From Povalibacter uvarum (GTDB lineage Bacteria > Pseudomonadota > Gammaproteobacteria > Steroidobacterales > Steroidobacteraceae), in the NCBI RefSeq assembly GCF_014202975.1, contig NZ_JACHHZ010000001.1:1240001-1304000 (forward strand): a stretch of 64,000 nucleotides of DNA, given 5' to 3'. Position numbers and translations under genes: made by a program. A model generated the notes under the pieces. It did no database searches and was not told where the DNA came from. It saw only the letters and a program-made list of their open reading frames with translations. The stretch's first letter is position 1, and every line of letters begins with the position of its first letter. Positions 1 through 64,000 of this stretch are shown here, piece by piece.

Positions 1-135
1 ACCCACGACGGCGTATTCGATTTCCTGCTCGACCAGTACGACCGCAACGTCCATGAGGAGCAGCGGCGATTGGCCGGGCCCGTCAGCTTTCATGAGGATC
101 GTTTACCAGCGCGATGCAGCGCGCCGACAAGCTGA
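1..135 (+). CDS. C-terminal end of an unidentified protein (partial)
   Basis: Frame 1 is open from the window edge to a TGA at 133-135. The first ~30 codons end mostly in G or C (peptide begins THDGVFDFLLDQYDRNV), as expected for real coding sequence in this genome. Only the last 44 residues are visible and I do not recognise the family. The 3' end would overlap the convergent XRE gene by about 45 bases, so the last codons could be non-coding read-through. Confidence 0.4.
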   Translation, partial: THDGVFDFLLDQYDRNVHEEQRRLAGPVSFHEDRLPARCSAPTS

Positions 136-524
136 CTGTGCTTCAAATGAGCGTTCAGACGCTCCTCTGGTGTCATCTGCCGCGCGCTCTCGAGCAATGC
201 ATCGCGCGCCTCGTCAGCAAGCCTGGAGCGAGAACTCGTGCGTGTACTCTCGACATTACCCACGAACGCTCCCGCCTCCTCAGGCGCCTCTCCGATCTGC
301 AGCGTCATCGGCAAACCCGCTCGAACTGCAACGCGAATCAGCAGCTCGAGTGACACACCGGCCACCCGGCCATTCAAGATCTTGCTCAGCGTTGGCTGGG
401 GAATACGCAACCGTTTCGCAGCCACAGTCTGATTGAGCTGCTGCCTGCCCAGATGGCGTGCGAGCTGCAACGCCACATCGGTACGCAGCGCGTGGACGGT
501 CTTGATGTCGGTTTGAGCCGTCAT
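90..524 (-). CDS. XRE-family helix-turn-helix regulator (antitoxin-like)
   Basis: A 144-residue protein with an N-terminal Cro/C1-type helix-turn-helix at about residues 25-75. The segment AKRLRIPQPTLSKILNGR has the typical 'avoid-repeat, pick-start, one-recognition-helix' layout of HigA-like or HTH_37 proteins. The C-terminal 60 residues are polar and unassigned. The region before the start codon is AT-rich (TATAGTTAATATACT just upstream) and partly palindromic, fitting an autoregulated promoter. No toxin-like small ORF is seen upstream; the next gene upstream is a divergent hydrolase. It may be a solitary antitoxin-like regulator. The DNA-binding fold is clear, the role is inferred. Confidence 0.75.
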   Translation of the reverse strand: MTAQTDIKTVHALRTDVALQLARHLGRQQLNQTVAAKRLRIPQPTLSKILNGRVAGVSLELLIRVAVRAGLPMTLQIGEAPEEAGAFVGNVESTRTSSRSRLADEARDALLESARQMTPEERLNAHLKHSQLVGALHRAGKRSS

Positions 525-688
525 AGTATATTAACTATAACCTTATCGAATTACATATGAAAGCATCATCGACGAATCGGCCCAACCCATTGATTCCCGT
601 AGCCTCAACCGCGCTCTGCGCACGCGTGTACAAGTCATGCGTCCATCGGCTTGCGACTATCGCCTCGACTCGATCATCGGAGCGCGAT

Positions 689-1600
689 ATGAAGTGGCTG
701 GCCAGTTTGTGCGTTCTCATCCTCTGCGCTGTCGCACACAGCACCTCATCCGCGAGCGATGCTGCAAGCGCGAGCACCGAGTACGTTTCCGTCAAGGGTG
801 TACGCATCGCGTACCGGTCGATCGGAGACGGCGCTCCCCTCCTTCTCGCCACCCGGCTCCGCGGGACGATCGACACCTGGGATCCGCTCTTTCTCGATCT
901 GCTGGCCCGGAAGCACCGCGTCATCACGTTCGACTATCCGGGGATCGGTTACTCCGAAGGATCGATGCCTGACGATCTCGGCGCCGTGGCATCGACAGTC
1001 GCCAGTCTGGCCGCGGAGCTGAAGCTGAAATCCTTCACGATCGTTGGATGGTCATGGGGCGGACTGGTCGCGCAGACGCTTGCCGTCGAGCATCCGCAGC
1101 TGATCGATGCCGTCATATTGATCGCCACCAACCCGCCCGGCGAAGTGCCCTACCCTGCCAGCAAAGCGTTCCTGGATCGGGCGATGAAGCCAGTCAATGA
1201 TCTGGCGGACGAAGAGGTGCTGTTCTTCGAACCTGCCGACGCCGACAGTCGCGCCGCGGCGAAGCGCTCGCACGAGAGAATCCATGCCCGCTCCGGCGTC
1301 ACCGAACACATTCCGTCGCGCATGGAGCAATTCCAGCCCTATTTCGTCGCGGCGCAATCGTTCAGAGCAGACAAGGCGGATCTGCGTGGTCGTTTCAGTT
1401 CCTCATCGGTTCCAAAGCTGCTGATCACTGGAGACAACGACACCAGCACGCCCGGCCAGAACTGGTTCCCGTTGATGCGCCAGCTGCGCAACGTGCAGCT
1501 CATCATGTACTCCCAGACCGGACATGCACCGCAGCATCAGCACCCGGAACGGAGCGTAAGTCACATCGAGACATTCCTGCTTCAGAAACACAGCAAGTGA
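689..1600 (+). CDS. secreted alpha/beta-fold hydrolase
   Basis: A 303-residue hydrolase of the alpha/beta superfamily. The start at 689 is chosen because it has GGAG 7 bases upstream and opens a clear Sec signal peptide (MKWLASLCVLILCAVAHS); the longer frame from 557 would hide it. The nucleophile elbow GWSWGG places the catalytic Ser near residue 122. The acid lies in TGDND and the histidine in TGHAPQHQ near the C terminus. The protein is probably periplasmic. Substrate cannot be told from sequence; haloperoxidase/esterase-like members share this pattern. It is divergent from the XRE gene. Confidence 0.85.
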   Translation: MKWLASLCVLILCAVAHSTSSASDAASASTEYVSVKGVRIAYRSIGDGAPLLLATRLRGTIDTWDPLFLDLLARKHRVITFDYPGIGYSEGSMPDDLGAVASTVASLAAELKLKSFTIVGWSWGGLVAQTLAVEHPQLIDAVILIATNPPGEVPYPASKAFLDRAMKPVNDLADEEVLFFEPADADSRAAAKRSHERIHARSGVTEHIPSRMEQFQPYFVAAQSFRADKADLRGRFSSSSVPKLLITGDNDTSTPGQNWFPLMRQLRNVQLIMYSQTGHAPQHQHPERSVSHIETFLLQKHSK

Positions 1601-1655
1601 TGTCGCGCTGCCGCAGATCGGAGACGGCGTGAACACGCCGTCTCCGTGAATCGGG

Positions 1656-2987
1656 CTATCCCGCTTCCACCGCGTCATCGTCTCCATACCAGTTCAAGCG
1701 CCGCGTCGCGATCATCACGCCAGCCAGTGCGACGAAGAGAATGATTGCGCCCATCAGCAGTGCGTAGTCCTCGGACAGCACGAGCATGTAGAGCAGACCG
1801 TACACGATCGCCATCGCGGTGCCTGCGACAGTCCCGCGTACCCTGCTTCTCAGAACACCCGCGATGTAGACGCCGATCAGGGCAACCAACGCGCAGGCAG
1901 CAATGAGATACGCCAGCCAGAAGCTCAGGTGCTCGGACAGCGCGATCAGCAGCAGATAGAACACGCTGAGCGCAAGGCCGACCAGCAGATACTGCAATGG
2001 ATGAATGCGCATGCGGCTCACCTGCTCCCATGCAAAGAAGGTCAGAAACGTGAGCGCAATGAACAGCAGCGCGTACTTGATCGCACGTTCGCCGCGCTGG
2101 TAGGCATCGACCGCCTGATACAGCCCCACGCCGAGCGCGGACCCCACCACGGTTTCGTCCGCGACTTCGTAGCGCGTGAAGGCCTGCCGATACGAGCGGT
2201 TCAGCTCCAGCACCTGCCAGCGCGCACTGAATCCCTGGTCGCTGATCGACCGCTCGACCGGCAGGAACGCGCCCTGGAACGACGGATGAGGCCAATCGGA
2301 TTGCAGCGCGACTGTCGTAGTGCTTCCCAGCGGCAGTACGGAGAGAGCGCGGCTGCCGGCGATGACGGTGTTGAATGCGAACTTCACCGGGTTGGTGCCG
2401 CCGGAGATAGTCCCAGGATCGATCGTGGCTTCTACTCCCCGATACAACCCCTGCCCCGCCGGACCGAACTTCACGTCAGTCCCGGCAAATCGCGCGAGCC
2501 CCACTTCGCGCAGGCTGCGTACGTCCGACAGCGGCAAACGCAGTCGCGCCTGATCCCATCGATACGTCACTCCAGGCTGATCGAGCAACGGCTTCAGCGC
2601 TTGCGGATCGAAATGCCCGTTGATGCGGACACTCGCCAGGTAGACTGGCACGGCATAGATACCGACGTAGCGCGGCTCGCTTTCGAGATTGAGGTCGACA
2701 TCCACATCGAGCGAGGCCGGCAGCAGATACAGATCGCTCGGTACGATCCTCGTCTTGCCGTCTTCCGTCACTGACCTTTCCGTCGGAAGCACGAAGATCG
2801 GACCGCCGACCGTCAGGTCTCCGCCCCAGCCCTCCGCAACCTTCGAATACGCCTGCTCACGCGACATCGAACGCTCGGTAACGAGACCGCGCAGCATCAT
2901 CAGCGGCACCAGCAGCAACAGGACAATTGCGCCGATCACGAACGCTTTCCACCCCACTGAGCCCGAGGCTCGAAACCCGATTGCCAT
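1656..2987 (-). CDS. creD: cell envelope integrity protein CreD
   Basis: A 443-residue inner-membrane protein matching the CreD family in length and layout. It has one N-terminal membrane helix (about residues 14-34), a long periplasmic beta-rich domain with the conserved segment around GGPIFVLPTE, and a C-terminal block of closely spaced helices (about residues 300-430). In enterobacteria creD belongs to the CreBC regulon and affects envelope stability and beta-lactam tolerance. Here no creBC genes are next to it, so its control is unknown. The start at 2987 has GGGGAG upstream. Confidence 0.9.
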   Translation of the reverse strand: MAIGFRASGSVGWKAFVIGAIVLLLLVPLMMLRGLVTERSMSREQAYSKVAEGWGGDLTVGGPIFVLPTERSVTEDGKTRIVPSDLYLLPASLDVDVDLNLESEPRYVGIYAVPVYLASVRINGHFDPQALKPLLDQPGVTYRWDQARLRLPLSDVRSLREVGLARFAGTDVKFGPAGQGLYRGVEATIDPGTISGGTNPVKFAFNTVIAGSRALSVLPLGSTTTVALQSDWPHPSFQGAFLPVERSISDQGFSARWQVLELNRSYRQAFTRYEVADETVVGSALGVGLYQAVDAYQRGERAIKYALLFIALTFLTFFAWEQVSRMRIHPLQYLLVGLALSVFYLLLIALSEHLSFWLAYLIAACALVALIGVYIAGVLRSRVRGTVAGTAMAIVYGLLYMLVLSEDYALLMGAIILFVALAGVMIATRRLNWYGDDDAVEAG

Positions 2988-3201
2988 GATGAACTCCCCT
3001 TATGACGATTCTTGACACCGCCATCAGCGTGACCCGCCAATCGGGCATTCCCGGGAGCGAATTCGGGCGAACTAGGGGCAGGCCGCGCGCATTCCGTAAC
3101 TGCAGGGGAATCGCGAGGAGTGAGAGTGTTCTCCGGGCGTGATAATTTGCACCCGGCGCAGGTCTCTTCAGGTGTAAGAGATCCTCTGCAGGAGTTCGAG
3201 A

Positions 3202-4167
3202 ATGTTGATCAAACGTCCCCGTCCCGGCGATTCAGCAGGCATCCTGCCCTCGCAAATCACTGCGGAAGGCACGTACCTCAGCCGCAGGACGCTGCTGCAG
3301 GCGGCGCTCGCAGCTGGAGTCACAGGCATCGGAGCCGCGTGGCCGGAGCCCGCCTCCGCCACGACGGATCTGACGTTCAAGCGCAACGAGGCATTCAGTA
3401 CGACGGAGGCGCCAAATTCCTACGAGGACGTCACCGGCTACAACAATTTCTATGAGTTCGGCACGGGCAAGTCGGACCCTGCCGCCAACTCCGGCCGCTT
3501 CAAGCCAACACCCTGGACAGTGACCATCTCCGGCGAGGCAGAGACGACAGGCAAGTTCACGCTCGAAGATTTCCTGAAGCCGCACGCGCTCGAAGAACGC
3601 GTCTACCGCCTGCGGTGCGTCGAAGCCTGGTCGATGGTCATCCCGTGGGTCGGCGTGCCTCTGGGCGACGTGCTGAAACGCTTCAAGCCGACGTCGAAGG
3701 CAAAGTACGTCGCATTCAAGACGGTGATGCGTCCGAGCGAAATGCCAGGGCAGCGCTACGCCGTACTGGATTGGCCGTACGTGGAGGGGCTGCGAATCGA
3801 CGAAGCGATGAATCCGTTGTCATTGCTCGCAGTCGGCGTTTACGGCAAGACGCTTCCAAACCAGAACGGCGCGCCGCTGCGGCTCGTGACGCCCTGGAAG
3901 TACGGTTTCAAGGGCATCAAGTCGATCGTCGAGATCAGTTTCACGGAGAAGGAACCGCCGACCTCCTGGAATATCTCCGCATCGCACGAGTACGGTTTCT
4001 ACGCAAACGTGAATCCGAACGTCGATCATCCACGCTGGAGCCAGGCCCGCGAGCGACGAATCGGTGCCGGCCTGTTCAACGCAAGAATTCCGACCCAGAT
4101 GTTCAACGGCTACGAGAAGGAAGTGGCGGGCTTGTATCGGGGGATGGATCTGGCGAAGAACTACTGA
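3202..4167 (+). CDS. msrP: protein-methionine-sulfoxide reductase catalytic subunit MsrP
   Basis: A periplasmic molybdopterin enzyme that reduces methionine sulfoxide in damaged envelope proteins (MsrPQ system). A twin-arginine signal is visible at residues 27-33 (SRRTLLQ) followed by a hydrophobic stretch and a PASA cleavage region. The Sulfite_oxidase-type fold follows, with the molybdenum-ligating Cys at about residue 139 in YRLRCVEAWSMVIPW. The length of 321 residues fits the family. AGGAG lies 9 bases before the ATG. msrQ follows 52 bases downstream on the same strand, so the two form the usual operon. Confidence 0.96.
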   Translation: MLIKRPRPGDSAGILPSQITAEGTYLSRRTLLQAALAAGVTGIGAAWPEPASATTDLTFKRNEAFSTTEAPNSYEDVTGYNNFYEFGTGKSDPAANSGRFKPTPWTVTISGEAETTGKFTLEDFLKPHALEERVYRLRCVEAWSMVIPWVGVPLGDVLKRFKPTSKAKYVAFKTVMRPSEMPGQRYAVLDWPYVEGLRIDEAMNPLSLLAVGVYGKTLPNQNGAPLRLVTPWKYGFKGIKSIVEISFTEKEPPTSWNISASHEYGFYANVNPNVDHPRWSQARERRIGAGLFNARIPTQMFNGYEKEVAGLYRGMDLAKNY

Positions 4168-4219
4168 AGAAGCCCGCCAGCTGGCTAGCCACTAGCTGGT
4201 AGCCAGAAGAAGAACAGGC

Positions 4220-4885
4220 ATGCCGTCCGCGACGATCGTCAAGCGAGTCATCAAACCAGCGATTTTTGTGCTGTGCTCGTTGCCGCTCGCATGGCTGGCG
4301 CTGCGAGCGTTCGGTGTCGCCGGTTCGCTCGGCGCCAATCCCGTCGAAGAGATCCAGGACACGCTCGGTGAGTGGGGATTGCGGTTGCTCGTGATCACGC
4401 TTGCCGTCACGCCGCTTCGTGACTGGTTCAACGCGCCGTGGCTGATCCTTCTGCGCCGCATGCTCGGCGTGTTCGCATTCGCCTACGTGCTGCTGCACTT
4501 CCTGACGTGGCTGATCCTCGATCAGGGGCTCTACTGGCCCGGCATTCTGCCGGACATCGCGAAGCGCCCTTTCATCACGATCGGCTTCGCGGCGCTGCTG
4601 CTTCTCATCCCGCTCGCGGTCACTTCGACGAATGCGATGATGCGCCGCCTCGGCAAGCGCTGGAAATCACTGCACCGACTGATCTACATCATCGTGCCCC
4701 TGGGCGTGTGGCACTACTGGTGGCAGGTGAAGGCGGATATTCGCGAGCCGCTGATCTACGCGGCGATCGTGGCAGTGCTGCTGGGATGGCGATTCTGGAA
4801 AGCAAAGCGCCGACGGTCCGTCACTCCCGCGCACGCGGGAGTCCCTTCTGATCCGCCGGATGGACTCCCGCCTGCGCGGGAGTGA
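4220..4885 (+). CDS. msrQ: haem-binding membrane subunit MsrQ
   Basis: A 221-residue membrane protein of the ferric-reductase-like family. It passes electrons from the quinone pool or flavin to MsrP. Five to six hydrophobic helices are visible, with haem-ligand histidines in LLHFLTW and KSLHRLIY/VWHYWW. The last ~20 residues (from SVTPAHAG) are encoded by a palindromic repeat at 4818-4888 rather than by family sequence, so the natural C terminus was probably near residue 200 and the stop codon is supplied by the repeat. It forms an operon with msrP. Confidence 0.94.
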   Translation: MPSATIVKRVIKPAIFVLCSLPLAWLALRAFGVAGSLGANPVEEIQDTLGEWGLRLLVITLAVTPLRDWFNAPWLILLRRMLGVFAFAYVLLHFLTWLILDQGLYWPGILPDIAKRPFITIGFAALLLLIPLAVTSTNAMMRRLGKRWKSLHRLIYIIVPLGVWHYWWQVKADIREPLIYAAIVAVLLGWRFWKAKRRRSVTPAHAGVPSDPPDGLPPARE

Positions 4886-4888
4886 CGG
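4818..4888. repeat. REP-like paired palindrome, family A
   Basis: Two inverted copies of a 27-base unit (positions 4818-4844 and 4862-4888), each holding its own hairpin (ACTCCCGC ... GCGGGAGT), separated by 17 bases. The pair can fold as two small hairpins or one long stem. It overlaps the end of msrQ and lies just beyond the convergent tryptophan dioxygenase gene, where it could act as a bidirectional terminator. A related unit occurs at 60747-60772. Confidence 0.85.
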
Positions 4889-4921
4889 AATCTCTGGGCT
4901 ACGGGCTAGCCGGCTTCTCCC

Positions 4922-5785
4922 TCACATCGACGTCCGCACCGTCCACAGCTCCGGAAAGAACCTCAACTCCAGCGCCTTCGCGAGATACGACACCCCGCCC
5001 GTGCCTCCCGTGCCTCGCTTGTAGCCGATGATCCGCTCGACCGTCTTCATGTGACTGAAGCGCCACAGCTGGAACTTCATGTCGAGGTCGACGAGCTTCT
5101 CGGCCAGCTCGTACAGGTCCCAGTGATCGTCGATGCTGTGATACACGGCAAGCCACGCAGCCGTCACTTGCTTGCTCGGCTGATACGGCTGCGACCAGTC
5201 GCGATCGAGGTACTCCTGCGGGATCTCGAAGCCGCGACGGCTGAGCAGCCGCAGTGATTCGTCGTAGAGACTTGGGCTGCGCAACGTGCGGGTCAGTGCT
5301 TCATAGGCCTGCGGATCCCGCTTGTGCACTTCGACCATGTCCGCGTTCTTGTTGCCGATGATGAACTCGAGCATGCGGTACTGGTACGACTGAAAGCCCG
5401 AGGCGCGACCGAGCTGATTGCGGAACGCGGAGTATTCCGCCGGCGTCATCGTCGCAAGCACGTCCCACGACTGCGTCAGCTGCGCCTGGATCCGCGCGAC
5501 ACGCGACAGCATCTTGAATGACGGCCCCAGGTCGTCCCGGCGGATGTGATCGAGTGCGCCAGTCAGCTCATGCAGGCACAGCTTCATCCACAGCTCCGAC
5601 GCCTGGTGGATGACGATGAAGAGCATCTCATCGTGTTCGTATGAGTTCGGCTGCTGCGCGCTCAGGATCTTGTCGAGCTGCAGGTACTGCCCGTAGCTCT
5701 TCGATTCGCCGAGATCCCAGTAGACCTGCTCGTCCGAGAGATCGACGGGCTTCATCGAGCCGCTGTCGTGCGATTTTTCCGTCAT
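4922..5785 (-). CDS. kynA: tryptophan 2,3-dioxygenase
   Basis: A haem enzyme that opens the indole ring of L-tryptophan to N-formylkynurenine, the first step of the kynurenine pathway. Family signatures are the substrate-pocket segment HDEMLFIVIHQASELW and the late segment with the proximal haem His in WRFSHMKTVERIIGYKRG followed by GTGGT. At 287 residues it is normal length. The start at 5785 is chosen because its ATG overlaps the stop of the upstream peptidase gene (ATGA), implying translational coupling; an in-frame ATG at 5797 is also possible. No kynureninase or formamidase is in the window. Confidence 0.96.
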   Translation of the reverse strand: MTEKSHDSGSMKPVDLSDEQVYWDLGESKSYGQYLQLDKILSAQQPNSYEHDEMLFIVIHQASELWMKLCLHELTGALDHIRRDDLGPSFKMLSRVARIQAQLTQSWDVLATMTPAEYSAFRNQLGRASGFQSYQYRMLEFIIGNKNADMVEVHKRDPQAYEALTRTLRSPSLYDESLRLLSRRGFEIPQEYLDRDWSQPYQPSKQVTAAWLAVYHSIDDHWDLYELAEKLVDLDMKFQLWRFSHMKTVERIIGYKRGTGGTGGVSYLAKALELRFFPELWTVRTSM

Positions 5786-6534
5786 GTGAACATCCATCCG
5801 GGCACCCGCTGCCAGCCCTGGAGCAGTTCGCGATCCAGCCGGCGATAGTCCGGCTCGAGCGCCTCGACCTGCGACCAGAAACGGCGCGAGTGATTCATGT
5901 GGCGTGTGTGGCTCAATTCATGGATCAGGAGATACCGCATCACCGCCGGGTCCTGGAACATCGCGCAGACATTCAGGCTGATCGTGCCGCTGGCGGAGCA
6001 ACTGCCCCAGCGGGTTCGCTGCCTGCGGATCTGTATCCGTTCGAACCGGAATCCATGCCGGTCGGCGATTTCACCGAGTACGCGTCCCAGCTCGACGTGG
6101 GCAAGGTCCATCAGCCAGCGCTGGATCGCCCTGGCGACGCGCTGTTCATTGTCGAGCACGCCGGCCACGATCAGCTTGTTCGCGTCGACGGCAACGGCAC
6201 GGATCTCCGAACTCGCCGTTCGGCGATAGTCCACGATCAACGTCCGATCGATGGCGGCCAGGTGAATCCGCGAAGGCGTCGTTTCGGCGGCAACGCCGCT
6301 GACCGTCGAAAGATCGGCAACGCGGTCGTCGATCCAGCGTCGATGCATGCCGACGAATCGTTCGATCGTCATCGGCGAAGCGCCCGGCGGAACGACCACC
6401 TCGACGCGGCCGCCGGGATAGACCCGTACGGACAGGCGTCGCGCGCGACGGCTCACACGGACTTGCCAGCGATCTCCGAGATCCCGTGCGTCGAACAGTT
6501 GCAGTTGTGCCGAGGGCGGCGCCAATCGACTCAT
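5782..6534 (-). CDS. YgjP/SprT-like zinc metallopeptidase (DUF45)
   Basis: A 250-residue cytosolic protein of the YgjP-like family. The zinc motif HELSHTRHMNHSRRFW holds HExxH with a third ligand His, and the downstream E-x-x-x-PDY segment is typical. The start at 6534 (MSRLAPPS) is preferred over the longer frame that begins inside the next gene. The stop overlaps the tryptophan dioxygenase start by 4 bases, so they are co-translated. No physiological substrate is established for the family, and the coupling to tryptophan catabolism may only reflect gene packing. Confidence 0.88.
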   Translation of the reverse strand: MSRLAPPSAQLQLFDARDLGDRWQVRVSRRARRLSVRVYPGGRVEVVVPPGASPMTIERFVGMHRRWIDDRVADLSTVSGVAAETTPSRIHLAAIDRTLIVDYRRTASSEIRAVAVDANKLIVAGVLDNEQRVARAIQRWLMDLAHVELGRVLGEIADRHGFRFERIQIRRQRTRWGSCSASGTISLNVCAMFQDPAVMRYLLIHELSHTRHMNHSRRFWSQVEALEPDYRRLDRELLQGWQRVPGWMFT

Positions 6535-6556
6535 GGCGGGAGTATAGATCGATCGC

Positions 6557-7315
6557 CTATTTCGGTCTCGCGGCAGCGGTCTGCAGCAGCTCCTGCGCCT
6601 TGCGGTAGTCCGGAGCGATGACCAGCGCCCGCTCGATCGCGTCCCGGGCTGCCAGAGAATCGCCGCGCTGCAGATAGTTCTCGCCCAGCATGACGAGCGC
6701 TTCTGCTTGCCCCCAGTCCGGCTTACCCGGACGCGTGGGCGGCGCATGCTCGAAGGCCGCGACCAAGGCGCGCAGCTTCTCCGTGTGGGCAGCGGGACTC
6801 GCGGCATCCTTCTGCGCGCACAGCGTTTCGATCAGCAGGATGCGGGGATTTTGCGGGTCGAGTTCCTTTGCAGTACGCAGCGACTTGCCCGCGCAACTGC
6901 TGGACATGAGGGCCGACCCGAAGGAGGCGCAGACAGCGTCGATTGCATACGCTTCCGCCATTCGCCGGTCCTTTTCGACGGCGAGATCGGCCTGACGGTC
7001 GCATGCCTGGGCGGCCTTCGAAACACTGCTTCGGCTCGATGCGCGCCCTGCCGCGGCTTCTTCCGCACTGGTTTGTGCGAGTTTCCAGTAGCCGTACGCC
7101 GCGTAGTACTCCTTGAGCCCCGGCTGGTTCGAGGGCGGCTGAAGCTGCGAGATCAATCCGATCGCCTGCTCGAGCGCGCGAACGTCCGCCGTGTAGAAGG
7201 CGTAGTGAAGACGGGCGGCGGCATCGTCGAGCTCGGACGCCTCGTCGGCATGGGCCTGCAGCGTCGGTATACATAGCCCGACGAACATGAACCCGATTGC
7301 GCGCAAGACCTGCAT
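6557..7315 (-). CDS. exported TPR-containing protein
   Basis: A 252-residue protein with a signal peptide (MQVLRAIGFMFVGLCIPTLQAHA) and helical repeats; the last ~60 residues (GENYLQRGDSLAARDAIERA and on) fit a tetratricopeptide repeat. The start at 7315 has GGAG 9 bases upstream; the longer open frame upstream is antisense to tatD. It lies 22 bases before the metallopeptidase gene on the same strand and may head that small operon. Function is unknown; TPR proteins usually mediate protein contacts in the periplasm. Confidence 0.8.
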   Translation of the reverse strand: MQVLRAIGFMFVGLCIPTLQAHADEASELDDAAARLHYAFYTADVRALEQAIGLISQLQPPSNQPGLKEYYAAYGYWKLAQTSAEEAAAGRASSRSSVSKAAQACDRQADLAVEKDRRMAEAYAIDAVCASFGSALMSSSCAGKSLRTAKELDPQNPRILLIETLCAQKDAASPAAHTEKLRALVAAFEHAPPTRPGKPDWGQAEALVMLGENYLQRGDSLAARDAIERALVIAPDYRKAQELLQTAAARPK

Positions 7316-7394
7316 GCACGAACTCCGCTGAATGCTTTCCACTACAATCTGCCGCCGATTTCGCCGACGATAACATACGCGGCTTTTGCCCCCG

Positions 7395-7445
7395 GTGAAT
7401 GTAGCCAGTGAATGTAGCCAGTGAATGCAGCCAGTGAAGTAGCCA
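7395..7445 (+). repeat. 13-base tandem repeat at the tatD start
   Basis: Three consecutive 13-base units (GTGAATGTAGCCA, twice exact, then GTGAATGCAGCCA) and a fourth 12-base unit. The third unit begins at 7421 and supplies the GTG start codon of tatD. Because 13 is not a multiple of 3, only one unit is in frame. Confidence 0.9.
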
Positions 7446-8257
7446 GCCGGCCTCCCGAGCTCGTCGACATCGGACTGAATCTCGCTCACGACAGTTTCGA
7501 TGCGGACCGGGGGGCGGTGATCGAGAACGCAATCGCCGCCGGCGTGACACGAATGGTGATCACCGGCAGTTCGCTGGCCAGCACCCATGCGGCCATCGAC
7601 CTGGTGCGCCGCTATCCGACGCACATGCGGGGAACGGCCGGCGTTCATCCGCATCACGCGACCGATCTGACACCGGAGCAATTGGCGCAATTTTCGACAC
7701 TGGCCGCGCAGCCCGAGATCGTCGCGGTCGGTGAATGCGGACTCGACTACTTCCGCGACTTCTCGCCGCGTGACGCGCAACGCCGTGCCTTCGAGCAGCA
7801 ACTGGAACTCGCCACAGCTGCGCGCAAGCCAGTCTTCCTGCACGAACGCGATGCGCATGAAGACTTCGTCACGATCCTGCGCAAGTTCCGTCCGCGACTC
7901 ACGGGCGGCGTCGCCCATTGCTTCACGGGCACCGTCGACCAGGCCAGGGCTTACCTCGATCTCGATCTGTACGTCGGTATCACGGGCTGGATCTGCGACG
8001 AGCGACGCGGCCTGCACCTGCGCGAAGTCGTACGGCATATTCCGGCGAATCGCCTGCTGATCGAGACCGACGCACCGTACCTGCTGCCGCGCGATCTGGA
8101 TCCGAAGCCCAAGAGCCGTCGCAACGAACCTGTTTACCTGCCGCACGTGCTCGAAACGATTGCACGAGCACGCGGCGAATCCGTCGCATCGCTTGCGGAA
8201 GCGACGACGCGCAACGCACTGACCCTCTTTGACTGGAAGGCGGAGACACCGGGATGA
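7421..8257 (+). CDS. tatD: TatD-family metal-dependent hydrolase
   Basis: A 278-residue TIM-barrel hydrolase of the TatD family (3'-5' exonuclease/DNase activity in studied members). Visible family motifs are DIGLNLAH near the N terminus (metal ligands), TAGVHPHH, VGECGLDYFRD, FLHERDAHEDF, GVAHCFTG and IETDAPYLLPRDL. The only in-frame start is a GTG at 7421 inside a 13-base tandem repeat, with no ordinary ribosome-binding site visible. The stop overlaps the start of the M20 peptidase gene (ATGA). Confidence 0.93.
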   Translation: MNAASEVASRPPELVDIGLNLAHDSFDADRGAVIENAIAAGVTRMVITGSSLASTHAAIDLVRRYPTHMRGTAGVHPHHATDLTPEQLAQFSTLAAQPEIVAVGECGLDYFRDFSPRDAQRRAFEQQLELATAARKPVFLHERDAHEDFVTILRKFRPRLTGGVAHCFTGTVDQARAYLDLDLYVGITGWICDERRGLHLREVVRHIPANRLLIETDAPYLLPRDLDPKPKSRRNEPVYLPHVLETIARARGESVASLAEATTRNALTLFDWKAETPG

Positions 8258-9666
8258 ACACTCAACGTCTGAAGCAGTACATCGACAAAGTCTGGGACGA
8301 TTCCATCGTGCCGACGCTCTGCGACTACATCCGCATTCCCAACAAGTCGCAGAACTTTGATCCCCAGTGGGCCGAGCACGGTCACATGGACCGCGCTGCC
8401 GAACTGATGCGCAAGTGGTGCGAAGCGAATGCCCTGCCCGGCATGAAGGTCGAGGTCCTGCGGCTTCCCGGCCGCACGCCCGTGCTGCTCATCGAAGTAC
8501 CGGGCACGGTCGAAGACACCGTCCTCATGTACGGTCACATGGACAAGCAACCGGAGTTCACCGGCTGGATGGAAGGCCTCGATCCGTGGACGCCAGTCAT
8601 TCGCAACGGGCGACTGTACGGTCGCGGCGGAGCCGACGATGGCTACGCAGTGTTCGGCTCGCTGCTCGCGTTGCGTGCGCTGGCCGATCAGAACATCCCG
8701 TTCGCACGCAGCGTGATCCTCATCGAAGCCGGCGAAGAAAGCGGCAGCCCTGACCTGCCCGCGTACATCGATGCGCTTGCGGATCGCGTCGGCGAACCCT
8801 CGCTCGTCGTCTGCCTCGATGCCGAGTGCAGCAACTACGATCAGTTCTGGTGTACGACTTCGCTTCGCGGCAATCTCATCGGCACACTGCGAGTGGAAGT
8901 CCTTCGCGAGGGCGTCCACTCGGGCATGGCGAGCGGCATTGCTGCTTCCAGCTTCCGCATCGCTCGACAGCTTCTCGCCCGCGTCGAGGATGCCGCGACG
9001 GGCAAGATCCTCATCGATGCGCTGCACGGCTCGATTCCTCCTGATCGACAGAAGCAAGCCCTCGCAGCGGGCAAAACCCTCGGCGCCGTCGTCCACCAGA
9101 AGATTCCGTTCGTCGATGGCATGCGGCCGATGTCGGACGATCCGTCCGAGCTGCTGCTCAACAGCACGTGGCGACCGACGCTGTCCGTTACCGGCGTCGG
9201 CGGCATTCCGCCCATCAGCAGCGCGGGCAACGTGCTGCGACCGAAAACGGAGTTCGTGCTGTCGTTCCGCCTGCCCCCGGGCGTCGATCCGCAGAAGGCC
9301 GCGATCGCGGTGAAAGAGACGATCGAGCGCGACCCGCCTTACGGCGCGCACGTCACATTCGAGATCGAATCCAGCATGGGCGGCTGGAATGCTCCATCGA
9401 CCGAACCCTGGCTCGAAGCGGCGATCCAGTCGGCATCGAAGAATTTCTTCGGCCACGACGCGATGTACATGGGAACCGGCGGCAGCATCCCGTTCATGGG
9501 AATGCTGAGCGAGAAATTTCCGCGGACGCAGTTCCTGGTGACCGGAGTACTAGGCCCGCATTCGAATGCACACGGACCGAATGAGTTTCTCGATATCGAG
9601 ACGGGGAAGAGAGTAACGGCCTGTGTGGCGCAGGTGGTGGAGGAGCATGGGAAACGGAGACGATGA
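8254..9666 (+). CDS. M20-family metallopeptidase (dipeptidase-like)
   Basis: A 470-residue zinc hydrolase of the M20 clan (carnosinase/PM20D-like). Metal and catalytic motifs are in order: YGHMDKQPE (first His and Asp), GRGGADDGYAV (bridging Asp), IEAGEESGSPDLP (catalytic Glu pair), LDAECSNY and a C-terminal GVLGPHSNAHGPNE His. The dimerisation domain lies in between. It probably cleaves dipeptides or N-acyl amino acids in the cytosol; there is no signal peptide. It is translationally coupled to tatD through a 4-base overlap. Confidence 0.92.
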   Translation: MNTQRLKQYIDKVWDDSIVPTLCDYIRIPNKSQNFDPQWAEHGHMDRAAELMRKWCEANALPGMKVEVLRLPGRTPVLLIEVPGTVEDTVLMYGHMDKQPEFTGWMEGLDPWTPVIRNGRLYGRGGADDGYAVFGSLLALRALADQNIPFARSVILIEAGEESGSPDLPAYIDALADRVGEPSLVVCLDAECSNYDQFWCTTSLRGNLIGTLRVEVLREGVHSGMASGIAASSFRIARQLLARVEDAATGKILIDALHGSIPPDRQKQALAAGKTLGAVVHQKIPFVDGMRPMSDDPSELLLNSTWRPTLSVTGVGGIPPISSAGNVLRPKTEFVLSFRLPPGVDPQKAAIAVKETIERDPPYGAHVTFEIESSMGGWNAPSTEPWLEAAIQSASKNFFGHDAMYMGTGGSIPFMGMLSEKFPRTQFLVTGVLGPHSNAHGPNEFLDIETGKRVTACVAQVVEEHGKRRR

Positions 9667-9686
9667 GCGAGGCAGCAGCTTCCTTC

Positions 9687-10271
9687 TCACGCCGCCAGCG
9701 GATTCGGCTCCGCGTGCTTCTTCACATTCTCCCAGACATTGCCGAACGCGGCCGTGATGTTGCCGCGGACTTTGTCGACGACGGGGAATTCATCGGCGAG
9801 GTCGTCGATGCGAAGCACGTTGCGGGGTTTGCCTTTCGGGAAGTTGCCGCGCTGGGTGAAGATCACGCGGCCTTCGACCGGCACATCGCCGATCAGGAGT
9901 TTTACCGCGGCCATGCGGTCGTAGAGGGCATGCTGCGGATTCGCAAAGGTGTAGCGGCGCTTCTTGCCGATCGCAGTCCACTCGAGCATCTGCTCGCCGC
10001 CGAACACCGCGCCCGGCAGGTCCAGCAGATCGGCCACGAGGACGCCGCGCTGCGTGAGCAGCACGTAGTTGACGTGGATCTGCCCGCCGTTGCCGTTCGG
10101 CAGCAGGACGTTCTTCAGCATCTCGTAGCCGACGCTCGCGATCGTGGCGTCGATCGCACGGCGCTCACGGTACGCCTGGATCTTCAGGAAGATCCAGACG
10201 AGCAGCGCGATGACGAGCAGCGCGCCGGCAACCGGCCAGGCCCAGGGGGGAATTTCGGTCGGCAATGGCAT
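9687..10271 (-). CDS. NERD-domain membrane-anchored protein
   Basis: A 194-residue protein with one N-terminal membrane helix (WAWPVAGALLVIALLVWIFL) and a nuclease-related NERD domain. The core is visible from HVNYVLLTQRGVLVADLLDLPG through the middle (ALYDRMAAVKLLI). NERD domains are related to restriction-like nucleases, and many members are membrane-bound of unknown role. The ATG lies 2 bases after the thrC stop, so it appears to be the last gene of a thrA-thrB-thrC transcript. The upstream open frame belongs to thrC antisense-frame sequence and is not used. Confidence 0.82.
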   Translation of the reverse strand: MPLPTEIPPWAWPVAGALLVIALLVWIFLKIQAYRERRAIDATIASVGYEMLKNVLLPNGNGGQIHVNYVLLTQRGVLVADLLDLPGAVFGGEQMLEWTAIGKKRRYTFANPQHALYDRMAAVKLLIGDVPVEGRVIFTQRGNFPKGKPRNVLRIDDLADEFPVVDKVRGNITAAFGNVWENVKKHAEPNPLAA

Positions 10272-10273
10272 GC

Positions 10274-11578
10274 TCAAGGGTTCTGCAACTGCGCCCGTAA
10301 CGCCTGAAGTGTAGGTTCCAGTTCCTTTTCCTGCCGCGGCAGCGACAACAGCCGCGCCAGGCTCTCCGGTATCTCGACCTTGCGGCCGATCTGCGGCTCG
10401 ACGATATCGTTGAACTTCGCCGGATGGGCCGTCGATACGATAACCCAGTCGCCCCGCACGCCGCGCGCCAGGAGCCGGCGGAATACTTTGGCAGAAGTCG
10501 CTGTGTGCGGACACCACACCTGCCCCAGTTCGTGCGAGTCACGGCGGATGGTCGAACGGATCTCGATGTCGTCGACGCTCGATGCGCCGATCTGGCTCTG
10601 CAGTTCCTCGAAATCCGGGTGCAGGGCGCGCAGGCGCTCCATGTTGCTCGGATTTCCGACGTCCATGGCGGAGGCCAGGGTCGGGACGCTCGGACGCGGC
10701 TCCCATTCGCCGGTCCGCAGATACTCGGTCACCGTCTGATTGGCGTTCGTGGCCAGCACGATCTCACCGATCGGCAAGCCGGCATGCCGTGCCCAGATGC
10801 AGGCCAGAGAGTTGCCAAGGTTGCCGGCGGGAATGATGAAGTTCGCGCGCCGACCGTTCTGGCGCCACAACTCGAGCCCTGCGTACGCGTAGTAGACCAT
10901 CTGCGGCAGCAGCCGCCCGACGTTGATGCTGTTTGCCGAAGACAGCTGGTGGGTCTCGGCGATCGCGGGATCGAGGAATGCCTCTTTGACCATGCGCTGG
11001 CAGTCGTCGAACGTACCGTGCACCGCGAATGTCCGGACGTTGCCTCCCCAGCATGCGAGCTGCTGCGCCTGGCGTTCCGACACGAGACCCTTCGGATAGA
11101 GAACGACGACGTCGACCCAGGGACGATTGTGGAATGCCGCGGCTACCGCCCCGCCAGTGTCTCCCGACGTTGCAACGAGGATTGTAAGTTTGCGTGGTGC
11201 GCCGCGACGAATCCGTTCCAGCGTTTCGGCAAGGAATCGTGCGCCGAAATCCTTGAACGCGGACGTCGGACCGTGGAAGAGCTCGAGTACCCACATCGGC
11301 GCGGGCGCGTCTGAAACCGGCGCGATGGGCACCGGGAAGTCGAAAGCCGCTTTGCAGATCGATTTCAGCTCGCCGGCGATCATTGGATCGCCCGCCGCGA
11401 ACGGCGCAATCAATCGCTCGGCAATGTCCGGCAGCGCCGTCAGGCCGTCGAACTGATGCGGAACGAAATGCGGAAACGATTCGGGCACGAACAAGCCGCC
11501 GTCCGGCGCAATGCCCTGCGCAATGGCTTCACCGAGCAACACGCGGTGTTGCGGACTGCGGGTACTGAGGTACTGCAT
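10274..11578 (-). CDS. thrC: threonine synthase
   Basis: A PLP enzyme converting O-phosphohomoserine to threonine. The 434-residue length and N terminus (MQYLSTRSP) match the bacterial ThrC family. The PLP lysine lies in GPTSAFKDFGARFL, and the phosphate-binding glycine-rich segment in ATSGDTGGAVAAAF. Other conserved parts are SANSINVGRLLPQ and IPAGNLGN. It follows thrB with a spacer that holds a long inverted repeat and is followed closely by the NERD gene. Confidence 0.97.
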   Translation of the reverse strand: MQYLSTRSPQHRVLLGEAIAQGIAPDGGLFVPESFPHFVPHQFDGLTALPDIAERLIAPFAAGDPMIAGELKSICKAAFDFPVPIAPVSDAPAPMWVLELFHGPTSAFKDFGARFLAETLERIRRGAPRKLTILVATSGDTGGAVAAAFHNRPWVDVVVLYPKGLVSERQAQQLACWGGNVRTFAVHGTFDDCQRMVKEAFLDPAIAETHQLSSANSINVGRLLPQMVYYAYAGLELWRQNGRRANFIIPAGNLGNSLACIWARHAGLPIGEIVLATNANQTVTEYLRTGEWEPRPSVPTLASAMDVGNPSNMERLRALHPDFEELQSQIGASSVDDIEIRSTIRRDSHELGQVWCPHTATSAKVFRRLLARGVRGDWVIVSTAHPAKFNDIVEPQIGRKVEIPESLARLLSLPRQEKELEPTLQALRAQLQNP

Positions 11579-11588
11579 GAAGAAGTGA

Positions 11589-11679
11589 ATGGCGGATAGT
11601 CAGAGGTTGTCGCGTGAAGGCTCGCTGATCGCGGAATGGGTGGCAGACGGGTGGCAATCGCGCTCCGCCTATCCGCCAT
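11589..11679. repeat. thrB-thrC spacer with long-loop inverted repeat
   Basis: An 11-base exact inverted repeat (ATGGCGGATAG at 11589-11599 and CTATCCGCCAT at 11669-11679), extending to 14 of 15 pairs with one mismatch. The loop is about 70 bases. The right arm overlaps the thrB stop codon and the left arm is close to the thrC start, so folding in the mRNA would bring the two ends together and could tune thrC translation. Confidence 0.7.
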
Positions 11680-12604
11680 CCACTATCCGTGCTCCCGACG
11701 GATCGAGCGTCGAAATCCAGGCGTCTGAATCGAGCTTGTACGCGGCGAAAGCAGCGACCATCGCGTCGCGGATCGCGGTCGCCTGCGGCTCTTCGCACCA
11801 GGCAAAAACGGTCGGGCCGGCGCCGGAGATCGAGCATCCCAGTGCCCCATGCTTCAGTGCCGCATCCTTCACGGCCTGGAAGCCGGGGATCAGCACCTTG
11901 CGCTGCGGTTCGATGATGACGTCTTCGAGCGATTCGCGGATCAGTCTCAGGTCGCCGGTGAAGCATCCGGTGAGGAACCCGGCGAGGTTCGCCGACTGCC
12001 AGATCACGTTCGACAGATCGATGGAGCGATTCAGGATCTCGCGAGCGGCGCGCGTCGACAGCGTCATGTGCGGATGAACCAGCACGCAGCGCACCGAAGG
12101 AGGCACGGGAATCTGCTTCACGTTCGGATTGTCGATACCGACAGTCAGCACCAGCCCACCGAACAGCGACGGCGCGATGTTGTCGACGTGCACGGAGCCG
12201 CTCGCCACTTCCTCGCCCTTCATGGCGAACTTGAGCAGCTCGAGCTTCGTGAGCGACTTCGGCAGCAAGGCATTCGCGGCAACGACACCTGCCACCGCGG
12301 ACGCGGCCGAACCGCCGAGACCCGAGCCCAGCGGAATGCCCTTCTCGATCTCGAGCTCGATACCGAAATCGAGCTTCAGGTCGCGGACCATGCTGAGCAC
12401 CGCCATGCCGGCCGTGTTCTTCTCGGGCTCGCGCGGCAGATCGCAGACCAGTCCCCCGATCGACGCGATGCGAACGCCGGGCTCGGCGATACGGCGAGCA
12501 GTGACGCGATCACCGATCGTCTGGAAGCTGTGCCCGAGCACATCGAAGCCGACAGCGACGTTGCCGATACTCGCGGGTGCGAATGCGGTTGCGGAGTTCT
12601 TCAT
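11669..12604 (-). CDS. thrB: homoserine kinase
   Basis: A GHMP-family kinase that phosphorylates homoserine. It is 311 residues long. The N-terminal APASIGNVAVGFDVLG, the ATP loop around IPLGSGLGGSAASAVAG and the C-terminal SISGAGPTVFAWC motif are all clear. The start at 12604 (MKNSATAFAP) is chosen because its ATG overlaps the thrA stop (ATGA), coupling the two genes as in the classical thrABC operon. Confidence 0.97.
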   Translation of the reverse strand: MKNSATAFAPASIGNVAVGFDVLGHSFQTIGDRVTARRIAEPGVRIASIGGLVCDLPREPEKNTAGMAVLSMVRDLKLDFGIELEIEKGIPLGSGLGGSAASAVAGVVAANALLPKSLTKLELLKFAMKGEEVASGSVHVDNIAPSLFGGLVLTVGIDNPNVKQIPVPPSVRCVLVHPHMTLSTRAAREILNRSIDLSNVIWQSANLAGFLTGCFTGDLRLIRESLEDVIIEPQRKVLIPGFQAVKDAALKHGALGCSISGAGPTVFAWCEEPQATAIRDAMVAAFAAYKLDSDAWISTLDPSGARIVDGG

Positions 12605-15081
12605 CAGAGTTTGGCGCCCAGGTACGCGCACACGCGCAGGAGGTCGCCGAAGATGCCACCAGCGGTGACCTCAGGACCGGCGCCCGGCCCCTGCACCACC
12701 AGCGGATTCTCGTTGTAGCGCCGCGTCAGGAACCGCACGACGTTGTCAGTGAGATTGATGTTGGCGAACGTGTGCGAGCGCTCGAGCTCGACGAGGCCGA
12801 CAGAGGCCTTGCCCGTGGCTGCATCGAGTGAACCGACGTATCGCAACACACGATCACGCTCGCGCGCGGCCTTCAGGCGCTGCGCCATCGGAGCGTCGAA
12901 CTCAGGCAGCCGCTCGAGGAATTCTTCCGGACCGCATGCCTTGAGGGCCGGCGGCACCAGGCCTTCGAGCTGCACGTCCGCGAGTTCGAGGCGCAGCCCC
13001 ATCTCGCGTCCGAGGATGATCAGCTTGCGGGCAAAGTCGACACCGGAAAGGTCATCGCGCGGATCCGGCTCGGTATAGCCCTTGGCTTTCGCCGCCCGGA
13101 CGATCGACGAGAACGGCTCGGAGCCGTCCCACACATTGAAGAGATACGCCAGCGTGCCCGAGAGGATGCCTTCGATGCGGCGGATTTCGTCGCCGGTGTC
13201 ACGAAGGTCGCGCAGCGTCTGGATGATCGGCAGGCCCGCGCCCACGGTCGCTTCGTAGAGATAGTGCGAACTGCCCTGCTTGCGGGCTTCCTGGAAACGC
13301 GCGTACAGCTCGAGATCGCCGCTGTTGCCCTTCTTGTTGGGAGTAACGACGTGAATGCCTGCCGCAAGCCATTCCGGATAGCGCGCCGCGATGTCCGCGC
13401 TGGACGAGCAATCGATGATGATCGCGTGCGGCATGTGATCCGCATGAATGTGCTCCGCGAACCGCGTGAGATCCGCAGGTTCACCCGTCGCGCTCACCGC
13501 CTCGCGCCAACGGCCGAGGGGGACTTCGACGTTGGAAAGATGCATGCGCTTCGACGACATGATGCCGCGGACGCGCAGGTCCACCTTTAGGTCGCGCGAC
13601 AGACGTTCGATCTGCGACGCCATCTGATCCAGCAACACGCCGCCGACGAGCCCCGGGCCGATGAGGCCGATCGAAACCGTGTGCGGCGAAAGATAGAAAC
13701 TCGAATGCACCGATCGCAACGCGCGCGACGAATGCTTGCCGTCGATCACGACGGAGATGTTGCGCTCCGATGCGCCTTGCGCGATAGCTCGAACGCTGAC
13801 CGCCGCGCTGCCCAGCGCGCTGAACACCTTCGCAGCGACGCCGTGCGATCCCGCCATGCCGTCGCCAACGACCGCGAGGATGCTGCAGGCCGTCGTGACT
13901 TCGACGCTCTGGATCTGACCCTGGCGCAGTTCGCTGTCGAACGCTTCGCGAACCACGGCTTCGGCGCGCGTCGCTTCGCTTTCGGGGATGGCGAAGCAGA
14001 TTGAATGCTCCGAGCTGCCCTGCGAGATCAGGATGACGGAAATGCCGTGATCGCGCAGCGCACCGAACAGGCGATGCGCCGTCCCGGGAACGCCGATCAT
14101 GCCAGCGCCTTCCAGATTCACGAGCGCGCAACGATCGATCGACGTGATGCCTTTGACCGCCAGCTGCGATGTCGGATTCGCACAGATGAGGGTTCCCAGC
14201 TTCTCTGGCGCAAACGTGTTGCGGATCCAGATCGGGATGCCCTTGAGTACGGCGGGCGCCATCGTCTGCGGATGGATGACTTTCGCGCCGAAGTACGCGA
14301 GCTCCATCGCCTCGTTATAAGAGAGCGAGTCGATGACTTTCGCATCGGGGACGAGTCGCGGATCGGCGCTCAGGACGCCATCGACGTCCGTCCAGATCAC
14401 GATTTCACCCGCATCGAGCAGTGCGCCGAAGATCGAACCGGAGAAATCGCTGCCGTTGCGACCGAGCGTGGTCTGCAGACCGCGAGCGTCCCTGGCAATG
14501 AATCCCGTGATGATCAGGGTGACGGGCTGGTCGCGCGGCACGGCCTTGGCGATGTTGGCCTCCGATACGTCCCAGCGAACGGCGGGTCCGAGCGGGCCCC
14601 ATTCGACAGAAACGATCTCGCGCGCATCGAGCCATTCGACACGACCCGGGCGCTTGCCCCGCGCCCGGAGATAGGCGGAGAAAAGCCGGGTGGACCAGAT
14701 TTCGCCGTAGCCCGCGATGAGGTCGCGAACGGTCTGCGAGGCCGCGCGAATGAGCCGCACGGTGTGCAGGATGCTCGCGATATCGCGCAGGTCCTGCTCG
14801 AAGCTCGTCAGAAACTGGGCGCGGGGATCGCCGGACAGCAGCGTCTCGGCAATGACGTGATGGCGTTTGCGGATCTCGTCGATGCGGCGGTCGACGCCGT
14901 CATCCTGCCGCTCGGCAGCCGCGACCACATTGAGCAGCGCGTCGGTAATGCCGCGGCACGCGGAAAGCACGACGCCCAGGCGTGGATTCGGATCCTCTTC
15001 GAGAATCCTGGCCACGCGCTCCATGCACACTGCATCGGCGACGCTCGAACCGCCGAATTTATGAACTCGCCACCGATCCAC
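12604..15081 (-). CDS. thrA: bifunctional aspartokinase/homoserine dehydrogenase
   Basis: An 825-residue fusion enzyme catalysing the first and third steps of threonine synthesis. The aspartokinase domain starts with VHKFGGSSVAD and continues to about residue 300. Tandem ACT regulatory domains follow (about 310-460; e.g. VNLEGAGMIGVPGTAHRLF), then a homoserine dehydrogenase with its NAD(P) loop at LIGPGLVGGVLLDQM and the catalytic region EATVGAGLPI/GILSGTLAY. The start is a GTG at 15081 needed to include the KFGGSS motif. No threonine- or isoleucine-rich leader peptide was found upstream, so classical attenuation is not supported. Confidence 0.97.
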   Translation of the reverse strand: MDRWRVHKFGGSSVADAVCMERVARILEEDPNPRLGVVLSACRGITDALLNVVAAAERQDDGVDRRIDEIRKRHHVIAETLLSGDPRAQFLTSFEQDLRDIASILHTVRLIRAASQTVRDLIAGYGEIWSTRLFSAYLRARGKRPGRVEWLDAREIVSVEWGPLGPAVRWDVSEANIAKAVPRDQPVTLIITGFIARDARGLQTTLGRNGSDFSGSIFGALLDAGEIVIWTDVDGVLSADPRLVPDAKVIDSLSYNEAMELAYFGAKVIHPQTMAPAVLKGIPIWIRNTFAPEKLGTLICANPTSQLAVKGITSIDRCALVNLEGAGMIGVPGTAHRLFGALRDHGISVILISQGSSEHSICFAIPESEATRAEAVVREAFDSELRQGQIQSVEVTTACSILAVVGDGMAGSHGVAAKVFSALGSAAVSVRAIAQGASERNISVVIDGKHSSRALRSVHSSFYLSPHTVSIGLIGPGLVGGVLLDQMASQIERLSRDLKVDLRVRGIMSSKRMHLSNVEVPLGRWREAVSATGEPADLTRFAEHIHADHMPHAIIIDCSSSADIAARYPEWLAAGIHVVTPNKKGNSGDLELYARFQEARKQGSSHYLYEATVGAGLPIIQTLRDLRDTGDEIRRIEGILSGTLAYLFNVWDGSEPFSSIVRAAKAKGYTEPDPRDDLSGVDFARKLIILGREMGLRLELADVQLEGLVPPALKACGPEEFLERLPEFDAPMAQRLKAARERDRVLRYVGSLDAATGKASVGLVELERSHTFANINLTDNVVRFLTRRYNENPLVVQGPGAGPEVTAGGIFGDLLRVCAYLGAKL

Positions 15082-15275
15082 TTCTTGTCAATCTCGTATA
15101 GCCGGCCGGTCCCAACGCCCTGCCGTGCATCCCCGCCGCGCAGAGACCCGGCCCGTGCATCGCGATCTACACAGGAGCCAGGAAATCACATTCCGGGAAT
15201 GCGCGGACGTTGGGAGGCCGACACTCTACTGACAGCCCTTTCGGGCGGCAAGCACGGGCCGCACAGCCCGTAAAT

Positions 15276-16604
15276 TCAGCGTCCGCCCGAGATCAGGCCA
15301 TCCGGCTGGCCGAAGGCAATGACGGTGCCGTTCGTGTCGTCCTCACCGGGCATCGGTGGGAACCCGGGCCGGGCGAAGCAGATGGTCTCCGCCGGATCGG
15401 GCTGCGCCGCGGGCAGAGCCAGCGGGTTGAGATAGATCACCCGCGCCGGACCGATCTGGATGACGTCCCCATCCTTGAGAACCCGACGCAGGATGCGCCG
15501 CGAGCTCAGCAGGACGCCGTTGGTGCTGCCGAGATCGAGCAGCAGGTCCTGGTGATCGTGCCGGACGATCAGAGCGTGATACCGGCTGACGAAAACCGAG
15601 TCGATCCGGATGTCGGCTTCCTCGCCCCGCCCTACCAGCATGCGGTCGTGATCGAGGATGAGCTCACGATCCGGTGCGCCTTGCATCGAAAGAATGAGCT
15701 TGCCGCAGATCTGCGCGGCCTCGCCCTTGTGGCGATTCGATTCCACCGGAGCTGCCGGCACCCTGCTCTGCCAGCCGAGTTCAGCGATCGCCCGATTCAG
15801 CGCCTCGGGAGTGACCGAGTCGGCACCATCTTCTGCCGCGCACGCGAGAGCGCGTGCACCGAGCCGGTTGATCTGCCGGGGGATGCCTCCTGTACAGGCG
15901 TGGATACGGGACATCAGCGTATGCGGCATCAGAACGTCGGGATTCGCTGCGCCTGCAGCACGCAGTCGGTGAGCGATATATGCCGCCGCCTGGTCTTCGG
16001 TCAGCGCTCCGAGCGTGAACCGATTGATGCCGCCCGCCAGCAACTCGATCATCTTGGGCGACTCGATCACGCGATTGAGCGCCGGCTGGCCGAGCAGCAA
16101 TACCTTCAGCACACGACGCCCTTCGACCTCGACAGCCGCGAGATAGCGCAGCTCCTCGAGCACCGATGGATGCATTTCCTGCGGGTTCTCGACCACGAGC
16201 AGGCAGACGCGGCTCATCGACGCCTGGTGATGCAGGAAGCGTTCGAGCAGGCGACGACGATCCGTCTTGTCGCTGTCTTCGAGCGCGAAGCCGTACTGGC
16301 GCAGCACCTCGAGCAGGAAATCGCGCGGACTGAGACTTTCCTTGCTGACGGCCGCGGCGACGATGCGTTCGTCGAGGCTATGCAGCAGTCGGCTGATCAG
16401 CAGGCTCTTGCCGCAGCCGTGGCTGGCAGTGACGACACCGAGACGTGCTCGCGTCCACAGCAGCTGGCCCATGAACTCCAGCGCACGCAGATGCTGATCG
16501 CTCGGAAAGAAGAAAGCGTCGTCCACGCAGTCAGCAAACGGCGCGCTGCTCAGCCCTAATGGCAGTTCAGTGGAAAGCGCGGTGGGCTGTGGCTGCGTGG
16601 TCAT
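15276..16604 (-). CDS. ExeA/GspA-like AAA ATPase fused to an FHA domain
   Basis: A 442-residue protein. Its N-terminal half resembles the AAA_22 ATPases of ExeA/GspA: FADCVDDAFFFPSDQHLRAL, Walker A at about residues 60-67 (ASHGCGKS), a Walker B-like LLVVENPQ, and the IPRQINRLGARAL sensor region. A forkhead-associated domain occupies about residues 315-395 (MLVGRGEEADIRID, VSRYHALI, LDLGSTNGVLL) and should bind phosphothreonine. The start at 16604 (MTTQPQ) is preferred to the longer frame. There is no membrane or peptidoglycan-binding segment, unlike secretion ExeA. The 194-base gap to thrA shows no clear terminator. Confidence 0.87.
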   Translation of the reverse strand: MTTQPQPTALSTELPLGLSSAPFADCVDDAFFFPSDQHLRALEFMGQLLWTRARLGVVTASHGCGKSLLISRLLHSLDERIVAAAVSKESLSPRDFLLEVLRQYGFALEDSDKTDRRRLLERFLHHQASMSRVCLLVVENPQEMHPSVLEELRYLAAVEVEGRRVLKVLLLGQPALNRVIESPKMIELLAGGINRFTLGALTEDQAAAYIAHRLRAAGAANPDVLMPHTLMSRIHACTGGIPRQINRLGARALACAAEDGADSVTPEALNRAIAELGWQSRVPAAPVESNRHKGEAAQICGKLILSMQGAPDRELILDHDRMLVGRGEEADIRIDSVFVSRYHALIVRHDHQDLLLDLGSTNGVLLSSRRILRRVLKDGDVIQIGPARVIYLNPLALPAAQPDPAETICFARPGFPPMPGEDDTNGTVIAFGQPDGLISGGR

Positions 16605-16916
16605 GAATCGGAGCTGGTGGCCTGAACTGAACTCAATCGACGACCCGAGGACAGCTCGGGAGACTGGTGCCACGGCAAGTCGCTCCGTGCGAGGTCCGCT
16701 GATCCGGAGTCGGCTGCTGATCGTCCTGAAAGAGTGGCGATAACTCTTTGATTGTTCGGAGCAATTCTCTTATAGGGGAATCACCGAACGTTCATTGAGT
16801 CGACAATAAACGCTCAATGTGACCAGTACAAGAGAAACGGCAAAAGTCTCCGGCACTTGTCGGTAATTTCATATTCGCGGATTCCGCGTAACGACCGCGA
16901 TTGCCCGAACGGGAAA
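16605..16916. other. intergenic region between the FHA-ATPase gene and tRNA-Lys
   Basis: About 310 bases without a gene. It holds a 7-base inverted repeat (CATTGAG at 16793-16799, CTCAATG at 16813-16819) that could form a hairpin downstream of the tRNA. An AT-rich segment around 16740-16780 may carry the minus-strand promoter for the ATPase gene. I see no confident sigma-70 match and no canonical terminator U-run. Confidence 0.5.
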
Positions 16917-16992
16917 TGGTGGGTTGGGAGGGAATCGAACCCTCGACCAGCGGATTAAAAGTCCGATGCTCTACCGACTGAGCTACCAACCC
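16917..16992 (-). tRNA. tRNA-Lys (anticodon TTT)
   Basis: A 76-base tRNA read on the minus strand. The acceptor stem GGGTTGG pairs with CCAACCC. The D-loop GTAGCTCAGTCGGTAGAGC, the anticodon loop CTTTTAA with TTT, and the T-loop GGTTCGATTCC are all intact, and the CCA end is encoded. The short peptide beginning VAQSVEHRTFNP that can be read across it is the well-known shadow of this tRNA. Confidence 0.98.
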
Positions 16993-17003
16993 GGAGGAAG
17001 CTT

Positions 17004-17038
17004 GTTAGCCGGCTAGCCATGAGCCAGCTAGCCAGAAC
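17004..17038. repeat. stuttered TAGCC/GGCTAGC repeat upstream of tRNA-Lys
   Basis: The gap between queC and tRNA-Lys contains repeated and inverted copies of GGCTAGC/GCCAGCTAGC. Similar wording occurs at 4176-4206, 4903-4916, 31819-31840 and 33556-33660. No encoded product is implied. Confidence 0.7.
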
Positions 17039-17135
17039 AAAGAGGCCAGACCCGCATTTCGATGCGGTACCGGCAGCCAGTCGCTGCCACCCGTCCCCTT
17101 GGGGGCGCGCATGATACCGGAACATGCCCGCGAGT

Positions 17136-17810
17136 TCATCGTACGTAGCGGGTTGGATCGGCGGCGCCTGCTGCAGCAAATCCCTCACGCCGCAACCGGC
17201 AGGCATCGCAACGCCCGCATGCGCGACCGTCGTCGTCTGCCTGGTAACAGGACACCGTCATTCCATAATCGACGCCCAGTTCAAGGCCTTTGCGGATGAT
17301 CTGGGCCTTTGTCATGTCGATCAGCGGCGCGCTGATCCGGAAATGCACAGTGCCTTCGACTCCGCTGCGCGTCGCCAGGTTCGCCAGGCGTTCGTAGGCA
17401 TCGACGAAGGCAGGTCGGCAGTCGGGATAGCCCGAGTAATCGACGGCGTTCACGCCGATGCAGATCTGCTCCGCGTCGAGGACTTCGGCCCACGCGAGCG
17501 CAAGCGACAACATCACCGTGTTGCGGGCCGGCACATAGGTGACAGGAATGCCGGACTGCGGTGTTTCGGGAACCGCGATGCTCGCATCCGTCAGCGCCGA
17601 ACCGCCGATGCCGCCGAGATCGACGCGCATCACCCGGTGTTCCGCGGCACCCAGCGCTTTCGCGACGCGGGCTGCGGCATTCAATTCGGCGTGATGACGC
17701 TGACCGTAGTCGACGCTGAGCGCATAGCACTCGAAGCCCTCGGCGCGGGCAATCGCCAACGCGGTGGTGGAATCGAGTCCGCCTGAGACGAGAACAACGG
17801 TCCGCTTCAT
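17136..17810 (-). CDS. queC: 7-cyano-7-deazaguanine synthase QueC
   Basis: Converts 7-carboxy-7-deazaguanine to preQ0 with ATP and ammonia, for queuosine in tRNA. The PP-loop ATPase motif [12 protein letters not shown] opens the 224-residue protein. The family segments [24 protein letters not shown] and [15 protein letters not shown] follow, and a C-terminal zinc cluster has four cysteines ([18 protein letters not shown]). It is 62 bases downstream of queE on the same strand. Confidence 0.97.
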
Positions 17811-17872
17811 GATGTCACTTCGTTACGGGATCGGGGCCGAAGGCGCTGCACGTAGCAGGCCAGCCCGCGGCT

Positions 17873-18517
17873 TCAGCGCCCCGGCGTATCGCCCCACAGA
17901 TACTTGTGCAGCTGCACCTGGAAACGCACGGGCAAACGCTCGTCGATGATCCATTGCGCGAGGTCGCGCCCCTCGACCTGCTGATAGCTCGGGCTGAACA
18001 GCACCGTGCAGCGGTCCGGCAATGCCTCGCGTCGCACGAAATCGCGCGCCCATTCGAAATCGCCGCGGCTGCAGATCACGAATTTCACCTGTTCATCGGC
18101 TCGCAGCAGCGCCAGATTGTCGGTTCGATTGCGCGCTTCCTCGCCGCTGTCCGGCGTCTTCATATCGACGACGCGCGTGACACGCGGATCCACCGGGCTC
18201 ACATCGATGGCGCCGCTGGTTTCAATGGACACCCGATAGCCGGCGTCACACAGCGCGGTGAGGAGCGGAATACATGCCTTCTGTGCAAGTGGCTCGCCGC
18301 CCGTCACGCATACGTGACGCGCACCGTAAGACGCCACGCGTTCCAGCACTTGCTCCAGCGTGAACCATTCGCCGCCATGGAACGCATAAGCCGTATCGCA
18401 GTACTGGCAGCGAAGCGGACATCCCGTCAGGCGCACGAACACGGTCGGCCAGCCAACGGCGTCAGCTTCGCCCTGGATGGACAGGAAGATTTCAGTGAGC
18501 TTGAGACGGACGGACAT
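17873..18517 (-). CDS. queE: 7-carboxy-7-deazaguanine synthase QueE
   Basis: A radical SAM enzyme that makes 7-carboxy-7-deazaguanine from 6-carboxytetrahydropterin. The 4Fe-4S motif is CPLRCQYCDT (CxxxCxxC), preceded by EIFLSIQGEADAVGWPTVFVR and followed by VCVTGGEPLAQ. The start at 18517 (MSVRLKLTEI) gives a normal 214-residue protein; the extra upstream frame runs through a tandem repeat and is rejected. It is grouped with queC downstream and cpoB-pal-tol upstream, a common gammaproteobacterial order. Confidence 0.96.
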   Translation of the reverse strand: MSVRLKLTEIFLSIQGEADAVGWPTVFVRLTGCPLRCQYCDTAYAFHGGEWFTLEQVLERVASYGARHVCVTGGEPLAQKACIPLLTALCDAGYRVSIETSGAIDVSPVDPRVTRVVDMKTPDSGEEARNRTDNLALLRADEQVKFVICSRGDFEWARDFVRREALPDRCTVLFSPSYQQVEGRDLAQWIIDERLPVRFQVQLHKYLWGDTPGR

Positions 18518-18523
18518 GAAGAC

Positions 18524-18551
18524 GGTGACGGGTGACGGGTGACCAGTGACG
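18524..18551. repeat. 7-base tandem repeat in the cpoB-queE spacer
   Basis: Four head-to-tail 7-base units (GGTGACG, GGTGACG, GGTGACC, AGTGACG). Inverted words (CCCGTCAC, TCGTCAC) lie at 18597-18611 next to the cpoB stop, so the gap can fold into a long imperfect stem. It may modulate read-through from cpoB into queE. Confidence 0.75.
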
Positions 18552-18618
18552 AGAGGCGACGAAGAACGTGACGGGCACGGGCAGCGACGCCCAGCACCCG
18601 TCACTCGTCACTCTTTCT

Positions 18619-19380
18619 CTATCGTCCTTCGCTCTCCATCTTGGCCAGACGCTGGCTGGCCAATCGCGCGGCCGTCGTGTCGGCGTATTGCTTCACGACC
18701 TGATCGAGAGCGGTGCGAGCTTCGCCCCAGTTCTTCAGCTCGTAGTTGCAGTAGCCGATCTTCAGCAAGGCGTCCGGCGTCTTGCGCGAATCAGGATACT
18801 TCTCGAGCACCGTGCGGAACGCACGCAACGCATCCGGATACTGCTTCGTGACGTAGTGAGCTTCGCCGAGCCAGTACTGCGCATTGTCGGAGAGACCGCT
18901 TCCCGGGAACTTCACGAGAAATTCCTTGAAGGCCGCGGCGGCTTCCGTGTACTTGCCGTCCTTCAGCAGGTCGAACGCAGCCTGATAGTTCGCGCGATCG
19001 TCGCCCTGCGGCACGGGCAAGCTGCTCGTCGGCGCGGCGCCGAGGGCTGCGCCGGCCGCCGCTCCACCTTCAACGGATGCGAGCCGACGATCGAGATCGC
19101 CGTACATGTCGCGCTGCTGGTCCTGGGTCCGCGTCGCGTTGTGCTGCAGCTCTTCGAGCTGTCCGCGCAGGATGCGCACTTCGTTCTGCGAGGCCTCGAT
19201 CCGCTGCGACAGGTCCAGCAGGCTCTGATTCGCCAGCACACGCTCGATTCGCAGCAGACGGCTGTCCAGATCGCTCAGCTTCTGCACCACCGGATCAGCT
19301 TCCGGTGGTGTCGAAGCACAGCCGCCCAGCGCGCCGAGCGCTGCAATGAGCAGGACCGAACGGTTACGAACGCGGATCAT
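18619..19380 (-). CDS. cpoB: cell division coordinator CpoB (YbgF), lipoprotein-like
   Basis: A 253-residue envelope protein that links Tol-Pal to peptidoglycan synthesis during constriction. It has an N-terminal coiled coil (about residues 30-85, VVQKLSDLDSRLLRIERVL and on) and C-terminal TPRs (YQAAFDLLKDGKYTEAAAAF, YWLGEAHYVTKQYPDALRAF, LLKIGYCNYELKNWGEARTA). The signal peptide ends in LGGC, a lipobox with Cys21, so this copy looks lipid-anchored, whereas E. coli CpoB is soluble. Its ATG overlaps the pal stop (ATGA). Confidence 0.93.
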   Translation of the reverse strand: MIRVRNRSVLLIAALGALGGCASTPPEADPVVQKLSDLDSRLLRIERVLANQSLLDLSQRIEASQNEVRILRGQLEELQHNATRTQDQQRDMYGDLDRRLASVEGGAAAGAALGAAPTSSLPVPQGDDRANYQAAFDLLKDGKYTEAAAAFKEFLVKFPGSGLSDNAQYWLGEAHYVTKQYPDALRAFRTVLEKYPDSRKTPDALLKIGYCNYELKNWGEARTALDQVVKQYADTTAARLASQRLAKMESEGR

Positions 19381-19901
19381 CGGGTCGGCACCAGCTCCAC
19401 GCGACGGTTCTTCGCGTACGCTGCCTCGTCGCTGCCCGACACGGCCGGACGCTCTTCGCCGTAGCTCACGGTGGTGAGCTGCGCCTCATTCACGCCCTGG
19501 AGCAGCAGCGCACGACGCACGGACTGTGCACGACGCTCACCCAGACCGATGTTGTATTCGCGCGAGCCGCGCTCGTCGGAGTGCCCTTCCAGACGCAGCT
19601 TCCGGGAGGCGCTGCCGTTCAGGAACTGGGCATGCGCGGTAACGATGGCCACGTACTCCGGCTTGATATCAGCACGGTCGTAGTCGAAGAAGATCACGGT
19701 GCCCGTGCGCTTGAGTGCTTCGATCGCCTGCTGTTCGGCACCGAGTGCCGAGGTGCCCACATCGTTGCCCGTCGACGTGCCCGTGCTGGCGCCGGTATCG
19801 GTCGGGGTCGGGCCGGAATCCGGCAGCGTTTCGGGCTTCTTCGGACAGCCGCTCAACGCCACTGCACTCACGAGAATCGCAACCAACTGCACTGCTCGCA
19901 T
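19377..19901 (-). CDS. pal: peptidoglycan-associated lipoprotein Pal
   Basis: An outer-membrane lipoprotein of 174 residues. The lipobox is ALSGC (Cys19), followed by a Gly/Thr/Ser-rich linker and an OmpA-like peptidoglycan-binding domain (IFFDYDRADIKPEY, LEGHSDERGSREYNIGLGERRA, SYGEERPAV). It anchors the outer membrane to the cell wall and interacts with TolB. The start at 19901 has GGAG upstream. It lies between tolB and cpoB as usual. Confidence 0.97.
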   Translation of the reverse strand: MRAVQLVAILVSAVALSGCPKKPETLPDSGPTPTDTGASTGTSTGNDVGTSALGAEQQAIEALKRTGTVIFFDYDRADIKPEYVAIVTAHAQFLNGSASRKLRLEGHSDERGSREYNIGLGERRAQSVRRALLLQGVNEAQLTTVSYGEERPAVSGSDEAAYAKNRRVELVPTR

Positions 19902-20043
19902 CAAGCTCTCCTGCGGGAAAAGTCCCGGTCGATCCGTTGTCGCAGGCCGGGATTCGCGGGATTTCCCGCATCCGAGCCGCAAATTTGCGCGAAATTCTGC
20001 CACAAGCGCTCGAGCACGACCACGTTTACGCTGGATTTGCCCG

Positions 20044-21354
20044 TCATTTCTTCTTCGGGAACGGGCCCCACACGGGCTCACGCACATCCCCGGTGCTCGC
20101 CGCCAGCTTCTGCTGCACGCGACCGTCGATCGACACAGTCGCGAGCACGCCTCTGCCGCGATCCTGAGTCGCATAGATGATCGTCGCACCATTAGGCGCG
20201 AAGCTCGGACTCTCGTCCTGCCGCCCTTGTGACAACACCTGCACCGCTTTGGTTGCAAGATCGATCGTCGCGATCCGGTAGTTGCCCCGATCCAGATACA
20301 CGACGGACATCTGCTTGCCGTCCGGCGACATCCGGGGGCGCGCGTTGTACGAGCCGTCGAAGGTCACCCGCGTCGCCTTGTTCGGCAGATCCGGATCGAC
20401 CTCATAGATCTGAGGACTGCCGGCCCGGTCCGAGTTGAAATACAGCTTGCGGCCGTCAGTCGACCACTCGGGCTCGGTATCGATGCCCGGATCGAAGGTC
20501 ATGCGCGTCAGAACCTGGCTTGCCAGATCGAGCGTGTAGACATCGACGTCGCCATCCTTGCGCGAGAGGGTCAACGCAAGCTTGCGACCATCGGGCGACC
20601 AGGCGGGAGCGCCATTGATACCGGCGCGAGCCGAAACACGGCGGCGTTCGCCCGTTGCGAGAGTCTGCACGTAGATCGCGGATGCTTTGCTCTCGAAGGA
20701 GACGTAAGCGAGGCTCGCGCCGTCGGGCGACCAGGCCGGTGACATCAAGGGTTCGGTCGAATTCGCGATGATCTGCTGATTCTCACCGTCCGCGTCCGAA
20801 ACGATGAGTTTGTAGCGCTGCTGCGGCGGCGTCCCTTCGGCGCTGATGAACGCGACACGGGTCGAGAACGCGCCCGGAATGCCGGTGAGCTGCTCGAAGA
20901 TGATGTCCGAGATGCGGTGAGCCATCGCACGCATCCCGCGCGTGTTCGCGGTGAGACGCTGACCAGTCAGTCTCTGACCGGTGAGAACGTTGTAGAGCTC
21001 GAACTGCGCGGCGTAGCGATCGGCGCCGTCCGGCGTCACCTTGCCCACAGCGATGAAGTCCGACTTGAGGTAGCGCCAGTCCTGGAAACGGATCTGGTCG
21101 CCGGCCGTGGGACGATCGACCATGTCGCGCCGGTCGAGCGGTGCGAAGCGGCCGCTGCGCTGCAGATCGGCCGCGACGACTTCAGCCACGTCGAAAGGGG
21201 CTGCGCCCTGCGATTCCCAGCCGAACGGCACGATCGCGATCGGGACCGCATTCTCCTGGCCGCGGGTGATTTCGACTACGAGTTGGGCCTGGGCTGCGAC
21301 AGCGGCAAGCGCCAGCGCGAAACCCAATACCGCTCGCGAGAAAAGATGTGCCAT
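20044..21354 (-). CDS. tolB: Tol-Pal translocation protein TolB
   Basis: A 436-residue periplasmic protein with a Sec signal (MAHLFSRAVLGFALALAAVAAQA), an N-terminal TolB_N domain (IVPFGWE, VVAADLQRSGRFAPLDR), and a six-bladed beta-propeller made of WSPDG-type repeats (SPAWSPDGASLAYVSFES, APAWSPDGRKLALTLSR, EPEWSTDGRKLYFNSDR, RPRMSPDGKQMSVVYLD). It binds Pal and TolA. GGAG precedes the start at 21354. A small in-frame duplication gives LTGQRLTGQRLT in the N-terminal domain. Confidence 0.97.
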   Translation of the reverse strand: MAHLFSRAVLGFALALAAVAAQAQLVVEITRGQENAVPIAIVPFGWESQGAAPFDVAEVVAADLQRSGRFAPLDRRDMVDRPTAGDQIRFQDWRYLKSDFIAVGKVTPDGADRYAAQFELYNVLTGQRLTGQRLTANTRGMRAMAHRISDIIFEQLTGIPGAFSTRVAFISAEGTPPQQRYKLIVSDADGENQQIIANSTEPLMSPAWSPDGASLAYVSFESKASAIYVQTLATGERRRVSARAGINGAPAWSPDGRKLALTLSRKDGDVDVYTLDLASQVLTRMTFDPGIDTEPEWSTDGRKLYFNSDRAGSPQIYEVDPDLPNKATRVTFDGSYNARPRMSPDGKQMSVVYLDRGNYRIATIDLATKAVQVLSQGRQDESPSFAPNGATIIYATQDRGRGVLATVSIDGRVQQKLAASTGDVREPVWGPFPKKK

Positions 21355-21395
21355 CAAGAGTCTCCTTCCAGTCGCTCTCCCGCCGCGGACAAGGG

Positions 21396-22274
21396 TCACT
21401 CGGCGGGTTTGAAAATCAGAATCAGATTGCGCTCGAACAGGCGCGGATCGGACGGCGGCGGCAGCGGCGAAGCGCGCAGCACGGCCTGTTCGATCGACTG
21501 CCTCACCGCTGAATCGCCATTGCACTGCTCAACCTTGGCCGACAGCACGACTCCGTTCGGAGATTGCGCCACCCGAATGGTGCACTCGAGGCCCTGCCGG
21601 GCCGACGGGGGGCGGTTCCAGTTCCGCTCGATCTGCTGTTGGATCATGGCCACATACTGATTGAAGGCGGTCGAGCCGCGCGCCTGCATGACGCCCTCTT
21701 CTTCCGCCAACTGACGCTGCAGTTCGGCTTCGCGGGACGCCTGCAGTTTCGCGTCTTCCGCCGCCTTGCGACGCTGCGCTTCTTCCTTCTGTTTGCGCTC
21801 GATCTCCGCAACACGCTGGCGCTCCGCCTCTGCCTTCTTCTGGCGGTCGGCTTGCGCTTTCTTCTGTTGCTCGGCCTCGGCCTGGCGTTTGCGTTCCGCC
21901 TCCTGGCGCTGGACCATCATCTGCTCTTCGGCGACGCGCTTCTGCTCTTCCTCTTGCCGGCGCTGGGTTTCAACCTGACGCTCCTGCTCGGCCCGTTGTT
22001 CCGCTTCGCGCTGCGCCGTCTGTTCCTGCTGGCGACGCTGTTCCTCTTCGCGCTCGCGCTGCTGAGCCCGCTGACGCTCGCGTTCCTGTTCCTGGCGCCT
22101 GCTGGCAGCACCGATCTGCGACGCATCGATCACGACCGCCTGGATCGCAAGCTGCGGCGGCGGCGCATTGCGTGACATCTGGATCATCGTCAATCCGAAG
22201 ATGCCGGCGAACACGGCGTGCAGCAGCGCTGCGCCGAGCAGGAATCGCCAGTTGGTTTTGAAGTAATCAGCCAT
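21396..22274 (-). CDS. tolA: cell envelope integrity protein TolA
   Basis: A 292-residue inner-membrane protein with one N-terminal helix (FLLGAALLHAVFAGIFGLTMI). A long charged, Gln/Glu/Lys/Arg-rich helical rod follows (about residues 55-200, many RQ/EE/QRR repeats). The C-terminal domain begins near TAFNQYVAMIQQQIERNW and contains the two cysteines seen in TolA domain III (LECTIRV, VEQCNGD). It connects TolQR to TolB/Pal across the periplasm. The start at 22274 excludes a spurious upstream extension. Confidence 0.95.
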   Translation of the reverse strand: MADYFKTNWRFLLGAALLHAVFAGIFGLTMIQMSRNAPPPQLAIQAVVIDASQIGAASRRQEQERERQRAQQREREEEQRRQQEQTAQREAEQRAEQERQVETQRRQEEEQKRVAEEQMMVQRQEAERKRQAEAEQQKKAQADRQKKAEAERQRVAEIERKQKEEAQRRKAAEDAKLQASREAELQRQLAEEEGVMQARGSTAFNQYVAMIQQQIERNWNRPPSARQGLECTIRVAQSPNGVVLSAKVEQCNGDSAVRQSIEQAVLRASPLPPPSDPRLFERNLILIFKPAE

Positions 22275-22305
22275 CGTCAGAGCGCAAATCGCTTCGCCCG
22301 TGCCC

Positions 22306-22761
22306 TCATTGCTTCTTCTGCTGCGCCCGTTTGGCGTCCGCGGGGTCAGTGACGAAGCCCACCTTCTCCGCACCCGCCTGCTGCAGCAACACCATTCCCT
22401 CCACGACGCGTCCGTACGGCACACTGCGGTCGGCTTTCACCAGCACTCCCGTCTTTGGATCGCGTCTGAGCACAGCCGATACGCGATCCACTACTGCCGC
22501 ATCGTCGATGGGCGTCTCCTCGTCCTTGCCGATGTTCAGGTAGAAGTTGCCCGACTTGTCGACGCCGAGAATCAGCAGCTGCTGCTCGCTCATGTCCTGC
22601 GGCAACGGCTCCGCCCCCGCTTTGGGCAGCTCGACCTTGATACCCTGCGTGAGCATCGGCGCAGTGATCATGAAAATGATCAGCAGCACCAGCATCACGT
22701 CGATGTACGGAACGACGTTGATCTCTGCCATCAAACGCTTGCCGCGGCGCGCCGGGGTCAT
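22306..22761 (-). CDS. tolR: Tol-Pal proton-channel subunit TolR
   Basis: A 151-residue ExbD/TolR family protein. The single membrane helix contains the essential aspartate (VVPYIDVMLVLLIIFMITAP). The periplasmic domain follows, with ADRSVPYGRVVEGMVLLQQAG near the end. With TolQ it forms the proton-driven motor. The start overlaps the tolQ stop by 4 bases. Confidence 0.97.
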   Translation of the reverse strand: MTPARRGKRLMAEINVVPYIDVMLVLLIIFMITAPMLTQGIKVELPKAGAEPLPQDMSEQQLLILGVDKSGNFYLNIGKDEETPIDDAAVVDRVSAVLRRDPKTGVLVKADRSVPYGRVVEGMVLLQQAGAEKVGFVTDPADAKRAQQKKQ

Positions 22762-23468
22762 GCGTGTGCCTCGGAAGCGGCTGCAGCGGGCGTGCCCCGG
22801 CCCGACGCATGGCGCTGCAGGATCGAGGACAGCTCTTCGACGAAGGTGTCGTAGCGCGTTTCGATGCGCGTCACCTGGTCGGCGTACCGGTTGTACGCAA
22901 TCACGGCCGGGATCGCGGCAAACAGACCCATGGCGGTCGCGATCAGCGCTTCCGCGATGCCGGGCGCGACCATCGCCAGCGTGGCCTGCTGCACGTTACC
23001 CAGCCCGTGGAAGGCATTCATGATGCCCCACACCGTGCCGAACAGGCCGACGTACGGGCTGGTCGAGCCGATCGTCGCCAGCATCGACAGGCTGTGCTCG
23101 AGGCGATCGCTCTCCTTCAGCAGCGCGACCTTCATGCCGCGGCGCGCACCTTCGAGGAGCGGGCCTTGCGTAACGCCCTGCTGGCGCAATCGCGAGAACT
23201 CGCGGAAGCCCTGCTCGAAGATGCTCTCCATGCCCTTCGTTACGCGCCGGCTCTGATCGATGGCCTTGAACATGGCCGACAGATCGCCGCCCGACCAGAA
23301 CACTTCCTCGAACCGGTCCGCGTCGGCCCGTGCGCGGCGCAGCTCCGAGCGCTTGCGCAGCATGATCGACCATGACACGACCGATGCCAGCAGCAGCAGT
23401 GCCATCACGATTTGCACGATGAAGCTGGCATTCAGGACCAGCTCAAGGGGCGACAAATCACCTGCCAT
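22758..23468 (-). CDS. tolQ: Tol-Pal proton-channel subunit TolQ
   Basis: A 236-residue MotA/TolQ/ExbB family protein with three membrane segments (about residues 14-36, 135-157 and 170-192). Conserved features are LSMLATIGSTSPYVGLFGTVWGIM and PGIAEALIATAMGLFAAIPAVIAYN. The start at 23468 ([10 protein letters not shown]) directly abuts the ybgC stop (TAATG), so it is translationally coupled. Confidence 0.97.
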   Translation of the reverse strand: MAGDLSPLELVLNASFIVQIVMALLLLASVVSWSIMLRKRSELRRARADADRFEEVFWSGGDLSAMFKAIDQSRRVTKGMESIFEQGFREFSRLRQQGVTQGPLLEGARRGMKVALLKESDRLEHSLSMLATIGSTSPYVGLFGTVWGIMNAFHGLGNVQQATLAMVAPGIAEALIATAMGLFAAIPAVIAYNRYADQVTRIETRYDTFVEELSSILQRHASGRGTPAAAASEAHA

Positions 23469-23908
23469 TACGACTCTCCCGACACTGTCATCTGTTGAAC
23501 AAGGCTGTCCGGCAGCGCCCGCGGCCGGAACTTCGTTGCGTCCAGGCATGCCACACGGACCGTTCCGGTGACCAGCAGTTCCCGATCGGATGCTTCAGTG
23601 GTGCGCGTAATTTCCTGCCGGAACGTCAGGCTGACCTTCGTCCATTTCTCGATCTCGCAGCTCACATGCAGCAGATCTCCGTAGCGCGCCGGCCGCTGGA
23701 AATGGCTCGCGGCATCCACGACGACGAACATCAGCCCGTGATCGCGCTGCAGAGGCCCCTGCTCGATACCGAGCGCGCGCAGCCATTCCGACCGCGCACG
23801 TTCCATGAACTTCAGATAGTTCGCGTAGTAGACGATGCCGCCGGCATCTGTATCTTCCCAGTAGACCCTCACTGGCCAGCTGAAGAAGTTCGCCACGGGG
23901 CCGCTCAA
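23468..23908 (-). CDS. ybgC: Tol-Pal-associated acyl-CoA thioesterase YbgC
   Basis: A 146-residue hot-dog-fold 4HBT thioesterase. The catalytic segment [29 protein letters not shown] carries the active Asp. It hydrolyses short-chain acyl-CoA thioesters and in some species interacts with phospholipid-synthesis enzymes. It overlaps ruvB (ATGA) upstream and tolQ downstream, making ruvCAB and tol-pal a continuous block. Confidence 0.95.
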
Positions 23909-24930
23909 AAAAGGTCTCCAGTCACGCCGCCGCGATCCGGCACCTTGAGCCCGAAATGCAAGTAGGCGTTTCTGGTGGCCACTCGACCCCGCGCCGTCCG
24001 CATGACGAATCCCTGCTGGATCAGGAACGGCTCGATCACATCTTCGATGGTGCCGCGTTCCTCGCCGAGCGCGGCCGCGAGGCTCTCGACGCCGACCGGG
24101 CCGCCGTCGAATTTCTCGATGATGGTCAGCAGGAGCTTGCGGTCCATCACGTCGAAACCGAGCGGATCGACATCGAGCATGTTCAGCGCCGCCTGGGCCA
24201 CTTCGTCCGTCACGTGTCCGCCCGCCTTAACCTCCGCGTAGTCTCTTACGCGACGTAACAACCGATTCGCGATACGCGGGGTTCCTCTCGAGCGCTGGGC
24301 GATGCGCATCGCGCCGCCGGCGTCCGTGTGCACCCCGAGAATCGAGGCCGAGCGTTCGACGATCCGCTGCAGTTCCTGCTGATCGTAGAACTCCAGCCGC
24401 TGCACGATCCCGAACCGGTCGCGCAATGGCGACGTCAGCAGGCCCGCCCGCGTGGTCGCGCCCACCAGCGTGAAGGGCTGCAGATCGAGCTTGATCGAAC
24501 GGGCACCGGGACCTTCGCCGATCATGATGTCGAGCTGAAAGTCTTCCATCGCGGGATAGAGGATCTCCTCGACGATGGGGCTCAGGCGATGGATCTCATC
24601 GACGAACAGCACGTCGTTCGGCTGCAGGTTCGTGAGCAGGGCCGCGAGATCTCCCGGCCGCTCGATCACCGGACCGGACGTCTGCTTGAGATTGACCTGC
24701 AGTTCATTCGCGATGATGTTCGCGAGCGTCGTCTTGCCGAGCCCGGGCGGCCCGAAGATCAGGACGTGATCGAGCGCTTCACGGCGCTTGCGGGCAGCCT
24801 CGATGAAGATCTCCATCTGCGTCTTGACGCTCGACTGCCCGACGTAGTCCGCCAGCCGCTTCGGGCGCACTGCCCGATCGAAGACGTCCTCGTCGCCCTG
24901 CGGGGTCGCTGAAATGACGCGATCCGTCAT
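23905..24930 (-). CDS. ruvB: Holliday junction branch-migration ATPase RuvB
   Basis: A 341-residue AAA+ motor. The N terminus reads [11 protein letters not shown]. Walker A is [13 protein letters not shown], Walker B is [10 protein letters not shown], sensor and arginine finger lie in [19 protein letters not shown]. The C-terminal winged helix ends with the family segment [17 protein letters not shown]. It acts with RuvA to drive branch migration for RuvC. A 15-base tandem repeat sits in its leader. Confidence 0.98.
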
Positions 24931-24937
24931 GGGCTCT

Positions 24938-24967
24938 TGTCCGTCAGTGTCATGTCCGCTGGTGTCA
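24938..24967. repeat. 15-base tandem repeat in the ruvA-ruvB spacer
   Basis: Two adjacent 15-base units (TGTCCGTCAGTGTCA and TGTCCGCTGGTGTCA, 12 of 15 identical) fill most of the 39-base gap between the ruvA stop and the ruvB start, occupying the place of the ruvB ribosome-binding site. Confidence 0.75.
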
Positions 24968-24969
24968 TG

Positions 24970-25578
24970 CTACTTCGCCGCTGCAACCTGCAGCGCGCCT
25001 CGAATCAGTTCTTCCGTCGTCCGGGCCCCCGGATCGACTGCCTTGAGCAGTCGCGTCACTTCCGCCGGCTTGTAGCCGAGTGCCACGAGCGCGCTGAACG
25101 CCTCGGCTTGCGCACCGTTGCCCGCGGTCGCCACGGCGCCTGCGGCAATCGGTACCGCCGTATCCAGTCCCGTCAGATTCTTGATGCGATCGCGCATCTC
25201 GATGAGCAGCCGCTCCGCGGTCTTGCGACCGACGCCCGGAATCTTCACCAGCGTGTCCGCATCCTGCGCCTCGATGCAAAGCAGGAAGCTGTCGACTGTC
25301 ATGCCCGACAGCAGCGCCAGGGCCAGCTTCGGCCCGACGTTCGATACCTTGATCAGCTCGCGAAACAGCCGGCGCTCGCGTTCGCTGCCGAAGCCGAAGA
25401 GCACGTGGGCGTCTTCGCGAACGACGAGATGCGTGAACAGGCTGACGTCCGATCCGACCGGCGGCAGTACATAGAACGTCGACATCGGCGCTTCGACTTC
25501 ATAGCCCACCCCGCCCACGTCGATCAGCAGCTGCGGGGGATGTTTTGCCGTCAACCGGCCGCGCAGGAATCCGATCAT
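24970..25578 (-). CDS. ruvA: Holliday junction DNA-binding protein RuvA
   Basis: A 202-residue junction-binding protein. The OB-fold domain starts MIGFLRGRLTAKHPPQLLIDVGGVGYEV, tandem helix-hairpin-helix motifs follow (LIKVSNVGPKLALALLSG, LVKIPGVGRKTAERLLIEMRDR), and the C-terminal domain that contacts RuvB is FSALVALGYKPAEVTRLLKA. The start overlaps the ruvC stop (TGATG). Confidence 0.98.
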   Translation of the reverse strand: MIGFLRGRLTAKHPPQLLIDVGGVGYEVEAPMSTFYVLPPVGSDVSLFTHLVVREDAHVLFGFGSERERRLFRELIKVSNVGPKLALALLSGMTVDSFLLCIEAQDADTLVKIPGVGRKTAERLLIEMRDRIKNLTGLDTAVPIAAGAVATAGNGAQAEAFSALVALGYKPAEVTRLLKAVDPGARTTEELIRGALQVAAAK

Positions 25579-26105
25579 CAGCCGCCCGCCGTGATGAGGC
25601 TGTGCACCTTGCGCGAATGCGCATGGCACAGCGCGATCGCCAGCGCGTCAGCCGCATCAGCCCCGAGGGGGCCGGAAATGTTGAGCAACTTCTTCACCAT
25701 CAACTGGACCTGTTCCTTCTGTGCGCTGCCGGTGCCGACGACCGCGAGCTTCACGGCGCGAGGGGCGTACTCGTAAACGCGGGGCCGGGCGGCAAACGTC
25801 GCGCTCAACGCGGCGCCTCGTGCCTGCCCCAGCTTGAGTGCGCTGTCGGCATTGCGGTGCATGAACACGCCTTCGATCGCTACCTCATCGGGGCGAAAGT
25901 CCTGCGTCAGGCGCTCGACGGCGAGGAAGATCTCCTGCAGGCGCTGCGCGAGCGAGCTGCCTTCCGTCTTGATCGTGCCGCTCACGAGATACGAAATGCG
26001 CCCGGCATTCGTTTCGACCACGGCATAACCCGTACGCAGCGAACCGGGATCGAGACCGAGAATGCGGACCTGGGGCGGCAGCACACGGTTACGGACCGGT
26101 TGCAT
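25578..26105 (-). CDS. ruvC: crossover junction endodeoxyribonuclease RuvC
   Basis: A 175-residue resolvase. The acidic catalytic residues are visible: Asp19 in ILGLDPGSLRTGYA, Glu in VAIEGVFMHRNADSALKLGQARG, and two Asp in GPLGADAADALAIALCHAH. The start at 26105 (MQPVRNR) is the best of several; a GTG 7 codons in is also possible, and neither has a strong ribosome-binding site. It is the first gene of the ruv-tol block and is divergent from relA. Confidence 0.96.
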   Translation of the reverse strand: MQPVRNRVLPPQVRILGLDPGSLRTGYAVVETNAGRISYLVSGTIKTEGSSLAQRLQEIFLAVERLTQDFRPDEVAIEGVFMHRNADSALKLGQARGAALSATFAARPRVYEYAPRAVKLAVVGTGSAQKEQVQLMVKKLLNISGPLGADAADALAIALCHAHSRKVHSLITAGG

Positions 26106-26240
26106 GCCGGTTCCCGCCCGTGCGGGGACACTGACACGGCCCGAGGCATCCGGCTCGGCAAGACCCAGTTCGGCAAGACTTCGCGGTCGCCTGAGCCTGC
26201 GCAAGGAATCTCCGCTCCCATCCTCGAGTTTTGAAGCCGG

Positions 26241-26246
26241 TATGAT
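26241..26246 (+). promoter_or_regulatory. candidate -10 box for relA
   Basis: TATGAT at 26241-26246 lies in the ruvC-relA divergent gap, 24 bases before the relA ATG. No convincing -35 hexamer is found at the right spacing, so this is a weak promoter call. Confidence 0.35.
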
Positions 26247-26270
26247 ACGGCAAAGGCCGCGCCCCTGACG

Positions 26271-28430
26271 ATGCGGCATGTGATCGTGATGCAGCCCGCC
26301 GACCCGCTTCCACAATCCTCCGCAAGCACGCCCGTTCTCTCGCGCGAGGCACGGGACTACCTCGAGCAGATCGCAACGAGCGATACGGGGCGGATTGCAG
26401 TCCGGCGCGCTCAGGCAATTGCCGATGTCGTTGCCGGTTTCACCGACGACCAGGACATGCGCAATGGAGCGGCGCTGCTGCCTCTGCTCGAGACTGGACT
26501 CATTGCCGAGGAGCGCGCGCCGGCTGTTTTCGGCGACACGGCGGCCCGCATAGCGACCGAGCTCGTCAGGATCGGTTCCCTCGGACTCTCCGGCCCGCGC
26601 CAGGCGGACAGTGCGCTGACCGCGAATCAGGCGGAAGCGCTGCGCAAGATGCTGCTGGCGATCGTCACCGACCCGCGTCTCGTCCTCATCAAGCTGGCGG
26701 CGCAACTGACGCTTCTTCGCGAAAGCAAGGACGCGCCCGTTGCCGAACGGGAGCGGATTGCACGGGAGACGCGCGACATCTATGCGCCGCTCGCCAATCG
26801 TCTCGGCGTGTGGCAGATCAAGTGGGAGCTTGAGGACCTGAGCTTCCGCTATCTCGACCCGGCCAACTACAAGCTGGTCGCGGGCTGGCTCGCGGCCAAA
26901 CGAGCGGACCGCGAGCGCTATATCGAGGAAGTCATCTCACAGCTGCGCACGGAGCTGGCGCGGGTTCACATCAAGGGTGAAGTCGCCGGCCGCCCGAAGC
27001 ACATCTTCAGCATCTGGCGGAAGATGCAGCGCAAGGGCCTTTCGTTCGATCAGCTCTACGACATCCGCGCAGTGCGAATCCTCGTCGACTCGATTGCGGA
27101 CTGCTATGCGGCGCTCGGTGTCGTGCACAGCCTGTGGCCGTACATCCCGGGTGAGTTCGACGACTACATCGCCACGCCGAAGGACAACCTCTATCGCTCG
27201 CTTCACACCGCCGTCATCGGCCCGGGCAAGCTGCCGGTCGAGATCCAGATCCGCACCCGCGAGATGCACGAGCATGCGGAGCTCGGCGTTGCAGCCCACT
27301 GGAAATACAAGGAAGGCGGCAAGCGCAACGCAGCGTATGAACAGAAGATCGTCTGGCTGCGCCAGATCCTCGAGCCCGCGGACCGCGAAGGCCAGGAAAC
27401 GAACGACGACTTCCTCGATCGCGTGCGCTCCGAAGTATTCGAGGATCGCGTCTATGCGCTTTCTCCTCGCGGTGAGGTGATCGAACTGCCCAAGGGCGCG
27501 ACGCCGCTGGACTTCGCGTATCACGTGCACACCGATCTGGGTCACCGGTGCCGCGGCGCGAAGGTGAATGGCCGCATGGTGCCGTTGAACCAGCCCCTCG
27601 CGAACGGCGACCAGGTGGAAATCATCACCGCGAAGCAGCCGAATCCAAGCCGCGACTGGCTGGTGCCGTCGCTCGGCTACCTCGTGTCCCAGCGCAATCG
27701 CAGCAAGGTGCGCTCCTGGTTCCGCAAGCTGGACGAGGAACAGAACCGGCAGCAGGGGCGGCAGATCCTCGAACGTGAACTGCAACGACTCGCGATTCAC
27801 AGCCTGTCGCTCGCGGAACTGGTGACGGAGTTCAAGTTCGACACGCCGGAACAGCTGTACCAGGCAATCGGCGAAGGCGACGTCACCGCGGCCCAGATCA
27901 CCGGCGCCATCCTGCGCCGTGCCCGGCCGCAGGAGTTGCCGTCTCCCATTCCCCGCAAGCCGACGATTGCGACCAAAGCGCCCGAAGGCATCACCATCGA
28001 AGGCGTCGGCGACTTGTTGTCGCACTTCGCCCGCTGCTGCGGCCCCGTCCCGCCGGAATCCATCATGGGCTACATCACGCTCGGACGCGGTGTGAGCATC
28101 CATCGCCAGGACTGCGTGAGCCTCAAGCGCCTGCAGCAGGAGCACCCGGAGCGGCTCATCGCGGTCGAATGGGGCTCGGGCAGCGACCGCTCATTCCCCG
28201 TCGAGATCAACGTCCGTGCATTCGACCGGCGCGGCCTGGTGCGCGACATCACCGGCGTGCTCGCGGATTCCAAGATCAACATCCAGGGCATGAATACCGT
28301 CACCGACGAAGCGGACGGCATCGCGGACATCAACCTGCGCATCACTGTGCAGGACCTGGAAGAGCTGTCGCGCGTCCTCGGCAGGGTTCAGGGCCTGCCG
28401 AACATCCTGAGCGCCCGTCGCAAAGCCTGA
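26271..28430 (+). CDS. relA: RelA-type (p)ppGpp synthetase with degenerate hydrolase domain
   Basis: A 719-residue RelA/SpoT homologue that makes the stringent-response alarmone on ribosomes. The N-terminal HD hydrolase region has lost the HD metal motif (MRNGAALLPLLETGLI stands where an HxxxLLHD motif is expected). The synthetase domain is intact (KHIFSIWRKMQRKGLSFDQLYDIRAVRI, EFDDYIATPKDNLYRSLHT, VEIQIRTREMHEHAELGVAAHW). TGS (VYALSPRGEVIELPKGATPLDFAY), zinc-finger/CC (FARCCGPVPPESIMGYIT) and ACT domains follow. It is therefore a monofunctional RelA rather than SpoT. An internal ATG at 26289 is an alternative start. Confidence 0.95.
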   Translation: MRHVIVMQPADPLPQSSASTPVLSREARDYLEQIATSDTGRIAVRRAQAIADVVAGFTDDQDMRNGAALLPLLETGLIAEERAPAVFGDTAARIATELVRIGSLGLSGPRQADSALTANQAEALRKMLLAIVTDPRLVLIKLAAQLTLLRESKDAPVAERERIARETRDIYAPLANRLGVWQIKWELEDLSFRYLDPANYKLVAGWLAAKRADRERYIEEVISQLRTELARVHIKGEVAGRPKHIFSIWRKMQRKGLSFDQLYDIRAVRILVDSIADCYAALGVVHSLWPYIPGEFDDYIATPKDNLYRSLHTAVIGPGKLPVEIQIRTREMHEHAELGVAAHWKYKEGGKRNAAYEQKIVWLRQILEPADREGQETNDDFLDRVRSEVFEDRVYALSPRGEVIELPKGATPLDFAYHVHTDLGHRCRGAKVNGRMVPLNQPLANGDQVEIITAKQPNPSRDWLVPSLGYLVSQRNRSKVRSWFRKLDEEQNRQQGRQILERELQRLAIHSLSLAELVTEFKFDTPEQLYQAIGEGDVTAAQITGAILRRARPQELPSPIPRKPTIATKAPEGITIEGVGDLLSHFARCCGPVPPESIMGYITLGRGVSIHRQDCVSLKRLQQEHPERLIAVEWGSGSDRSFPVEINVRAFDRRGLVRDITGVLADSKINIQGMNTVTDEADGIADINLRITVQDLEELSRVLGRVQGLPNILSARRKA

Positions 28431-28556
28431 CCCCGGTCACACTGCCGGCGGAAATACCTGCGTTGGTTGTTCAACAACCCGCCGCCGAGAGCTATTCTGT
28501 GCCCGCAAGGAGACGACGATCTCCGGTGAGATAAACGAAACGAACTGGGAGGTTCC

Positions 28557-29531
28557 ATGCTTTCATATTCATCCGCCCTGCGCGGCGGCATCATCGCGTG
28601 CGCGTTCATGGCATTGGCCGGCTGCGCACCCTCTTCCTATCGCGTCAAGGCGCCTACGCCTTCGGGCATGAAGTACGAAGCGGTACGCCCGAGCCAGGCT
28701 CAGCTTTCATTCATCGACGATCGCAAGGGCGATGAGAGAATCTTCCACGGCGGCGTACTCGCGGCCACTCTGAACGTCGGTGATGCTCCTCTCGACGGGC
28801 CCCAGTTCCTGTCGCTGAGCGTCAAGGAGGAGCTCGCTTCCCGGGGCATTCCAGTTGCGGTCAGTGTCGGCGACAACGGCCTCTCGCGAGTGAACGTGCG
28901 CACGTTCCGCATCCAGAATCATCGTGTGAACGCCTATTCGCCCTTCGTCACGTTCACGCTGATCAGCGCGGAGCTCGATACCGGAACCGACAGACGGCGC
29001 ATCGGCGTCTTCGTCAAGCGCGGCAAGGTACCCGTCTGGTCGTTCGACGAGATCGTCGAGCCGACCTTCAATCAGCCGCTTTCGGTGGCGGTCAAGGAGT
29101 TCTCCACCAAGATCGCGAACTCGCTGTTCGACTACCGCGCAAGCGACGCGGCCGTCGACGGCCTCGTCACCAAGCTGGCCACGCGCACGCCCGACAGCTT
29201 TCTCGATGTCTATTCCCTCGGCTTCACGAACAATCCCCGTGCCGTGGAGACGCTGGCAAAACTGACGAAGGACGAAGATGAATATGTCCGCCTGGCTGCG
29301 ATCTCATCGCTCGGCAATCTCAGCGCAGCGGATCAACTGCCGCTCCTGAAGACGCTGTACGCCAACAAGGACGGCTTGTGGCAGGACCGTGCGATGGCAA
29401 TCAAGGCCATCGGCGATCTGAACACGGTCGAATCGCGCGACTTCCTCGTTGCGGAGATGAAGCGCCTCGAACTGCAGTCCGGCGACAAGGAATCGGTCTG
29501 GACGACGCAGGTCATCGGACTCTATCTGTGA
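28557..29531 (+). CDS. lipoprotein with C-terminal HEAT-like repeats
   Basis: A 324-residue exported protein. The signal peptide ends in the lipobox ALAGC (Cys23), and GGGAGG lies just before the ATG. Residues 40-200 form a beta-rich domain of the kind seen in YajG-like lipoproteins (LSFIDDRKGDERIFHGG). The C-terminal third carries HEAT/armadillo-like helices (RAVETLAKLTKDEDEYVRLAAISSLGNL, ADQLPLLKTLYANKDGLWQDRAMAIKAIGDL). Function is unknown. It overlaps the next lipoprotein gene by 4 bases (GTGA), so the two are co-translated and may form a complex at the outer membrane. Confidence 0.85.
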   Translation: MLSYSSALRGGIIACAFMALAGCAPSSYRVKAPTPSGMKYEAVRPSQAQLSFIDDRKGDERIFHGGVLAATLNVGDAPLDGPQFLSLSVKEELASRGIPVAVSVGDNGLSRVNVRTFRIQNHRVNAYSPFVTFTLISAELDTGTDRRRIGVFVKRGKVPVWSFDEIVEPTFNQPLSVAVKEFSTKIANSLFDYRASDAAVDGLVTKLATRTPDSFLDVYSLGFTNNPRAVETLAKLTKDEDEYVRLAAISSLGNLSAADQLPLLKTLYANKDGLWQDRAMAIKAIGDLNTVESRDFLVAEMKRLELQSGDKESVWTTQVIGLYL

Positions 29532-30109
29532 AACCGGCCCTCGCAGGCAAACGCGCCTGCGTCGTCGCACTGGTCATCGCGCTGGGGGGATGCATTTCCC
29601 TCCAGCCGGTGAACTATCGGCCCCGTTACGCGAACTACAACCTTCTTGCCGGTCAGTCGCTGTGTGCCGCAGCGATCGGCAAGACGAGCGTGGCAAGCCC
29701 CTCGCTGAATGAAATCGGGCTGCGCGGGGCAACGCTCGTCTCTCCGGTCGAGAACTCGTTCGGTGCGTTCGTGGGTTCCGCGCTCGAGGAGGAACTGGGG
29801 CACGCCGGGCTTTACGATTCGGCTTCGACCCGCAGGATCGACGTCGCACTGACCGAGAATCGGATCGATCCCTCCACTGGGACGGGAATGGGCCGAATGG
29901 CGGCCACGTTCACTGTGAGCAGTGCAGGCAGCGATCCGGTGTTCTCGAAATCTGTCGACGCGCGACGCGAGTGGCCTTCGTCGTTCTTCGGTGTAACCGC
30001 GGTCGATCAGGCTCGCATTCAGCACGGGCAACTGGTGGCCGACCTGCTGCACAAGCTCTTCCAGGATCCTGCCTTTATTGACGCGTTGCGCTGTCCGGCG
30101 CGTGGATAG
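29528..30109 (+). CDS. small lipoprotein, partner of the HEAT lipoprotein
   Basis: A 193-residue protein with a GTG start overlapping the previous stop codon. The signal peptide ends in the lipobox ALGGC (Cys22). The mature part resembles lipoproteins built on the YajG-type fold (SLCAAAIGKTSVASPSLNEIG, LEEELGHAGLYD, VDVALTENRID-like strands). I do not recognise a named family. The overlap with the upstream lipoprotein gene and shared cell location suggest a joint role. Confidence 0.8.
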   Translation: MKPALAGKRACVVALVIALGGCISLQPVNYRPRYANYNLLAGQSLCAAAIGKTSVASPSLNEIGLRGATLVSPVENSFGAFVGSALEEELGHAGLYDSASTRRIDVALTENRIDPSTGTGMGRMAATFTVSSAGSDPVFSKSVDARREWPSSFFGVTAVDQARIQHGQLVADLLHKLFQDPAFIDALRCPARG

Positions 30110-30111
30110 GG

Positions 30112-30408
30112 CTACGCGCCGACCGCTTCTTCGAGCGCATTGCCGCCCTGCGCGCGCAAGGCGGAGACAACGAGCACAGCGTGCCCCGCGACCAGCACGC
30201 CGGCCATGAAACCGTAGGTTGCGAGACCCGACAGAAGCCGCCGGACAGGATTGCTGAACACGTCAGCCGTCATCCATCCGAGCGCCGCCACGAGCAGAGC
30301 CGCAACCACGCAGCCGGCGACAACTCGCTTATCGACGTGCCGTTCCCAGCGATTCCGCACGCTCAGCCAAAGGCTGAGCAGCAGTGGCTGGAGAGACGCT
30401 CTCATCAT
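30112..30408 (-). CDS. small inner-membrane protein, two helices
   Basis: A 98-residue protein with two hydrophobic segments (AGCVVAALLVAALGWMTADVF and LSGLATYGFMAGVLVAGHAVLVV). The ATG at 30408 overlaps the stop of the permease gene (ATGATGA), so it is translationally coupled to the transporter. The family is not recognised; an accessory role for the permease is plausible but inferred only from position. Confidence 0.65.
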   Translation of the reverse strand: MMRASLQPLLLSLWLSVRNRWERHVDKRVVAGCVVAALLVAALGWMTADVFSNPVRRLLSGLATYGFMAGVLVAGHAVLVVSALRAQGGNALEEAVGA

Positions 30409-31760
30409 TGCCCTGTCGGTGCGCTCGCCCGGCGGCGCACCTGGCGCAGACCATACAGCGCCACGATGATTGCAAGCGTCACGAGCAGCGCATACAGCTG
30501 AGTGATCCCGCCCTCTGCTTCGTTGTTCACAGTCTCGTAGAACAGCCAGGAGATCGCCGCGCACGAGAGCACAGGCACGGTCGGACCGCCGGGAATGACG
30601 AAGGGATCACCGTCGCTGCGAACATCACGCCGGCGCAGAATCAGCGTCGATGCCGAGCACAGGAAGTACAACGCCAGCGCCGCGAGATTGGCAAAGATCG
30701 TCAGCCACTCGAAACGCCCCACGATCGCGATGACCGTCACCATGCCGCCGTAGATGACGATCGCGGTGTTCGGCGTCCGATAGTGCGGATCGACGCGCGT
30801 CAGCACCGATGGCAGAAAGCCATCGCGGCTCATCGCGAACAAGCCACGAGGTTCCGACAGTACGTTCGCGGTGAGGTAGCCGAACATCGAAACGAGTGCC
30901 GCTGCAATCATCATCGTCCGTGCCGTCGGTCCAAGCGCAACACCTGCTGCTTCCGCAAGCGGCGTGCGGCCAGTGTTCGCGAGATCGAGGCCCATGATGC
31001 CGAGCGCCACGAACTGGATGGCCAGGTACAACACTGTCGCTGCACCGAGCGCGAGAAGAATCGCCACCGGCACTGTGCGTGAGTTGTTTCGGACTTCTCC
31101 GCTGGGGATGGTCGCGCCTTCGATGCCCGAGAACGCAAAGATCATGATGCCGGCCGACCCCAGCACCGTGCTCATATCGGGCACGGTGGTCCAGGCCAGA
31201 TTGTCGCCCTTCACGAAGAAGGCGCCGATGATCACGAACAGCAGCAGCGGCAACAGCTTCAACAAAGTGATGCCTTCGAGCACACGTGCACTGTTGCGCA
31301 CACCGCGCACGTTGATCGCCACGAGCGCGCCGACGATGACCACGATCAATACTTTGGACACCCACACTGGCGGCGAAACATCCACGAGCGCGAACAGTGA
31401 GCGCACGAAGCCGTTGAAGATCGCGGAAGCCGCAAACATTCCTGTCGTGAAGACCAGGCACCCTGCGACAAACCCGAAGAACGGCCCCATCGCCGTCTCG
31501 ACATACGCGTAGGCGCCGCCTGTTGCGGAGACGCGGCTGCCGTTCTCCGCAAAGCACAGGACGACCAGGCCGATGACGATCGCACACGCAACGTAAGCGA
31601 GCGGCGCAGCCGTACCAAGTGCGAGCACAGCGGTTGCTGGCAGAAGGAAAATGCCGCTGCCGACGGTGTAGTTGAAGATATTCGCCGCGAGCTGGCGGAC
31701 GCCGAGCTCTCGTGACAGCAAGGCATCGGGATTGCCGGTGCCGGGTGCGGGTGTCGTCAT
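30405..31760 (-). CDS. APC-family amino acid permease
   Basis: A 451-residue transporter with about 12 membrane helices. The APC signature near the N terminus is clear (LGVRQLAANIFNYTVGSGIFLLPA), as are AFSGIEGATIPSGEVRNNSRTVP in helix 6 and SEPRGLFAMSRDGFLPSVLTRVDPHYRTPNTAI around helix 8. It likely imports an amino acid or polyamine by proton symport; the substrate cannot be set from sequence. It is followed by a small overlapping membrane-protein gene. Confidence 0.9.
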   Translation of the reverse strand: MTTPAPGTGNPDALLSRELGVRQLAANIFNYTVGSGIFLLPATAVLALGTAAPLAYVACAIVIGLVVLCFAENGSRVSATGGAYAYVETAMGPFFGFVAGCLVFTTGMFAASAIFNGFVRSLFALVDVSPPVWVSKVLIVVIVGALVAINVRGVRNSARVLEGITLLKLLPLLLFVIIGAFFVKGDNLAWTTVPDMSTVLGSAGIMIFAFSGIEGATIPSGEVRNNSRTVPVAILLALGAATVLYLAIQFVALGIMGLDLANTGRTPLAEAAGVALGPTARTMMIAAALVSMFGYLTANVLSEPRGLFAMSRDGFLPSVLTRVDPHYRTPNTAIVIYGGMVTVIAIVGRFEWLTIFANLAALALYFLCSASTLILRRRDVRSDGDPFVIPGGPTVPVLSCAAISWLFYETVNNEAEGGITQLYALLVTLAIIVALYGLRQVRRRASAPTGQ

Positions 31761-31818
31761 GCGTTGCTGCGCCCTCGTTCTTCTTGTGAAGATCCGGGGG
31801 AAAGTAGCACAGAAGGAA

Positions 31819-31840
31819 GCCGGCTAGCCGGCTGGCCCGG
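31819..31840. repeat. GCCGGCTAGCCGGCTGGCC stutter
   Basis: Short self-similar GC-rich palindromic words between the permease start and the DUF2007 stop. They belong to the same intergenic wording seen at 4176, 17004 and 33556. Confidence 0.6.
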
Positions 31841-31842
31841 CG

Positions 31843-32103
31843 TCAGCCTCCGTCGGGCGGATTCGTCCCGACGGCGAGCTGCGTCAGCTCTTCTTCCGTG
31901 ACCTGGCTGCCGCGAAGAACATCCTCGGCCCTGCGCACCTGGTCGCCGGGGACCTGGACCCTGAACGACAGCGAGAGCCCAGGAACCGGTACGTTCGCCT
32001 TGAGACGGGCCGGAATGCCTTCGGATTGCAGCAGACCGATCAGGACCTGCGCCGACGCCTCGCTGGTCGGCATGGCCACGGTCTGCCAGTCTTCCGATGT
32101 CAT
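31843..32103 (-). CDS. DUF2007-family small protein
   Basis: An 86-residue protein matching the DUF2007 (putative signal-transducing) pattern: WQTVAMPTSEASAQVLIGLLQSEGIPARLKAN followed by FRVQVPGDQVRRAEDVLRG. Members have a ferredoxin-like ACT-type fold of unknown role. It lies 11 bases downstream of the lpd stop, so it is probably the last gene of the sucA-sucB-lpd transcript. Confidence 0.8.
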   Translation of the reverse strand: MTSEDWQTVAMPTSEASAQVLIGLLQSEGIPARLKANVPVPGLSLSFRVQVPGDQVRRAEDVLRGSQVTEEELTQLAVGTNPPDGG

Positions 32104-32114
32104 CGGGCCTCGCG

Positions 32115-33539
32115 TCAGCGGTTCGGGAAGTCGATGGCGATCTTGTCGGCGGCCAGGGCTGCTTCGTGCAGCGCTTCCGACAACGTCGGGTGAGCGTGAA
32201 TCGTACGCTGCAGGTCTTCCGTGCTGGCCGAGTATTCCATCGCCAGGACCGCCTCGGCGATCAGCTCGCCCGCCATCGGTCCGATGATGTGGATGCCGAG
32301 GATCTCGTCGTCATCCGTCGCGGAAACGACCTTCACGAAGCCCGCGGTCGCTTCCATCGCGCGAGCACGGCCTGCCGCAGCGAATGGGAATGAACCCACC
32401 TTGTAGGCGCGGCCGCTCTTCTTGACCTCTTCTTCGGTCTGGCCGACCCACGCGATCTCCGGAGCTGTGTAGATCACCGACGGGATGACTTTGTAGTTCA
32501 CCTCGCCGTACTTGCCAGCGATGAGATCGGCGACCACCACGCCCTCTTCCTTGCCCTTGTGCGCGAGCATCGGGCCGCGAACGAGATCGCCCACCGCCCA
32601 CACGTTTGCTGCACTGGTGCGGCATTCATGATCGACCTTCACGAAGCCACGCTCATCGACTTCGACGCCCGTGCCTTCACCGAGGAGATCCTTGGTGTAC
32701 GGACGGCGGCCGATGGCCACGATGACCTTGTCGACTTCGAGCGTCTGTTCGCCGTTCGCGTCGGAGTACTTGAGCTTCACGCCGCCCTTCGACTTGTCCG
32801 CGCCGCTCACTTTCGCGCCGAGACGGATGTCGAGACCCTGCTTCTTGAACTGCTTGAGCGCTTCCTTCGATACCGCGCCGTCAGCCATCGGCAGGAAGGT
32901 ATCGAGCGCTTCGAGAACGACGACTTCAGCGCCGAGGCGCTTCCACACGCTGCCGAGCTCCAGTCCGATGACACCGGCGCCGATGACGCCGAGGCGCTTC
33001 GGCACAGCCTGAAGCTCGAGAGCACCCCAGGAATCGATGACCTGCTCACCATCGAACGGCAGGCTCTTCAGTTCCGTCGGGATCGAGCCTGCCGCGAGAA
33101 TGATGTGCTTCGCGGTGAGCTCTTCCTTCTTGCCATCCTTGCCCGTGAACTCGACGCGATTGCCGGAGAGCAGCTTGCCGTGCCCCTGCAGCGGCGTCAC
33201 GCCGGCTGCTTTGAACAGCGAGCTGATGCCGGCGGTCGACTGCTTCACGATGGTCGCACGACGCTTCTGCATGGTCGGAACGTCGACTTCGACGTTGGCG
33301 ACCTTGATGCCGTGCACCGCGAACTCATGCTGCGTGCGATGGAAGAGCTCCGAAGACTCGAGCAGCGCCTTGGACGGAATACAGCCGGCGTTCAAGCACG
33401 TACCGCCGAAGGCATAGCTGCCATCCTTGTTCTGCCACTCGTCGATGCACGCGACCTTGAGCTTGTTCTGCGCGGCACGGATTGCAGCCGGATATCCGGC
33501 GGGACCGCCGCCGATCACGATGACGTCGTACTGAGACAT
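32115..33539 (-). CDS. lpdA: dihydrolipoyl dehydrogenase (E3)
   Basis: A 474-residue flavoprotein disulfide reductase that reoxidises lipoyl groups of 2-oxoacid dehydrogenases. FAD motif: VIVIGGGPAGYPAAIRAAQ. Redox-active disulfide: GGTCLNAGCIPSKALL. NAD motif: LGVIGAGVIGLELGSVWKRLG. C-terminal catalytic dyad: TIHAHPTLSEALHEA. The start at 33539 (MSQYDVIV) is preferred to a 9-codon longer frame. It sits downstream of sucB and serves the 2-oxoglutarate dehydrogenase complex. Confidence 0.97.
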   Translation of the reverse strand: MSQYDVIVIGGGPAGYPAAIRAAQNKLKVACIDEWQNKDGSYAFGGTCLNAGCIPSKALLESSELFHRTQHEFAVHGIKVANVEVDVPTMQKRRATIVKQSTAGISSLFKAAGVTPLQGHGKLLSGNRVEFTGKDGKKEELTAKHIILAAGSIPTELKSLPFDGEQVIDSWGALELQAVPKRLGVIGAGVIGLELGSVWKRLGAEVVVLEALDTFLPMADGAVSKEALKQFKKQGLDIRLGAKVSGADKSKGGVKLKYSDANGEQTLEVDKVIVAIGRRPYTKDLLGEGTGVEVDERGFVKVDHECRTSAANVWAVGDLVRGPMLAHKGKEEGVVVADLIAGKYGEVNYKVIPSVIYTAPEIAWVGQTEEEVKKSGRAYKVGSFPFAAAGRARAMEATAGFVKVVSATDDDEILGIHIIGPMAGELIAEAVLAMEYSASTEDLQRTIHAHPTLSEALHEAALAADKIAIDFPNR

Positions 33540-33555
33540 GGGGGCTCCAAAAGAA

Positions 33556-33660
33556 GCGGCTAACAACTAAGCGTTAGCTGCTAGCCGGAAATCCAAATTC
33601 AAGGCCACTCTGATTCTGGCTGATAGCTCGTCGCTCGCAGCTCATAGCCTGTTATAGCTG
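33556..33660. repeat. sucB-lpd spacer filled with stuttered words
   Basis: About 100 bases between sucB and lpd holding repeated and inverted variants of GCTAAC/GTTAGC/GCTAGCCGG (33556-33588) and GCTGATAGCTCG/CAGCTCATAGCC (33616-33660). The last part overlaps the sucB stop. No gene is present. Confidence 0.65.
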
Positions 33661-34866
33661 AAGCAACAGCCGCGCCGGGTCTTCCAGCGCTTCCTTGATC
33701 GCGACCAGGAACTGCACCGAGTCCTTGCCGTCGACGATCCGGTGATCGTAGGTCAGCGCGAGGTACATCATCGGGCGGATCTTGATCTCGCCGTTGATGA
33801 CCATCGGGCGGTCCTGGACCTTGTGCATGCCGAGGATCGCGACCTGCGGAGGGTTCAGGATCGGCGTCGACATCAGCGAACCGAACACGCCGCCGTTGGT
33901 GATCGTGAACGTGCCGCCGGTCAGCTCTTCGAGCGTGATCGAGCCTTCGCGCGCGCGAGTTGCGTACGCACCGACGCCCTTCTCGATTTCGGCGTAGCTC
34001 ATCGCTTCGGCATTGCGCAGCACCGGCACCATCAGGCCGCGTTCGGTGGAGACCGCGACGCCGATGTCGTAGTACTCGTGATAGATGATGTCGTTGCCGT
34101 CGATCGATGCGTTGACCGCCGGGAACTTGCGCAGCGCTTCGATCGCTGCCTTGATGAAGAACGACGAGAAGCCGAGCTTCACGCCGTGGGTCTTCTCGAA
34201 TTTGTCCTTGTAACGGGCGCGGATCGCGTTCACTTCGGTCAGGTCGACTTCATTGAACGTCGTCAGCAGCGCCGCGGTCGACTGCGCCTGCAGCAGACGC
34301 TCGGCGATGCGAGCGCGCAGACGGGTCATCGGTACACGCTGTTCGTTGCGCGAGCCCACGGCAGCCGGCAGCTTGGCTGCCGGTGCGGCCTTGGCCGGAG
34401 CAGCAGAACCGGATTCCTTGCCGGCGAGATGCTGAATCACATCGCCTTTGCTCACCCGGCCATCGCGGCCACTGCCGGCGATCTGCGATGCATCGAGCTT
34501 GTTCTCTTCCACGAGGCGCTTGGCGGACGGTGCGAGCTTGCCACCGGTTGCAGCCGCGGCCTTCGTTTCAGCAGCAGCGGACTTTGCTTCCGCAGCCGGT
34601 GCCGCCTTCACTTCGACGGCGCCGCCTTCAGCGGCTTCGAGGATCGCGAGCACCTGGCCCGCCTGCACTGTCGTTCCGTTCTGAACCTTGATTTCCTTCA
34701 GCACGCCGCCCGACGGCGCCGGCACTTCCAGCACGACCTTGTCGGTTTCGAGATCGACGAGATTCTCATCGCGCGTGATCTTGTCGCCCGGCTTCTTGTG
34801 CCACGACACAAGCGTCGCGTCGGTGACGGACTCGGGCAGTTGCGGAACTTTGACTTCGATGCTCAT
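33652..34866 (-). CDS. sucB: dihydrolipoyl succinyltransferase (E2o)
   Basis: A 404-residue E2 subunit of 2-oxoglutarate dehydrogenase. The lipoyl domain is residues 1-80 with the lipoylated Lys in [14 protein letters not shown]. An Ala-rich linker follows, then the peripheral subunit-binding domain ([31 protein letters not shown]), and the catalytic domain with [13 protein letters not shown] and the active-site His in [19 protein letters not shown]. It starts 4 bases after the sucA stop. Confidence 0.97.
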
Positions 34867-34870
34867 TGAA

Positions 34871-37765
34871 CTAGTTCTTCCTGTTGGCGGCGGCCTTCAA
34901 GCGAGTTGTCTGCCGCAATGATTCTTCGGTGCTGGTCGAACGCAGCGCTGCGTCCACGAGGCCCTGCTGCTGTTCGACGTGCACCTTGAAGATGCCGGTC
35001 GCCGGCGCCGCTGCCGGTGCACGACCCGCGTACAACAACTGATGATCCGCCGAGAGCGGTTCGTGCAGGCGATGCCGGATCTGGTACCAGCCGCCCTGGT
35101 TCTGCGGCTCTTCCTGGCACCACACGATCTCGCGCGCGTTGGAGTACTTACGGACGATCGCTGCGTACTCCTCCGCAGGAAACGGATACAGCTGCTCGAC
35201 ACGGACGATCGCGACGTTGTGGATCGCGTCCGAGCGACGCGAGTCGAGCAGGTCGAAGTAGACCTTGCCGGAACAGAACACGACCCGCGTGATCTTCGAC
35301 GGCTGGATGTCGTCGACTTCGTCGATGATGTTGCGGAAGCTGCCGCGCGTCAGGTCTTCGAGCGAGGACACCGACAGCTTGTGGCGCAGCAGGCTCTTCG
35401 GCGTCATGACGATGAGCGGCTTGCGGAAGTTCTGCAGCATCTGCCGGCGCAGCATGTGGAACATCTGGGCCGGTGTCGAGGGAACGACGACCTGCATGTT
35501 GTGCTCGGCGCACAGCTGCAGGAAGCGCTCGAGACGAGCCGAGGAATGTTCCGGACCCTGGCCTTCGTAGCCGTGCGGTAGGAATAACGTGAGTCCGCAG
35601 AGGCGGCCCCACTTCGCCTCACCCGAGCTGATGAACTGGTCGATGATGACCTGGGCACCATTGGCGAAGTCGCCGAACTGACCTTCCCAGATCGTTAGGC
35701 AGTTGGGTTCAGTGGTCGAGAAGCCGTACTCGAAGCCCATCACGGCTTCTTCCGAGAGCAGCGAGTCGATGACTGTGAATCGCGGCTGGCTGGAAGCCAG
35801 GTTCTCGAGCGGAATATAAGAGTCGCCCGTGTTCTGGTCGTGCCACACCGCATGGCGGTGGAAGAACGTGCCACGGCCGCTGTCCTGGCCTGTGATGCGG
35901 ACTTCGTAGCCCTCGGTCAGCAGCGATGCGTAGGCCAGGGTCTCCGCGTAGCCCCAGTCGAGCGGCGCCTGACCGGCATTCATCTTCTCGCGCGTCTGGA
36001 CGATGTTCGCGACCTGACGGTGCAGCATGAAGTTCGACGGGAACGTCGTGAGCTTCTCGCCCAGCTCGCGCAGCTTTTCGATGCGCACGCCGGTCGGAAC
36101 CTGTTCGCTCCAGTCGGCGCGATGAAACTTGGTCCAGTCCACCGTGTGCTTGTTGCCGATCATGCCGAGCGCGTGCTTGACGGTCGACTTGCCTTCATCG
36201 AGCGTGCGGCGATATGACTCGACCATCGCATCCGCGTCGCTCATCTTGATGACGCCTTCGCCGACGAGCTTCTCCGCATAGCGCTGACGAGTAGTCGACT
36301 GCTGGCGGATCTGCTGATACATCACAGGCTGAGTCGCTGCCGGCTCATCCGCTTCGTTGTGACCGCGGCGGCGGTAGCACACGAGATCGATCACGACGTC
36401 CTTGTGGAACTTCATGCGGTAGTCGAGCGCGAGCCGCGTCACGAACAGCACGGCTTCCGGATCGTCGCCGTTCACGTGGAAGATCGGCGCTTCGATGATC
36501 TTCGCGACGTCCGAGCAGTAGAGCGTCGAACGCGCGTCCTCGGGCTTGGAGATCGTGAAGCCGACCTGGTTGTTGATGATGATGTGCACGCTGCCGCCGG
36601 TGTAGAAACCGCGTGCCTGCGAGAGCTGCAGCGTTTCCATCACGACGCCCTGCCCCGCGAACGCCGCATCGCCGTGCAGCAGGATCGGGATGACCTTGTC
36701 GCCTTGCTCGTCATTGCGACGCAGTTGGCGCGAGCGCACCGAGCCTTCGACCACGGGGCTCACGACTTCGAGATGCGACGGATTGAACGCCAGCGCCACG
36801 TGGACATTGCCGCCGGGCGTACGGATGTCGGTCGAGAAGCCCTTGTGATACTTCACGTCGCCCGAACCCTGCATGTGGTTCGTGTCGTACGTGCCTTCGA
36901 ATTCGGAGAACATCACCTGCGGCGACTTGCCCACGACGTTCACGAGAACGTTGAGGCGGCCGCGGTGGGCCATGCCGATGATCATTTCTTCGACGCCGTT
37001 CTGACCGCCCTGCTGGATCAGGTCGTCGAGCATCGGGATCAGCGCTTCGCCGCCTTCCAGCGAGAAACGCTTCTGCGCCGGGTATTTGGTTGCGAAATAG
37101 AGCTCGAGGCCTTCGGCGGCGGTGAGCTGCTGGAGGAACGTCTTCTTCTCGTCGGTGCTGAAGCCGCTGCGGATGCGCCCCGCCTGGAAGCGGTCCTGCA
37201 GCCACAGGCGCTCCGCGGAGTTCGACACGTGGGCGAATTCGGCGCCGATGGTGCCGCAGTAAATCTGCTTGAGCTGAGCAATGATGTCTCGCAGCTTCAT
37301 GCGCTTCGGAATCGCTTCGGTGCGGCTGCCCGTATAGAACTCGGTGTCCAGATCCGCGTTCGACAGACCGAAGTGCTTCAGCTCGAGCACTTCAGGCACC
37401 GGCCGGCGCATGAGGCCGAGCGGATCGATATCCGCAACCAGATGCCCGCGGTTGGAATAGACCTGGACGAGTCTCGCGACGGCCGCCTGTTTGACGGAAG
37501 CGTCGGGAGTCGACGCACCAGCGCTGGCCGGGGCCGCGCCGGGTCGTACTTCGCGCGCTCGCTGGGCGAGTGCTTCGCGGATCGGAACGTGTGCCGTATC
37601 GCCGCTGGCCTTGAGGCCCGCGAAGTACTCGCGCCATTTCGGCGCTACGGACGAGGGATCCGAGAGATAGTCTTCGTAAAGGGATTCGATGTAGGGGGCA
37701 TTTTCCGCACCCAGAAGTGAGTTCTGGGGGGAAGCTCGACCGGAGTCGATCTTAGAGTCGCTCAT
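34871..37765 (-). CDS. sucA: 2-oxoglutarate dehydrogenase E1 component
   Basis: A 964-residue thiamine-diphosphate enzyme of the TCA cycle. N-terminal [16 protein letters not shown] is the E2/E3-binding region. The active site includes [17 protein letters not shown] and the ThDP motif [11 protein letters not shown]; further segments are [16 protein letters not shown] and [24 protein letters not shown]. The start at 37765 (MSDSKIDSG) is preferred to a 22-codon longer frame. It heads the sucA-sucB-lpd-DUF2007 operon. Confidence 0.98.
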
Positions 37766-37957
37766 TGCGCTCGCAAGTTCCTGTTCCGACTGAAGAAAGC
37801 TGAATCGAACCGGCGGCTTACACGGCCGCAAAAGGGCGCGTAGTGTAGCCGAACAGTGCTGCAGATGAGAATGCTGTGGGTCGGTGAGTTGCTGATTGGT
37901 TCACATACCGACCTGATTGGTTTCGATGCCGACCGTTTCAAGTACGCACAAAGACGA

Positions 37958-37985
37958 ACGGCGCGCACCTTTCGATGCGCGCCGT
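37958..37985 (-). terminator. candidate terminator downstream of the IclR gene
   Basis: A perfect 10-base stem (ACGGCGCGCA / TGCGCGCCGT) with an 8-base loop, followed on the minus strand by TCGTCTTTGTG. It lies about 50 bases beyond the iclR stop. The U-run is short, so it is moderate evidence. The remaining bases between 37766 and 37957 show no gene. Confidence 0.5.
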
Positions 37986-37995
37986 CGCTTTCTGG

Positions 37996-38017
37996 GGGTC
38001 CGACTTCAGCCGGACCC
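37996..38017. repeat. REP-like palindrome, family B (single)
   Basis: GGGTCCG and CGGACCC separated by 8 bases. The same wording forms the ends of the longer element at 43324-43424. It lies at the 3' end of the IclR regulator gene. Confidence 0.75.
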
Positions 38018-38033
38018 ACTGCGCGAGACAGGA

Positions 38034-38879
38034 TCAGCGAGCCTGTCCGAGGCCCTCTTCGATCCGGCGCACGATGTCGATGAGTCGTGGCCGCACCTCG
38101 GTCATGAGGTACTCCTCGGAGACCTTGAACGCGGGTGCACCGCAGTTGATCGCCATCGGCGGCAGGCCATTGCCCGGCCGGAATCCGCAGGCAATGCCGT
38201 TCACGTCGGGCTGCCACTCGCCGAACGAGCCGCACACGCCCGATTCGCTCCACATCGTGAGCGACTTTTCGATGCCCTGCTTGATCCCCGGCCACGCGAG
38301 ATGATCGAGCTCGCGGATCTGCTCGAGCAGGTCTGCGCGCTCAGTGTCCGAGCACACGGCCAGGTAGGCGCGACCGATCGCAGAGGTGGCCAGCGGCAAG
38401 CGCATGCCGACTTCGCTGTTGAGCGAGAGCACCGCGTTGCCCTTGCAGACTTCGACGTAAACCATGCTGAGCCGCTGGCGTGCACCCAGAGATACCGAGG
38501 TACCGGTCAGGTCCGCGAGTTCCTGCATCAGCGGACGCGCGAGATCGCGTACTTCGAATCGGCCGAGCACTGCGCTTCCCAGCGCGAGGGTTGCCGTGCC
38601 GAGTCGGTACTTGCCCGATTCCTTCACGTAGTGGAGGTAGCCGAGCTTCGTCAGCGTATAAGTGAGCCGCGACACCGTCGATTTCGGCAGCCTGCAGCGC
38701 TCCGAAATATCCTGGTTGCCCAGCAGCCGGCTGCCGCTGCGGAAACACGACAGTACGTCGAGTCCGCGTGACAGTGCCGTCACGAAGTGCCGATCCTGCT
38801 TGCCGACGTGCGGCTTGACTGCCGCAGGTTGGGCACTGGTCTGCGCCAGCTTGGTCATTTCCGATGCTCCCGTCGCCAT
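38034..38879 (-). CDS. IclR-family transcriptional regulator
   Basis: A 281-residue regulator. An N-terminal winged helix-turn-helix (FVTALSRGLDVLSCF, DISERCRLPKSTVSRLTYTLTKLGYL) precedes the IclR effector domain, ending in GVCGSFGEWQPDVNGIACGF and LPPMAINCGAPAF. Members bind aromatic or short organic acid effectors. It lies 67 bases downstream of the acyl-CoA ligase on the same strand. A palindrome matching the IclR-box consensus sits in front of that ligase, so local control of the ligase and the dehydrogenase pair is likely (inference). Confidence 0.92.
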   Translation of the reverse strand: MATGASEMTKLAQTSAQPAAVKPHVGKQDRHFVTALSRGLDVLSCFRSGSRLLGNQDISERCRLPKSTVSRLTYTLTKLGYLHYVKESGKYRLGTATLALGSAVLGRFEVRDLARPLMQELADLTGTSVSLGARQRLSMVYVEVCKGNAVLSLNSEVGMRLPLATSAIGRAYLAVCSDTERADLLEQIRELDHLAWPGIKQGIEKSLTMWSESGVCGSFGEWQPDVNGIACGFRPGNGLPPMAINCGAPAFKVSEEYLMTEVRPRLIDIVRRIEEGLGQAR

Positions 38880-38946
38880 AGGTGTATCCGCCTTGAGTTC
38901 TATGCCGTTGATCCTGAAACCGTCGTACTGATTCGAAAAAAAACGG

Positions 38947-40608
38947 TCAACCCCGCGCCATCTCGGCTTCCTGCAACACGCGCCACTGCACCTTGCCGGT
39001 TGCCGACTTGGGCAACGCGTCGACGAACTCGACGATGCGCGGGTGCTTGTAGGTCGCCATGTTCTGGCGCGTCCACTCGATGATCTCGTTCTCGCTGACA
39101 GCGCCGCGATGCGTAGCGCGCAGCACGACGACGGCTTTCACCGTTTCGCCGCGATGCGCATCCTTCGCCGCGATCACGCACGCTTCCTGGATCGCGGGAT
39201 GCTGATACATCTGCGCCTCGATCTCGGCCGGCCACACTTTGAAGCCCGACGCGTTGATCATGCGTTTGAGGCGATCGACCAGGAAGAAATAGCCGTCGTC
39301 GTCGACATAGCCGAGGTCGCCCGTGCGGAAGAAGGGCTTGCCGCCGATATCGACGAACGCTGCTTTCGTCGCTTCCTCGTTGCGCCAGTAGCCCTGGAAT
39401 ACCTGCGGACCGTTCGTGACGATCTCGCCCACCTTGTTCGGCGGCAGTTCCTGGAAGGTCTCCGGATCGATGATCTTCGAATCCGTGTTGAACACGGGAA
39501 TGCCGAGGCACTGCCGTTTGGGCCGATCGACCGGGTTGATATGCGAAGGCGCAATCGTTTCCGTCAGGCCGTAGCCCTCGACGTAGGGCGAACCGATCAT
39601 CTGCTGCAGCCGCTCACCGACCGCGGCCGGCATCGCCGCGCCGCCGCCGGAAACCTGGATCAGCGATGACAGGTCGTATTCAGCGAGCTTCGGATTCGCT
39701 AGGAAGTCGATGACCATCGTCGCGATCGCGGTCCACGACATGAGCTTGTAGCGCTCGATCAGCTCAGCCGCCGTTTCGCGATCCCAGCGGCACATCAGCA
39801 CGATGCTGCTGCCGTGATAGAGCGGACCGTTCATGCCGCCCTGCATGCTCGTCACATGGAAGAACGGCAGCACGACGAGCTGCGTCGTGTCGGGCGTACC
39901 ACCGAACCAGAGACGATTCGTCACGAGCGTGTGCATGACATTCGCGTGCGAAAGCATGCAGCCCTTCGGCCGGCCCGTGGTGCCGGAGCTGTATGGAATG
40001 ACGCAAAGATCGTCGGGACCCGCGGTGAGCGGTCCCGGGCTCAGATTCCTGGCGAGCGCTTCGACCCACAATGTCGTGTTCGACGCCGAGATCTGCTGGC
40101 GCGGAGTGGATACCGCTTCCGGCAAACGGATGGTCGTGGGCTCAGTCACGTAATCGGCATAAGCCGCCACGACCGCGTGATCGACATGCTTGCCGATGAG
40201 CGGCTGCAACTGCGGGAAGACTTCCTGCGCCACGAGCGCGGTGCGTGCGCCGCTGTCTTCCAGATAGTGTTCGAGCTCGCCGGTCACGCTCATCGGGCTG
40301 ACGGGCACCACGACCGCATTGGCGCGAACGATCGCGTAGTACGCAACGATGAACTGCGGGCTGTTCTGCATCACCAGCAGGACGCGGTCGCCCTTTTTCA
40401 CACCACACTTCTGTTCGAGGAAACCCGCGAGGCGCTCGGTCTGGTCCTTGAACTGCGAGAACGTGAGTGCCGTGCCATAGAAGATCAGGAACGGCTTGTC
40501 CGGATACCGGGCCGCGGAGACTTCGGCGTTGTAATAGATGTTGGTCGCTGGCGGCGTGATGTTCTGTGGCAGCGATTTGGGCCAGAATTCGAAATGCTTG
40601 CGGGACAT
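38947..40608 (-). CDS. acyl-CoA ligase (FadD-like, AMP-forming)
   Basis: A 553-residue adenylate-forming enzyme that activates a fatty or related carboxylic acid to its CoA thioester. The ATP loop is YSSGTTGRPKGCMLSH, A5 is YGLTETIAPSH, A7/A8 are RTGDLGYVDDDGYFFLVDRLKRMI, and the catalytic Lys lies in KSATGKVQWR. The start at 40608 (MSRKHFEF) has GGGGAG upstream. The substrate is unknown; pairing with a two-subunit acyl-CoA dehydrogenase points to a non-standard acyl chain such as a dicarboxylic or steroid/terpenoid side chain. Confidence 0.92.
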   Translation of the reverse strand: MSRKHFEFWPKSLPQNITPPATNIYYNAEVSAARYPDKPFLIFYGTALTFSQFKDQTERLAGFLEQKCGVKKGDRVLLVMQNSPQFIVAYYAIVRANAVVVPVSPMSVTGELEHYLEDSGARTALVAQEVFPQLQPLIGKHVDHAVVAAYADYVTEPTTIRLPEAVSTPRQQISASNTTLWVEALARNLSPGPLTAGPDDLCVIPYSSGTTGRPKGCMLSHANVMHTLVTNRLWFGGTPDTTQLVVLPFFHVTSMQGGMNGPLYHGSSIVLMCRWDRETAAELIERYKLMSWTAIATMVIDFLANPKLAEYDLSSLIQVSGGGAAMPAAVGERLQQMIGSPYVEGYGLTETIAPSHINPVDRPKRQCLGIPVFNTDSKIIDPETFQELPPNKVGEIVTNGPQVFQGYWRNEEATKAAFVDIGGKPFFRTGDLGYVDDDGYFFLVDRLKRMINASGFKVWPAEIEAQMYQHPAIQEACVIAAKDAHRGETVKAVVVLRATHRGAVSENEIIEWTRQNMATYKHPRIVEFVDALPKSATGKVQWRVLQEAEMARG

Positions 40609-40663
40609 GCTCCCCTTTCCCCCGTACGAAAAATCGGTCCGGAATCCGTGCCGCACGCGTTAC

Positions 40664-40678
40664 TGGAATAATATTCCA
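40664..40678. promoter_or_regulatory. IclR-type operator, strong
   Basis: TGGAATAATATTCCA is a perfect 7+1+7 inverted repeat. It matches the IclR box consensus TGGAAATNATTTCCA as known for E. coli IclR at most positions. It lies 56 bases before the ligase start codon and is the only such site of this quality seen in the neighbourhood. Confidence 0.7.
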
Positions 40679-40881
40679 CGCTGCGGGCGAACATTCTGCG
40701 CGCGGGAAGCTATCACACCTCCTCGGCACTCACCAAGAGTCGCCGCTTCGAAAAATGGGAATCGCGACGTTATGGCAAAGCGGGCCGTGTATAGCGTTTC
40801 CCCGAGCCCCCGTGGAGGCCTTTTCGAATCTTTGCCCGGTTGCGGCGCTTCACGCGCGTCCCTATGATTCCCGCCCGCTAG

Positions 40882-40896
40882 GGAAATTAACATTCC
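40882..40896. promoter_or_regulatory. IclR-type operator, weak second site
   Basis: GGAAATTAACATTCC keeps the outer GGAA/TTCC arms but not full symmetry. It lies 38 bases before the dehydrogenase start, where bound protein would overlap the promoter. Confidence 0.35.
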
Positions 40897-40933
40897 GCAT
40901 AGCAGCGTCGTTCCACTCTACAGAGCGCACCTA

Positions 40934-42133
40934 ATGGACCTGAATTTCAATGCCGAAGAACTGGCCTTCCGCGAGGAAGTCCGCACCTTCCTGCGCGAAA
41001 AGCTGCCGGCCGACATCGCCAAGCAGATCAAGTCGGGCCTGCCGATCCGGGCGCAGGACTACACGCGCTGGCAGAAAATTCTTCATGAGCGCGGCTGGGG
41101 CGCACCGAGTTGGCCGAAGCAGTTCGGCGGCACGGGATGGGGTCCGGTGCAACTGCACATCTACGACGAAGAAGCCGCCGCTGCCGGTGCGCCGCGCACG
41201 ATTCCGTTCGGCCTCAAAATGGTCGCTCCCGTCATCATGGCATTCGGCAATCCGGCGCAGCAGCAACGTTTCCTGCCCCGCATCCTGAGCGGCGAAGACT
41301 GGTGGTGCCAGGGCTACTCCGAGCCAGGCGCCGGTTCCGACCTGGCCTCGCTCAAGACGCGCGCGGAGCGACAGGGCGATCACTACATCGTCAACGGCCA
41401 GAAGACCTGGAACACGCTCGGCCAGCATGCCGACTGGATCTTCTGCCTCGTTCGCAGCGATCCGAATGCGCCGAAGCAGCAGCAGGGCATCTCCTTCCTG
41501 CTCATCGACATGAAGACGCCCGGCATCACCGTGCGGCCGATCATCACGATGGACGGCGCGCATGAAGTGAACGAAGTCTGGTTCGAGAACGTGAAGGTCC
41601 CCGTGGAGAATCGCGTCGGCGAGGAGAACAAAGGGTGGACCTACGCGAAGTTCCTGCTCGGCCACGAGCGCACGAACATCGCTGGCGTCGGCGCATCGAA
41701 GCGCGAACTGGAACGGTTGAAGGCGATTGCGTCGAAGGAACTCAAGAACGGCAAGCCGCTCATCGAGGATCCGCTCTTCGCTTCGCGCGTCGCGCAGGTC
41801 GAGATCGATCTCATCGCCCTGGAGATCACCAACCTGCGCGCATTGGCGCAGGAAGCGGAGAAGCACGCGCCGGGGCCAGAAGCGTCAGTGCTGAAGATCA
41901 AGGGAACGGAAATCCAGCAGGCACTGACCGAGCTGATGATGTACGCCGTCGGTCCATATGCCCTTCCCTTCGGCCGCGCGTCGAGTGAGGAAGGCGACCT
42001 GCGCACAGTCGCGGGGCCTGACTATGCGGGACCGCTGGCCGCCACCTACTGCAACTTCCGCAAGGTGACGATCTACGGCGGCTCGAACGAAATTCAGCGC
42101 AACATCATTTCCCAGATGATCCTGGGTCTTTAA
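40934..42133 (+). CDS. acyl-CoA dehydrogenase, large subunit of a heteromeric pair (PimC-like)
   Basis: A 399-residue FAD enzyme that introduces an alpha,beta double bond into an acyl-CoA. FAD/substrate segments are GYSEPGAGSDLASLKTRAE, NGQKTWNTLGQHADWIFCL and the C-terminal TIYGGSNEIQRNIISQMILGL. The usual catalytic Glu of that last motif (YEG) is Gly here. Glu245 in LLGHERTNIAG lies where isovaleryl-CoA-type enzymes place their base. It is closest in pattern to pimeloyl-CoA dehydrogenase large subunits. The partner gene follows after 32 bases. Confidence 0.92.
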   Translation: MDLNFNAEELAFREEVRTFLREKLPADIAKQIKSGLPIRAQDYTRWQKILHERGWGAPSWPKQFGGTGWGPVQLHIYDEEAAAAGAPRTIPFGLKMVAPVIMAFGNPAQQQRFLPRILSGEDWWCQGYSEPGAGSDLASLKTRAERQGDHYIVNGQKTWNTLGQHADWIFCLVRSDPNAPKQQQGISFLLIDMKTPGITVRPIITMDGAHEVNEVWFENVKVPVENRVGEENKGWTYAKFLLGHERTNIAGVGASKRELERLKAIASKELKNGKPLIEDPLFASRVAQVEIDLIALEITNLRALAQEAEKHAPGPEASVLKIKGTEIQQALTELMMYAVGPYALPFGRASSEEGDLRTVAGPDYAGPLAATYCNFRKVTIYGGSNEIQRNIISQMILGL

Positions 42134-42165
42134 CGAACCGTTCGCGAACAGCCGAAGAGAGCATC

Positions 42166-43305
42166 ATGGATTTCAATTTCACCGAAGAACAGCAACTGCT
42201 CGCCGACACCGTGCGGCGTTTCGTGCGCGAGGGCTATTCGTTCGAACATCGCCGCGAGATCCTCAAGTCGGCGGACGGCTGGAGCCGCGACTCGTGGAAC
42301 GAACTGGCCGGACTCGGCCTCACGGCACTCAACGTGCCCGAAGCCCACGGCGGGCTGAATGCCGGCCCCGTGGACACCATGCTCGTCATGAACGCGCTCG
42401 GCGAAGGTCTCGTGGTTGAACCGTTCCTGGCAGCCGCGGTGGTTACGCCTGCGCTCCTTTCCCGTCTCAACGACGAGAAGGCTGCAGCGGACCTTTTCCC
42501 CGGCATCGCCACTGGCGAGCGCATCGTGATTTTTGCGCACCAGGAACCAGGCACTCGTGGCGAAACGAGCCACGTCACGACCCGCGCCGAGAAAAGCGGC
42601 GACGGCTACGTGATCGACGGCTACAAGAACGTCGTATCGCATGGTGGCGCTGCCGATGAACTCCTCGTCAGCGCACGTACCAGCGGCAAGCCGACCGACG
42701 CGGATGGAATCTCCATCTTCCGCGTGGACCCGAAGGCAACTGGCGTGGCAGTAAAGACGTACAAGACGATCGACGGCCAGACGGCGGCGGATGTCGAACT
42801 CAAGGGCGTGAAGGTGCCTGCGTCGAGTCTCGTCGGTGCGGCTGGCAAGGCGCACTCGGCGATCGAAGGCACGTACGAAGTCGCAATCAGCGCGCTGTGC
42901 GCGGAAGCGGTCGGCATCATGAAGGCCGTGAACGCGACGACGCTCGAGTACACGAAGTCGCGCAAGCAGTTCGGTGTGCCGATCGCGAAGTTCCAGGTGC
43001 TGCAGCACCGGATGGCCGACATGTTCCTGCACAGCGAGCAGGCACTGTCGATGAGCTACCTGGCCGCCATCAAGTGCACGGATCCGGATCGCAACGAGCG
43101 CGTGCGCAGTCTTTCAGCAGCGAAAGTCGTCGTTGGCCAATCGGCGCGCTTCGTGGGCCAGCAGGCGATCCAGTTGCACGGCGGCATGGGCATGACGGAT
43201 GAGCTCATGGTCAGCCATCATTTCAAGCGCCTCACCGCGATCGATCTGACGCTCGGCGACACGGACTTCCATACGCAGCGGTTCATTGCGACGCCGGCGG
43301 GCTGA
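42166..43305 (+). CDS. acyl-CoA dehydrogenase, small subunit of the pair (PimD-like)
   Basis: A 379-residue protein of the same superfamily. N terminus MDFNFTEEQQLLADTVRRFVREGYSFEHRR is typical of the PimD group. FAD region: FAHQEPGTRGETSHVTTRAE; late motif: AIQLHGGMGMTDELMVSHHF. The usual catalytic motif is replaced by LGDTDFHTQRF and no Glu occupies the alternative position, so this subunit is probably non-catalytic or contributes FAD only. Such asymmetric pairs form alpha2-beta2 enzymes in steroid side-chain and dicarboxylate catabolism. Confidence 0.91.
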   Translation: MDFNFTEEQQLLADTVRRFVREGYSFEHRREILKSADGWSRDSWNELAGLGLTALNVPEAHGGLNAGPVDTMLVMNALGEGLVVEPFLAAAVVTPALLSRLNDEKAAADLFPGIATGERIVIFAHQEPGTRGETSHVTTRAEKSGDGYVIDGYKNVVSHGGAADELLVSARTSGKPTDADGISIFRVDPKATGVAVKTYKTIDGQTAADVELKGVKVPASSLVGAAGKAHSAIEGTYEVAISALCAEAVGIMKAVNATTLEYTKSRKQFGVPIAKFQVLQHRMADMFLHSEQALSMSYLAAIKCTDPDRNERVRSLSAAKVVVGQSARFVGQQAIQLHGGMGMTDELMVSHHFKRLTAIDLTLGDTDFHTQRFIATPAG

Positions 43306-43323
43306 GAGGCCTCTGTAGTCCTG

Positions 43324-43424
43324 TTGTGGGTCCGACTTTAGTCGGACGTTATGCGAAGCATGCCTTCGGCATGACGTCCGGCTGTGACCAACGGAAATCC
43401 CCTCGGGGAAAGCCGGACCCACAA
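43324..43424. repeat. REP-like composite element, family B
   Basis: A 101-base element with 11-base exact terminal inverted repeats (TTGTGGGTCCG at 43324-43334, CGGACCCACAA at 43414-43424). Inside are a second hairpin (TCCGACTTTAGTCGGA at 43331-43346), a short stem-loop (GCATGCCTTCGGCATG) and inverted GACGTCCGGCT words. It lies between two convergent genes and could terminate both. Confidence 0.85.
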
Positions 43425-43434
43425 CCAGAGGCCA

Positions 43435-44391
43435 CTACTTCCGCTTCTCCTCCTCCCTCGCCCCCGCCAGGATGCCTGGCAACGCGTAGTTGCCTTCGTG
43501 GCATGCGTACTCGAACACGCGATCAGTCGTCGCATCGAGGCTCATCTCTCCGCGCCAGGGCTGCTTGTAGTTCTCCGGGTCGGTAACCGAGTACTCGTAC
43601 AGGATCTGCCCCAGGGATTCCCGCGTAAAACGCTCGACGACGACGGCCTGCCGCGAGAGGCTGATCATTCCGTTCGCATGCAATGGATGAAAGTTCGTGG
43701 TCTCGACGACCAGCGTCTCCCCATCCCACCGGCCGATCGAATCGCCGTGAAGCAGCCCGATTCTCGAGTCGACGTGTTTGCCGCCTATGCGGACGATGCG
43801 CGCGTAGTTGTTCATCTCCGCGCGGATCAGAAGCACGTCGCCTGACTGAACGATCTCGTAGTTGTTGTTGTAGAGATAGTTCGTCATCGGCGGGCCGGCA
43901 TTGCCGCTGTTGATGACGCAGCGCTCGCCCAGCGGCCGTGCTTCCGGCCCATCGAAATTGGCCCGGCCTTCGAGACTGCGGGCTTCTTTGTACGGAATCT
44001 GCCCGTCGGTGGGATCCACGATCCACGACGTCCGATGCGTGCCCTTGACGACACTGAACTTCATGCCCGGATCGATCCAGAACGCGTTGTAGCCGCGGCC
44101 GCGGCGAAGGTCCGAGCCATCGAAGGAAGTGCTCTGCGACTGCGCGTCGTCATCGCGCTGCCTGACCACCTGCGGATGAGTGTTCGTCGCCTCCTCCACT
44201 TCTTCAGGCGCGAGGACCAGGCTCTTGTAGCGCGATGCGCGCTGCAGGGAAGTAATCGAGGCGTTGCTCCAGTTGCCTTCGAAACTGGGCCGGCCGCCAC
44301 TCGTTCTCGGAATGTCTTGAGCCGGCACTGACGCCACGAACAGACTGGCCGCTGCCGCGATCGCGAGACTTTGCGTGAGCCGCTTCGCCAT
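43435..44391 (-). CDS. exported protein of unknown function
   Basis: A 318-residue protein with a Sec signal peptide (MAKRLTQSLAIAAAASLFVASVPAQ). The mature part has no membrane helix and is rich in Asn, Arg and Tyr. Recurrent segments such as FDGSDLRRGRGYNAFWIDPG, GERCVINSGNAGPPMTNYLYNNNYEI and YACHEGNYALPGILAGARE look like a conserved family also met near TonB receptors in sphingomonads and acidobacteria, but I cannot name it. The protein is probably periplasmic. It is convergent with the dehydrogenase pair. Confidence 0.8.
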   Translation of the reverse strand: MAKRLTQSLAIAAAASLFVASVPAQDIPRTSGGRPSFEGNWSNASITSLQRASRYKSLVLAPEEVEEATNTHPQVVRQRDDDAQSQSTSFDGSDLRRGRGYNAFWIDPGMKFSVVKGTHRTSWIVDPTDGQIPYKEARSLEGRANFDGPEARPLGERCVINSGNAGPPMTNYLYNNNYEIVQSGDVLLIRAEMNNYARIVRIGGKHVDSRIGLLHGDSIGRWDGETLVVETTNFHPLHANGMISLSRQAVVVERFTRESLGQILYEYSVTDPENYKQPWRGEMSLDATTDRVFEYACHEGNYALPGILAGAREEEKRK

Positions 44392-44470
44392 CGATCCCCC
44401 ACCATGGTCGGTTTTCCCTCAAGCGGTCACAGTGTAGCGAGGAGTGTCGTTCGGACTCCTTATAGATGTG

Positions 44471-45583
44471 TCAACGCACCGCCTCCGCGATCAACGGCTT
44501 CAACTGCTGTTCCAGGCTCACCGCGAAGCTCACGATCCCCGAGCTGTTGTTCCTGAGCTCCATCCCGAGGATCGCGAAGTAGCCTGACTGGCGATCGATC
44601 CAGGGCGTGAAACCGAATGCACCGGGCGATGAGAAATCCGCGCAGCCCGTCGCGGGCGTCGAGCATTCGAGCCACGCCGTGAGGCCATAACGAAACGCGA
44701 AACCATTGCCGACCGCGGGCGACTGCCCGATCACCACATCGGGATAGGGTTCGCGGTTCTGCAGATCGAACAGCGTTGGCTGCATCAAGGCACTGCCCTG
44801 CCAGCGACCTTTATCGAATATGAACTGCAGGATCCGACCGTATTCGTTCATCGACATGCGCAGACCGCCGGCGATCAGCGGATTCGTCGTGCCGTCGGCC
44901 TGGAGCGGCTGACTGTAGAAACGGATGTCGGCCGGCAAGGCGAGCGGCTGAAGCAGTTCCGCGGCGAAGATGTCGTTCCACGCAGATCCCACTCGAACCT
45001 CCGCCATGCGCGCAGCGACCTGCAGGTGTGTGCTGCCGTAGTCGAATCGCGTGCCCGGCGTCGCCACGAGATCCTGTTGCTCGATGGTATCGACGCATTG
45101 CGCCAGGGTCAGGTTCGCGACGACGGTGCAGAGATTCTCGGGACCAAGACCGGAGGTGAATGAGAGCAGGTGCCGCACCGTGATCGTGCCCTTCTCGCCC
45201 GTCCAGCCGAGCACTTCGCCCGTAGTCGAATCGAGCGAGAGATAGCCCTTGTCGATCAGCCGGAAGATCGTCGTGCCCGCCACCATCTTTGATGCGGAAG
45301 CAATCGCCACGCGCTGATCGGCACTGAACGTGCCGTACATGCGCTCGAAGACCTTCGCGCCGGACGCATCGTAGATTGCGAGCCCCATCCCGCTCATGCC
45401 CTGGGTCACGAATGCCGCGTTCGCCGCTGCATCGACCTGTGCAAATGCGCTCGCGGGCGGTTGCGGTTCTGGCTCATCGGGCGAATCACCAGAACCGCCG
45501 CCCGAGCAGCCTGCGAGCAGGCTGAACATCATCAACAAGACCGGAATCGCGGGATCGGGGAGTCGGCGACCGATGGGCAGCAT
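44471..45583 (-). CDS. serine hydrolase lipoprotein (beta-lactamase class C fold)
   Basis: A 370-residue exported protein. The lipobox is LLAGC (Cys26), followed by a Gly/Ser/Pro-rich linker. The SxxK motif is SASKMV, the second motif is DYGSTH in place of the usual YxN, and the late GFTPW/LGMEL region may hold the third. It is a beta-lactamase-family esterase or peptidase rather than a proven beta-lactamase. The start at 45583 is chosen to expose the lipoprotein signal. Confidence 0.85.
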   Translation of the reverse strand: MLPIGRRLPDPAIPVLLMMFSLLAGCSGGGSGDSPDEPEPQPPASAFAQVDAAANAAFVTQGMSGMGLAIYDASGAKVFERMYGTFSADQRVAIASASKMVAGTTIFRLIDKGYLSLDSTTGEVLGWTGEKGTITVRHLLSFTSGLGPENLCTVVANLTLAQCVDTIEQQDLVATPGTRFDYGSTHLQVAARMAEVRVGSAWNDIFAAELLQPLALPADIRFYSQPLQADGTTNPLIAGGLRMSMNEYGRILQFIFDKGRWQGSALMQPTLFDLQNREPYPDVVIGQSPAVGNGFAFRYGLTAWLECSTPATGCADFSSPGAFGFTPWIDRQSGYFAILGMELRNNSSGIVSFAVSLEQQLKPLIAEAVR

Positions 45584-45789
45584 GCGAGGTGTCCAGGTAT
45601 CACGAGGATTCCCGAGTAACGCGCGATGACGATTTCGGATGACAGAAATTACCGACGGCCGGCATCCGCTGTGACGTTGAAGGTTCCGACTGGCCGAACG
45701 ACCAATTGTGCGCTTCACGCACGGACCCGAAGAATCGCGGCGATCCGCCCAAACGATCCACCCAGGGACATCGCCGGGGACATTCGCAC

Positions 45790-46728
45790 ATGACGATCCC
45801 GTATCGCGGCACCGCTCGCGTGCCAGGTCCGCTCGGCGTTCTCTCGAATGGCGGCTCCGGACACACACCCGGACCCATCGGCACGCTGTGGCAGAAGAAA
45901 ACACCGCAGAATCCGCCCAATCAGGTCAAAGCATCCGGCAAGCGAACCGTCATGCCGGGACCCGCGAACGACAATACGGGCAAGAACGTTCACGCGATCA
46001 CATGGCCTCTGTACGGCTCGAAGAAGACGCCGATTCACACCGACGTGAAGCAGTCGCCCCATCTAGCGAACTGCCCCGTCGCATCGATCCTCGCCGCGCT
46101 GGCGTTCACCCAGAACGGCAGAACATTGCTGCAAGCGATGGTGAGTGAGACGCAGACAGCCACGATCACCGACGTTTCCGGACTGGACGCCGACGCACTC
46201 GCGAGCCCGCCCGCAGGCGGCCAGGTGACTTCAGCGCGCTACTTCACCGTCAAGCTGCCCGGCGGCACGCGAGAAGTCAGCGATGTGCTCTACACGACCG
46301 ATCACGACAAGGGCTGGTCGCCCATCTATATGACTGACCCGCATGAAGGCGCCATCTGGAGCGCCGTGATCGAGAAAGCACTCGCGGTGCAGCTCGGCAG
46401 CTACGAACAGTTCGATGCTTCGAACCTGTCCGCAAACGACTTCTGGGAAAAGCTCGTCGGCAAGAAGCCCGGCGGCTTTGCGATCACCAAGGACACTGAC
46501 CTCAATCAGATTCTCAAGACAGCCAAGGCCGCGACGGGAACCGCAACGATCGGTGCATCGAAGGACAGCGGCACGGACACGCGAATCATCACCGAGTTCC
46601 ATGGCTTCGCGGTGCTCGGCGTCGAGAGCGGCAAGGTCAAACTGTACGATCCGGCGAAAACCAAGACCTTCAGTATCACCGCGCAGGAGTTCAGACAGAA
46701 CTTCCAGGCGATTCTGTTCCAGAACTGA
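45790..46728 (+). CDS. calpain-like (C2 family) cysteine protease
   Basis: A 312-residue protein without signal peptide. After a ~75-residue Gly/Pro/Asn-rich N terminus comes a calpain-type protease core. The nucleophile region is NCPVASILAALA (Cys95). The middle segment EGAIWSAVIEKALAVQLGSYEQF matches the calpain 'W..IIEKAYAK..GSYE' pattern. The catalytic His271 lies in EFHGFAVLGV, and the third residue position reads LYDP, so Asp287 replaces the usual Asn. Calpain homologues are sporadic in bacteria. The target is unknown. The start at 45790 has a weak ribosome-binding site. Confidence 0.75.
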   Translation: MTIPYRGTARVPGPLGVLSNGGSGHTPGPIGTLWQKKTPQNPPNQVKASGKRTVMPGPANDNTGKNVHAITWPLYGSKKTPIHTDVKQSPHLANCPVASILAALAFTQNGRTLLQAMVSETQTATITDVSGLDADALASPPAGGQVTSARYFTVKLPGGTREVSDVLYTTDHDKGWSPIYMTDPHEGAIWSAVIEKALAVQLGSYEQFDASNLSANDFWEKLVGKKPGGFAITKDTDLNQILKTAKAATGTATIGASKDSGTDTRIITEFHGFAVLGVESGKVKLYDPAKTKTFSITAQEFRQNFQAILFQN

Positions 46729-46917
46729 TTCGGCAATCCCGGAAGTCCGCCCTGCGACCAACACTGTATTCGCGCGAGCGGCTTGAGCAAACGCCTGATC
46801 GATCGCAATCTGTGATCGCCAACGTCACGACGCACATCACAACTTTGCGCGTGCGAATGAACCTGTCAGCGAAACGCTTGCCCAACGTTGCGTATCACAA
46901 ACGCGAGGCAAGGCATC

Positions 46918-47403
46918 GTGGTTTGTTTGTGGCTCCACACACATCGCATCGAGACGGCGCTGAAGAAGTTCTTCGATCACCGCATCCAGCCTTCTCAGCG
47001 TCATCTGCTGAGAAAGTCCGCAGCGGAAGCTCGACGGGACAATGCGACTGCGCGCGAAGCAGCGGCCGGCCTCATGGAATCGATCATCTTCGATGCAGCG
47101 GACGCGGCGGAACCGCAGTTCGCGGCCTTCGTGAAGGCAAAGATCGATCGGTGGATTGACGCAATGCAGGCGAAATCACTGACCCGCGACAACGCGATGC
47201 GTGTCGCTCGCGTGTATGCGTACATGCGTGGAGTGTCCGCGGCTCAAGCATCCGCCTTTGCACGCCGTACGATCTACGAATGGATGGAGAGCGGCTTCCT
47301 GTCCGAAGATGGAACGCACGCGTTCGGCGATGATCTGCGGCACGCGCTGGCATTCCGTTTCCGCTTCGAAGATCTCGAGGGCGGGCCTGAGCAACCCGCC
47401 TGA
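46918..47403 (+). CDS. hypothetical helical protein
   Basis: A 161-residue, Ala/Arg-rich, almost entirely helical protein with no recognised domain. The start is uncertain. The GTG at 46918 is chosen because GAGGCAAGG precedes it; a TTG at 46888 is also in frame. Conserved-looking parts are AKIDRWIDAMQAKSLTRDNAM and ARVYAYMRGVSAAQASAFARRTIYEWMESGF, which resembles a DNA- or protein-binding helical bundle. It lies 190 bases after the calpain-like gene. Confidence 0.55.
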   Translation: MVCLWLHTHRIETALKKFFDHRIQPSQRHLLRKSAAEARRDNATAREAAAGLMESIIFDAADAAEPQFAAFVKAKIDRWIDAMQAKSLTRDNAMRVARVYAYMRGVSAAQASAFARRTIYEWMESGFLSEDGTHAFGDDLRHALAFRFRFEDLEGGPEQPA

Positions 47404-47411
47404 ATCCGGAC

Positions 47412-47693
47412 TCAGAGCGTCCCGGGTTCGACGGCGTCGATGGGTTCGAATGGGCTGATCCGCCAGCTTTCCGGCTGCGCCTGGTCCGCGCCCGCTCGCA
47501 GGTGGGCTCGCATCAGCAGCTCCTGGGACCCTTCGGGCGTTCCCCAGCTCACGACAAGACTGCCGTCACCATCTGTGCTCACCTGGATGGCAGTCTGATA
47601 GACCGATGACGTCGTCGTGACGAACCTTCGGCTCGCTTCGATCAACGCGAGCGCTCCGTCATTCGAGACGCCCGGGCTCGCGCTGTAGACCAC
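47412..47693 (-). CDS. short hypothetical protein, possibly truncated
   Basis: A 93-codon frame with codon third positions typical of this genome. The frame continues upstream only 13 more codons to a TGA, without ATG, so a GTG at 47693 is the only reasonable start and the gene may have lost its 5' end. The peptide (VYSASPGVSNDGALALIE, VSTDGDGSLVVSWGTPEG) has no recognised family. It is convergent with the preceding gene. Confidence 0.4.
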   Translation of the reverse strand: MVYSASPGVSNDGALALIEASRRFVTTTSSVYQTAIQVSTDGDGSLVVSWGTPEGSQELLMRAHLRAGADQAQPESWRISPFEPIDAVEPGTL

Positions 47694-47849
47694 GCCGCGG
47701 GCCCATTGGTTCTCTGCATTCGATGGTAATCACCCGCGAAACTCAGTCACTCCCTCTGCGTGGGATCTGCTAAAAATCATCCGGACAGCACGCGTCGGTC
47801 CGACGACTGCTGCGAATCGATCGGTTGTCACCTCTCCCGGAGGCATCTC

Positions 47850-48194
47850 ATGGCTGCAATGGATTGTGGCGAAGCACGCCCAATGGATTCGCGCAAGGCC
47901 GCCGCCCGACCCCCGCTCCCCCACTCCGCCCCGTACCTTGCCTCGACAACACGTGGATGGACCGTTCAGGAATCCACGACACCCTCCATGGAGGAACTCC
48001 TCGAGCGGTTCAGCGATGCACGCTGCTTCCTCGAATGCGCCGTTCACTCATTGAGCGCCCGAGACGCGGGCTCGTACGCAGGACCCGAGTTCGTCTGCCT
48101 GGTCCATGGACTGAATCTGCTGCGGTCGGTGTACAACGACCTCGATACGCATCTGCTCACCGTCGCTGATGCTCGCGAGCGCGATCAACAGTAA
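47850..48194 (+). CDS. small hypothetical protein, possible paralogue of 48814-49197
   Basis: A 114-residue protein with a strong GGAGG 8 bases before the ATG. The N-terminal half is low-complexity. The C-terminal ~50 residues form a helical hairpin (ELLERFSDARCFLECAVHSL, FVCLVHGLNLLRSVYNDLD). The helix pattern and a shared 'SxA...LxC...L' signature resemble the C-terminal part of the small protein encoded at 48814-49197. The family is unknown. It is convergent with the sigma-factor gene. Confidence 0.6.
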   Translation: MAAMDCGEARPMDSRKAAARPPLPHSAPYLASTTRGWTVQESTTPSMEELLERFSDARCFLECAVHSLSARDAGSYAGPEFVCLVHGLNLLRSVYNDLDTHLLTVADARERDQQ

Positions 48195-48236
48195 GAACAG
48201 GGACCGCGCGGGCCTGAGTGGCGGGCCACAGGAGCG

Positions 48237-48806
48237 CTAGGTCGAGCAACGTGGAATGGCTTTCTTGAAGCGCAGCTCGCAAGCAAGTCGGCATGACCGG
48301 AGATGGGATCTCGCCTGAGTGAGATACTTCTCGATCGTGAGCTCGCTCAGGCGCAATCGCTGCGCAGCTTCGGCGTACGAGTAGCCCTCGATCTTGTGCG
48401 CGACGAGAACGGCGCGGTGAGTCCGCGGCAGCTGACTCAGGAATCGCTCGAGGTCATCCTCGATCGCAACGTGCTCGATTGCCTGGTCGGATGCATCGGG
48501 ACTCAGCAAGTCCTCGACGCTGTCGGGATCGACCGCCACTTCGCGCCGCGCCCTGGCAAAGAAGTCGGCCAGGACGTGATTTGCAATCGCGAAGAGATAG
48601 CGACGGGGATGCTCCAGCACCTGGCCTCTGTACGCACTCAGGAAGCGCGCACAGACTTCCTGAGTGAGATCTTCGGCATCCGACGACCGCAGATAGAGTC
48701 GACGCCCGAGGAAGCGGCGGATCGCCGCGTAGTGCTCGAGCACCACTGCATTGGCGCCGGGCAACCCGTGACCCGCTTCCTGGCCTGCCTCTCCAGACGT
48801 CTGCAT
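48237..48806 (-). CDS. ECF-type RNA polymerase sigma factor
   Basis: A 189-residue sigma factor. Region 2 is LEHYAAIRRFLGRRLYLRSSDAEDLTQEVCARFL with the promoter-melting segment YLFAIANHVLADFFAR. Region 4 is LSQLPRTHRAVLVAHKIEGYSYAEAAQRLRLSELTIEKYLTQAR. It is closest to FecI-like sigma factors, yet no FecR anti-sigma gene is adjacent. The start at 48806 lies 8 bases after the stop of the upstream small gene, implying one transcript. Its regulon is unknown; a TonB receptor gene lies 2.4 kb away. Confidence 0.9.
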   Translation of the reverse strand: MQTSGEAGQEAGHGLPGANAVVLEHYAAIRRFLGRRLYLRSSDAEDLTQEVCARFLSAYRGQVLEHPRRYLFAIANHVLADFFARARREVAVDPDSVEDLLSPDASDQAIEHVAIEDDLERFLSQLPRTHRAVLVAHKIEGYSYAEAAQRLRLSELTIEKYLTQARSHLRSCRLACELRFKKAIPRCST

Positions 48807-48813
48807 GGGCGAG

Positions 48814-49197
48814 CTACCGACGAACACCGGCCGATCGCCGACGCCGCGGCAACGCACCGGACCGCAACGCGCGGATCAGGGGTTCGAGACAGGCCGCGTC
48901 AAGACGATGAATCGCGTCCTTGATCAGTCTCAGCGCCATCGCCAGCACATCGGCGGATCCCGGTTGATGCCGGTTCTCCTGCTCTGCTGACATGAGCGCT
49001 GCGTGCAGACAACCGAGCATGGACTCGGCCTGGCTCAGCCGTCCTCGCTCGGTGTCGATCGCTTCCTGCAGCGAAACAGGCTCGACAGCTTCCGGCTGTG
49101 CGCCTGTCCCGATCGCGTCGGCGACCACTGTCTGTCCGTTTCCGTTCCGTCGAACCTTGCGGGCGCGCGTGCCCGTCGTAGACTGTGGCTTAGCCAT
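48814..49197 (-). CDS. small hypothetical protein, co-transcribed with the sigma factor
   Basis: A 127-residue basic protein. AGAGG lies just before the ATG. Both ends are Arg/Lys-rich; the centre is a helical hairpin (SLQEAIDTERGRLSQAESMLGCLHAALMS, VLAMALRLIKDAIHRLDAAC). The gene ends 8 bases before the sigma factor start. Being small and coupled to a sigma factor without an anti-sigma gene, it is a candidate regulator of that sigma factor (inference). The leader holds a strong hairpin. Confidence 0.65.
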   Translation of the reverse strand: MAKPQSTTGTRARKVRRNGNGQTVVADAIGTGAQPEAVEPVSLQEAIDTERGRLSQAESMLGCLHAALMSAEQENRHQPGSADVLAMALRLIKDAIHRLDAACLEPLIRALRSGALPRRRRSAGVRR

Positions 49198-49234
49198 CGT
49201 CTTACCTCTTGCTAGGTAGGGCTGTGGTTAGGCG

Positions 49235-49259
49235 CCGGCGGTGCTGTTATCACCGCCGG
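49235..49259 (-). promoter_or_regulatory. leader hairpin of the sigma-factor operon
   Basis: A perfect 9-base stem (CCGGCGGTG / CACCGCCGG) with a 7-base loop, 38 bases before the start codon at 49197. On the minus strand it is not followed by a U-run, so it looks like a 5' UTR structure rather than a terminator. Confidence 0.55.
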
Positions 49260-49344
49260 TTGCCGTCTCAAAGCACCGAACTAACCCAGAACTCTTCTGC
49301 CTGCGTTCCTTCGCATCGTCGCAACACGCACGGCAATGAATGAT

Positions 49345-49369
49345 GACTATAGTCCGTCGACCATTAGTC
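49345..49369. promoter_or_regulatory. C-box operator of the controller-like gene
   Basis: Two adjacent boxes: GACTATAGTC (49345-49354, perfect palindrome) and GACCATTAGTC (49359-49369), with 4 bases between. This matches the GACT-N(2-3)-AGTC double C-box of restriction-modification controller proteins (for example the Esp1396I operator) in sequence, order and spacing. It lies 25 bases before the ATG at 49395. Confidence 0.75.
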
Positions 49370-49394
49370 TGCAAGGCAGATATGGTGTGGCTAT

Positions 49395-49631
49395 ATGGCT
49401 ACACAACCGCTGCAGAATGCATTCGGAAAAGTGTTGCGCGAGTACCGGCTGAAGGCCGGCTTTTCGCAGGAAGGCCTCGCCGATGAAGCAGGCTGCGACC
49501 GCACGTTCATCGGGATGCTCGAGCGCGGTCAGCGCCAGCCGACGCTCGAGACATTGTTCAAACTGTCGAAGGCTTTGAACGTCGCCGCGGCGACGCTCGT
49601 TTCCCGGACGGCGTCCGAGTGGAAGGAATAG
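49395..49631 (+). CDS. C-protein-like XRE regulator (orphan restriction controller)
   Basis: A 78-residue, single-domain helix-turn-helix protein. Its size and sequence (VLREYRLKAGFSQEGLADEAGCDRTFIGMLERGQRQPTLETL) match the C.-protein family that times expression of type II restriction-modification systems. A two-part C-box lies directly upstream. No methyltransferase or endonuclease gene is within reach: downstream is a convergent acyl-CoA ligase, upstream the divergent small-protein/sigma-factor operon. It is either a relic of a lost system or a controller co-opted for the sigma-factor operon. Confidence 0.85.
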   Translation: MATQPLQNAFGKVLREYRLKAGFSQEGLADEAGCDRTFIGMLERGQRQPTLETLFKLSKALNVAAATLVSRTASEWKE

Positions 49632-49649
49632 CGACTCTTCGAGCTCGCT

Positions 49650-51266
49650 TCAGTTGACCCGACGCTCCCGTCCCGCCCAGTACGGCTCCCGCAGCACGCG
49701 GCGCAGTATCTTTCCTGAAGGCCCACGCGGCAGTTCCTTTACGAACTCGATCGACTTGGGTGCCTTGAACGCGGCAATCCGCGTTCGCGCGAAAGCGATG
49801 ATGTCCTGCGGATCCGGGCTCATCCCCGGTCTGGGCACGACGATCGCCTTGACGGCCTCGCCCCACTTCCCGTCGGGCACGCCGATGACCGCGACTTCCT
49901 GCACGGCTGGATGACCGTAGATCGCATTCTCGACTTCGGCGGGATAAATGTTCTCGGCACCCGACACGATCATGTCCTTGAACCGGTCGTGGATGTAGAG
50001 ATAGCCATCATCATCCAGGTAGCCCGCATCGCCGGTGCGCAACCAGCCATCCGCGCTGACGGTGTGCGCGGTCGCATAAGAGTTGTTCCAGTAGCCGACC
50101 ATGTTGGCCACCGAACGGGTTTCGACTTCACCGACCTGTCCGTTGGGCAGCGGCTCACGCGTCTCCGCATCGACGATGCGGATTTCCACGCCGGGCATGG
50201 GAATACCCGCAGCGCGCATCCGCGCATTGCCGGCTGGATCGTGATCCTGAGGCGGCAGGTAGACGATGGTGCCGCAGGTCTCCGTCATTCCATACTGCTG
50301 ACAGAAACCGCAACCGAAGACTTCGGTCGCTTCGCGCAGCAAGTCGAGCGCAATCGGCGACGCTCCATACAGGATGTGCCGCAAGCCGCTGTAGTCGATC
50401 TGGCGAACGCGAGGCTGAAGCAGCAGCATCTGCAGCGCCGTGGGAACGACGAACAGTCTGGAGACACCCTGATGCTCAATGGCGTCGAGCACCTGCGACG
50501 GAATGAACTCACGCTGGATGATCGAGCGGGCGCCATTGAAGAATCCGACGATTGCCCAGCCGATTCCCCCGATGTGCCCGACCGGCAGGGCCACGAGATT
50601 CACGTCGCCTTCGAGCCATTCGTTCCAATCCATGCGTGCGCGCATGCCTTCGCGGCGACCGCTCAGGAGGTTGCGATGACTGAGCATCGCTCCCTTGGGA
50701 TGACCTGTCGTGCCTGAGGTGTAGAGCTGCAGGGCAACGGCCGCGGGATCGACCCTGTTTGCGACTACACCCGCGGAAGCGGCGTCTCGCCATCGCCGGT
50801 AATCGGTCCAGCCGTCACGAGATTCCATCGTGATCAGCTGGCCGGTGCGAGGAACGACGCGGCGCAATCGATCGAGCTTGTCGAACTGATCCGAACCGAC
50901 GAAGAGCGACGTCACCTGCGCATCGTCGAGGATCTGCTGCACCTCATCGAAGGCGAGGCGCCATTGGACGGGAACGAGTACGGCCCCGATCTTGGCGACA
51001 CCGAACATCAGCTCGAAGACTTCGTCGGTGCCCTTGCCGACGAACGCAACGCGATCCCCCGCTTTGCATCCAGCGGCTGCGAGCGCGCTGGCAACCCTGT
51101 CGCTCCCGGCGTCGAGCGCCGCCCAGGACGTCTCACGACCCTCGAAGGACATGGCGACCGCGTCGGGACAGCGGCGCGCGTGATAGCGCACGATGTCGCC
51201 GATCGTCGGCATGGCATCGAAGTCGAGGATCAGAGGCTCGCCCCGGACGGTGGTTGTGCTGCTCAC
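49650..51266 (-). CDS. acyl-CoA ligase (AMP-forming)
   Basis: A 538-residue adenylate-forming CoA ligase. ATP loop: LYTSGTTGHPKGAMLSH; A5: QYGMTETCGTIVY; A7/A8: RTGDAGYLDDDGYLYIHDRFKDMIVSGAENIYPAEVE; catalytic Lys: GPSGKILRR. The GTG start at 51266 lies 2 bases after the TonB-receptor stop; an ATG at 51212 is an alternative. Tight linkage to the receptor suggests it activates the imported compound. It is distinct from the ligase at 38947-40608. Confidence 0.9.
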   Translation of the reverse strand: MSSTTTVRGEPLILDFDAMPTIGDIVRYHARRCPDAVAMSFEGRETSWAALDAGSDRVASALAAAGCKAGDRVAFVGKGTDEVFELMFGVAKIGAVLVPVQWRLAFDEVQQILDDAQVTSLFVGSDQFDKLDRLRRVVPRTGQLITMESRDGWTDYRRWRDAASAGVVANRVDPAAVALQLYTSGTTGHPKGAMLSHRNLLSGRREGMRARMDWNEWLEGDVNLVALPVGHIGGIGWAIVGFFNGARSIIQREFIPSQVLDAIEHQGVSRLFVVPTALQMLLLQPRVRQIDYSGLRHILYGASPIALDLLREATEVFGCGFCQQYGMTETCGTIVYLPPQDHDPAGNARMRAAGIPMPGVEIRIVDAETREPLPNGQVGEVETRSVANMVGYWNNSYATAHTVSADGWLRTGDAGYLDDDGYLYIHDRFKDMIVSGAENIYPAEVENAIYGHPAVQEVAVIGVPDGKWGEAVKAIVVPRPGMSPDPQDIIAFARTRIAAFKAPKSIEFVKELPRGPSGKILRRVLREPYWAGRERRVN

Positions 51267-51268
51267 TG

Positions 51269-53710
51269 CTAGAAGTTGATTCCAAAGGTCGCACCATACG
51301 TACGCGGCGGGCTCGGAAAGCGCACGACGACGTTGGCGTTGCTCGCGACGGCGCTCCAATAGTACTCGTCGAGCGCGTTGCGGGACCAGAGCGTGAACGA
51401 CCAGCGATCGTCGACGCTGCGCAATCCGATGCTCGCGTTCACCGTTGCGTACGACGGGATCTTGTAGAGATCGATGTCTTCGAAGATGGTGTTCGACTCG
51501 GTCTGGTAGCGGCCGTTCAGGGTCATCTGCAGCGCCAAGCCGCTGGTCACAGGACGGTCGTAGATGAAGGAAAGGCTGCCCTGCCATTCCGGGCTGTAGA
51601 TGAACTCGGCGCCGTCGTAGTTCTGGGGCTGTCCCGCCGCGTTGGTCCCGACGTAGTCCTCGACTTCGGTCTGCAGCCACAGTACGGCGCCTGCTATCGT
51701 GAAGCCGTCGACGGGCTGCCACGTGAGATCGGCATCCACTCCGTACGCGTTCGATTCCGGCAAGTTGTCGAGTCGCGTCAATGCCGTGTAGATCGGATCC
51801 GCGAAGTAGGTGCTGATCTGTTTGTCTTCATAGTCATAGAAGAAGACGGACAGATTGGCCTGCACGGTCTGATTCGCCAACGTCGACTTGGTCCCGATCT
51901 CGTAGGCCGTGAGCAACTCCTGCCTCACGGGTGCATTCTGCCTCGCGAGATTCGCCGCATTGATGGGCGTCGTCCCCGCTTTCGCTCCGCGAGAAACAGA
52001 CGTGTACAGAAGTGTGCCGTCGACCGGCGCCCAGTCGAGCGCGACCCGCCAGGACACGTTGTCCTCGTCGAGCGTCGAAACGATCTCACCGAATGAACCG
52101 GCGACGGGATCGAACGTATTGCACTGCCCTTCCGTGATGGGCGCCGCAAACACGCCGTACGCCTGGAAGTACAGCGCACGGTTGACGACATTCACGTTGG
52201 GAAGCATGTTGCCGTTGAAGTCGCGCGAGCAGCCGCGGTACTCCTGCTTGTCCTCGGTGTAGCGAACGCCGGTGGTGAGCTTCAGCGCATCGGTCAGCCG
52301 CCAGTCCGCATTGGCGAAGACGCTCCAAGTCGTCGTTTCGATGTGACCTTCATCGACATACGTCCGGAAAGCCTGTGACAGCTGAGCCGACGTATAGCCG
52401 CAGCAGTTGAAGGGCGTCGCCAGCAGCGGCTGCCCGACTGTGCGAATGAGCGAGACATTGGCGTTCTGGCCCAGCAACGTCCGGTTGCTGTCGAGGATCT
52501 TGTCGTTGGCGTAATACGCGCCGACGAGCCAGTTCATGCGTTCGGTCTCGCCTTCAAGATGGAAGTCCTCGGCGAGCGATTCGATCTTGCCGACGGTGTT
52601 CTGCAGCAGGATCTCGTACGGCGCTCCGCTCCAGTCCGACAGCGCATTGCGTTCGAACTCGTTGTAGCTCGTCAGCGAGACCAGCTTCATGCTGTCCGTC
52701 AGCTCCTGGTCGAGCCGCAGCTTGACCGCGGTGAACGGATTGTCTTCGCGCAGCGGTCCGCTGAGCCCGAGTCCCGTACCGATATCCGAAGCTCGTCTCG
52801 ACTCCGGCGCCCAGTCCGCATCTGTCGCGTCGCTGGGCTGATTCGCAGCGATGTAGCTGACGAGGCCCGGCGCATTGAATGGGCTGCTGGCAGTTGCCGG
52901 CGTGAAGCCGATTCCCTGCCCTGCTACCGTGTCTGCTTCGTTCTTCCACCACGTCGCCGACAGATCGATGTGCGTGCTGTCGGTGGGCTGCATCGCCAGC
53001 GAGCCCCGCACGCCGTAGCGTTTGATTTCGCCAAGCGTCTCGTCACGGCTATTGCTCTCCTGCCATCCCTCGCCGCTCTGCTCGCCGCGCACAGCGATGC
53101 GCATCTGCACCCGCTCTGAAAGCGGCCCAGAGACGTATCCGCCGGCGTTGACGGTCTCGTAGTTGCCGACGTCCGCGGTAACACCCGCCTGAAATTCGGA
53201 CGTTGGCTTCGCGGTCACGAAGTTGATGAGTCCAGCGGTCGTGTTGCGACCGTACAGCGTGCCCTGCGGGCCCTTCAGTACCTCGACCCGCTCGAGATCC
53301 ATGAGCGGCCCGGTGTTCATGATCGGATACGCATACGCGACTTCGTCGACATACGTGCCGACAGTCGAGGTCGCGGAAAGATTGATGGTGTTGAATCCGA
53401 TGCCGCGCAGCGTGTACGTGGGCACGCCCTGATAACTCTGCGACACCGTGAAGCTCGGCACGACCGTCGTCAGGTCTTTGACATCATCGACACGCAGCGC
53501 CTCGAGTGCCGCGGCACCGAATGCCTGGATTGATAGCCCGACATCATTGATCGATTCCGCGCGACGCTGCGCAGTGACGATCACTTCCTCCAGACCACCC
53601 GTATTTTCGACCTCTTGAGCGTGGGCAGTCACGATGCCGCCGATTGCAGCGACACAGGCCAGTGGCACTGCCAGTGACACAGCGGTCGATGAGAATCTCT
53701 TTGAAACCAT
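51269..53710 (-). CDS. TonB-dependent outer-membrane receptor
   Basis: An 813-residue receptor with signal peptide (cleavage after AHAQ). A TonB-box-like EEVIVTAQRRAES is followed by the plug domain (LTTVVPSFTVSQSYQGVPTYTLRGIG, LMDLERVEVLKGPQGTLYGRNTTAGLINF) and a beta-barrel ending in the aromatic RTYGATFGINF. This is the sphingomonad/steroid-degrader type that takes up hydrophobic organic compounds. Its start has a G-run before ATG at 53710. It is followed directly by the acyl-CoA ligase. Confidence 0.95.
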   Translation of the reverse strand: MVSKRFSSTAVSLAVPLACVAAIGGIVTAHAQEVENTGGLEEVIVTAQRRAESINDVGLSIQAFGAAALEALRVDDVKDLTTVVPSFTVSQSYQGVPTYTLRGIGFNTINLSATSTVGTYVDEVAYAYPIMNTGPLMDLERVEVLKGPQGTLYGRNTTAGLINFVTAKPTSEFQAGVTADVGNYETVNAGGYVSGPLSERVQMRIAVRGEQSGEGWQESNSRDETLGEIKRYGVRGSLAMQPTDSTHIDLSATWWKNEADTVAGQGIGFTPATASSPFNAPGLVSYIAANQPSDATDADWAPESRRASDIGTGLGLSGPLREDNPFTAVKLRLDQELTDSMKLVSLTSYNEFERNALSDWSGAPYEILLQNTVGKIESLAEDFHLEGETERMNWLVGAYYANDKILDSNRTLLGQNANVSLIRTVGQPLLATPFNCCGYTSAQLSQAFRTYVDEGHIETTTWSVFANADWRLTDALKLTTGVRYTEDKQEYRGCSRDFNGNMLPNVNVVNRALYFQAYGVFAAPITEGQCNTFDPVAGSFGEIVSTLDEDNVSWRVALDWAPVDGTLLYTSVSRGAKAGTTPINAANLARQNAPVRQELLTAYEIGTKSTLANQTVQANLSVFFYDYEDKQISTYFADPIYTALTRLDNLPESNAYGVDADLTWQPVDGFTIAGAVLWLQTEVEDYVGTNAAGQPQNYDGAEFIYSPEWQGSLSFIYDRPVTSGLALQMTLNGRYQTESNTIFEDIDLYKIPSYATVNASIGLRSVDDRWSFTLWSRNALDEYYWSAVASNANVVVRFPSPPRTYGATFGINF

Positions 53711-53842
53711 GTTCCCCCCCAGGAAGTGCGTCGTCCGATGATCGAGGCGGACCTGGGCTCTGACCGGGTCAGTGCCGGCAAGCCCTTGTTTTGTGAGTAT
53801 CCGTTTGCACGATTGCACAGCCCGAGTCGGGCTGAATAGCTG

Positions 53843-54745
53843 TTAGTTCTGATAGTGCCGCGTCGCTCCCGTAGGCAGATCGCCTGAAGCGCCGGGACCC
53901 CGGTAGAGATGGTTGGCGGGCAATCCCATTCGCCGGCTCGCCAGCGTCGGTGGGAAGTTGGGGATCGGCAGCCGCTCCAGCGCGGCGCCCAGATTCTTCA
54001 ACAGGCTCCGCTCCCATCGCCGCAGCTTCCATGCCGCGCCGTGCAGCGCCAGGCGCTCCCTCAGCCATTCAGGCAGGAGATCGACGCCAGCGCGCAGCAT
54101 CATCGATTGGAGCGGCCGCAGGAACCATGGCACGGCCGGAGTCCGCTTCACGATACCCAGGAACTGTTGAACGATCGGATGCGCCTCGAGATGCGGCTGC
54201 AACTTCTCGAACAGCTGGCGCTGCTCAGCCTGCGATTGCGGCGCCCCATGGGCGAGAAACAGCCTGGCCGAGGCAACGGACTCCTTGTAGAAGCGGTCTC
54301 GCTGTACGTCCGTCAGTGGCCGGCAATACGCCGCATACGCCTCCATGAAACCGTAGCTCACCGTGCACTGCACCCAGTCCAGAAGTTCTGGATCGTTCGC
54401 CCGGTACGGTGTCCCTTTCGGTGTTTTCCCTTCGACGCGCGCATGCATGGCAACGACTCCACGGATGAGCTTCTCCGCCACCTCGACGGGCGCGTAAACG
54501 CTCACGTGTGCCATGAGCCCCGTCCGCTCCATGCGGGTCAGCGGATCTGTCGGGAATATCGAGTGCTCCCAGACACCCGTGCGCACCCGCTCCTCCGCCA
54601 GCTCCAGCAATACGGCGGTAATCCCGCCAACGAAGAGCGCGACGGGATTCTTGAAGACGTGCCAGTGCAGCGAGTCCTGGCTGTACAGGGCCGGCGCGCC
54701 CTGGGGGTGCAGGAAATCCACTTTGGGCAAGGGGCGTTTGGACAT
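53843..54745 (-). CDS. MpaB/Lcp-family (DUF2236) oxygenase
   Basis: A 300-residue protein of the DUF2236 family, which includes the fungal MpaB oxygenase and the bacterial latex-clearing protein Lcp. Visible features are HVFKNPVALFVGGITAVLLELAEERVR, WEHSIFPTDPLTRMERT, and MHARVEGKTPKGTPYRANDPELLDWVQ. The R-x3-T signature (Arg71, Thr75) and His101 lie about where Lcp places its conserved Arg/Thr and haem-ligand His, as I recall the Lcp structure. No signal peptide is seen, unlike secreted Lcp. It lies 132 bases before the TonB receptor start and divergent from the LuxR gene. Confidence 0.85.
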   Translation of the reverse strand: MSKRPLPKVDFLHPQGAPALYSQDSLHWHVFKNPVALFVGGITAVLLELAEERVRTGVWEHSIFPTDPLTRMERTGLMAHVSVYAPVEVAEKLIRGVVAMHARVEGKTPKGTPYRANDPELLDWVQCTVSYGFMEAYAAYCRPLTDVQRDRFYKESVASARLFLAHGAPQSQAEQRQLFEKLQPHLEAHPIVQQFLGIVKRTPAVPWFLRPLQSMMLRAGVDLLPEWLRERLALHGAAWKLRRWERSLLKNLGAALERLPIPNFPPTLASRRMGLPANHLYRGPGASGDLPTGATRHYQN

Positions 54746-54853
54746 GGCTTCTCGCGCTGCTTCTCGTCGTGGAGCCATCCTTTGCGCCCCCACCGGCCCT
54801 TGCAAGCTATCGGATCAGATAGGGGTAGGGATTTTCAGCGACCCGCCTGGAAT

Positions 54854-54869
54854 TCGTCCGAACGGACGA
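54854..54869. promoter_or_regulatory. dyad operator candidate between mpaB and luxR genes
   Basis: TCGTCCG and CGGACGA are exact inverted arms around a 2-base centre. It lies 109 bases before the MpaB-family gene and 117 before the LuxR-type gene, the expected place for a shared regulator site. The rest of the 54746-54985 gap shows only a minor repeated CTGACTGTTAGGCTGACC. Confidence 0.5.
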
Positions 54870-54985
54870 CGTTCCGCCCGGCCTGACTGTTAGGCTGACC
54901 TTCAATATAGAGAGACTCCGCCAGGTGCACAGCCGGGCCGGGGGTCCGACCCAGTTTGGGACTGCATCGCGTCGGGGGACGTGCA

Positions 54986-55735
54986 ATGAGCGCGCTGCCA
55001 CAAAGCTCGTGCGAGCTGGGAATCATCGAGATCGCACAGGAGATCACTGCCATAGGCAGAACGATCGGCCTGCCCATGATTGCGACATGTGCCGACATCA
55101 GCAGCGCACGACCCGTGACCATCGGCGACAACACGCCCGTCGCCACGCTGTTCGAGTTTGCCAACGATGCGCATGAGTACTGGCTGCAGAGCGACCTCGC
55201 GCTCGGGAACGCCATCATCACGATCATTCGCTGGACCGCCGAGCCGTTCTACTACGATCGCGGCACTATCGGCGGCTGGCGACCCTTGCGCATTGCCCCG
55301 GAGCTCGAGCGCGAAAAGGACCGGATGACGCTGAGCATTCGCGGCGCGATCGTCGCCCCCATTCATCTGCCGGGAGGCGTCGTCGGCGGCGTCGTGTGGG
55401 CGACAGACGAACCTCATGGCCGGGTACCCGACATCTTCGACAAGCACGCGGCAAGACTGCATGTACTTGCGTTGCGGTTCATATCGGCTTGCAACGCTGC
55501 GATGTACGGTGAACCCAGCATCCGTTCCTACCGGCTGACGCGACGCGAAGTTCAGTGCCTGAAGCTCGCTGCCGCGGGCAAGACCGACGAGGAAATCTCG
55601 ATCATCCTGGATGTCTCCATCCCGACGGTGCGGTTCCATCTCAAGAAAGCCGGCTGCAAGCTCGGCGAGAATGGCCGCATGCGCATCGTTCATCACGCAG
55701 CGGCCCTCGGCTTCGTCAGCATGCGGCTGCAGTAG
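54986..55735 (+). CDS. LuxR-type transcriptional regulator
   Basis: A 249-residue regulator with an N-terminal sensing domain of about 180 residues (no clear acyl-homoserine-lactone signature) and a C-terminal GerE helix-turn-helix: RLTRREVQCLKLAAAGKTDEEISIILDVSIPTVRFHLKKAG. The start at 54986 has GGGGGAC upstream. It lies divergent from the MpaB-family gene and 149 bases ahead of the molybdo-hydroxylase genes, so it likely controls both arms of the locus. Confidence 0.9.
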   Translation: MSALPQSSCELGIIEIAQEITAIGRTIGLPMIATCADISSARPVTIGDNTPVATLFEFANDAHEYWLQSDLALGNAIITIIRWTAEPFYYDRGTIGGWRPLRIAPELEREKDRMTLSIRGAIVAPIHLPGGVVGGVVWATDEPHGRVPDIFDKHAARLHVLALRFISACNAAMYGEPSIRSYRLTRREVQCLKLAAAGKTDEEISIILDVSIPTVRFHLKKAGCKLGENGRMRIVHHAAALGFVSMRLQ

Positions 55736-55884
55736 TCGGCGCGTTCGACCAAAGCATTCTATTCGTGTCGCTGTTACCACGGTCGCACCTTCCGGACGCG
55801 ACGCACAGCTGTTGATCTTGATAGCAGTCAGAGCGCTGATGTGTCGCTAGGATCCGGCCCGCGCGATGGGATTCCGGAGGGCTC

Positions 55885-58101
55885 ATGGCAGGACGCTCGG
55901 ATCGAACCGCAGTCACGACCGACGACGAGAGCGTCGCGACGATAACAAGCCCCAGCCGACGGTCGTTTCTTCAATACTCGCTGGCGGGCTCCGCAACACT
56001 GGTGATGGGCAGCACCTTCGTTGGCGACGAAGCCGCTGCTTCGATCTCGTTGCCGGAACTCGGTGAGATTCTCGACTTCCCCGACGTGATCGCGCTTGCC
56101 GAGGCTCCTTACGCCAGCAATCTCCTGCTCGAAATCACCACAGGCAACCGCGTGCGCTTCGAGCTGCCCCGGCTCGACAAGGGCCAGGGAATCGCCACGG
56201 CGTTCGCGATGCTGATCGCGGACGAACTCGATTCCGACTACGAGCGTACCGACGTCACACTGAGCGATCGTCGCGCGGATCGCCCTTTCTCCATCACCGG
56301 TAACTCGGCCGCAATCCGTGCGCTGTGGGACCCCGTCCGCAGTCTCTGTGCCCATGCGCGAGCACGCCTCGTGACGGCAGCAGCGCTCCGCTGGAGTGTC
56401 AGAGCAAGCAGCCTGCGAACATCGCAATCAAGCGTCATCGCGACCGACGGCCGCATCGCGACGTACGGCGAACTCAGTGCGGAAGCTGCGCGAGTAGCGA
56501 TTCCGCTGATCCCGGTCACGCCGAAGCCCGTCAGCCAGTACAAAATCGTCGGCACGAAGCGGGCACGCAAGAACGCTCGCGCGATCGTTACAGGCACGGA
56601 AAAGTACACGCTGGACACCAGTGTCGCGGGTGCGATGCCAACGGTCGTTGCGCGAGCGCCGGACATCGGTGGATCTGTGCTCTCCTGGAATGGTGCTGTC
56701 GCTGCCTCCATGCCAGGTGTCATCGGCATCGTACCGATTCCAAACGGTATTGCCGTCACGGCACAAACGTTCAAACAGGCATTCGATGCGCGCGATGCGC
56801 TTCAGATCAGCTGGCGCCCTGGACCAGTTCGCGGCCAGTCCGACGCGGGCATGCGCAACACACTACGGCAGATCAACACGCCTCTGACGCCAGTACTGCC
56901 GCTCGTCGGCTCACTCAGCGCGACGTTCGAGTTTCCGTATCTCGCCCACGCAATGATGGAAGTGATGTCGGCGGTCGCCGATGTGCGCGATCAGTCCGCG
57001 GAGATCTGGTACGCGTCGCAGTCACCGAACTTTGTCGCTGCACAGGTCGCTCAGTCGACTGGCATCCCCGCATCCAAAGTGAAGATCCACATTCCCTTCG
57101 CGGGCGGATCTTTCGGGCGGCGCTTGTTCGGCGAAGCGGCTGTCGAAGCCGCACTCGTCTCGAAGGCGTTGCGCATGCCGGTGAAGCTGATGTGGACGCG
57201 CAACGATGACATGCGACACGGCCGCTTCCGCCCGCTATCCCGTTGCGACATCCGTGCATCCTGGCTCGCCGGCGCGACGCTTTCGTACGAACACCACATC
57301 GCGGCCGCACGCAACGACTTCAGGCATGGCCTCGGCGACGCCCTGACTGCCGCCGGCGTCAACGTCGTTCCGGACCTGTTCAACCAGGTCGGCTTCATCA
57401 CGATGATCTCATTGCCCTATCGCTTCGGGAACACGAGCAGCAAGCTCGTCGAGAAGGAACTCGGTGTTCCTACCGCCAGCTGGCGCTCCGTGTACTCGGG
57501 CGTCATGACGGTCGCCAATGAAATCTTCATCGATGAGATGGCGCGCATCCGACGATACGATGAAGTCGACTTCCGCCTGCGCCATCTGGACTCAGCGGCT
57601 GCGGAGCGTTGCCTGCGGTATGTCGCTGCTGCAGGTGCGTGGGGACGCACGATGCCGCGCGGACAGGCACAGGGCGTCGCCGTCCACGCGGAGTATCGCT
57701 CGGCAGTCGCATACCTCGTTGAGATCGACACCACAGGCCCGGAGCCGCGCCTGCTGAAGGCGTACTGCGCCGTCGACGTTGGTGTCCCAGTCAACGTCAG
57801 CGGACTGCAGGCGCAGATGCAAGGGTCATTGATCGACGGGTGGTCGGTGATGTTTCGGGCCGGCAATCACGTCGACGATGGCCGGATTCGCGAAGGCAGT
57901 TTCGGCGATTTCCACTGGGCGCGCATGCGTCACGCGCCCGTCACGACACAAGTACACGTATTCCCCGCTGAAGGCAGCAACGCGGAACCCGGTGGCGCCG
58001 GCGAGCTAGGTATCACGGCTGCCGCCGCCGCATGCGTGAACGCGTATGCGCGTGCGACGAAAACACAGCCACGCCGGTTTCCGGTCCAGGAGTACGACTG
58101 A
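55885..58101 (+). CDS. Tat-exported molybdenum hydroxylase, large subunit (IorB/Oxi-like)
   Basis: A 738-residue xanthine-oxidase-family large subunit similar to the isoquinoline 1-oxidoreductase beta type. A twin-arginine signal (SPSRRSFLQ, residues 22-30) indicates periplasmic location. Mo-cofactor segments are IPFAGGSFGRRLFGEAAVEAALVS and the C-terminal EPGGAGELGITAAAAA with the catalytic Glu at about 707. It oxidises aldehydes or N-heterocycles using water. Related OxiAB enzymes oxidise the aldehydes made by rubber cleavage in Streptomyces. It overlaps the small-subunit gene. Confidence 0.92.
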   Translation: MAGRSDRTAVTTDDESVATITSPSRRSFLQYSLAGSATLVMGSTFVGDEAAASISLPELGEILDFPDVIALAEAPYASNLLLEITTGNRVRFELPRLDKGQGIATAFAMLIADELDSDYERTDVTLSDRRADRPFSITGNSAAIRALWDPVRSLCAHARARLVTAAALRWSVRASSLRTSQSSVIATDGRIATYGELSAEAARVAIPLIPVTPKPVSQYKIVGTKRARKNARAIVTGTEKYTLDTSVAGAMPTVVARAPDIGGSVLSWNGAVAASMPGVIGIVPIPNGIAVTAQTFKQAFDARDALQISWRPGPVRGQSDAGMRNTLRQINTPLTPVLPLVGSLSATFEFPYLAHAMMEVMSAVADVRDQSAEIWYASQSPNFVAAQVAQSTGIPASKVKIHIPFAGGSFGRRLFGEAAVEAALVSKALRMPVKLMWTRNDDMRHGRFRPLSRCDIRASWLAGATLSYEHHIAAARNDFRHGLGDALTAAGVNVVPDLFNQVGFITMISLPYRFGNTSSKLVEKELGVPTASWRSVYSGVMTVANEIFIDEMARIRRYDEVDFRLRHLDSAAAERCLRYVAAAGAWGRTMPRGQAQGVAVHAEYRSAVAYLVEIDTTGPEPRLLKAYCAVDVGVPVNVSGLQAQMQGSLIDGWSVMFRAGNHVDDGRIREGSFGDFHWARMRHAPVTTQVHVFPAEGSNAEPGGAGELGITAAAAACVNAYARATKTQPRRFPVQEYD

Positions 58102-58571
58102 TGCCCCAGTACGTGTTGAAGGTGAACGGCGACGAGCATGTCATCGACGCACCTAACGACATGCCGCTCCTGTACGTGCTGCGTGACCGCCTTGGAATCA
58201 CAGGGCCGAAGTACGGTTGCGGTGTCGGCATCTGCGGCGCCTGCACGAGCCATGTAGGCAACAGTGTCGCCCGGCCCTGCATCGTTCGCATCGACAGCGT
58301 CGGCGCGCAGGAAGTCACCACCATCGAAGGACTCGCAACGGGTGACGTGCTCCATCCAGTCCAGCAGGCATGGATCGATGAGGATGTCGCGCAATGCGGC
58401 TTCTGTCAGCCCGGCCAGATCATGACGGCTGTCGCCCTGCTCGCGCAGATCGCGAATCCGACGGATGCGGACATCGACGCCGCCATGTCCGAGAACGTCT
58501 GCCGCTGCGGCACTTATGTGCGCATCCGGGCCGCGATCAAGCGTGCCGCGGCAGCACTGCAGCAAGCGTGA
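58101..58571 (+). CDS. 2Fe-2S subunit of the molybdenum hydroxylase (IorA/Oxi-like)
   Basis: A 156-residue electron-transfer subunit with two 2Fe-2S clusters. The plant-type cluster is GCGVGICGACTSH plus a fourth Cys in RPC. The helical-domain cluster is CGFCQPGQ plus CRCG. It has no signal peptide, so it is presumably exported by hitch-hiking on the Tat-targeted large subunit. Its ATG shares an A with the large-subunit stop (TGATG). The usual gene order of this family is small then large; here it is large then small. Confidence 0.95.
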   Translation: MPQYVLKVNGDEHVIDAPNDMPLLYVLRDRLGITGPKYGCGVGICGACTSHVGNSVARPCIVRIDSVGAQEVTTIEGLATGDVLHPVQQAWIDEDVAQCGFCQPGQIMTAVALLAQIANPTDADIDAAMSENVCRCGTYVRIRAAIKRAAAALQQA

Positions 58572-58650
58572 GCGCGAGCTTCGCGATCCGCACCGTTTCG
58601 AACAACAACAACAATGTTTCATCACCAAAGCACAACCAAGGGGGTATCAG

Positions 58651-60696
58651 ATGAGCTCGAAGGACCATCGAGCGCGTTACAGACTGCAACGCGCTTCAGC
58701 TTTCATCGTCCTGGGACTTGCAGCCAGTCTCGAGGTCAGTGCGCAGGGCGCACCGGACCTCATCAAGAGCAGCCGTGGCGGCTCTCAACTCTGGGACTAC
58801 TGCGCAGGTAAGACCGACGCCACCGTATTGCCCGCGGATCCGCGAACGCTCGTGAAGGCCGGTATCAGCACCGGCCGCGCGGTCGCTTTCAACGCGTTCT
58901 GGAAGGATTGCCACACCGATCCGGTGGCAGTGCAGGAAGCGGGGCACCCGAAGACGTGCGGCGAGCTACGTCAGCGCTTCTATCGCGGTGACGGCCTGCT
59001 CGACACGGGTTCCCGCACTGTCGCCGCGCTCTTCACAGGAAACGATCCGACGACAGCCTCTTCACTGTTCGGCGCAGCTACGCTGACAGCCGCGCAGTAC
59101 AACTCGTTGTGGCGCAGCTGGGACGGCTTCCTGCTTCGTCCCGACAACTTCGATGATCTCGTCGCGGAGCGGTACGGCTCCGTCTTCGGACCGGGACGCA
59201 ATCCGTATCCCAAACCCTTCGAAGATCCGAACCGTACGAACGGCGGCACCGGTCGCTTGCCGGAGATGTTCACTCAGCTTCGCAATCCTGACGGATCGTG
59301 GAGCGGGCGAATCGGCGTTACCTGTCACGCGTGTCACAGCGGCGCGGCGAACGGAACGCAGACCCCGGGCAGCGGCAGCAGTCTCCAGGATCTTCACATG
59401 CTCCTGCGCGATGCTGTACCGCTCGGCTATCTGCCATCGCTCGCGTCACTCGCGAACCTGACGCGCACTCGCGGCACGAACAACGCGAGCGACATCAACC
59501 TCGCTTTCCTGTTTCCCGACGAAGGCCTGATCCCGCTCGATGTTGCGCTCGGCGTGGTCGCATCGGGTTCGACAGCCTCCATGGACACACCAGCCTGGTG
59601 GAACATGGGCCATCGTCCGGTGAAGTTCGTCGATGGCGTCTTTCCGATGGATGCGCCGCGCGTCGACATGGTCTTCTACACACCGGCGTTCGGCCTCTTC
59701 GGCTCGCTCGGCGGGCCATTGTCAGAAGCCGGTCAGGACTGGATGCGCGCGCACGGTCCGGACGCGAATACATGGGTCGAGTCTCTGAAGTCGCCGGTGT
59801 ATCCGGGAACGATCGATACGGCGCTCGCGGAACAAGGAGCTGTGCTGTTCCATACGCTCAATCTCTGGGCGTCGGGCCGCAACAATCCCGTGCCCAAGCC
59901 GAACGAAGGCAATGGTTCGTGCGCAAGCTGCCACGGAGCCTACGCACCGCGATACGTGAATGATCCCACGTTCCTCGCATCACCGGCGCTCGAGGGAATG
60001 GCCTCATACATCACTCCGCAGCGGATCATCCAGACCGACATCGTGCGACAGCGGACGAACAACGAGGCAGTGCAGATTGCTGGTGCGAACAACTTCTTTG
60101 GATATCCGACCACCGCCGGTACCGCGAACGATTGCGGCCCGCAGAATCGCGCGGATCTGCGCGGCAATCGCGAGCTGGGCTATCTCGCCCCGCCGCTCTA
60201 TGGTGTATGGGCAACTGCGCCGTACATGCACAACGGCTCGGTGCCGAACGTGTGGGAAATCCTGAAGCCGTCGGATCGCAAGCCGCTGTGGAAGCGCAAG
60301 TCCAAAGCGCCGCGCTGGGATCAGACCGGCCGGGCGATCATGGGATACGACACGAGCATGGCGGCATACGACACAGGAAAGCTGGGCTGGAAGTATGACG
60401 TCATCCAGTGCAGGAACCCCTCGCTCCTGGATCCCCTGCCGTCACCGTACCTGCGCTGCGATCCGAACGACGATCTGCTGCTGTCGTGGTACGACAGGCT
60501 GCTTACGGATCTCTATGGCAACGTGATCCTTGCCTGGAACGTGCTGTTCCCGCCGACGATCACGAATACGGACATCGAGAACCGCAAGATCTACAACAGC
60601 TACATGTTCGGCCAGGGGAACGGTGGCCACACCTTCAATTCGGTGCTCACCGACAACGAGCGCAAGGCGCTCGTCGAGTACATGAAGACTCTGTAG
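58651..60696 (+). CDS. RoxA-like dihaem c-type oxygenase (rubber oxygenase family)
   Basis: A 681-residue secreted dihaem protein. The signal peptide is about residues 1-32 (ends VSAQG). Haem sites are CHACH (Cys225-His229) and CASCH (Cys424-His428), 199 residues apart. RoxA from strain 35Y (now Steroidobacter cummioxidans), as I recall, has 678 residues and its CxxCH motifs also start 199 apart (191, 390). A MauG/peroxidase-type segment LYGVWATAPYMHNGSVPNVWE follows, and tryptophans in DTPAWWNMGHRPVKF are near the first haem. RoxA cleaves polyisoprene with oxygen. An ordinary dihaem peroxidase would be about half this length. AGGGGG precedes the start. Confidence 0.85.
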   Translation: MSSKDHRARYRLQRASAFIVLGLAASLEVSAQGAPDLIKSSRGGSQLWDYCAGKTDATVLPADPRTLVKAGISTGRAVAFNAFWKDCHTDPVAVQEAGHPKTCGELRQRFYRGDGLLDTGSRTVAALFTGNDPTTASSLFGAATLTAAQYNSLWRSWDGFLLRPDNFDDLVAERYGSVFGPGRNPYPKPFEDPNRTNGGTGRLPEMFTQLRNPDGSWSGRIGVTCHACHSGAANGTQTPGSGSSLQDLHMLLRDAVPLGYLPSLASLANLTRTRGTNNASDINLAFLFPDEGLIPLDVALGVVASGSTASMDTPAWWNMGHRPVKFVDGVFPMDAPRVDMVFYTPAFGLFGSLGGPLSEAGQDWMRAHGPDANTWVESLKSPVYPGTIDTALAEQGAVLFHTLNLWASGRNNPVPKPNEGNGSCASCHGAYAPRYVNDPTFLASPALEGMASYITPQRIIQTDIVRQRTNNEAVQIAGANNFFGYPTTAGTANDCGPQNRADLRGNRELGYLAPPLYGVWATAPYMHNGSVPNVWEILKPSDRKPLWKRKSKAPRWDQTGRAIMGYDTSMAAYDTGKLGWKYDVIQCRNPSLLDPLPSPYLRCDPNDDLLLSWYDRLLTDLYGNVILAWNVLFPPTITNTDIENRKIYNSYMFGQGNGGHTFNSVLTDNERKALVEYMKTL

Positions 60697-60746
60697 TCCC
60701 TGGTCAGTGGGACGGGTGCGTGACAGCACTCGTCCCACCTGCACGT

Positions 60747-60772
60747 CCGTCATCCCCGCGAAAGCGGGGCAG
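60747..60772. repeat. REP-like palindrome, family A
   Basis: CCGTCATCCCCGCGAAAGCG plus six bases: a single hairpin unit related to the repeat at 4818-4888. It forms the last codons and the stop of the transporter gene and lies between convergent genes. Confidence 0.75.
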
Positions 60773-61979
60773 TCGCTTCGATCGGGGAGGCTTTCCTCTC
60801 CCTGAACACCACCGCGAAGATGACGGCAGTCGCGAAAGCGAGCCCGGCAGGAATGAGCCAGATCGTCTTCCAGTCGTGCGCACCGGCGGCCAGCGTGTTC
60901 GCGACGTAAACGGAATTCGCGAACAGCGCGCCGATCGCCATGCCGACTCCCAGCGTGATCAGCGCCAGGAACGATTGCGCCCGGGCCCTGGTTTCCGGTC
61001 CGAACGTACGATCGACATAGATCTGGCCGGCGACGAAGAAGAAGTCATAGCAGATGCCATGCAGCAGGATGCCGACGAGCAGCACGGGCATCACCGGGCC
61101 GAGACTCGTCACGCCGTACGCAAACATCACGTAACGAACCGCCCAGGCGATCATACCGATGACCATCACCCATTTGATGCCCAGGCGCAGAAGCAGGAGC
61201 GGCAGCAGGAGCAAGAATGCCATCTCTGACATCTGGCCCAGCGTCTGAATCGCTGCCGCACGATCGACACCCGATTCGACGAGGTAGGTGTTGGTGTACG
61301 CGTAGTAGAACGACAGCGGAATCGTCGTCATCAGCGAGGCGACGATGAAGATCACGAACAGCCTGCCGCCGCCTTTCAGCGCGTCGAGGCCGAGCAATCG
61401 GACGGGATTGATCGGCTCCCACACCGCACGCGGCGGAGTGCTCGGCAGAGTGAAACTGTAGAGCCCGTAGAACAGCGACGCGCCCGCCGAGATCAGGATC
61501 GGGATATTGGTCTGTTCGAGCCGCGCGAAGCCAATGCCAAGACCCGCCACGATCCAGCCCAGGGTGCCGAAGACACGAATCGTCGGAAATTCCTTCGTCG
61601 TGTCACTGGAGGCGTTGAAGGCGATCGTCGTCGAGAGCGGCAGCGTCGGCATGTAGAAGATCATGTAGACGAGCACCGCGAGCACGACCTGCTGCGGATC
61701 CGAGCCTGGCCCCAGCGTCGACACGTAGAAGAGGCAGGCCGCGCCGCAGAGATGCAGCACTCCCATGACTTTCTCCGCCGAGAAATAGCGATCGGCGATC
61801 ACCCCGATGAACAGGGGCGCGAGGATCGCGGCATAGCCCTGCGTCGCATATACCTGACCGATGATGTCGTCGAAGCCGTTGGTCGCCAGCAGCGTGCCCA
61901 GCGGCACCCACCAGGCGCCCCAGACGAAGTACTGCACGAACATCATCAGCGACAGGCGAAACCGTGTATTCGCGTTCAT
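60750..61979 (-). CDS. MFS transporter, nucleoside/sugar H+ symporter type (NupG-like)
   Basis: A 409-residue carrier with about 12 membrane helices, of the Nuc_H_symport group. N terminus: RLSLMMFVQYFVWGAWWVPLGT; loop motifs: PLFIGVIADRYFSAEKVMG and FPTIRVFGTLGWIVAGL. Such carriers are often linked to DUF1080 and Gfo/Idh genes and import sugars or their oxidised forms. The last few codons fall in a REP-like hairpin, so the true C terminus may have been changed. Confidence 0.9.
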   Translation of the reverse strand: MNANTRFRLSLMMFVQYFVWGAWWVPLGTLLATNGFDDIIGQVYATQGYAAILAPLFIGVIADRYFSAEKVMGVLHLCGAACLFYVSTLGPGSDPQQVVLAVLVYMIFYMPTLPLSTTIAFNASSDTTKEFPTIRVFGTLGWIVAGLGIGFARLEQTNIPILISAGASLFYGLYSFTLPSTPPRAVWEPINPVRLLGLDALKGGGRLFVIFIVASLMTTIPLSFYYAYTNTYLVESGVDRAAAIQTLGQMSEMAFLLLLPLLLLRLGIKWVMVIGMIAWAVRYVMFAYGVTSLGPVMPVLLVGILLHGICYDFFFVAGQIYVDRTFGPETRARAQSFLALITLGVGMAIGALFANSVYVANTLAAGAHDWKTIWLIPAGLAFATAVIFAVVFRERKASPIEATAPLSRG

Positions 61980-61997
61980 TGTTCTCGTTCTCCCGAA

Positions 61998-62636
61998 TCA
62001 ACGCCGTACGCTGACTTCCCTGAACCAGACGACGTCTTTGTCGCCGTGATTCTGCAGGCCGATGTACCCTGACTTCTGACGCGGACCGCGCTCCGGCTCG
62101 TAGGGTTTGGTGCGCTCCGGTACCGCATCGCCTTCGCGAAAATCCGTCACGACCGCGCCGTTGACCGTCACGACGGTTCGATCGCCGTCGAGCTTGATCT
62201 CCATCGTGTTCCACTCACGCACTTGCGGTTTCGCCTTCGCTTTGGTGAAGGAGTACAGGACGCCCGTGCGGTGGAAATCGTCCTCGCTGTCGTCGATCTG
62301 GACTTCGTAACCCTTGTTCACCGGCATCCACGGCTCACCCGGTTCCGTCGGGATGCGGATGAACACACCCGCGTTCCCGCCTCCCTGAGCCTGGGCACGG
62401 TAGACGATGCGCAATGTCGTATCGCCGAACTTCTCACGCGTGAACCAAAGCAGCCCCATGCCGCCTTCGGTCCGGAGCGTGCCGTCTTCGATGACGAAGC
62501 GGCCCGGCCCCACGTGCGTCCAGCCCTCGAGATCCTTGCCATTGAAGAGCGGGCGCCATTGGCCCGTATCGTGTGCGGATGAAGTCATGGCGGATCCCAT
62601 GATGAGAACAACCACCAACGCGCAGCGCGGGAACAT
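61998..62636 (-). CDS. secreted DUF1080 (3-keto-disaccharide hydrolase) protein
   Basis: A 212-residue protein with a signal peptide (MFPRCALVVVLIMGSAMTSSAH) and a concanavalin-like DUF1080 domain (WRPLFNGKDLEGWTHVG, GNAGVFIRIP, KGYEVQIDDS, WNTMEIKLDG, SGYIGLQNHG). Members hydrolyse 3-keto-glycosides or bind sugars in the periplasm. The ATG at 62636 is preferred; a TTG 8 codons earlier (62660) is also in frame. It lies between the transporter and the oxidoreductase gene. Confidence 0.9.
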   Translation of the reverse strand: MFPRCALVVVLIMGSAMTSSAHDTGQWRPLFNGKDLEGWTHVGPGRFVIEDGTLRTEGGMGLLWFTREKFGDTTLRIVYRAQAQGGGNAGVFIRIPTEPGEPWMPVNKGYEVQIDDSEDDFHRTGVLYSFTKAKAKPQVREWNTMEIKLDGDRTVVTVNGAVVTDFREGDAVPERTKPYEPERGPRQKSGYIGLQNHGDKDVVWFREVSVRR

Positions 62637-62660
62637 GTTCAAGTCGAACTCCTTGCGCAA

Positions 62661-63809
62661 CTACAAAGAGACCCAAGCCGCATTTCGCTGGCTGGACGAA
62701 ACGGCTGCCTGAATGAACTGAACACCGCGCACACCGTCAGCGACAGTGGGCACGAGCAACGCACCGCCGCTCGCGGCCCTGCCTTCCTTCGACGCGACGA
62801 TGAGGTCAGCTGCGTCGGAATAAATCTGCGCGAACGCTTCGATGTAGCCCTCGGGATGGCCCGACGGCACACGAACCGCCGCCTTGGCCCAGGCGCCCAG
62901 ACCCGGGCCGCCGCGCGTGAGAATTCTCGGCTGTTCGCCGACGGGTGCGAACCGCAACTGGTTCGGAGTTTCCTGTGACCATTCGAGACCCGCCTTCGCA
63001 CCGTACACGCGAATGCGCAAGCCGTTCTCGTTGCCGGGCGCGACCTGGCTGGCCCAGAGCGAAGCCCGTGCGCCGTTCGCGAAGCGCATCAGCATCTGGC
63101 CGTTGTCATCGAGCCGGCGCCCCGGCACTGCGATCGAAAGATCCGCTGCCAGTTGCGTGACACGCATGCCCGTCATGAACTCTGTCAGATGAAACGCGTG
63201 AGTCCCGATATCGCCGATCGCACCGGCCATGCCGCTGCGCTCGGGATCGACGCGCCAAGTTGCCTGCTTGTTGCCGGTAGCCTCGACGGGCGTCGCGAGC
63301 CAGTCCTGCGCGTACTCTGTCTGCACGACTCGGATATCGCCCAGCTCGCCGCTCGCGATCATCTCCTTCGCCTGGCGCACCAGCGGATAGCCGCTGTAGT
63401 TGTACGTCACGGCGAATACTCGCTTCGTCTGCCCGACGAGGTGCGAAAGCTCTTCTGCATGTGCAAGCGTCGTGGTCAGCGGCTTGTCGCAGATCACGTG
63501 AAAGCCGGCTTCAAGGCAGCGCTTCGCCGGGTCGTAGTGCAGGTGGTTGGGCGTTACGACAGCGACGACGTCGACGCGATCCGGGCGATTCCGCTCCGTC
63601 CGCAACATGTCATCGAGCGTCGCGTAACAACGCTCTGGCGCGAGGCGCAGGTCAGCACCGCTGTCGCGTGAACGTTGAGGATCGGACGAAAACACGCCCC
63701 CGACCAGCTCGTAGCGATCATCCAGGCGCGCAGCCATGCGATGCACGGCACCGATGAAGGCGCCGCGACCACCGCCGATCATCGCAAGTCTCAATCTCGA
63801 TGCAGCCAC
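62661..63809 (-). CDS. Gfo/Idh/MocA-family oxidoreductase
   Basis: A 382-residue NAD(P)-dependent sugar dehydrogenase. The nucleotide loop is [20 protein letters not shown], and [31 protein letters not shown] holds the EKP-like catalytic Lys motif (DKP here). [19 protein letters not shown] provides the substrate region. The GTG start at 63809 overlaps the stop of the upstream epimerase gene (TAGTGG). Related enzymes oxidise the C3 of glycosides, which fits the neighbouring DUF1080 gene. Confidence 0.93.
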
Positions 63810-64000
63810 TACTCGAGCCCCAGCATCCGACGGTTTGCGGCCGCATCCGTGCCGGCGCTTGCGAAGTCGTCGAACGCTTTGTCGGCCGTGCGAATCAGAT
63901 GGCGCTGAATGAACGGCGCACCTTCGGCCGCGCCCTGCTCCGGATGCTTGATGCAGCATTCCCATTCCAGCACCGCCCAGCCGTCATAGCCGTACTGCGT
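63809..64000 (-). CDS. sugar phosphate isomerase/epimerase (3' part)
   Basis: The last 63 residues of a TIM-barrel protein of the xylose isomerase-like (AP_endonuc_2) family, running off the window edge. The segment YGYDGWAVLEWECCIKHPEQ followed by GAAEGAPFI is a strong signature of the members found with Gfo/Idh dehydrogenases. The C-terminal tail FDDFASAGTDAAANRRMLGLE is typical. It is the first visible gene of the sugar operon. Confidence 0.85.
   Translation of the reverse strand, partial: TQYGYDGWAVLEWECCIKHPEQGAAEGAPFIQRHLIRTADKAFDDFASAGTDAAANRRMLGLE

Follow-up and report, generated by a model that had tools for sequence, protein, structure and literature searches.

Several described systems resemble parts of the locus analysed here. 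In the actinobacterial lcp-oxiB-oxiA operons of Streptomyces K30 and Actinoplanes OR16, an oxidative cleaver is encoded together with a Tat-type OxiB followed by OxiA, and the oxidation of rubber aldehydes is tentatively ascribed to OxiAB. RoxB as such is already known: the enzymes of Steroidobacter cummioxidans 35Y and Rhizobacter gummiphilus NS21 (LatA1) cleave polyisoprene, as stated in the available parts of two reviews (PMC6311187, PMC10837239). The subsequent aldehyde oxidation step in 35Y is termed unknown in the accessible text of PMC5979037, and aldehyde-oxidising genes of Gram-negative bacteria are termed not yet characterized in that of PMC9782182. Nro1, a member of the MpaB family, participates in nitrile rubber cleavage according to the available portion of PMC12724181.

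Gene content and conservation of the divergon

An ORF check of the window, i.e., the whole stretch of 64,000 nt of Povalibacter uvarum DNA that was analysed, revealed a seven-gene divergon at 49650–60696 with all parts present. The ORFs and Pfam matches uphold the gene content listed in the first-pass annotation (a dihaem protein, a DUF2236 protein, a molybdo-hydroxylase pair, a LuxR regulator, a TonB receptor, and a CoA ligase). The minus strand runs from the DUF2236 gene through the TonB receptor to the ligase, and the plus strand from the LuxR gene through the large and small hydroxylase subunits to RoxB:

49650–51212, minus strand: acyl-CoA ligase (AMP-binding and AMP-binding_C), terminal gene of the minus operon; presumed start
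51269–53710, minus strand: TonB-dependent receptor with a Sec-type signal peptide by eye; presumed start
53843–54745, minus strand: MpaB-type DUF2236 protein of 300 aa, presumed haem-b oxygenase, without signal peptide
54746–54955, no strand: intergenic region between the divergent operons, a presumed promoter region judging by the gene layout
54956–55735, plus strand: LuxR-type (GerE) regulator; alternative start at 54986 possible
55885–58101, plus strand: OxiB-like molybdopterin large subunit with the twin-arginine motif SRRSFLQ
58101–58571, plus strand: OxiA-like [2Fe-2S] small subunit, overlapping the oxiB-like stop by one base
58651–60696, plus strand: RoxB, predicted dihaem c rubber dioxygenase, with a Sec-type signal peptide by eye

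Among 217 genomes of the Steroidobacteraceae family, all seven genes are co-located in each of the three that contain RoxB, with the gene order rearranged; these three genomes represent one phylogenetic sample. Since the set also occurs together in both other RoxB genomes, its association is more than chance, and it is kept as a unit in the three genomes despite the change in order; calculated chance figures take no account of how closely the genomes are related and do not serve as proof here. In loci L007 and L008, the CoA ligase (PF00501, 273 bits; NCBIfam NF004837, 582 bits, cut-off 476) has counterparts of 72–74% identity, the TonB receptor (PF07715 and PF00593) of 75–78%, and the LuxR regulator (PF00196, 44.6 bits) of 80–81%. 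Among 88 window ORFs of at least 100 aa at 38–64 kb, no other gene was shared with L007 and L008 (flanks of about 10–11 kb at either end). A second TonB receptor near the set (27–28%) formed an exception in this comparison.

Neighbouring candidates were also considered. The MFS, 3-keto-disaccharide hydrolase-like, and GFO/IDH genes at 60750–63965 were rejected as members of the unit, having no homologue (E ≤ 1e-5, at least 60 residues) in 34 RoxB loci and their flanks. A sigma-factor-like gene at 48237–48857 was rejected as the regulator, being unmatched in L007, L008, L167, and L168. A sigma-70 consensus scan of 49000–61200 returned 0 sites.

RoxB and the OxiB-clade hydroxylase

As first annotated, the ORF at 58651–60696 encodes 681 residues. 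It contains two CxxCH motifs and no more; they are located at residues 225 and 424, a distance of 199 residues. The protein had been described as RoxA-like, and a comparison with the RoxA and RoxB models and distal residues retained the Rox family but not the RoxA identity. Indeed, it scored 1084 bits with the NCBIfam RoxB model NF050034 (cut-off 900), 589 bits with the RoxC model, and 456 bits with the RoxA model (cut-off 1000). The RoxA structure 4b2n matches it with an E-value of 2.5e-115. A Phe is present at the place of F317, and Val, not Trp, occupies that of W302. RoxA or RoxC identity is thus ruled out by scores and residues. The residues instead follow the RoxB pattern: F342 and V327 correspond to F309 and V294 of 35Y RoxB plus 33, and the same offset from the printed numbers holds for H229 (CHACH), H428 (CASCH), the second axial His (H660), and H527 of the MauG motif (PYMH527NGSVP). 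The N-terminus resembles, by eye, a Sec signal peptide. A grouping with peroxidases, raised beforehand as grounds against the assignment, was not observed: in a quick tree of 53 rows, in which the outgroup rows have very long branches and longer ORFs were cut to their last 820 residues, the protein falls within the 28-row RoxB set (SH-aLRT 100), apart from peroxidase-like rows. Judged by its sequence, the dihaem enzyme is RoxB proper (endo-type), and rubber cleavage by this protein is predicted.

The real substrate could be another long isoprenoid (squalene, polyprenols, carotenoids, or gutta-percha), with rubber being incidental. RoxB homologues are indeed found in loci of Alcanivorax, Microbulbifer, and Zhongshania, which are mostly marine, and rubber is scarce there. 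However, the same genome carries on another contig a RoxA (1282 bits, cut-off 1000) that adjoins β-oxidation genes. Moreover, polyisoprene cleavage is stated for the 35Y and NS21 enzymes in the available text (PMC6311187, PMC10837239), and the protein retains the diagnostic residues published for RoxB. We therefore regard a substrate other than rubber as unlikely.

The molybdo-hydroxylase genes lie immediately ahead of roxB, the oxiA-like gene ending 79 bp before it. Their Pfam matches (PF02738 and PF20256 in the large subunit; PF01799 and PF00111 in the small subunit) and the SRRSFLQ motif, read by eye on the large subunit, bear out the Tat-type pair proposed originally. There are two subunits without an FAD subunit, and oxiB precedes oxiA, as in locus L091 (lcp-lcp-oxiB-oxiA) of Nonomuraea gerenzanensis, whose OxiB stands in for that of Streptomyces K30; five annotated outgroup loci (L094, L095, L096, L098, and L101) show the small-then-large order. 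In a tree of 33 rows, the large subunit clusters with Nonomuraea OxiB in a 13-row clade (100/100), within which the order is not firm and Nonomuraea and Variovorax are flagged as a long-branch pair. For the trees, N-termini were trimmed to retain at most 45–60 residues before the match. E707 (GAGELG), which we take to be the expected catalytic Glu, is invariant in 10 rows. The small subunit shares 52% identity with Nonomuraea OxiA and 65–70% with the copies of S. chartreusis and seven myxobacteria. The hydroxylase is accordingly assigned to the OxiB clade, which agrees with its initial description as Oxi-like. At E ≤ 1e-110, a threshold chosen by the analyst after an earlier search, an OxiB-like gene occurs in 3 of the 217 family genomes, precisely those with RoxB. 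Large and small subunit genes stand beside RoxB in only two of 34 other RoxB loci, both from Steroidobacteraceae.

It might be argued that the enzyme has a general role in oxidising aldehydes or N-heterocycles (IorAB type), unconnected to rubber aldehydes. The best solved relative (8gy3, E 7.6e-37) carries no more specific name than ‘large subunit of aldehyde dehydrogenase’, and some members of the OxiB clade are not near rox or lcp: searches for Rox and DUF2236 matches found none within 8–20 kb of seven Myxococcia copies (L124–L130), S. chartreusis L090, or Variovorax L099. Yet a reverse search with Nonomuraea OxiB gave 453 bits here, twofold over the next match in the same genome (214 bits; 15 further matching stretches), and the 100/100 grouping is with an lcp-linked OxiB, while an apparent operon is shared with RoxB. 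A generic function thus seems improbable. In the seven Myxococcia genomes, no PF09995 hit shares a contig with the OxiB-like gene. A single PF09995 gene is present in the S. chartreusis record, at a great distance from the OxiB-clade gene, and none in the Variovorax record; the S. chartreusis and Variovorax copies were rejected as lcp-linked.

The MpaB-type DUF2236 protein and its linkage to Rox genes

The product of 53843–54745 matches PF09995 with 162 bits (cut-off 23). The R-x3-T pattern noted in the first-pass annotation was found as R71-x3-T75, which, together with H101, is equivalent to R164/T168/H198 of Lcp. Loss of the haem ligands had been considered an argument against a DUF2236 oxygenase; the proximal His is kept, and the loss is partial, Arg74 being located where Lcp has the distal ligand Lys167. 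In the suggested structural comparison, the fold matched Lcp, and t-anethole oxygenase (8s1j) was the best match, with 11% identity over the aligned part. A phmmer search against solved structures yielded nothing related, and a DUF2236 profile ranked Lcp first among them at a weak E-value of 0.37–0.44.

The protein has 300 aa and, by eye, neither a signal peptide nor a Tat signal, compared with the Tat signal and about 400 aa that serve as a criterion for Lcp. The 13-residue Lcp signature KTRLVHAAVRHLL, taken from the available text of PMC8235351, is missing, with GVVAMHARVEGKTPK in its place. In the DUF2236 tree, from which three wrong ORFs (L078, L079, and L081) were removed, it groups in a clade of its own, from which Nonomuraea Lcp is far removed. 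Lcp identity is ruled out by the signal, signature, Lys ligand, and tree, and it is highly improbable that this 300-aa protein is a bona fide Lcp giving two extracellular rubber oxygenases. From the initial label ‘Lcp/MpaB-like’, only the second half is retained: the protein is MpaB-type with an Lcp/MpaB fold and the R/T/H residues, presumed to be a haem-b oxygenase.

DUF2236 genes occur near Rox genes in three lineages. In a Polyangia MAG, the gene (62% identity) adjoins RoxB in a cluster that also includes CoA-ligase, SDR, APH-type kinase, acyl-CoA dehydrogenase, and FadB-like genes; it also lies amid the RoxB/RoxC-like genes of a Salinisphaerales MAG. Seven of the 12 DUF2236-clade rows represent RoxB genomes without linkage seen, several of them on draft contigs. 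The nearest kin of L029 is Nannocystis in the RoxB tree versus Steroidobacteraceae in the DUF2236 tree, and this conflict suggests that RoxB and DUF2236 probably did not just descend together as a single unit. At L171, from one of the RoxB-free family genomes, a DUF2236-clade gene adjoins a gene that reads, by eye, like a cis-prenyltransferase.

RoxB and OxiAB could be a rubber-cleavage pair to which the DUF2236/TonB/ligase operon, serving another lipid or terpenoid, is a mere neighbour. The L171 copy is in keeping with this, as are the opposite strands of the two half-units and the DUF2236-clade genes in 5 of 214 RoxB-free family genomes, which have no shared neighbours. The TonB receptor and CoA ligase belong to broad families, which counts against a rubber-utilisation unit. 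Nevertheless, both halves stay together through rearrangement in three genomes, and the DUF2236 gene is found beside RoxB in the Polyangia MAG and amid Rox genes in the Salinisphaerales MAG. We consider such an independent operon a minor possibility.

Proposed pathway and comparison with known systems

The unit is probably a polyisoprene (natural-rubber type) utilisation cluster around RoxB that would operate as follows. Exported RoxB would endo-cleave poly(cis-1,4-isoprene) outside the cell into C20 and longer oligomers with aldehyde and methyl-ketone ends; the Tat-exported OxiAB-type hydroxylase may then turn the aldehydes into carboxylates within the periplasm, and the TonB receptor would carry oligomers over the outer membrane. 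The CoA ligase is expected to activate the acids for β-oxidation, the genes for which accompany RoxA on the other contig. After import, oligoisoprenoids might be cut at their C=C bonds by the MpaB-type DUF2236 protein, which has no export signal and would act at the membrane or in the cytoplasm, and the LuxR protein would regulate the seven-gene set. Beyond the observed RoxB identity, OxiB-clade membership, MpaB/Lcp fold, and set conservation, we infer what the enzymes act on, where they are located, how uptake proceeds, how the set is regulated, and, most of all, what the DUF2236 protein does. In the literature, RoxB cleaves rubber on its own, which counts against the unit model. Of the original proposal, a polyisoprenoid-cleavage locus comprising an Oxi-clade hydroxylase and a Rox oxygenase is retained, without the RoxA-like and Lcp labels.

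A further reading is put forward tentatively, with somewhat more doubt than belief: the locus could be a Gram-negative counterpart of lcp-oxiBA around the unrelated RoxB, in which the MpaB enzyme cuts polyisoprene again inside, with OxiAB between, the Rox-MpaB pairing having arisen or been kept in at least three lineages. Equally tentatively, the outside cut would be made by a c-type dihaem enzyme and the inside cut by a b-type haem enzyme. In open-licence literature, as far as its available text extends and with the primary RoxB and latA reports outside its scope, no description was found of a roxB unit that also encodes an OxiAB orthologue and an MpaB-type oxygenase. The earlier claim of novelty therefore no longer concerns Rox and Lcp in one divergon and holds for Rox and an MpaB-family oxygenase with an Oxi-like enzyme. 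A search of the same literature for levulinyl-CoA with rubber returned, by title, only cyanobacterial polyester work. The locus provides a conserved candidate for rubber-aldehyde oxidation in Gram-negative degraders, as well as for the receptor that mediates uptake at the outer membrane, and it adds a second oxygenase. If the proposal is true, two unrelated rubber oxygenases rely on one and the same module for aldehyde oxidation, and simple gene removals would suffice to test the steps still missing from the middle of the rubber pathway in Gram-negatives. From the link with the MpaB type, trial substrates can also be suggested for a large, little-studied haem protein family.

Compared with 35Y RoxB and NS21 LatA1, the haem sites, MauG motif, and Phe and Val positions are alike, roxB has the same length as in 35Y (2046 bp), and the mature F/Y/W counts are 24/24/17 here versus 23/24/17 in the known RoxB; the novelty is in the gene neighbourhood only. 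The DUF2236 protein has the fold, R/T/H residues, and size of about 300 aa in common with MpaB-family oxygenases (t-anethole oxygenase 8s1j, Nro1, and fungal MpaB), but it forms its own clade and is linked to Rox genes. An MpaB-family gene also adjoins a rubber oxygenase gene in Streptomyces sp. AC04842, where mpaB is downstream of lcp1; that strain is an actinobacterium with Lcp as the partner, and the role of mpaB is not given in the available part of the report (PMC9108482). Finally, the locus resembles the lcp-oxiB-oxiA operon in combining an oxidative cleaver with OxiB and OxiA, whereas the cleaver is the c-type dihaem RoxB instead of Lcp, the regulator is of the LuxR instead of the TetR type, and uptake is assigned to a TonB receptor instead of the Mce system proposed for actinobacteria.

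Gene layout and the dihaem protein

The window lies at G000:C1:1240001-1304000 of its 6.32 Mb genome. By ORF layout, 49650-60696 comprises two divergent operons, and every member of the gene set that the first-pass annotation had claimed for this divergon is present and named by Pfam.

Genes of the cluster (window positions; all named by Pfam, additional evidence in brackets)
49650-51212, minus strand, acyl-CoA ligase (NCBIfam CoA-ligase subfamily, above cut-off)
51269-53710, minus strand, TonB-dependent receptor
53843-54745, minus strand, DUF2236 protein (NCBIfam has no model for it)
54956-55735, plus strand, LuxR/GerE regulator
55885-58101, plus strand, molybdopterin large subunit
58101-58571, plus strand, [2Fe-2S] small subunit (one-base overlap with the large subunit)
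58651-60696, plus strand, dihaem protein (NCBIfam RoxB, above cut-off)

The dihaem protein had been labelled RoxA-like, but its sequence identifies it as RoxB. When 58651-60696 was compared with the NCBIfam Rox and peroxidase models, as had been proposed, only the RoxB equivalog exceeded its cut-off (1084 bits, cut-off 900); RoxC and RoxA gave 589 and 456 bits, and the di-haem cytochrome c peroxidase model gave 97 bits, under its cut-off of 150. The sole solved relative found is RoxA (4b2n). The features listed for 35Y RoxB in PMC10837239 (CHACH196, CASCH395, H627, PYMH494NGSVP, F309, and V294) recur at 229, 428, 660, 527, 342, and 327, i.e., at exactly +33 for every feature, in precursor numbering. 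A quick 53-row tree placed the protein within the 28-row RoxB set, separate from RoxA and closest to Steroidobacter agaridevorans (L007), Peristeroidobacter agariperforans (L008), and Minicystis rosea. In this tree, the Steroidobacteraceae RoxB is sister to that of the myxobacterium Minicystis (L009), which suggests that RoxB may have been transferred between phyla.

Conservation of the seven-gene unit

The seven-gene unit is real. When tblastn was run with the window proteins on 34 RoxB-type loci (L007-L040), which are the long matches among 65 loci, all seven genes were found only in L007 and L008 (2/34), with 73-89% identity and in a different order (ligase-DUF2236 / LuxR / TonB receptor / large-small-RoxB). 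The 88 window ORFs of at least 100 aa at 38-64 kb were also compared with L007, L008, L167, and L168, stretches extending about 10-11 kb past either cluster end; no gene outside the seven was common to them, except a second TonB receptor nearby (27-28% identity). An ORF just outside the cluster (48237-48857, minus strand), resembling an ECF-type sigma factor by eye, had no match beside the cluster in either of the two relatives.

RoxB is present in three of the 217 family genomes, and the OxiB-clade large subunit (E<=1e-110) occurs in the identical trio. Two of the three, G429 and G430, belong to the same genus as the window's source and correspond to L007 and L008, which marks that source as a Steroidobacter-type bacterium. 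The DUF2236 protein occurs in eight, i.e., the trio and five genomes of another genus (45-50% identity, one with an internal stop). Since the three RoxB genomes represent one lineage, this is a single observation kept over time, not three.

Rox genes, DUF2236 genes, and the RoxA locus

In a Polyangia MAG (L029), a DUF2236 gene whose product is 62% identical to that of the window is divergent from, and less than 500 bp from, RoxB (994 bits, above the curated cut-off), followed by genes for a CoA-ligase, an SDR, an APH-type kinase, an acyl-CoA dehydrogenase, a FadB-like protein, and, by eye, a thiolase. The nearest kin of L029 differs between the RoxB and DUF2236 trees, suggesting that the two genes may have separate histories. 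On a Salinisphaerales MAG contig (G329:C39), a DUF2236 protein (49%) is flanked by RoxB/RoxC-like genes; one full-length gene of the three scored 847 (RoxB) and 764 (RoxC) bits, both under 900. The contig also carries two TonB receptors, two acyl-CoA dehydrogenases, and a FabK/nitronate-monooxygenase-like gene that shares 74% identity with the own-genome copy beside RoxA. Its loci L159 (G329:C39:18000-37999) and L160 hold the three RoxB/RoxC-like genes, and CaiB-like and TetR genes were recognised there by eye; the contig has the look of an isoprenoid-degradation island.

Three Alcanivorax loci (L023, L024, and L027) have more distant DUF2236 genes close to RoxB, which is weak evidence because those genomes carry 9-15 PF09995 genes each. 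Against a Rox-MpaB link, 7/12 rows of the DUF2236 clade come from RoxB genomes without visible linkage, and five relatives occur in RoxB-free genomes. The weakest step of the proposed mechanism is the one assigned to the DUF2236 protein; β-oxidation could in principle process the oligomers without it.

In the Steroidobacteraceae genome G366, in which the family-genome search found no RoxB, a DUF2236-clade gene lies near a protein that by eye starts like a UppS-type cis-prenyltransferase (L171 8337-10488). The Solimonas MAG BWSM_106 (G299) has a DUF2236 protein grouping with Lcp in the tree (L153) and nine RoxA-model matches, L010 carrying three tandem Rox genes; Lcp-like and Rox types are thus predicted to coexist in one Gram-negative genome.

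A different contig of the window's own genome also encodes RoxA (1282 bits; the cut-off is 1000). Its neighborhood (L082 5983-17940, i.e., C5:391982-403939) contains an APH-type kinase, enoyl-CoA hydratase, thiolase-like, FabK-like, FadB, acyl-CoA dehydrogenase, and CoA-ligase genes. Both genus-mates (L131 and L132) share these neighbors except the ligase, found in one (the stretches end there). The ACAD11 kinase domain (8v3v) is a relative of this kinase (E 8.8e-31), and the RoxB cluster of the Polyangia MAG contains a 61% identical counterpart; this hints that the methyl-ketone end of rubber fragments might be handled via a 4-hydroxyacyl-CoA (levulinate-type) route.

The molybdenum enzyme and known systems

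The molybdo-hydroxylase pair, previously described as Oxi-like, retains this designation and is an OxiAB-like enzyme. In the plasmid collection, the large subunit matched Streptomyces chartreusis best (46%), followed by Nonomuraea gerenzanensis (39%); identity then fell to about 32%. In a 33-row tree, the window, L007, L008, S. chartreusis, Nonomuraea OxiB, Variovorax, and seven Myxococcia copies (47-49% identity to the window) formed one clade at 100/100 versus 20 other large subunits. A reverse search with Nonomuraea OxiB returned the window gene at 453 bits, versus 214 bits for the next own-genome match, and E707 is invariant across 10 aligned rows. Among the 34 RoxB genomes, an OxiB-clade gene occurs in 7/7 of Myxococcus, Pyxidicoccus, Archangium, and Hyalangium; because RoxB is not alongside these copies in the stretches examined (L107-L113), OxiB-RoxB linkage is not the rule.

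RoxB, OxiAB, and MpaB-type oxygenases are individually already known. A joint unit of the three was not found described in the literature searched, whose coverage was partial, with key RoxB papers outside it. The cluster is filed as a putative RoxB-centred rubber utilisation unit, with the OxiAB orthologue and the MpaB-type partner as its new part. The Nonomuraea OxiB-like copy sits in an lcp-lcp-oxiB-oxiA locus; both proteins upstream of oxiB have a twin-arginine start and KTRLVHAAVRHLL, the Lcp signature according to PMC8235351, and share 60% identity, and a Pfam scan of one (6400-7611) gave PF09995 and TAT_signal. According to PMC7413915, Actinoplanes OR16 likewise has lcp1-lcp2-oxiB-oxiA, so that the two loci agree in gene order: lcp, lcp, oxiB, oxiA.
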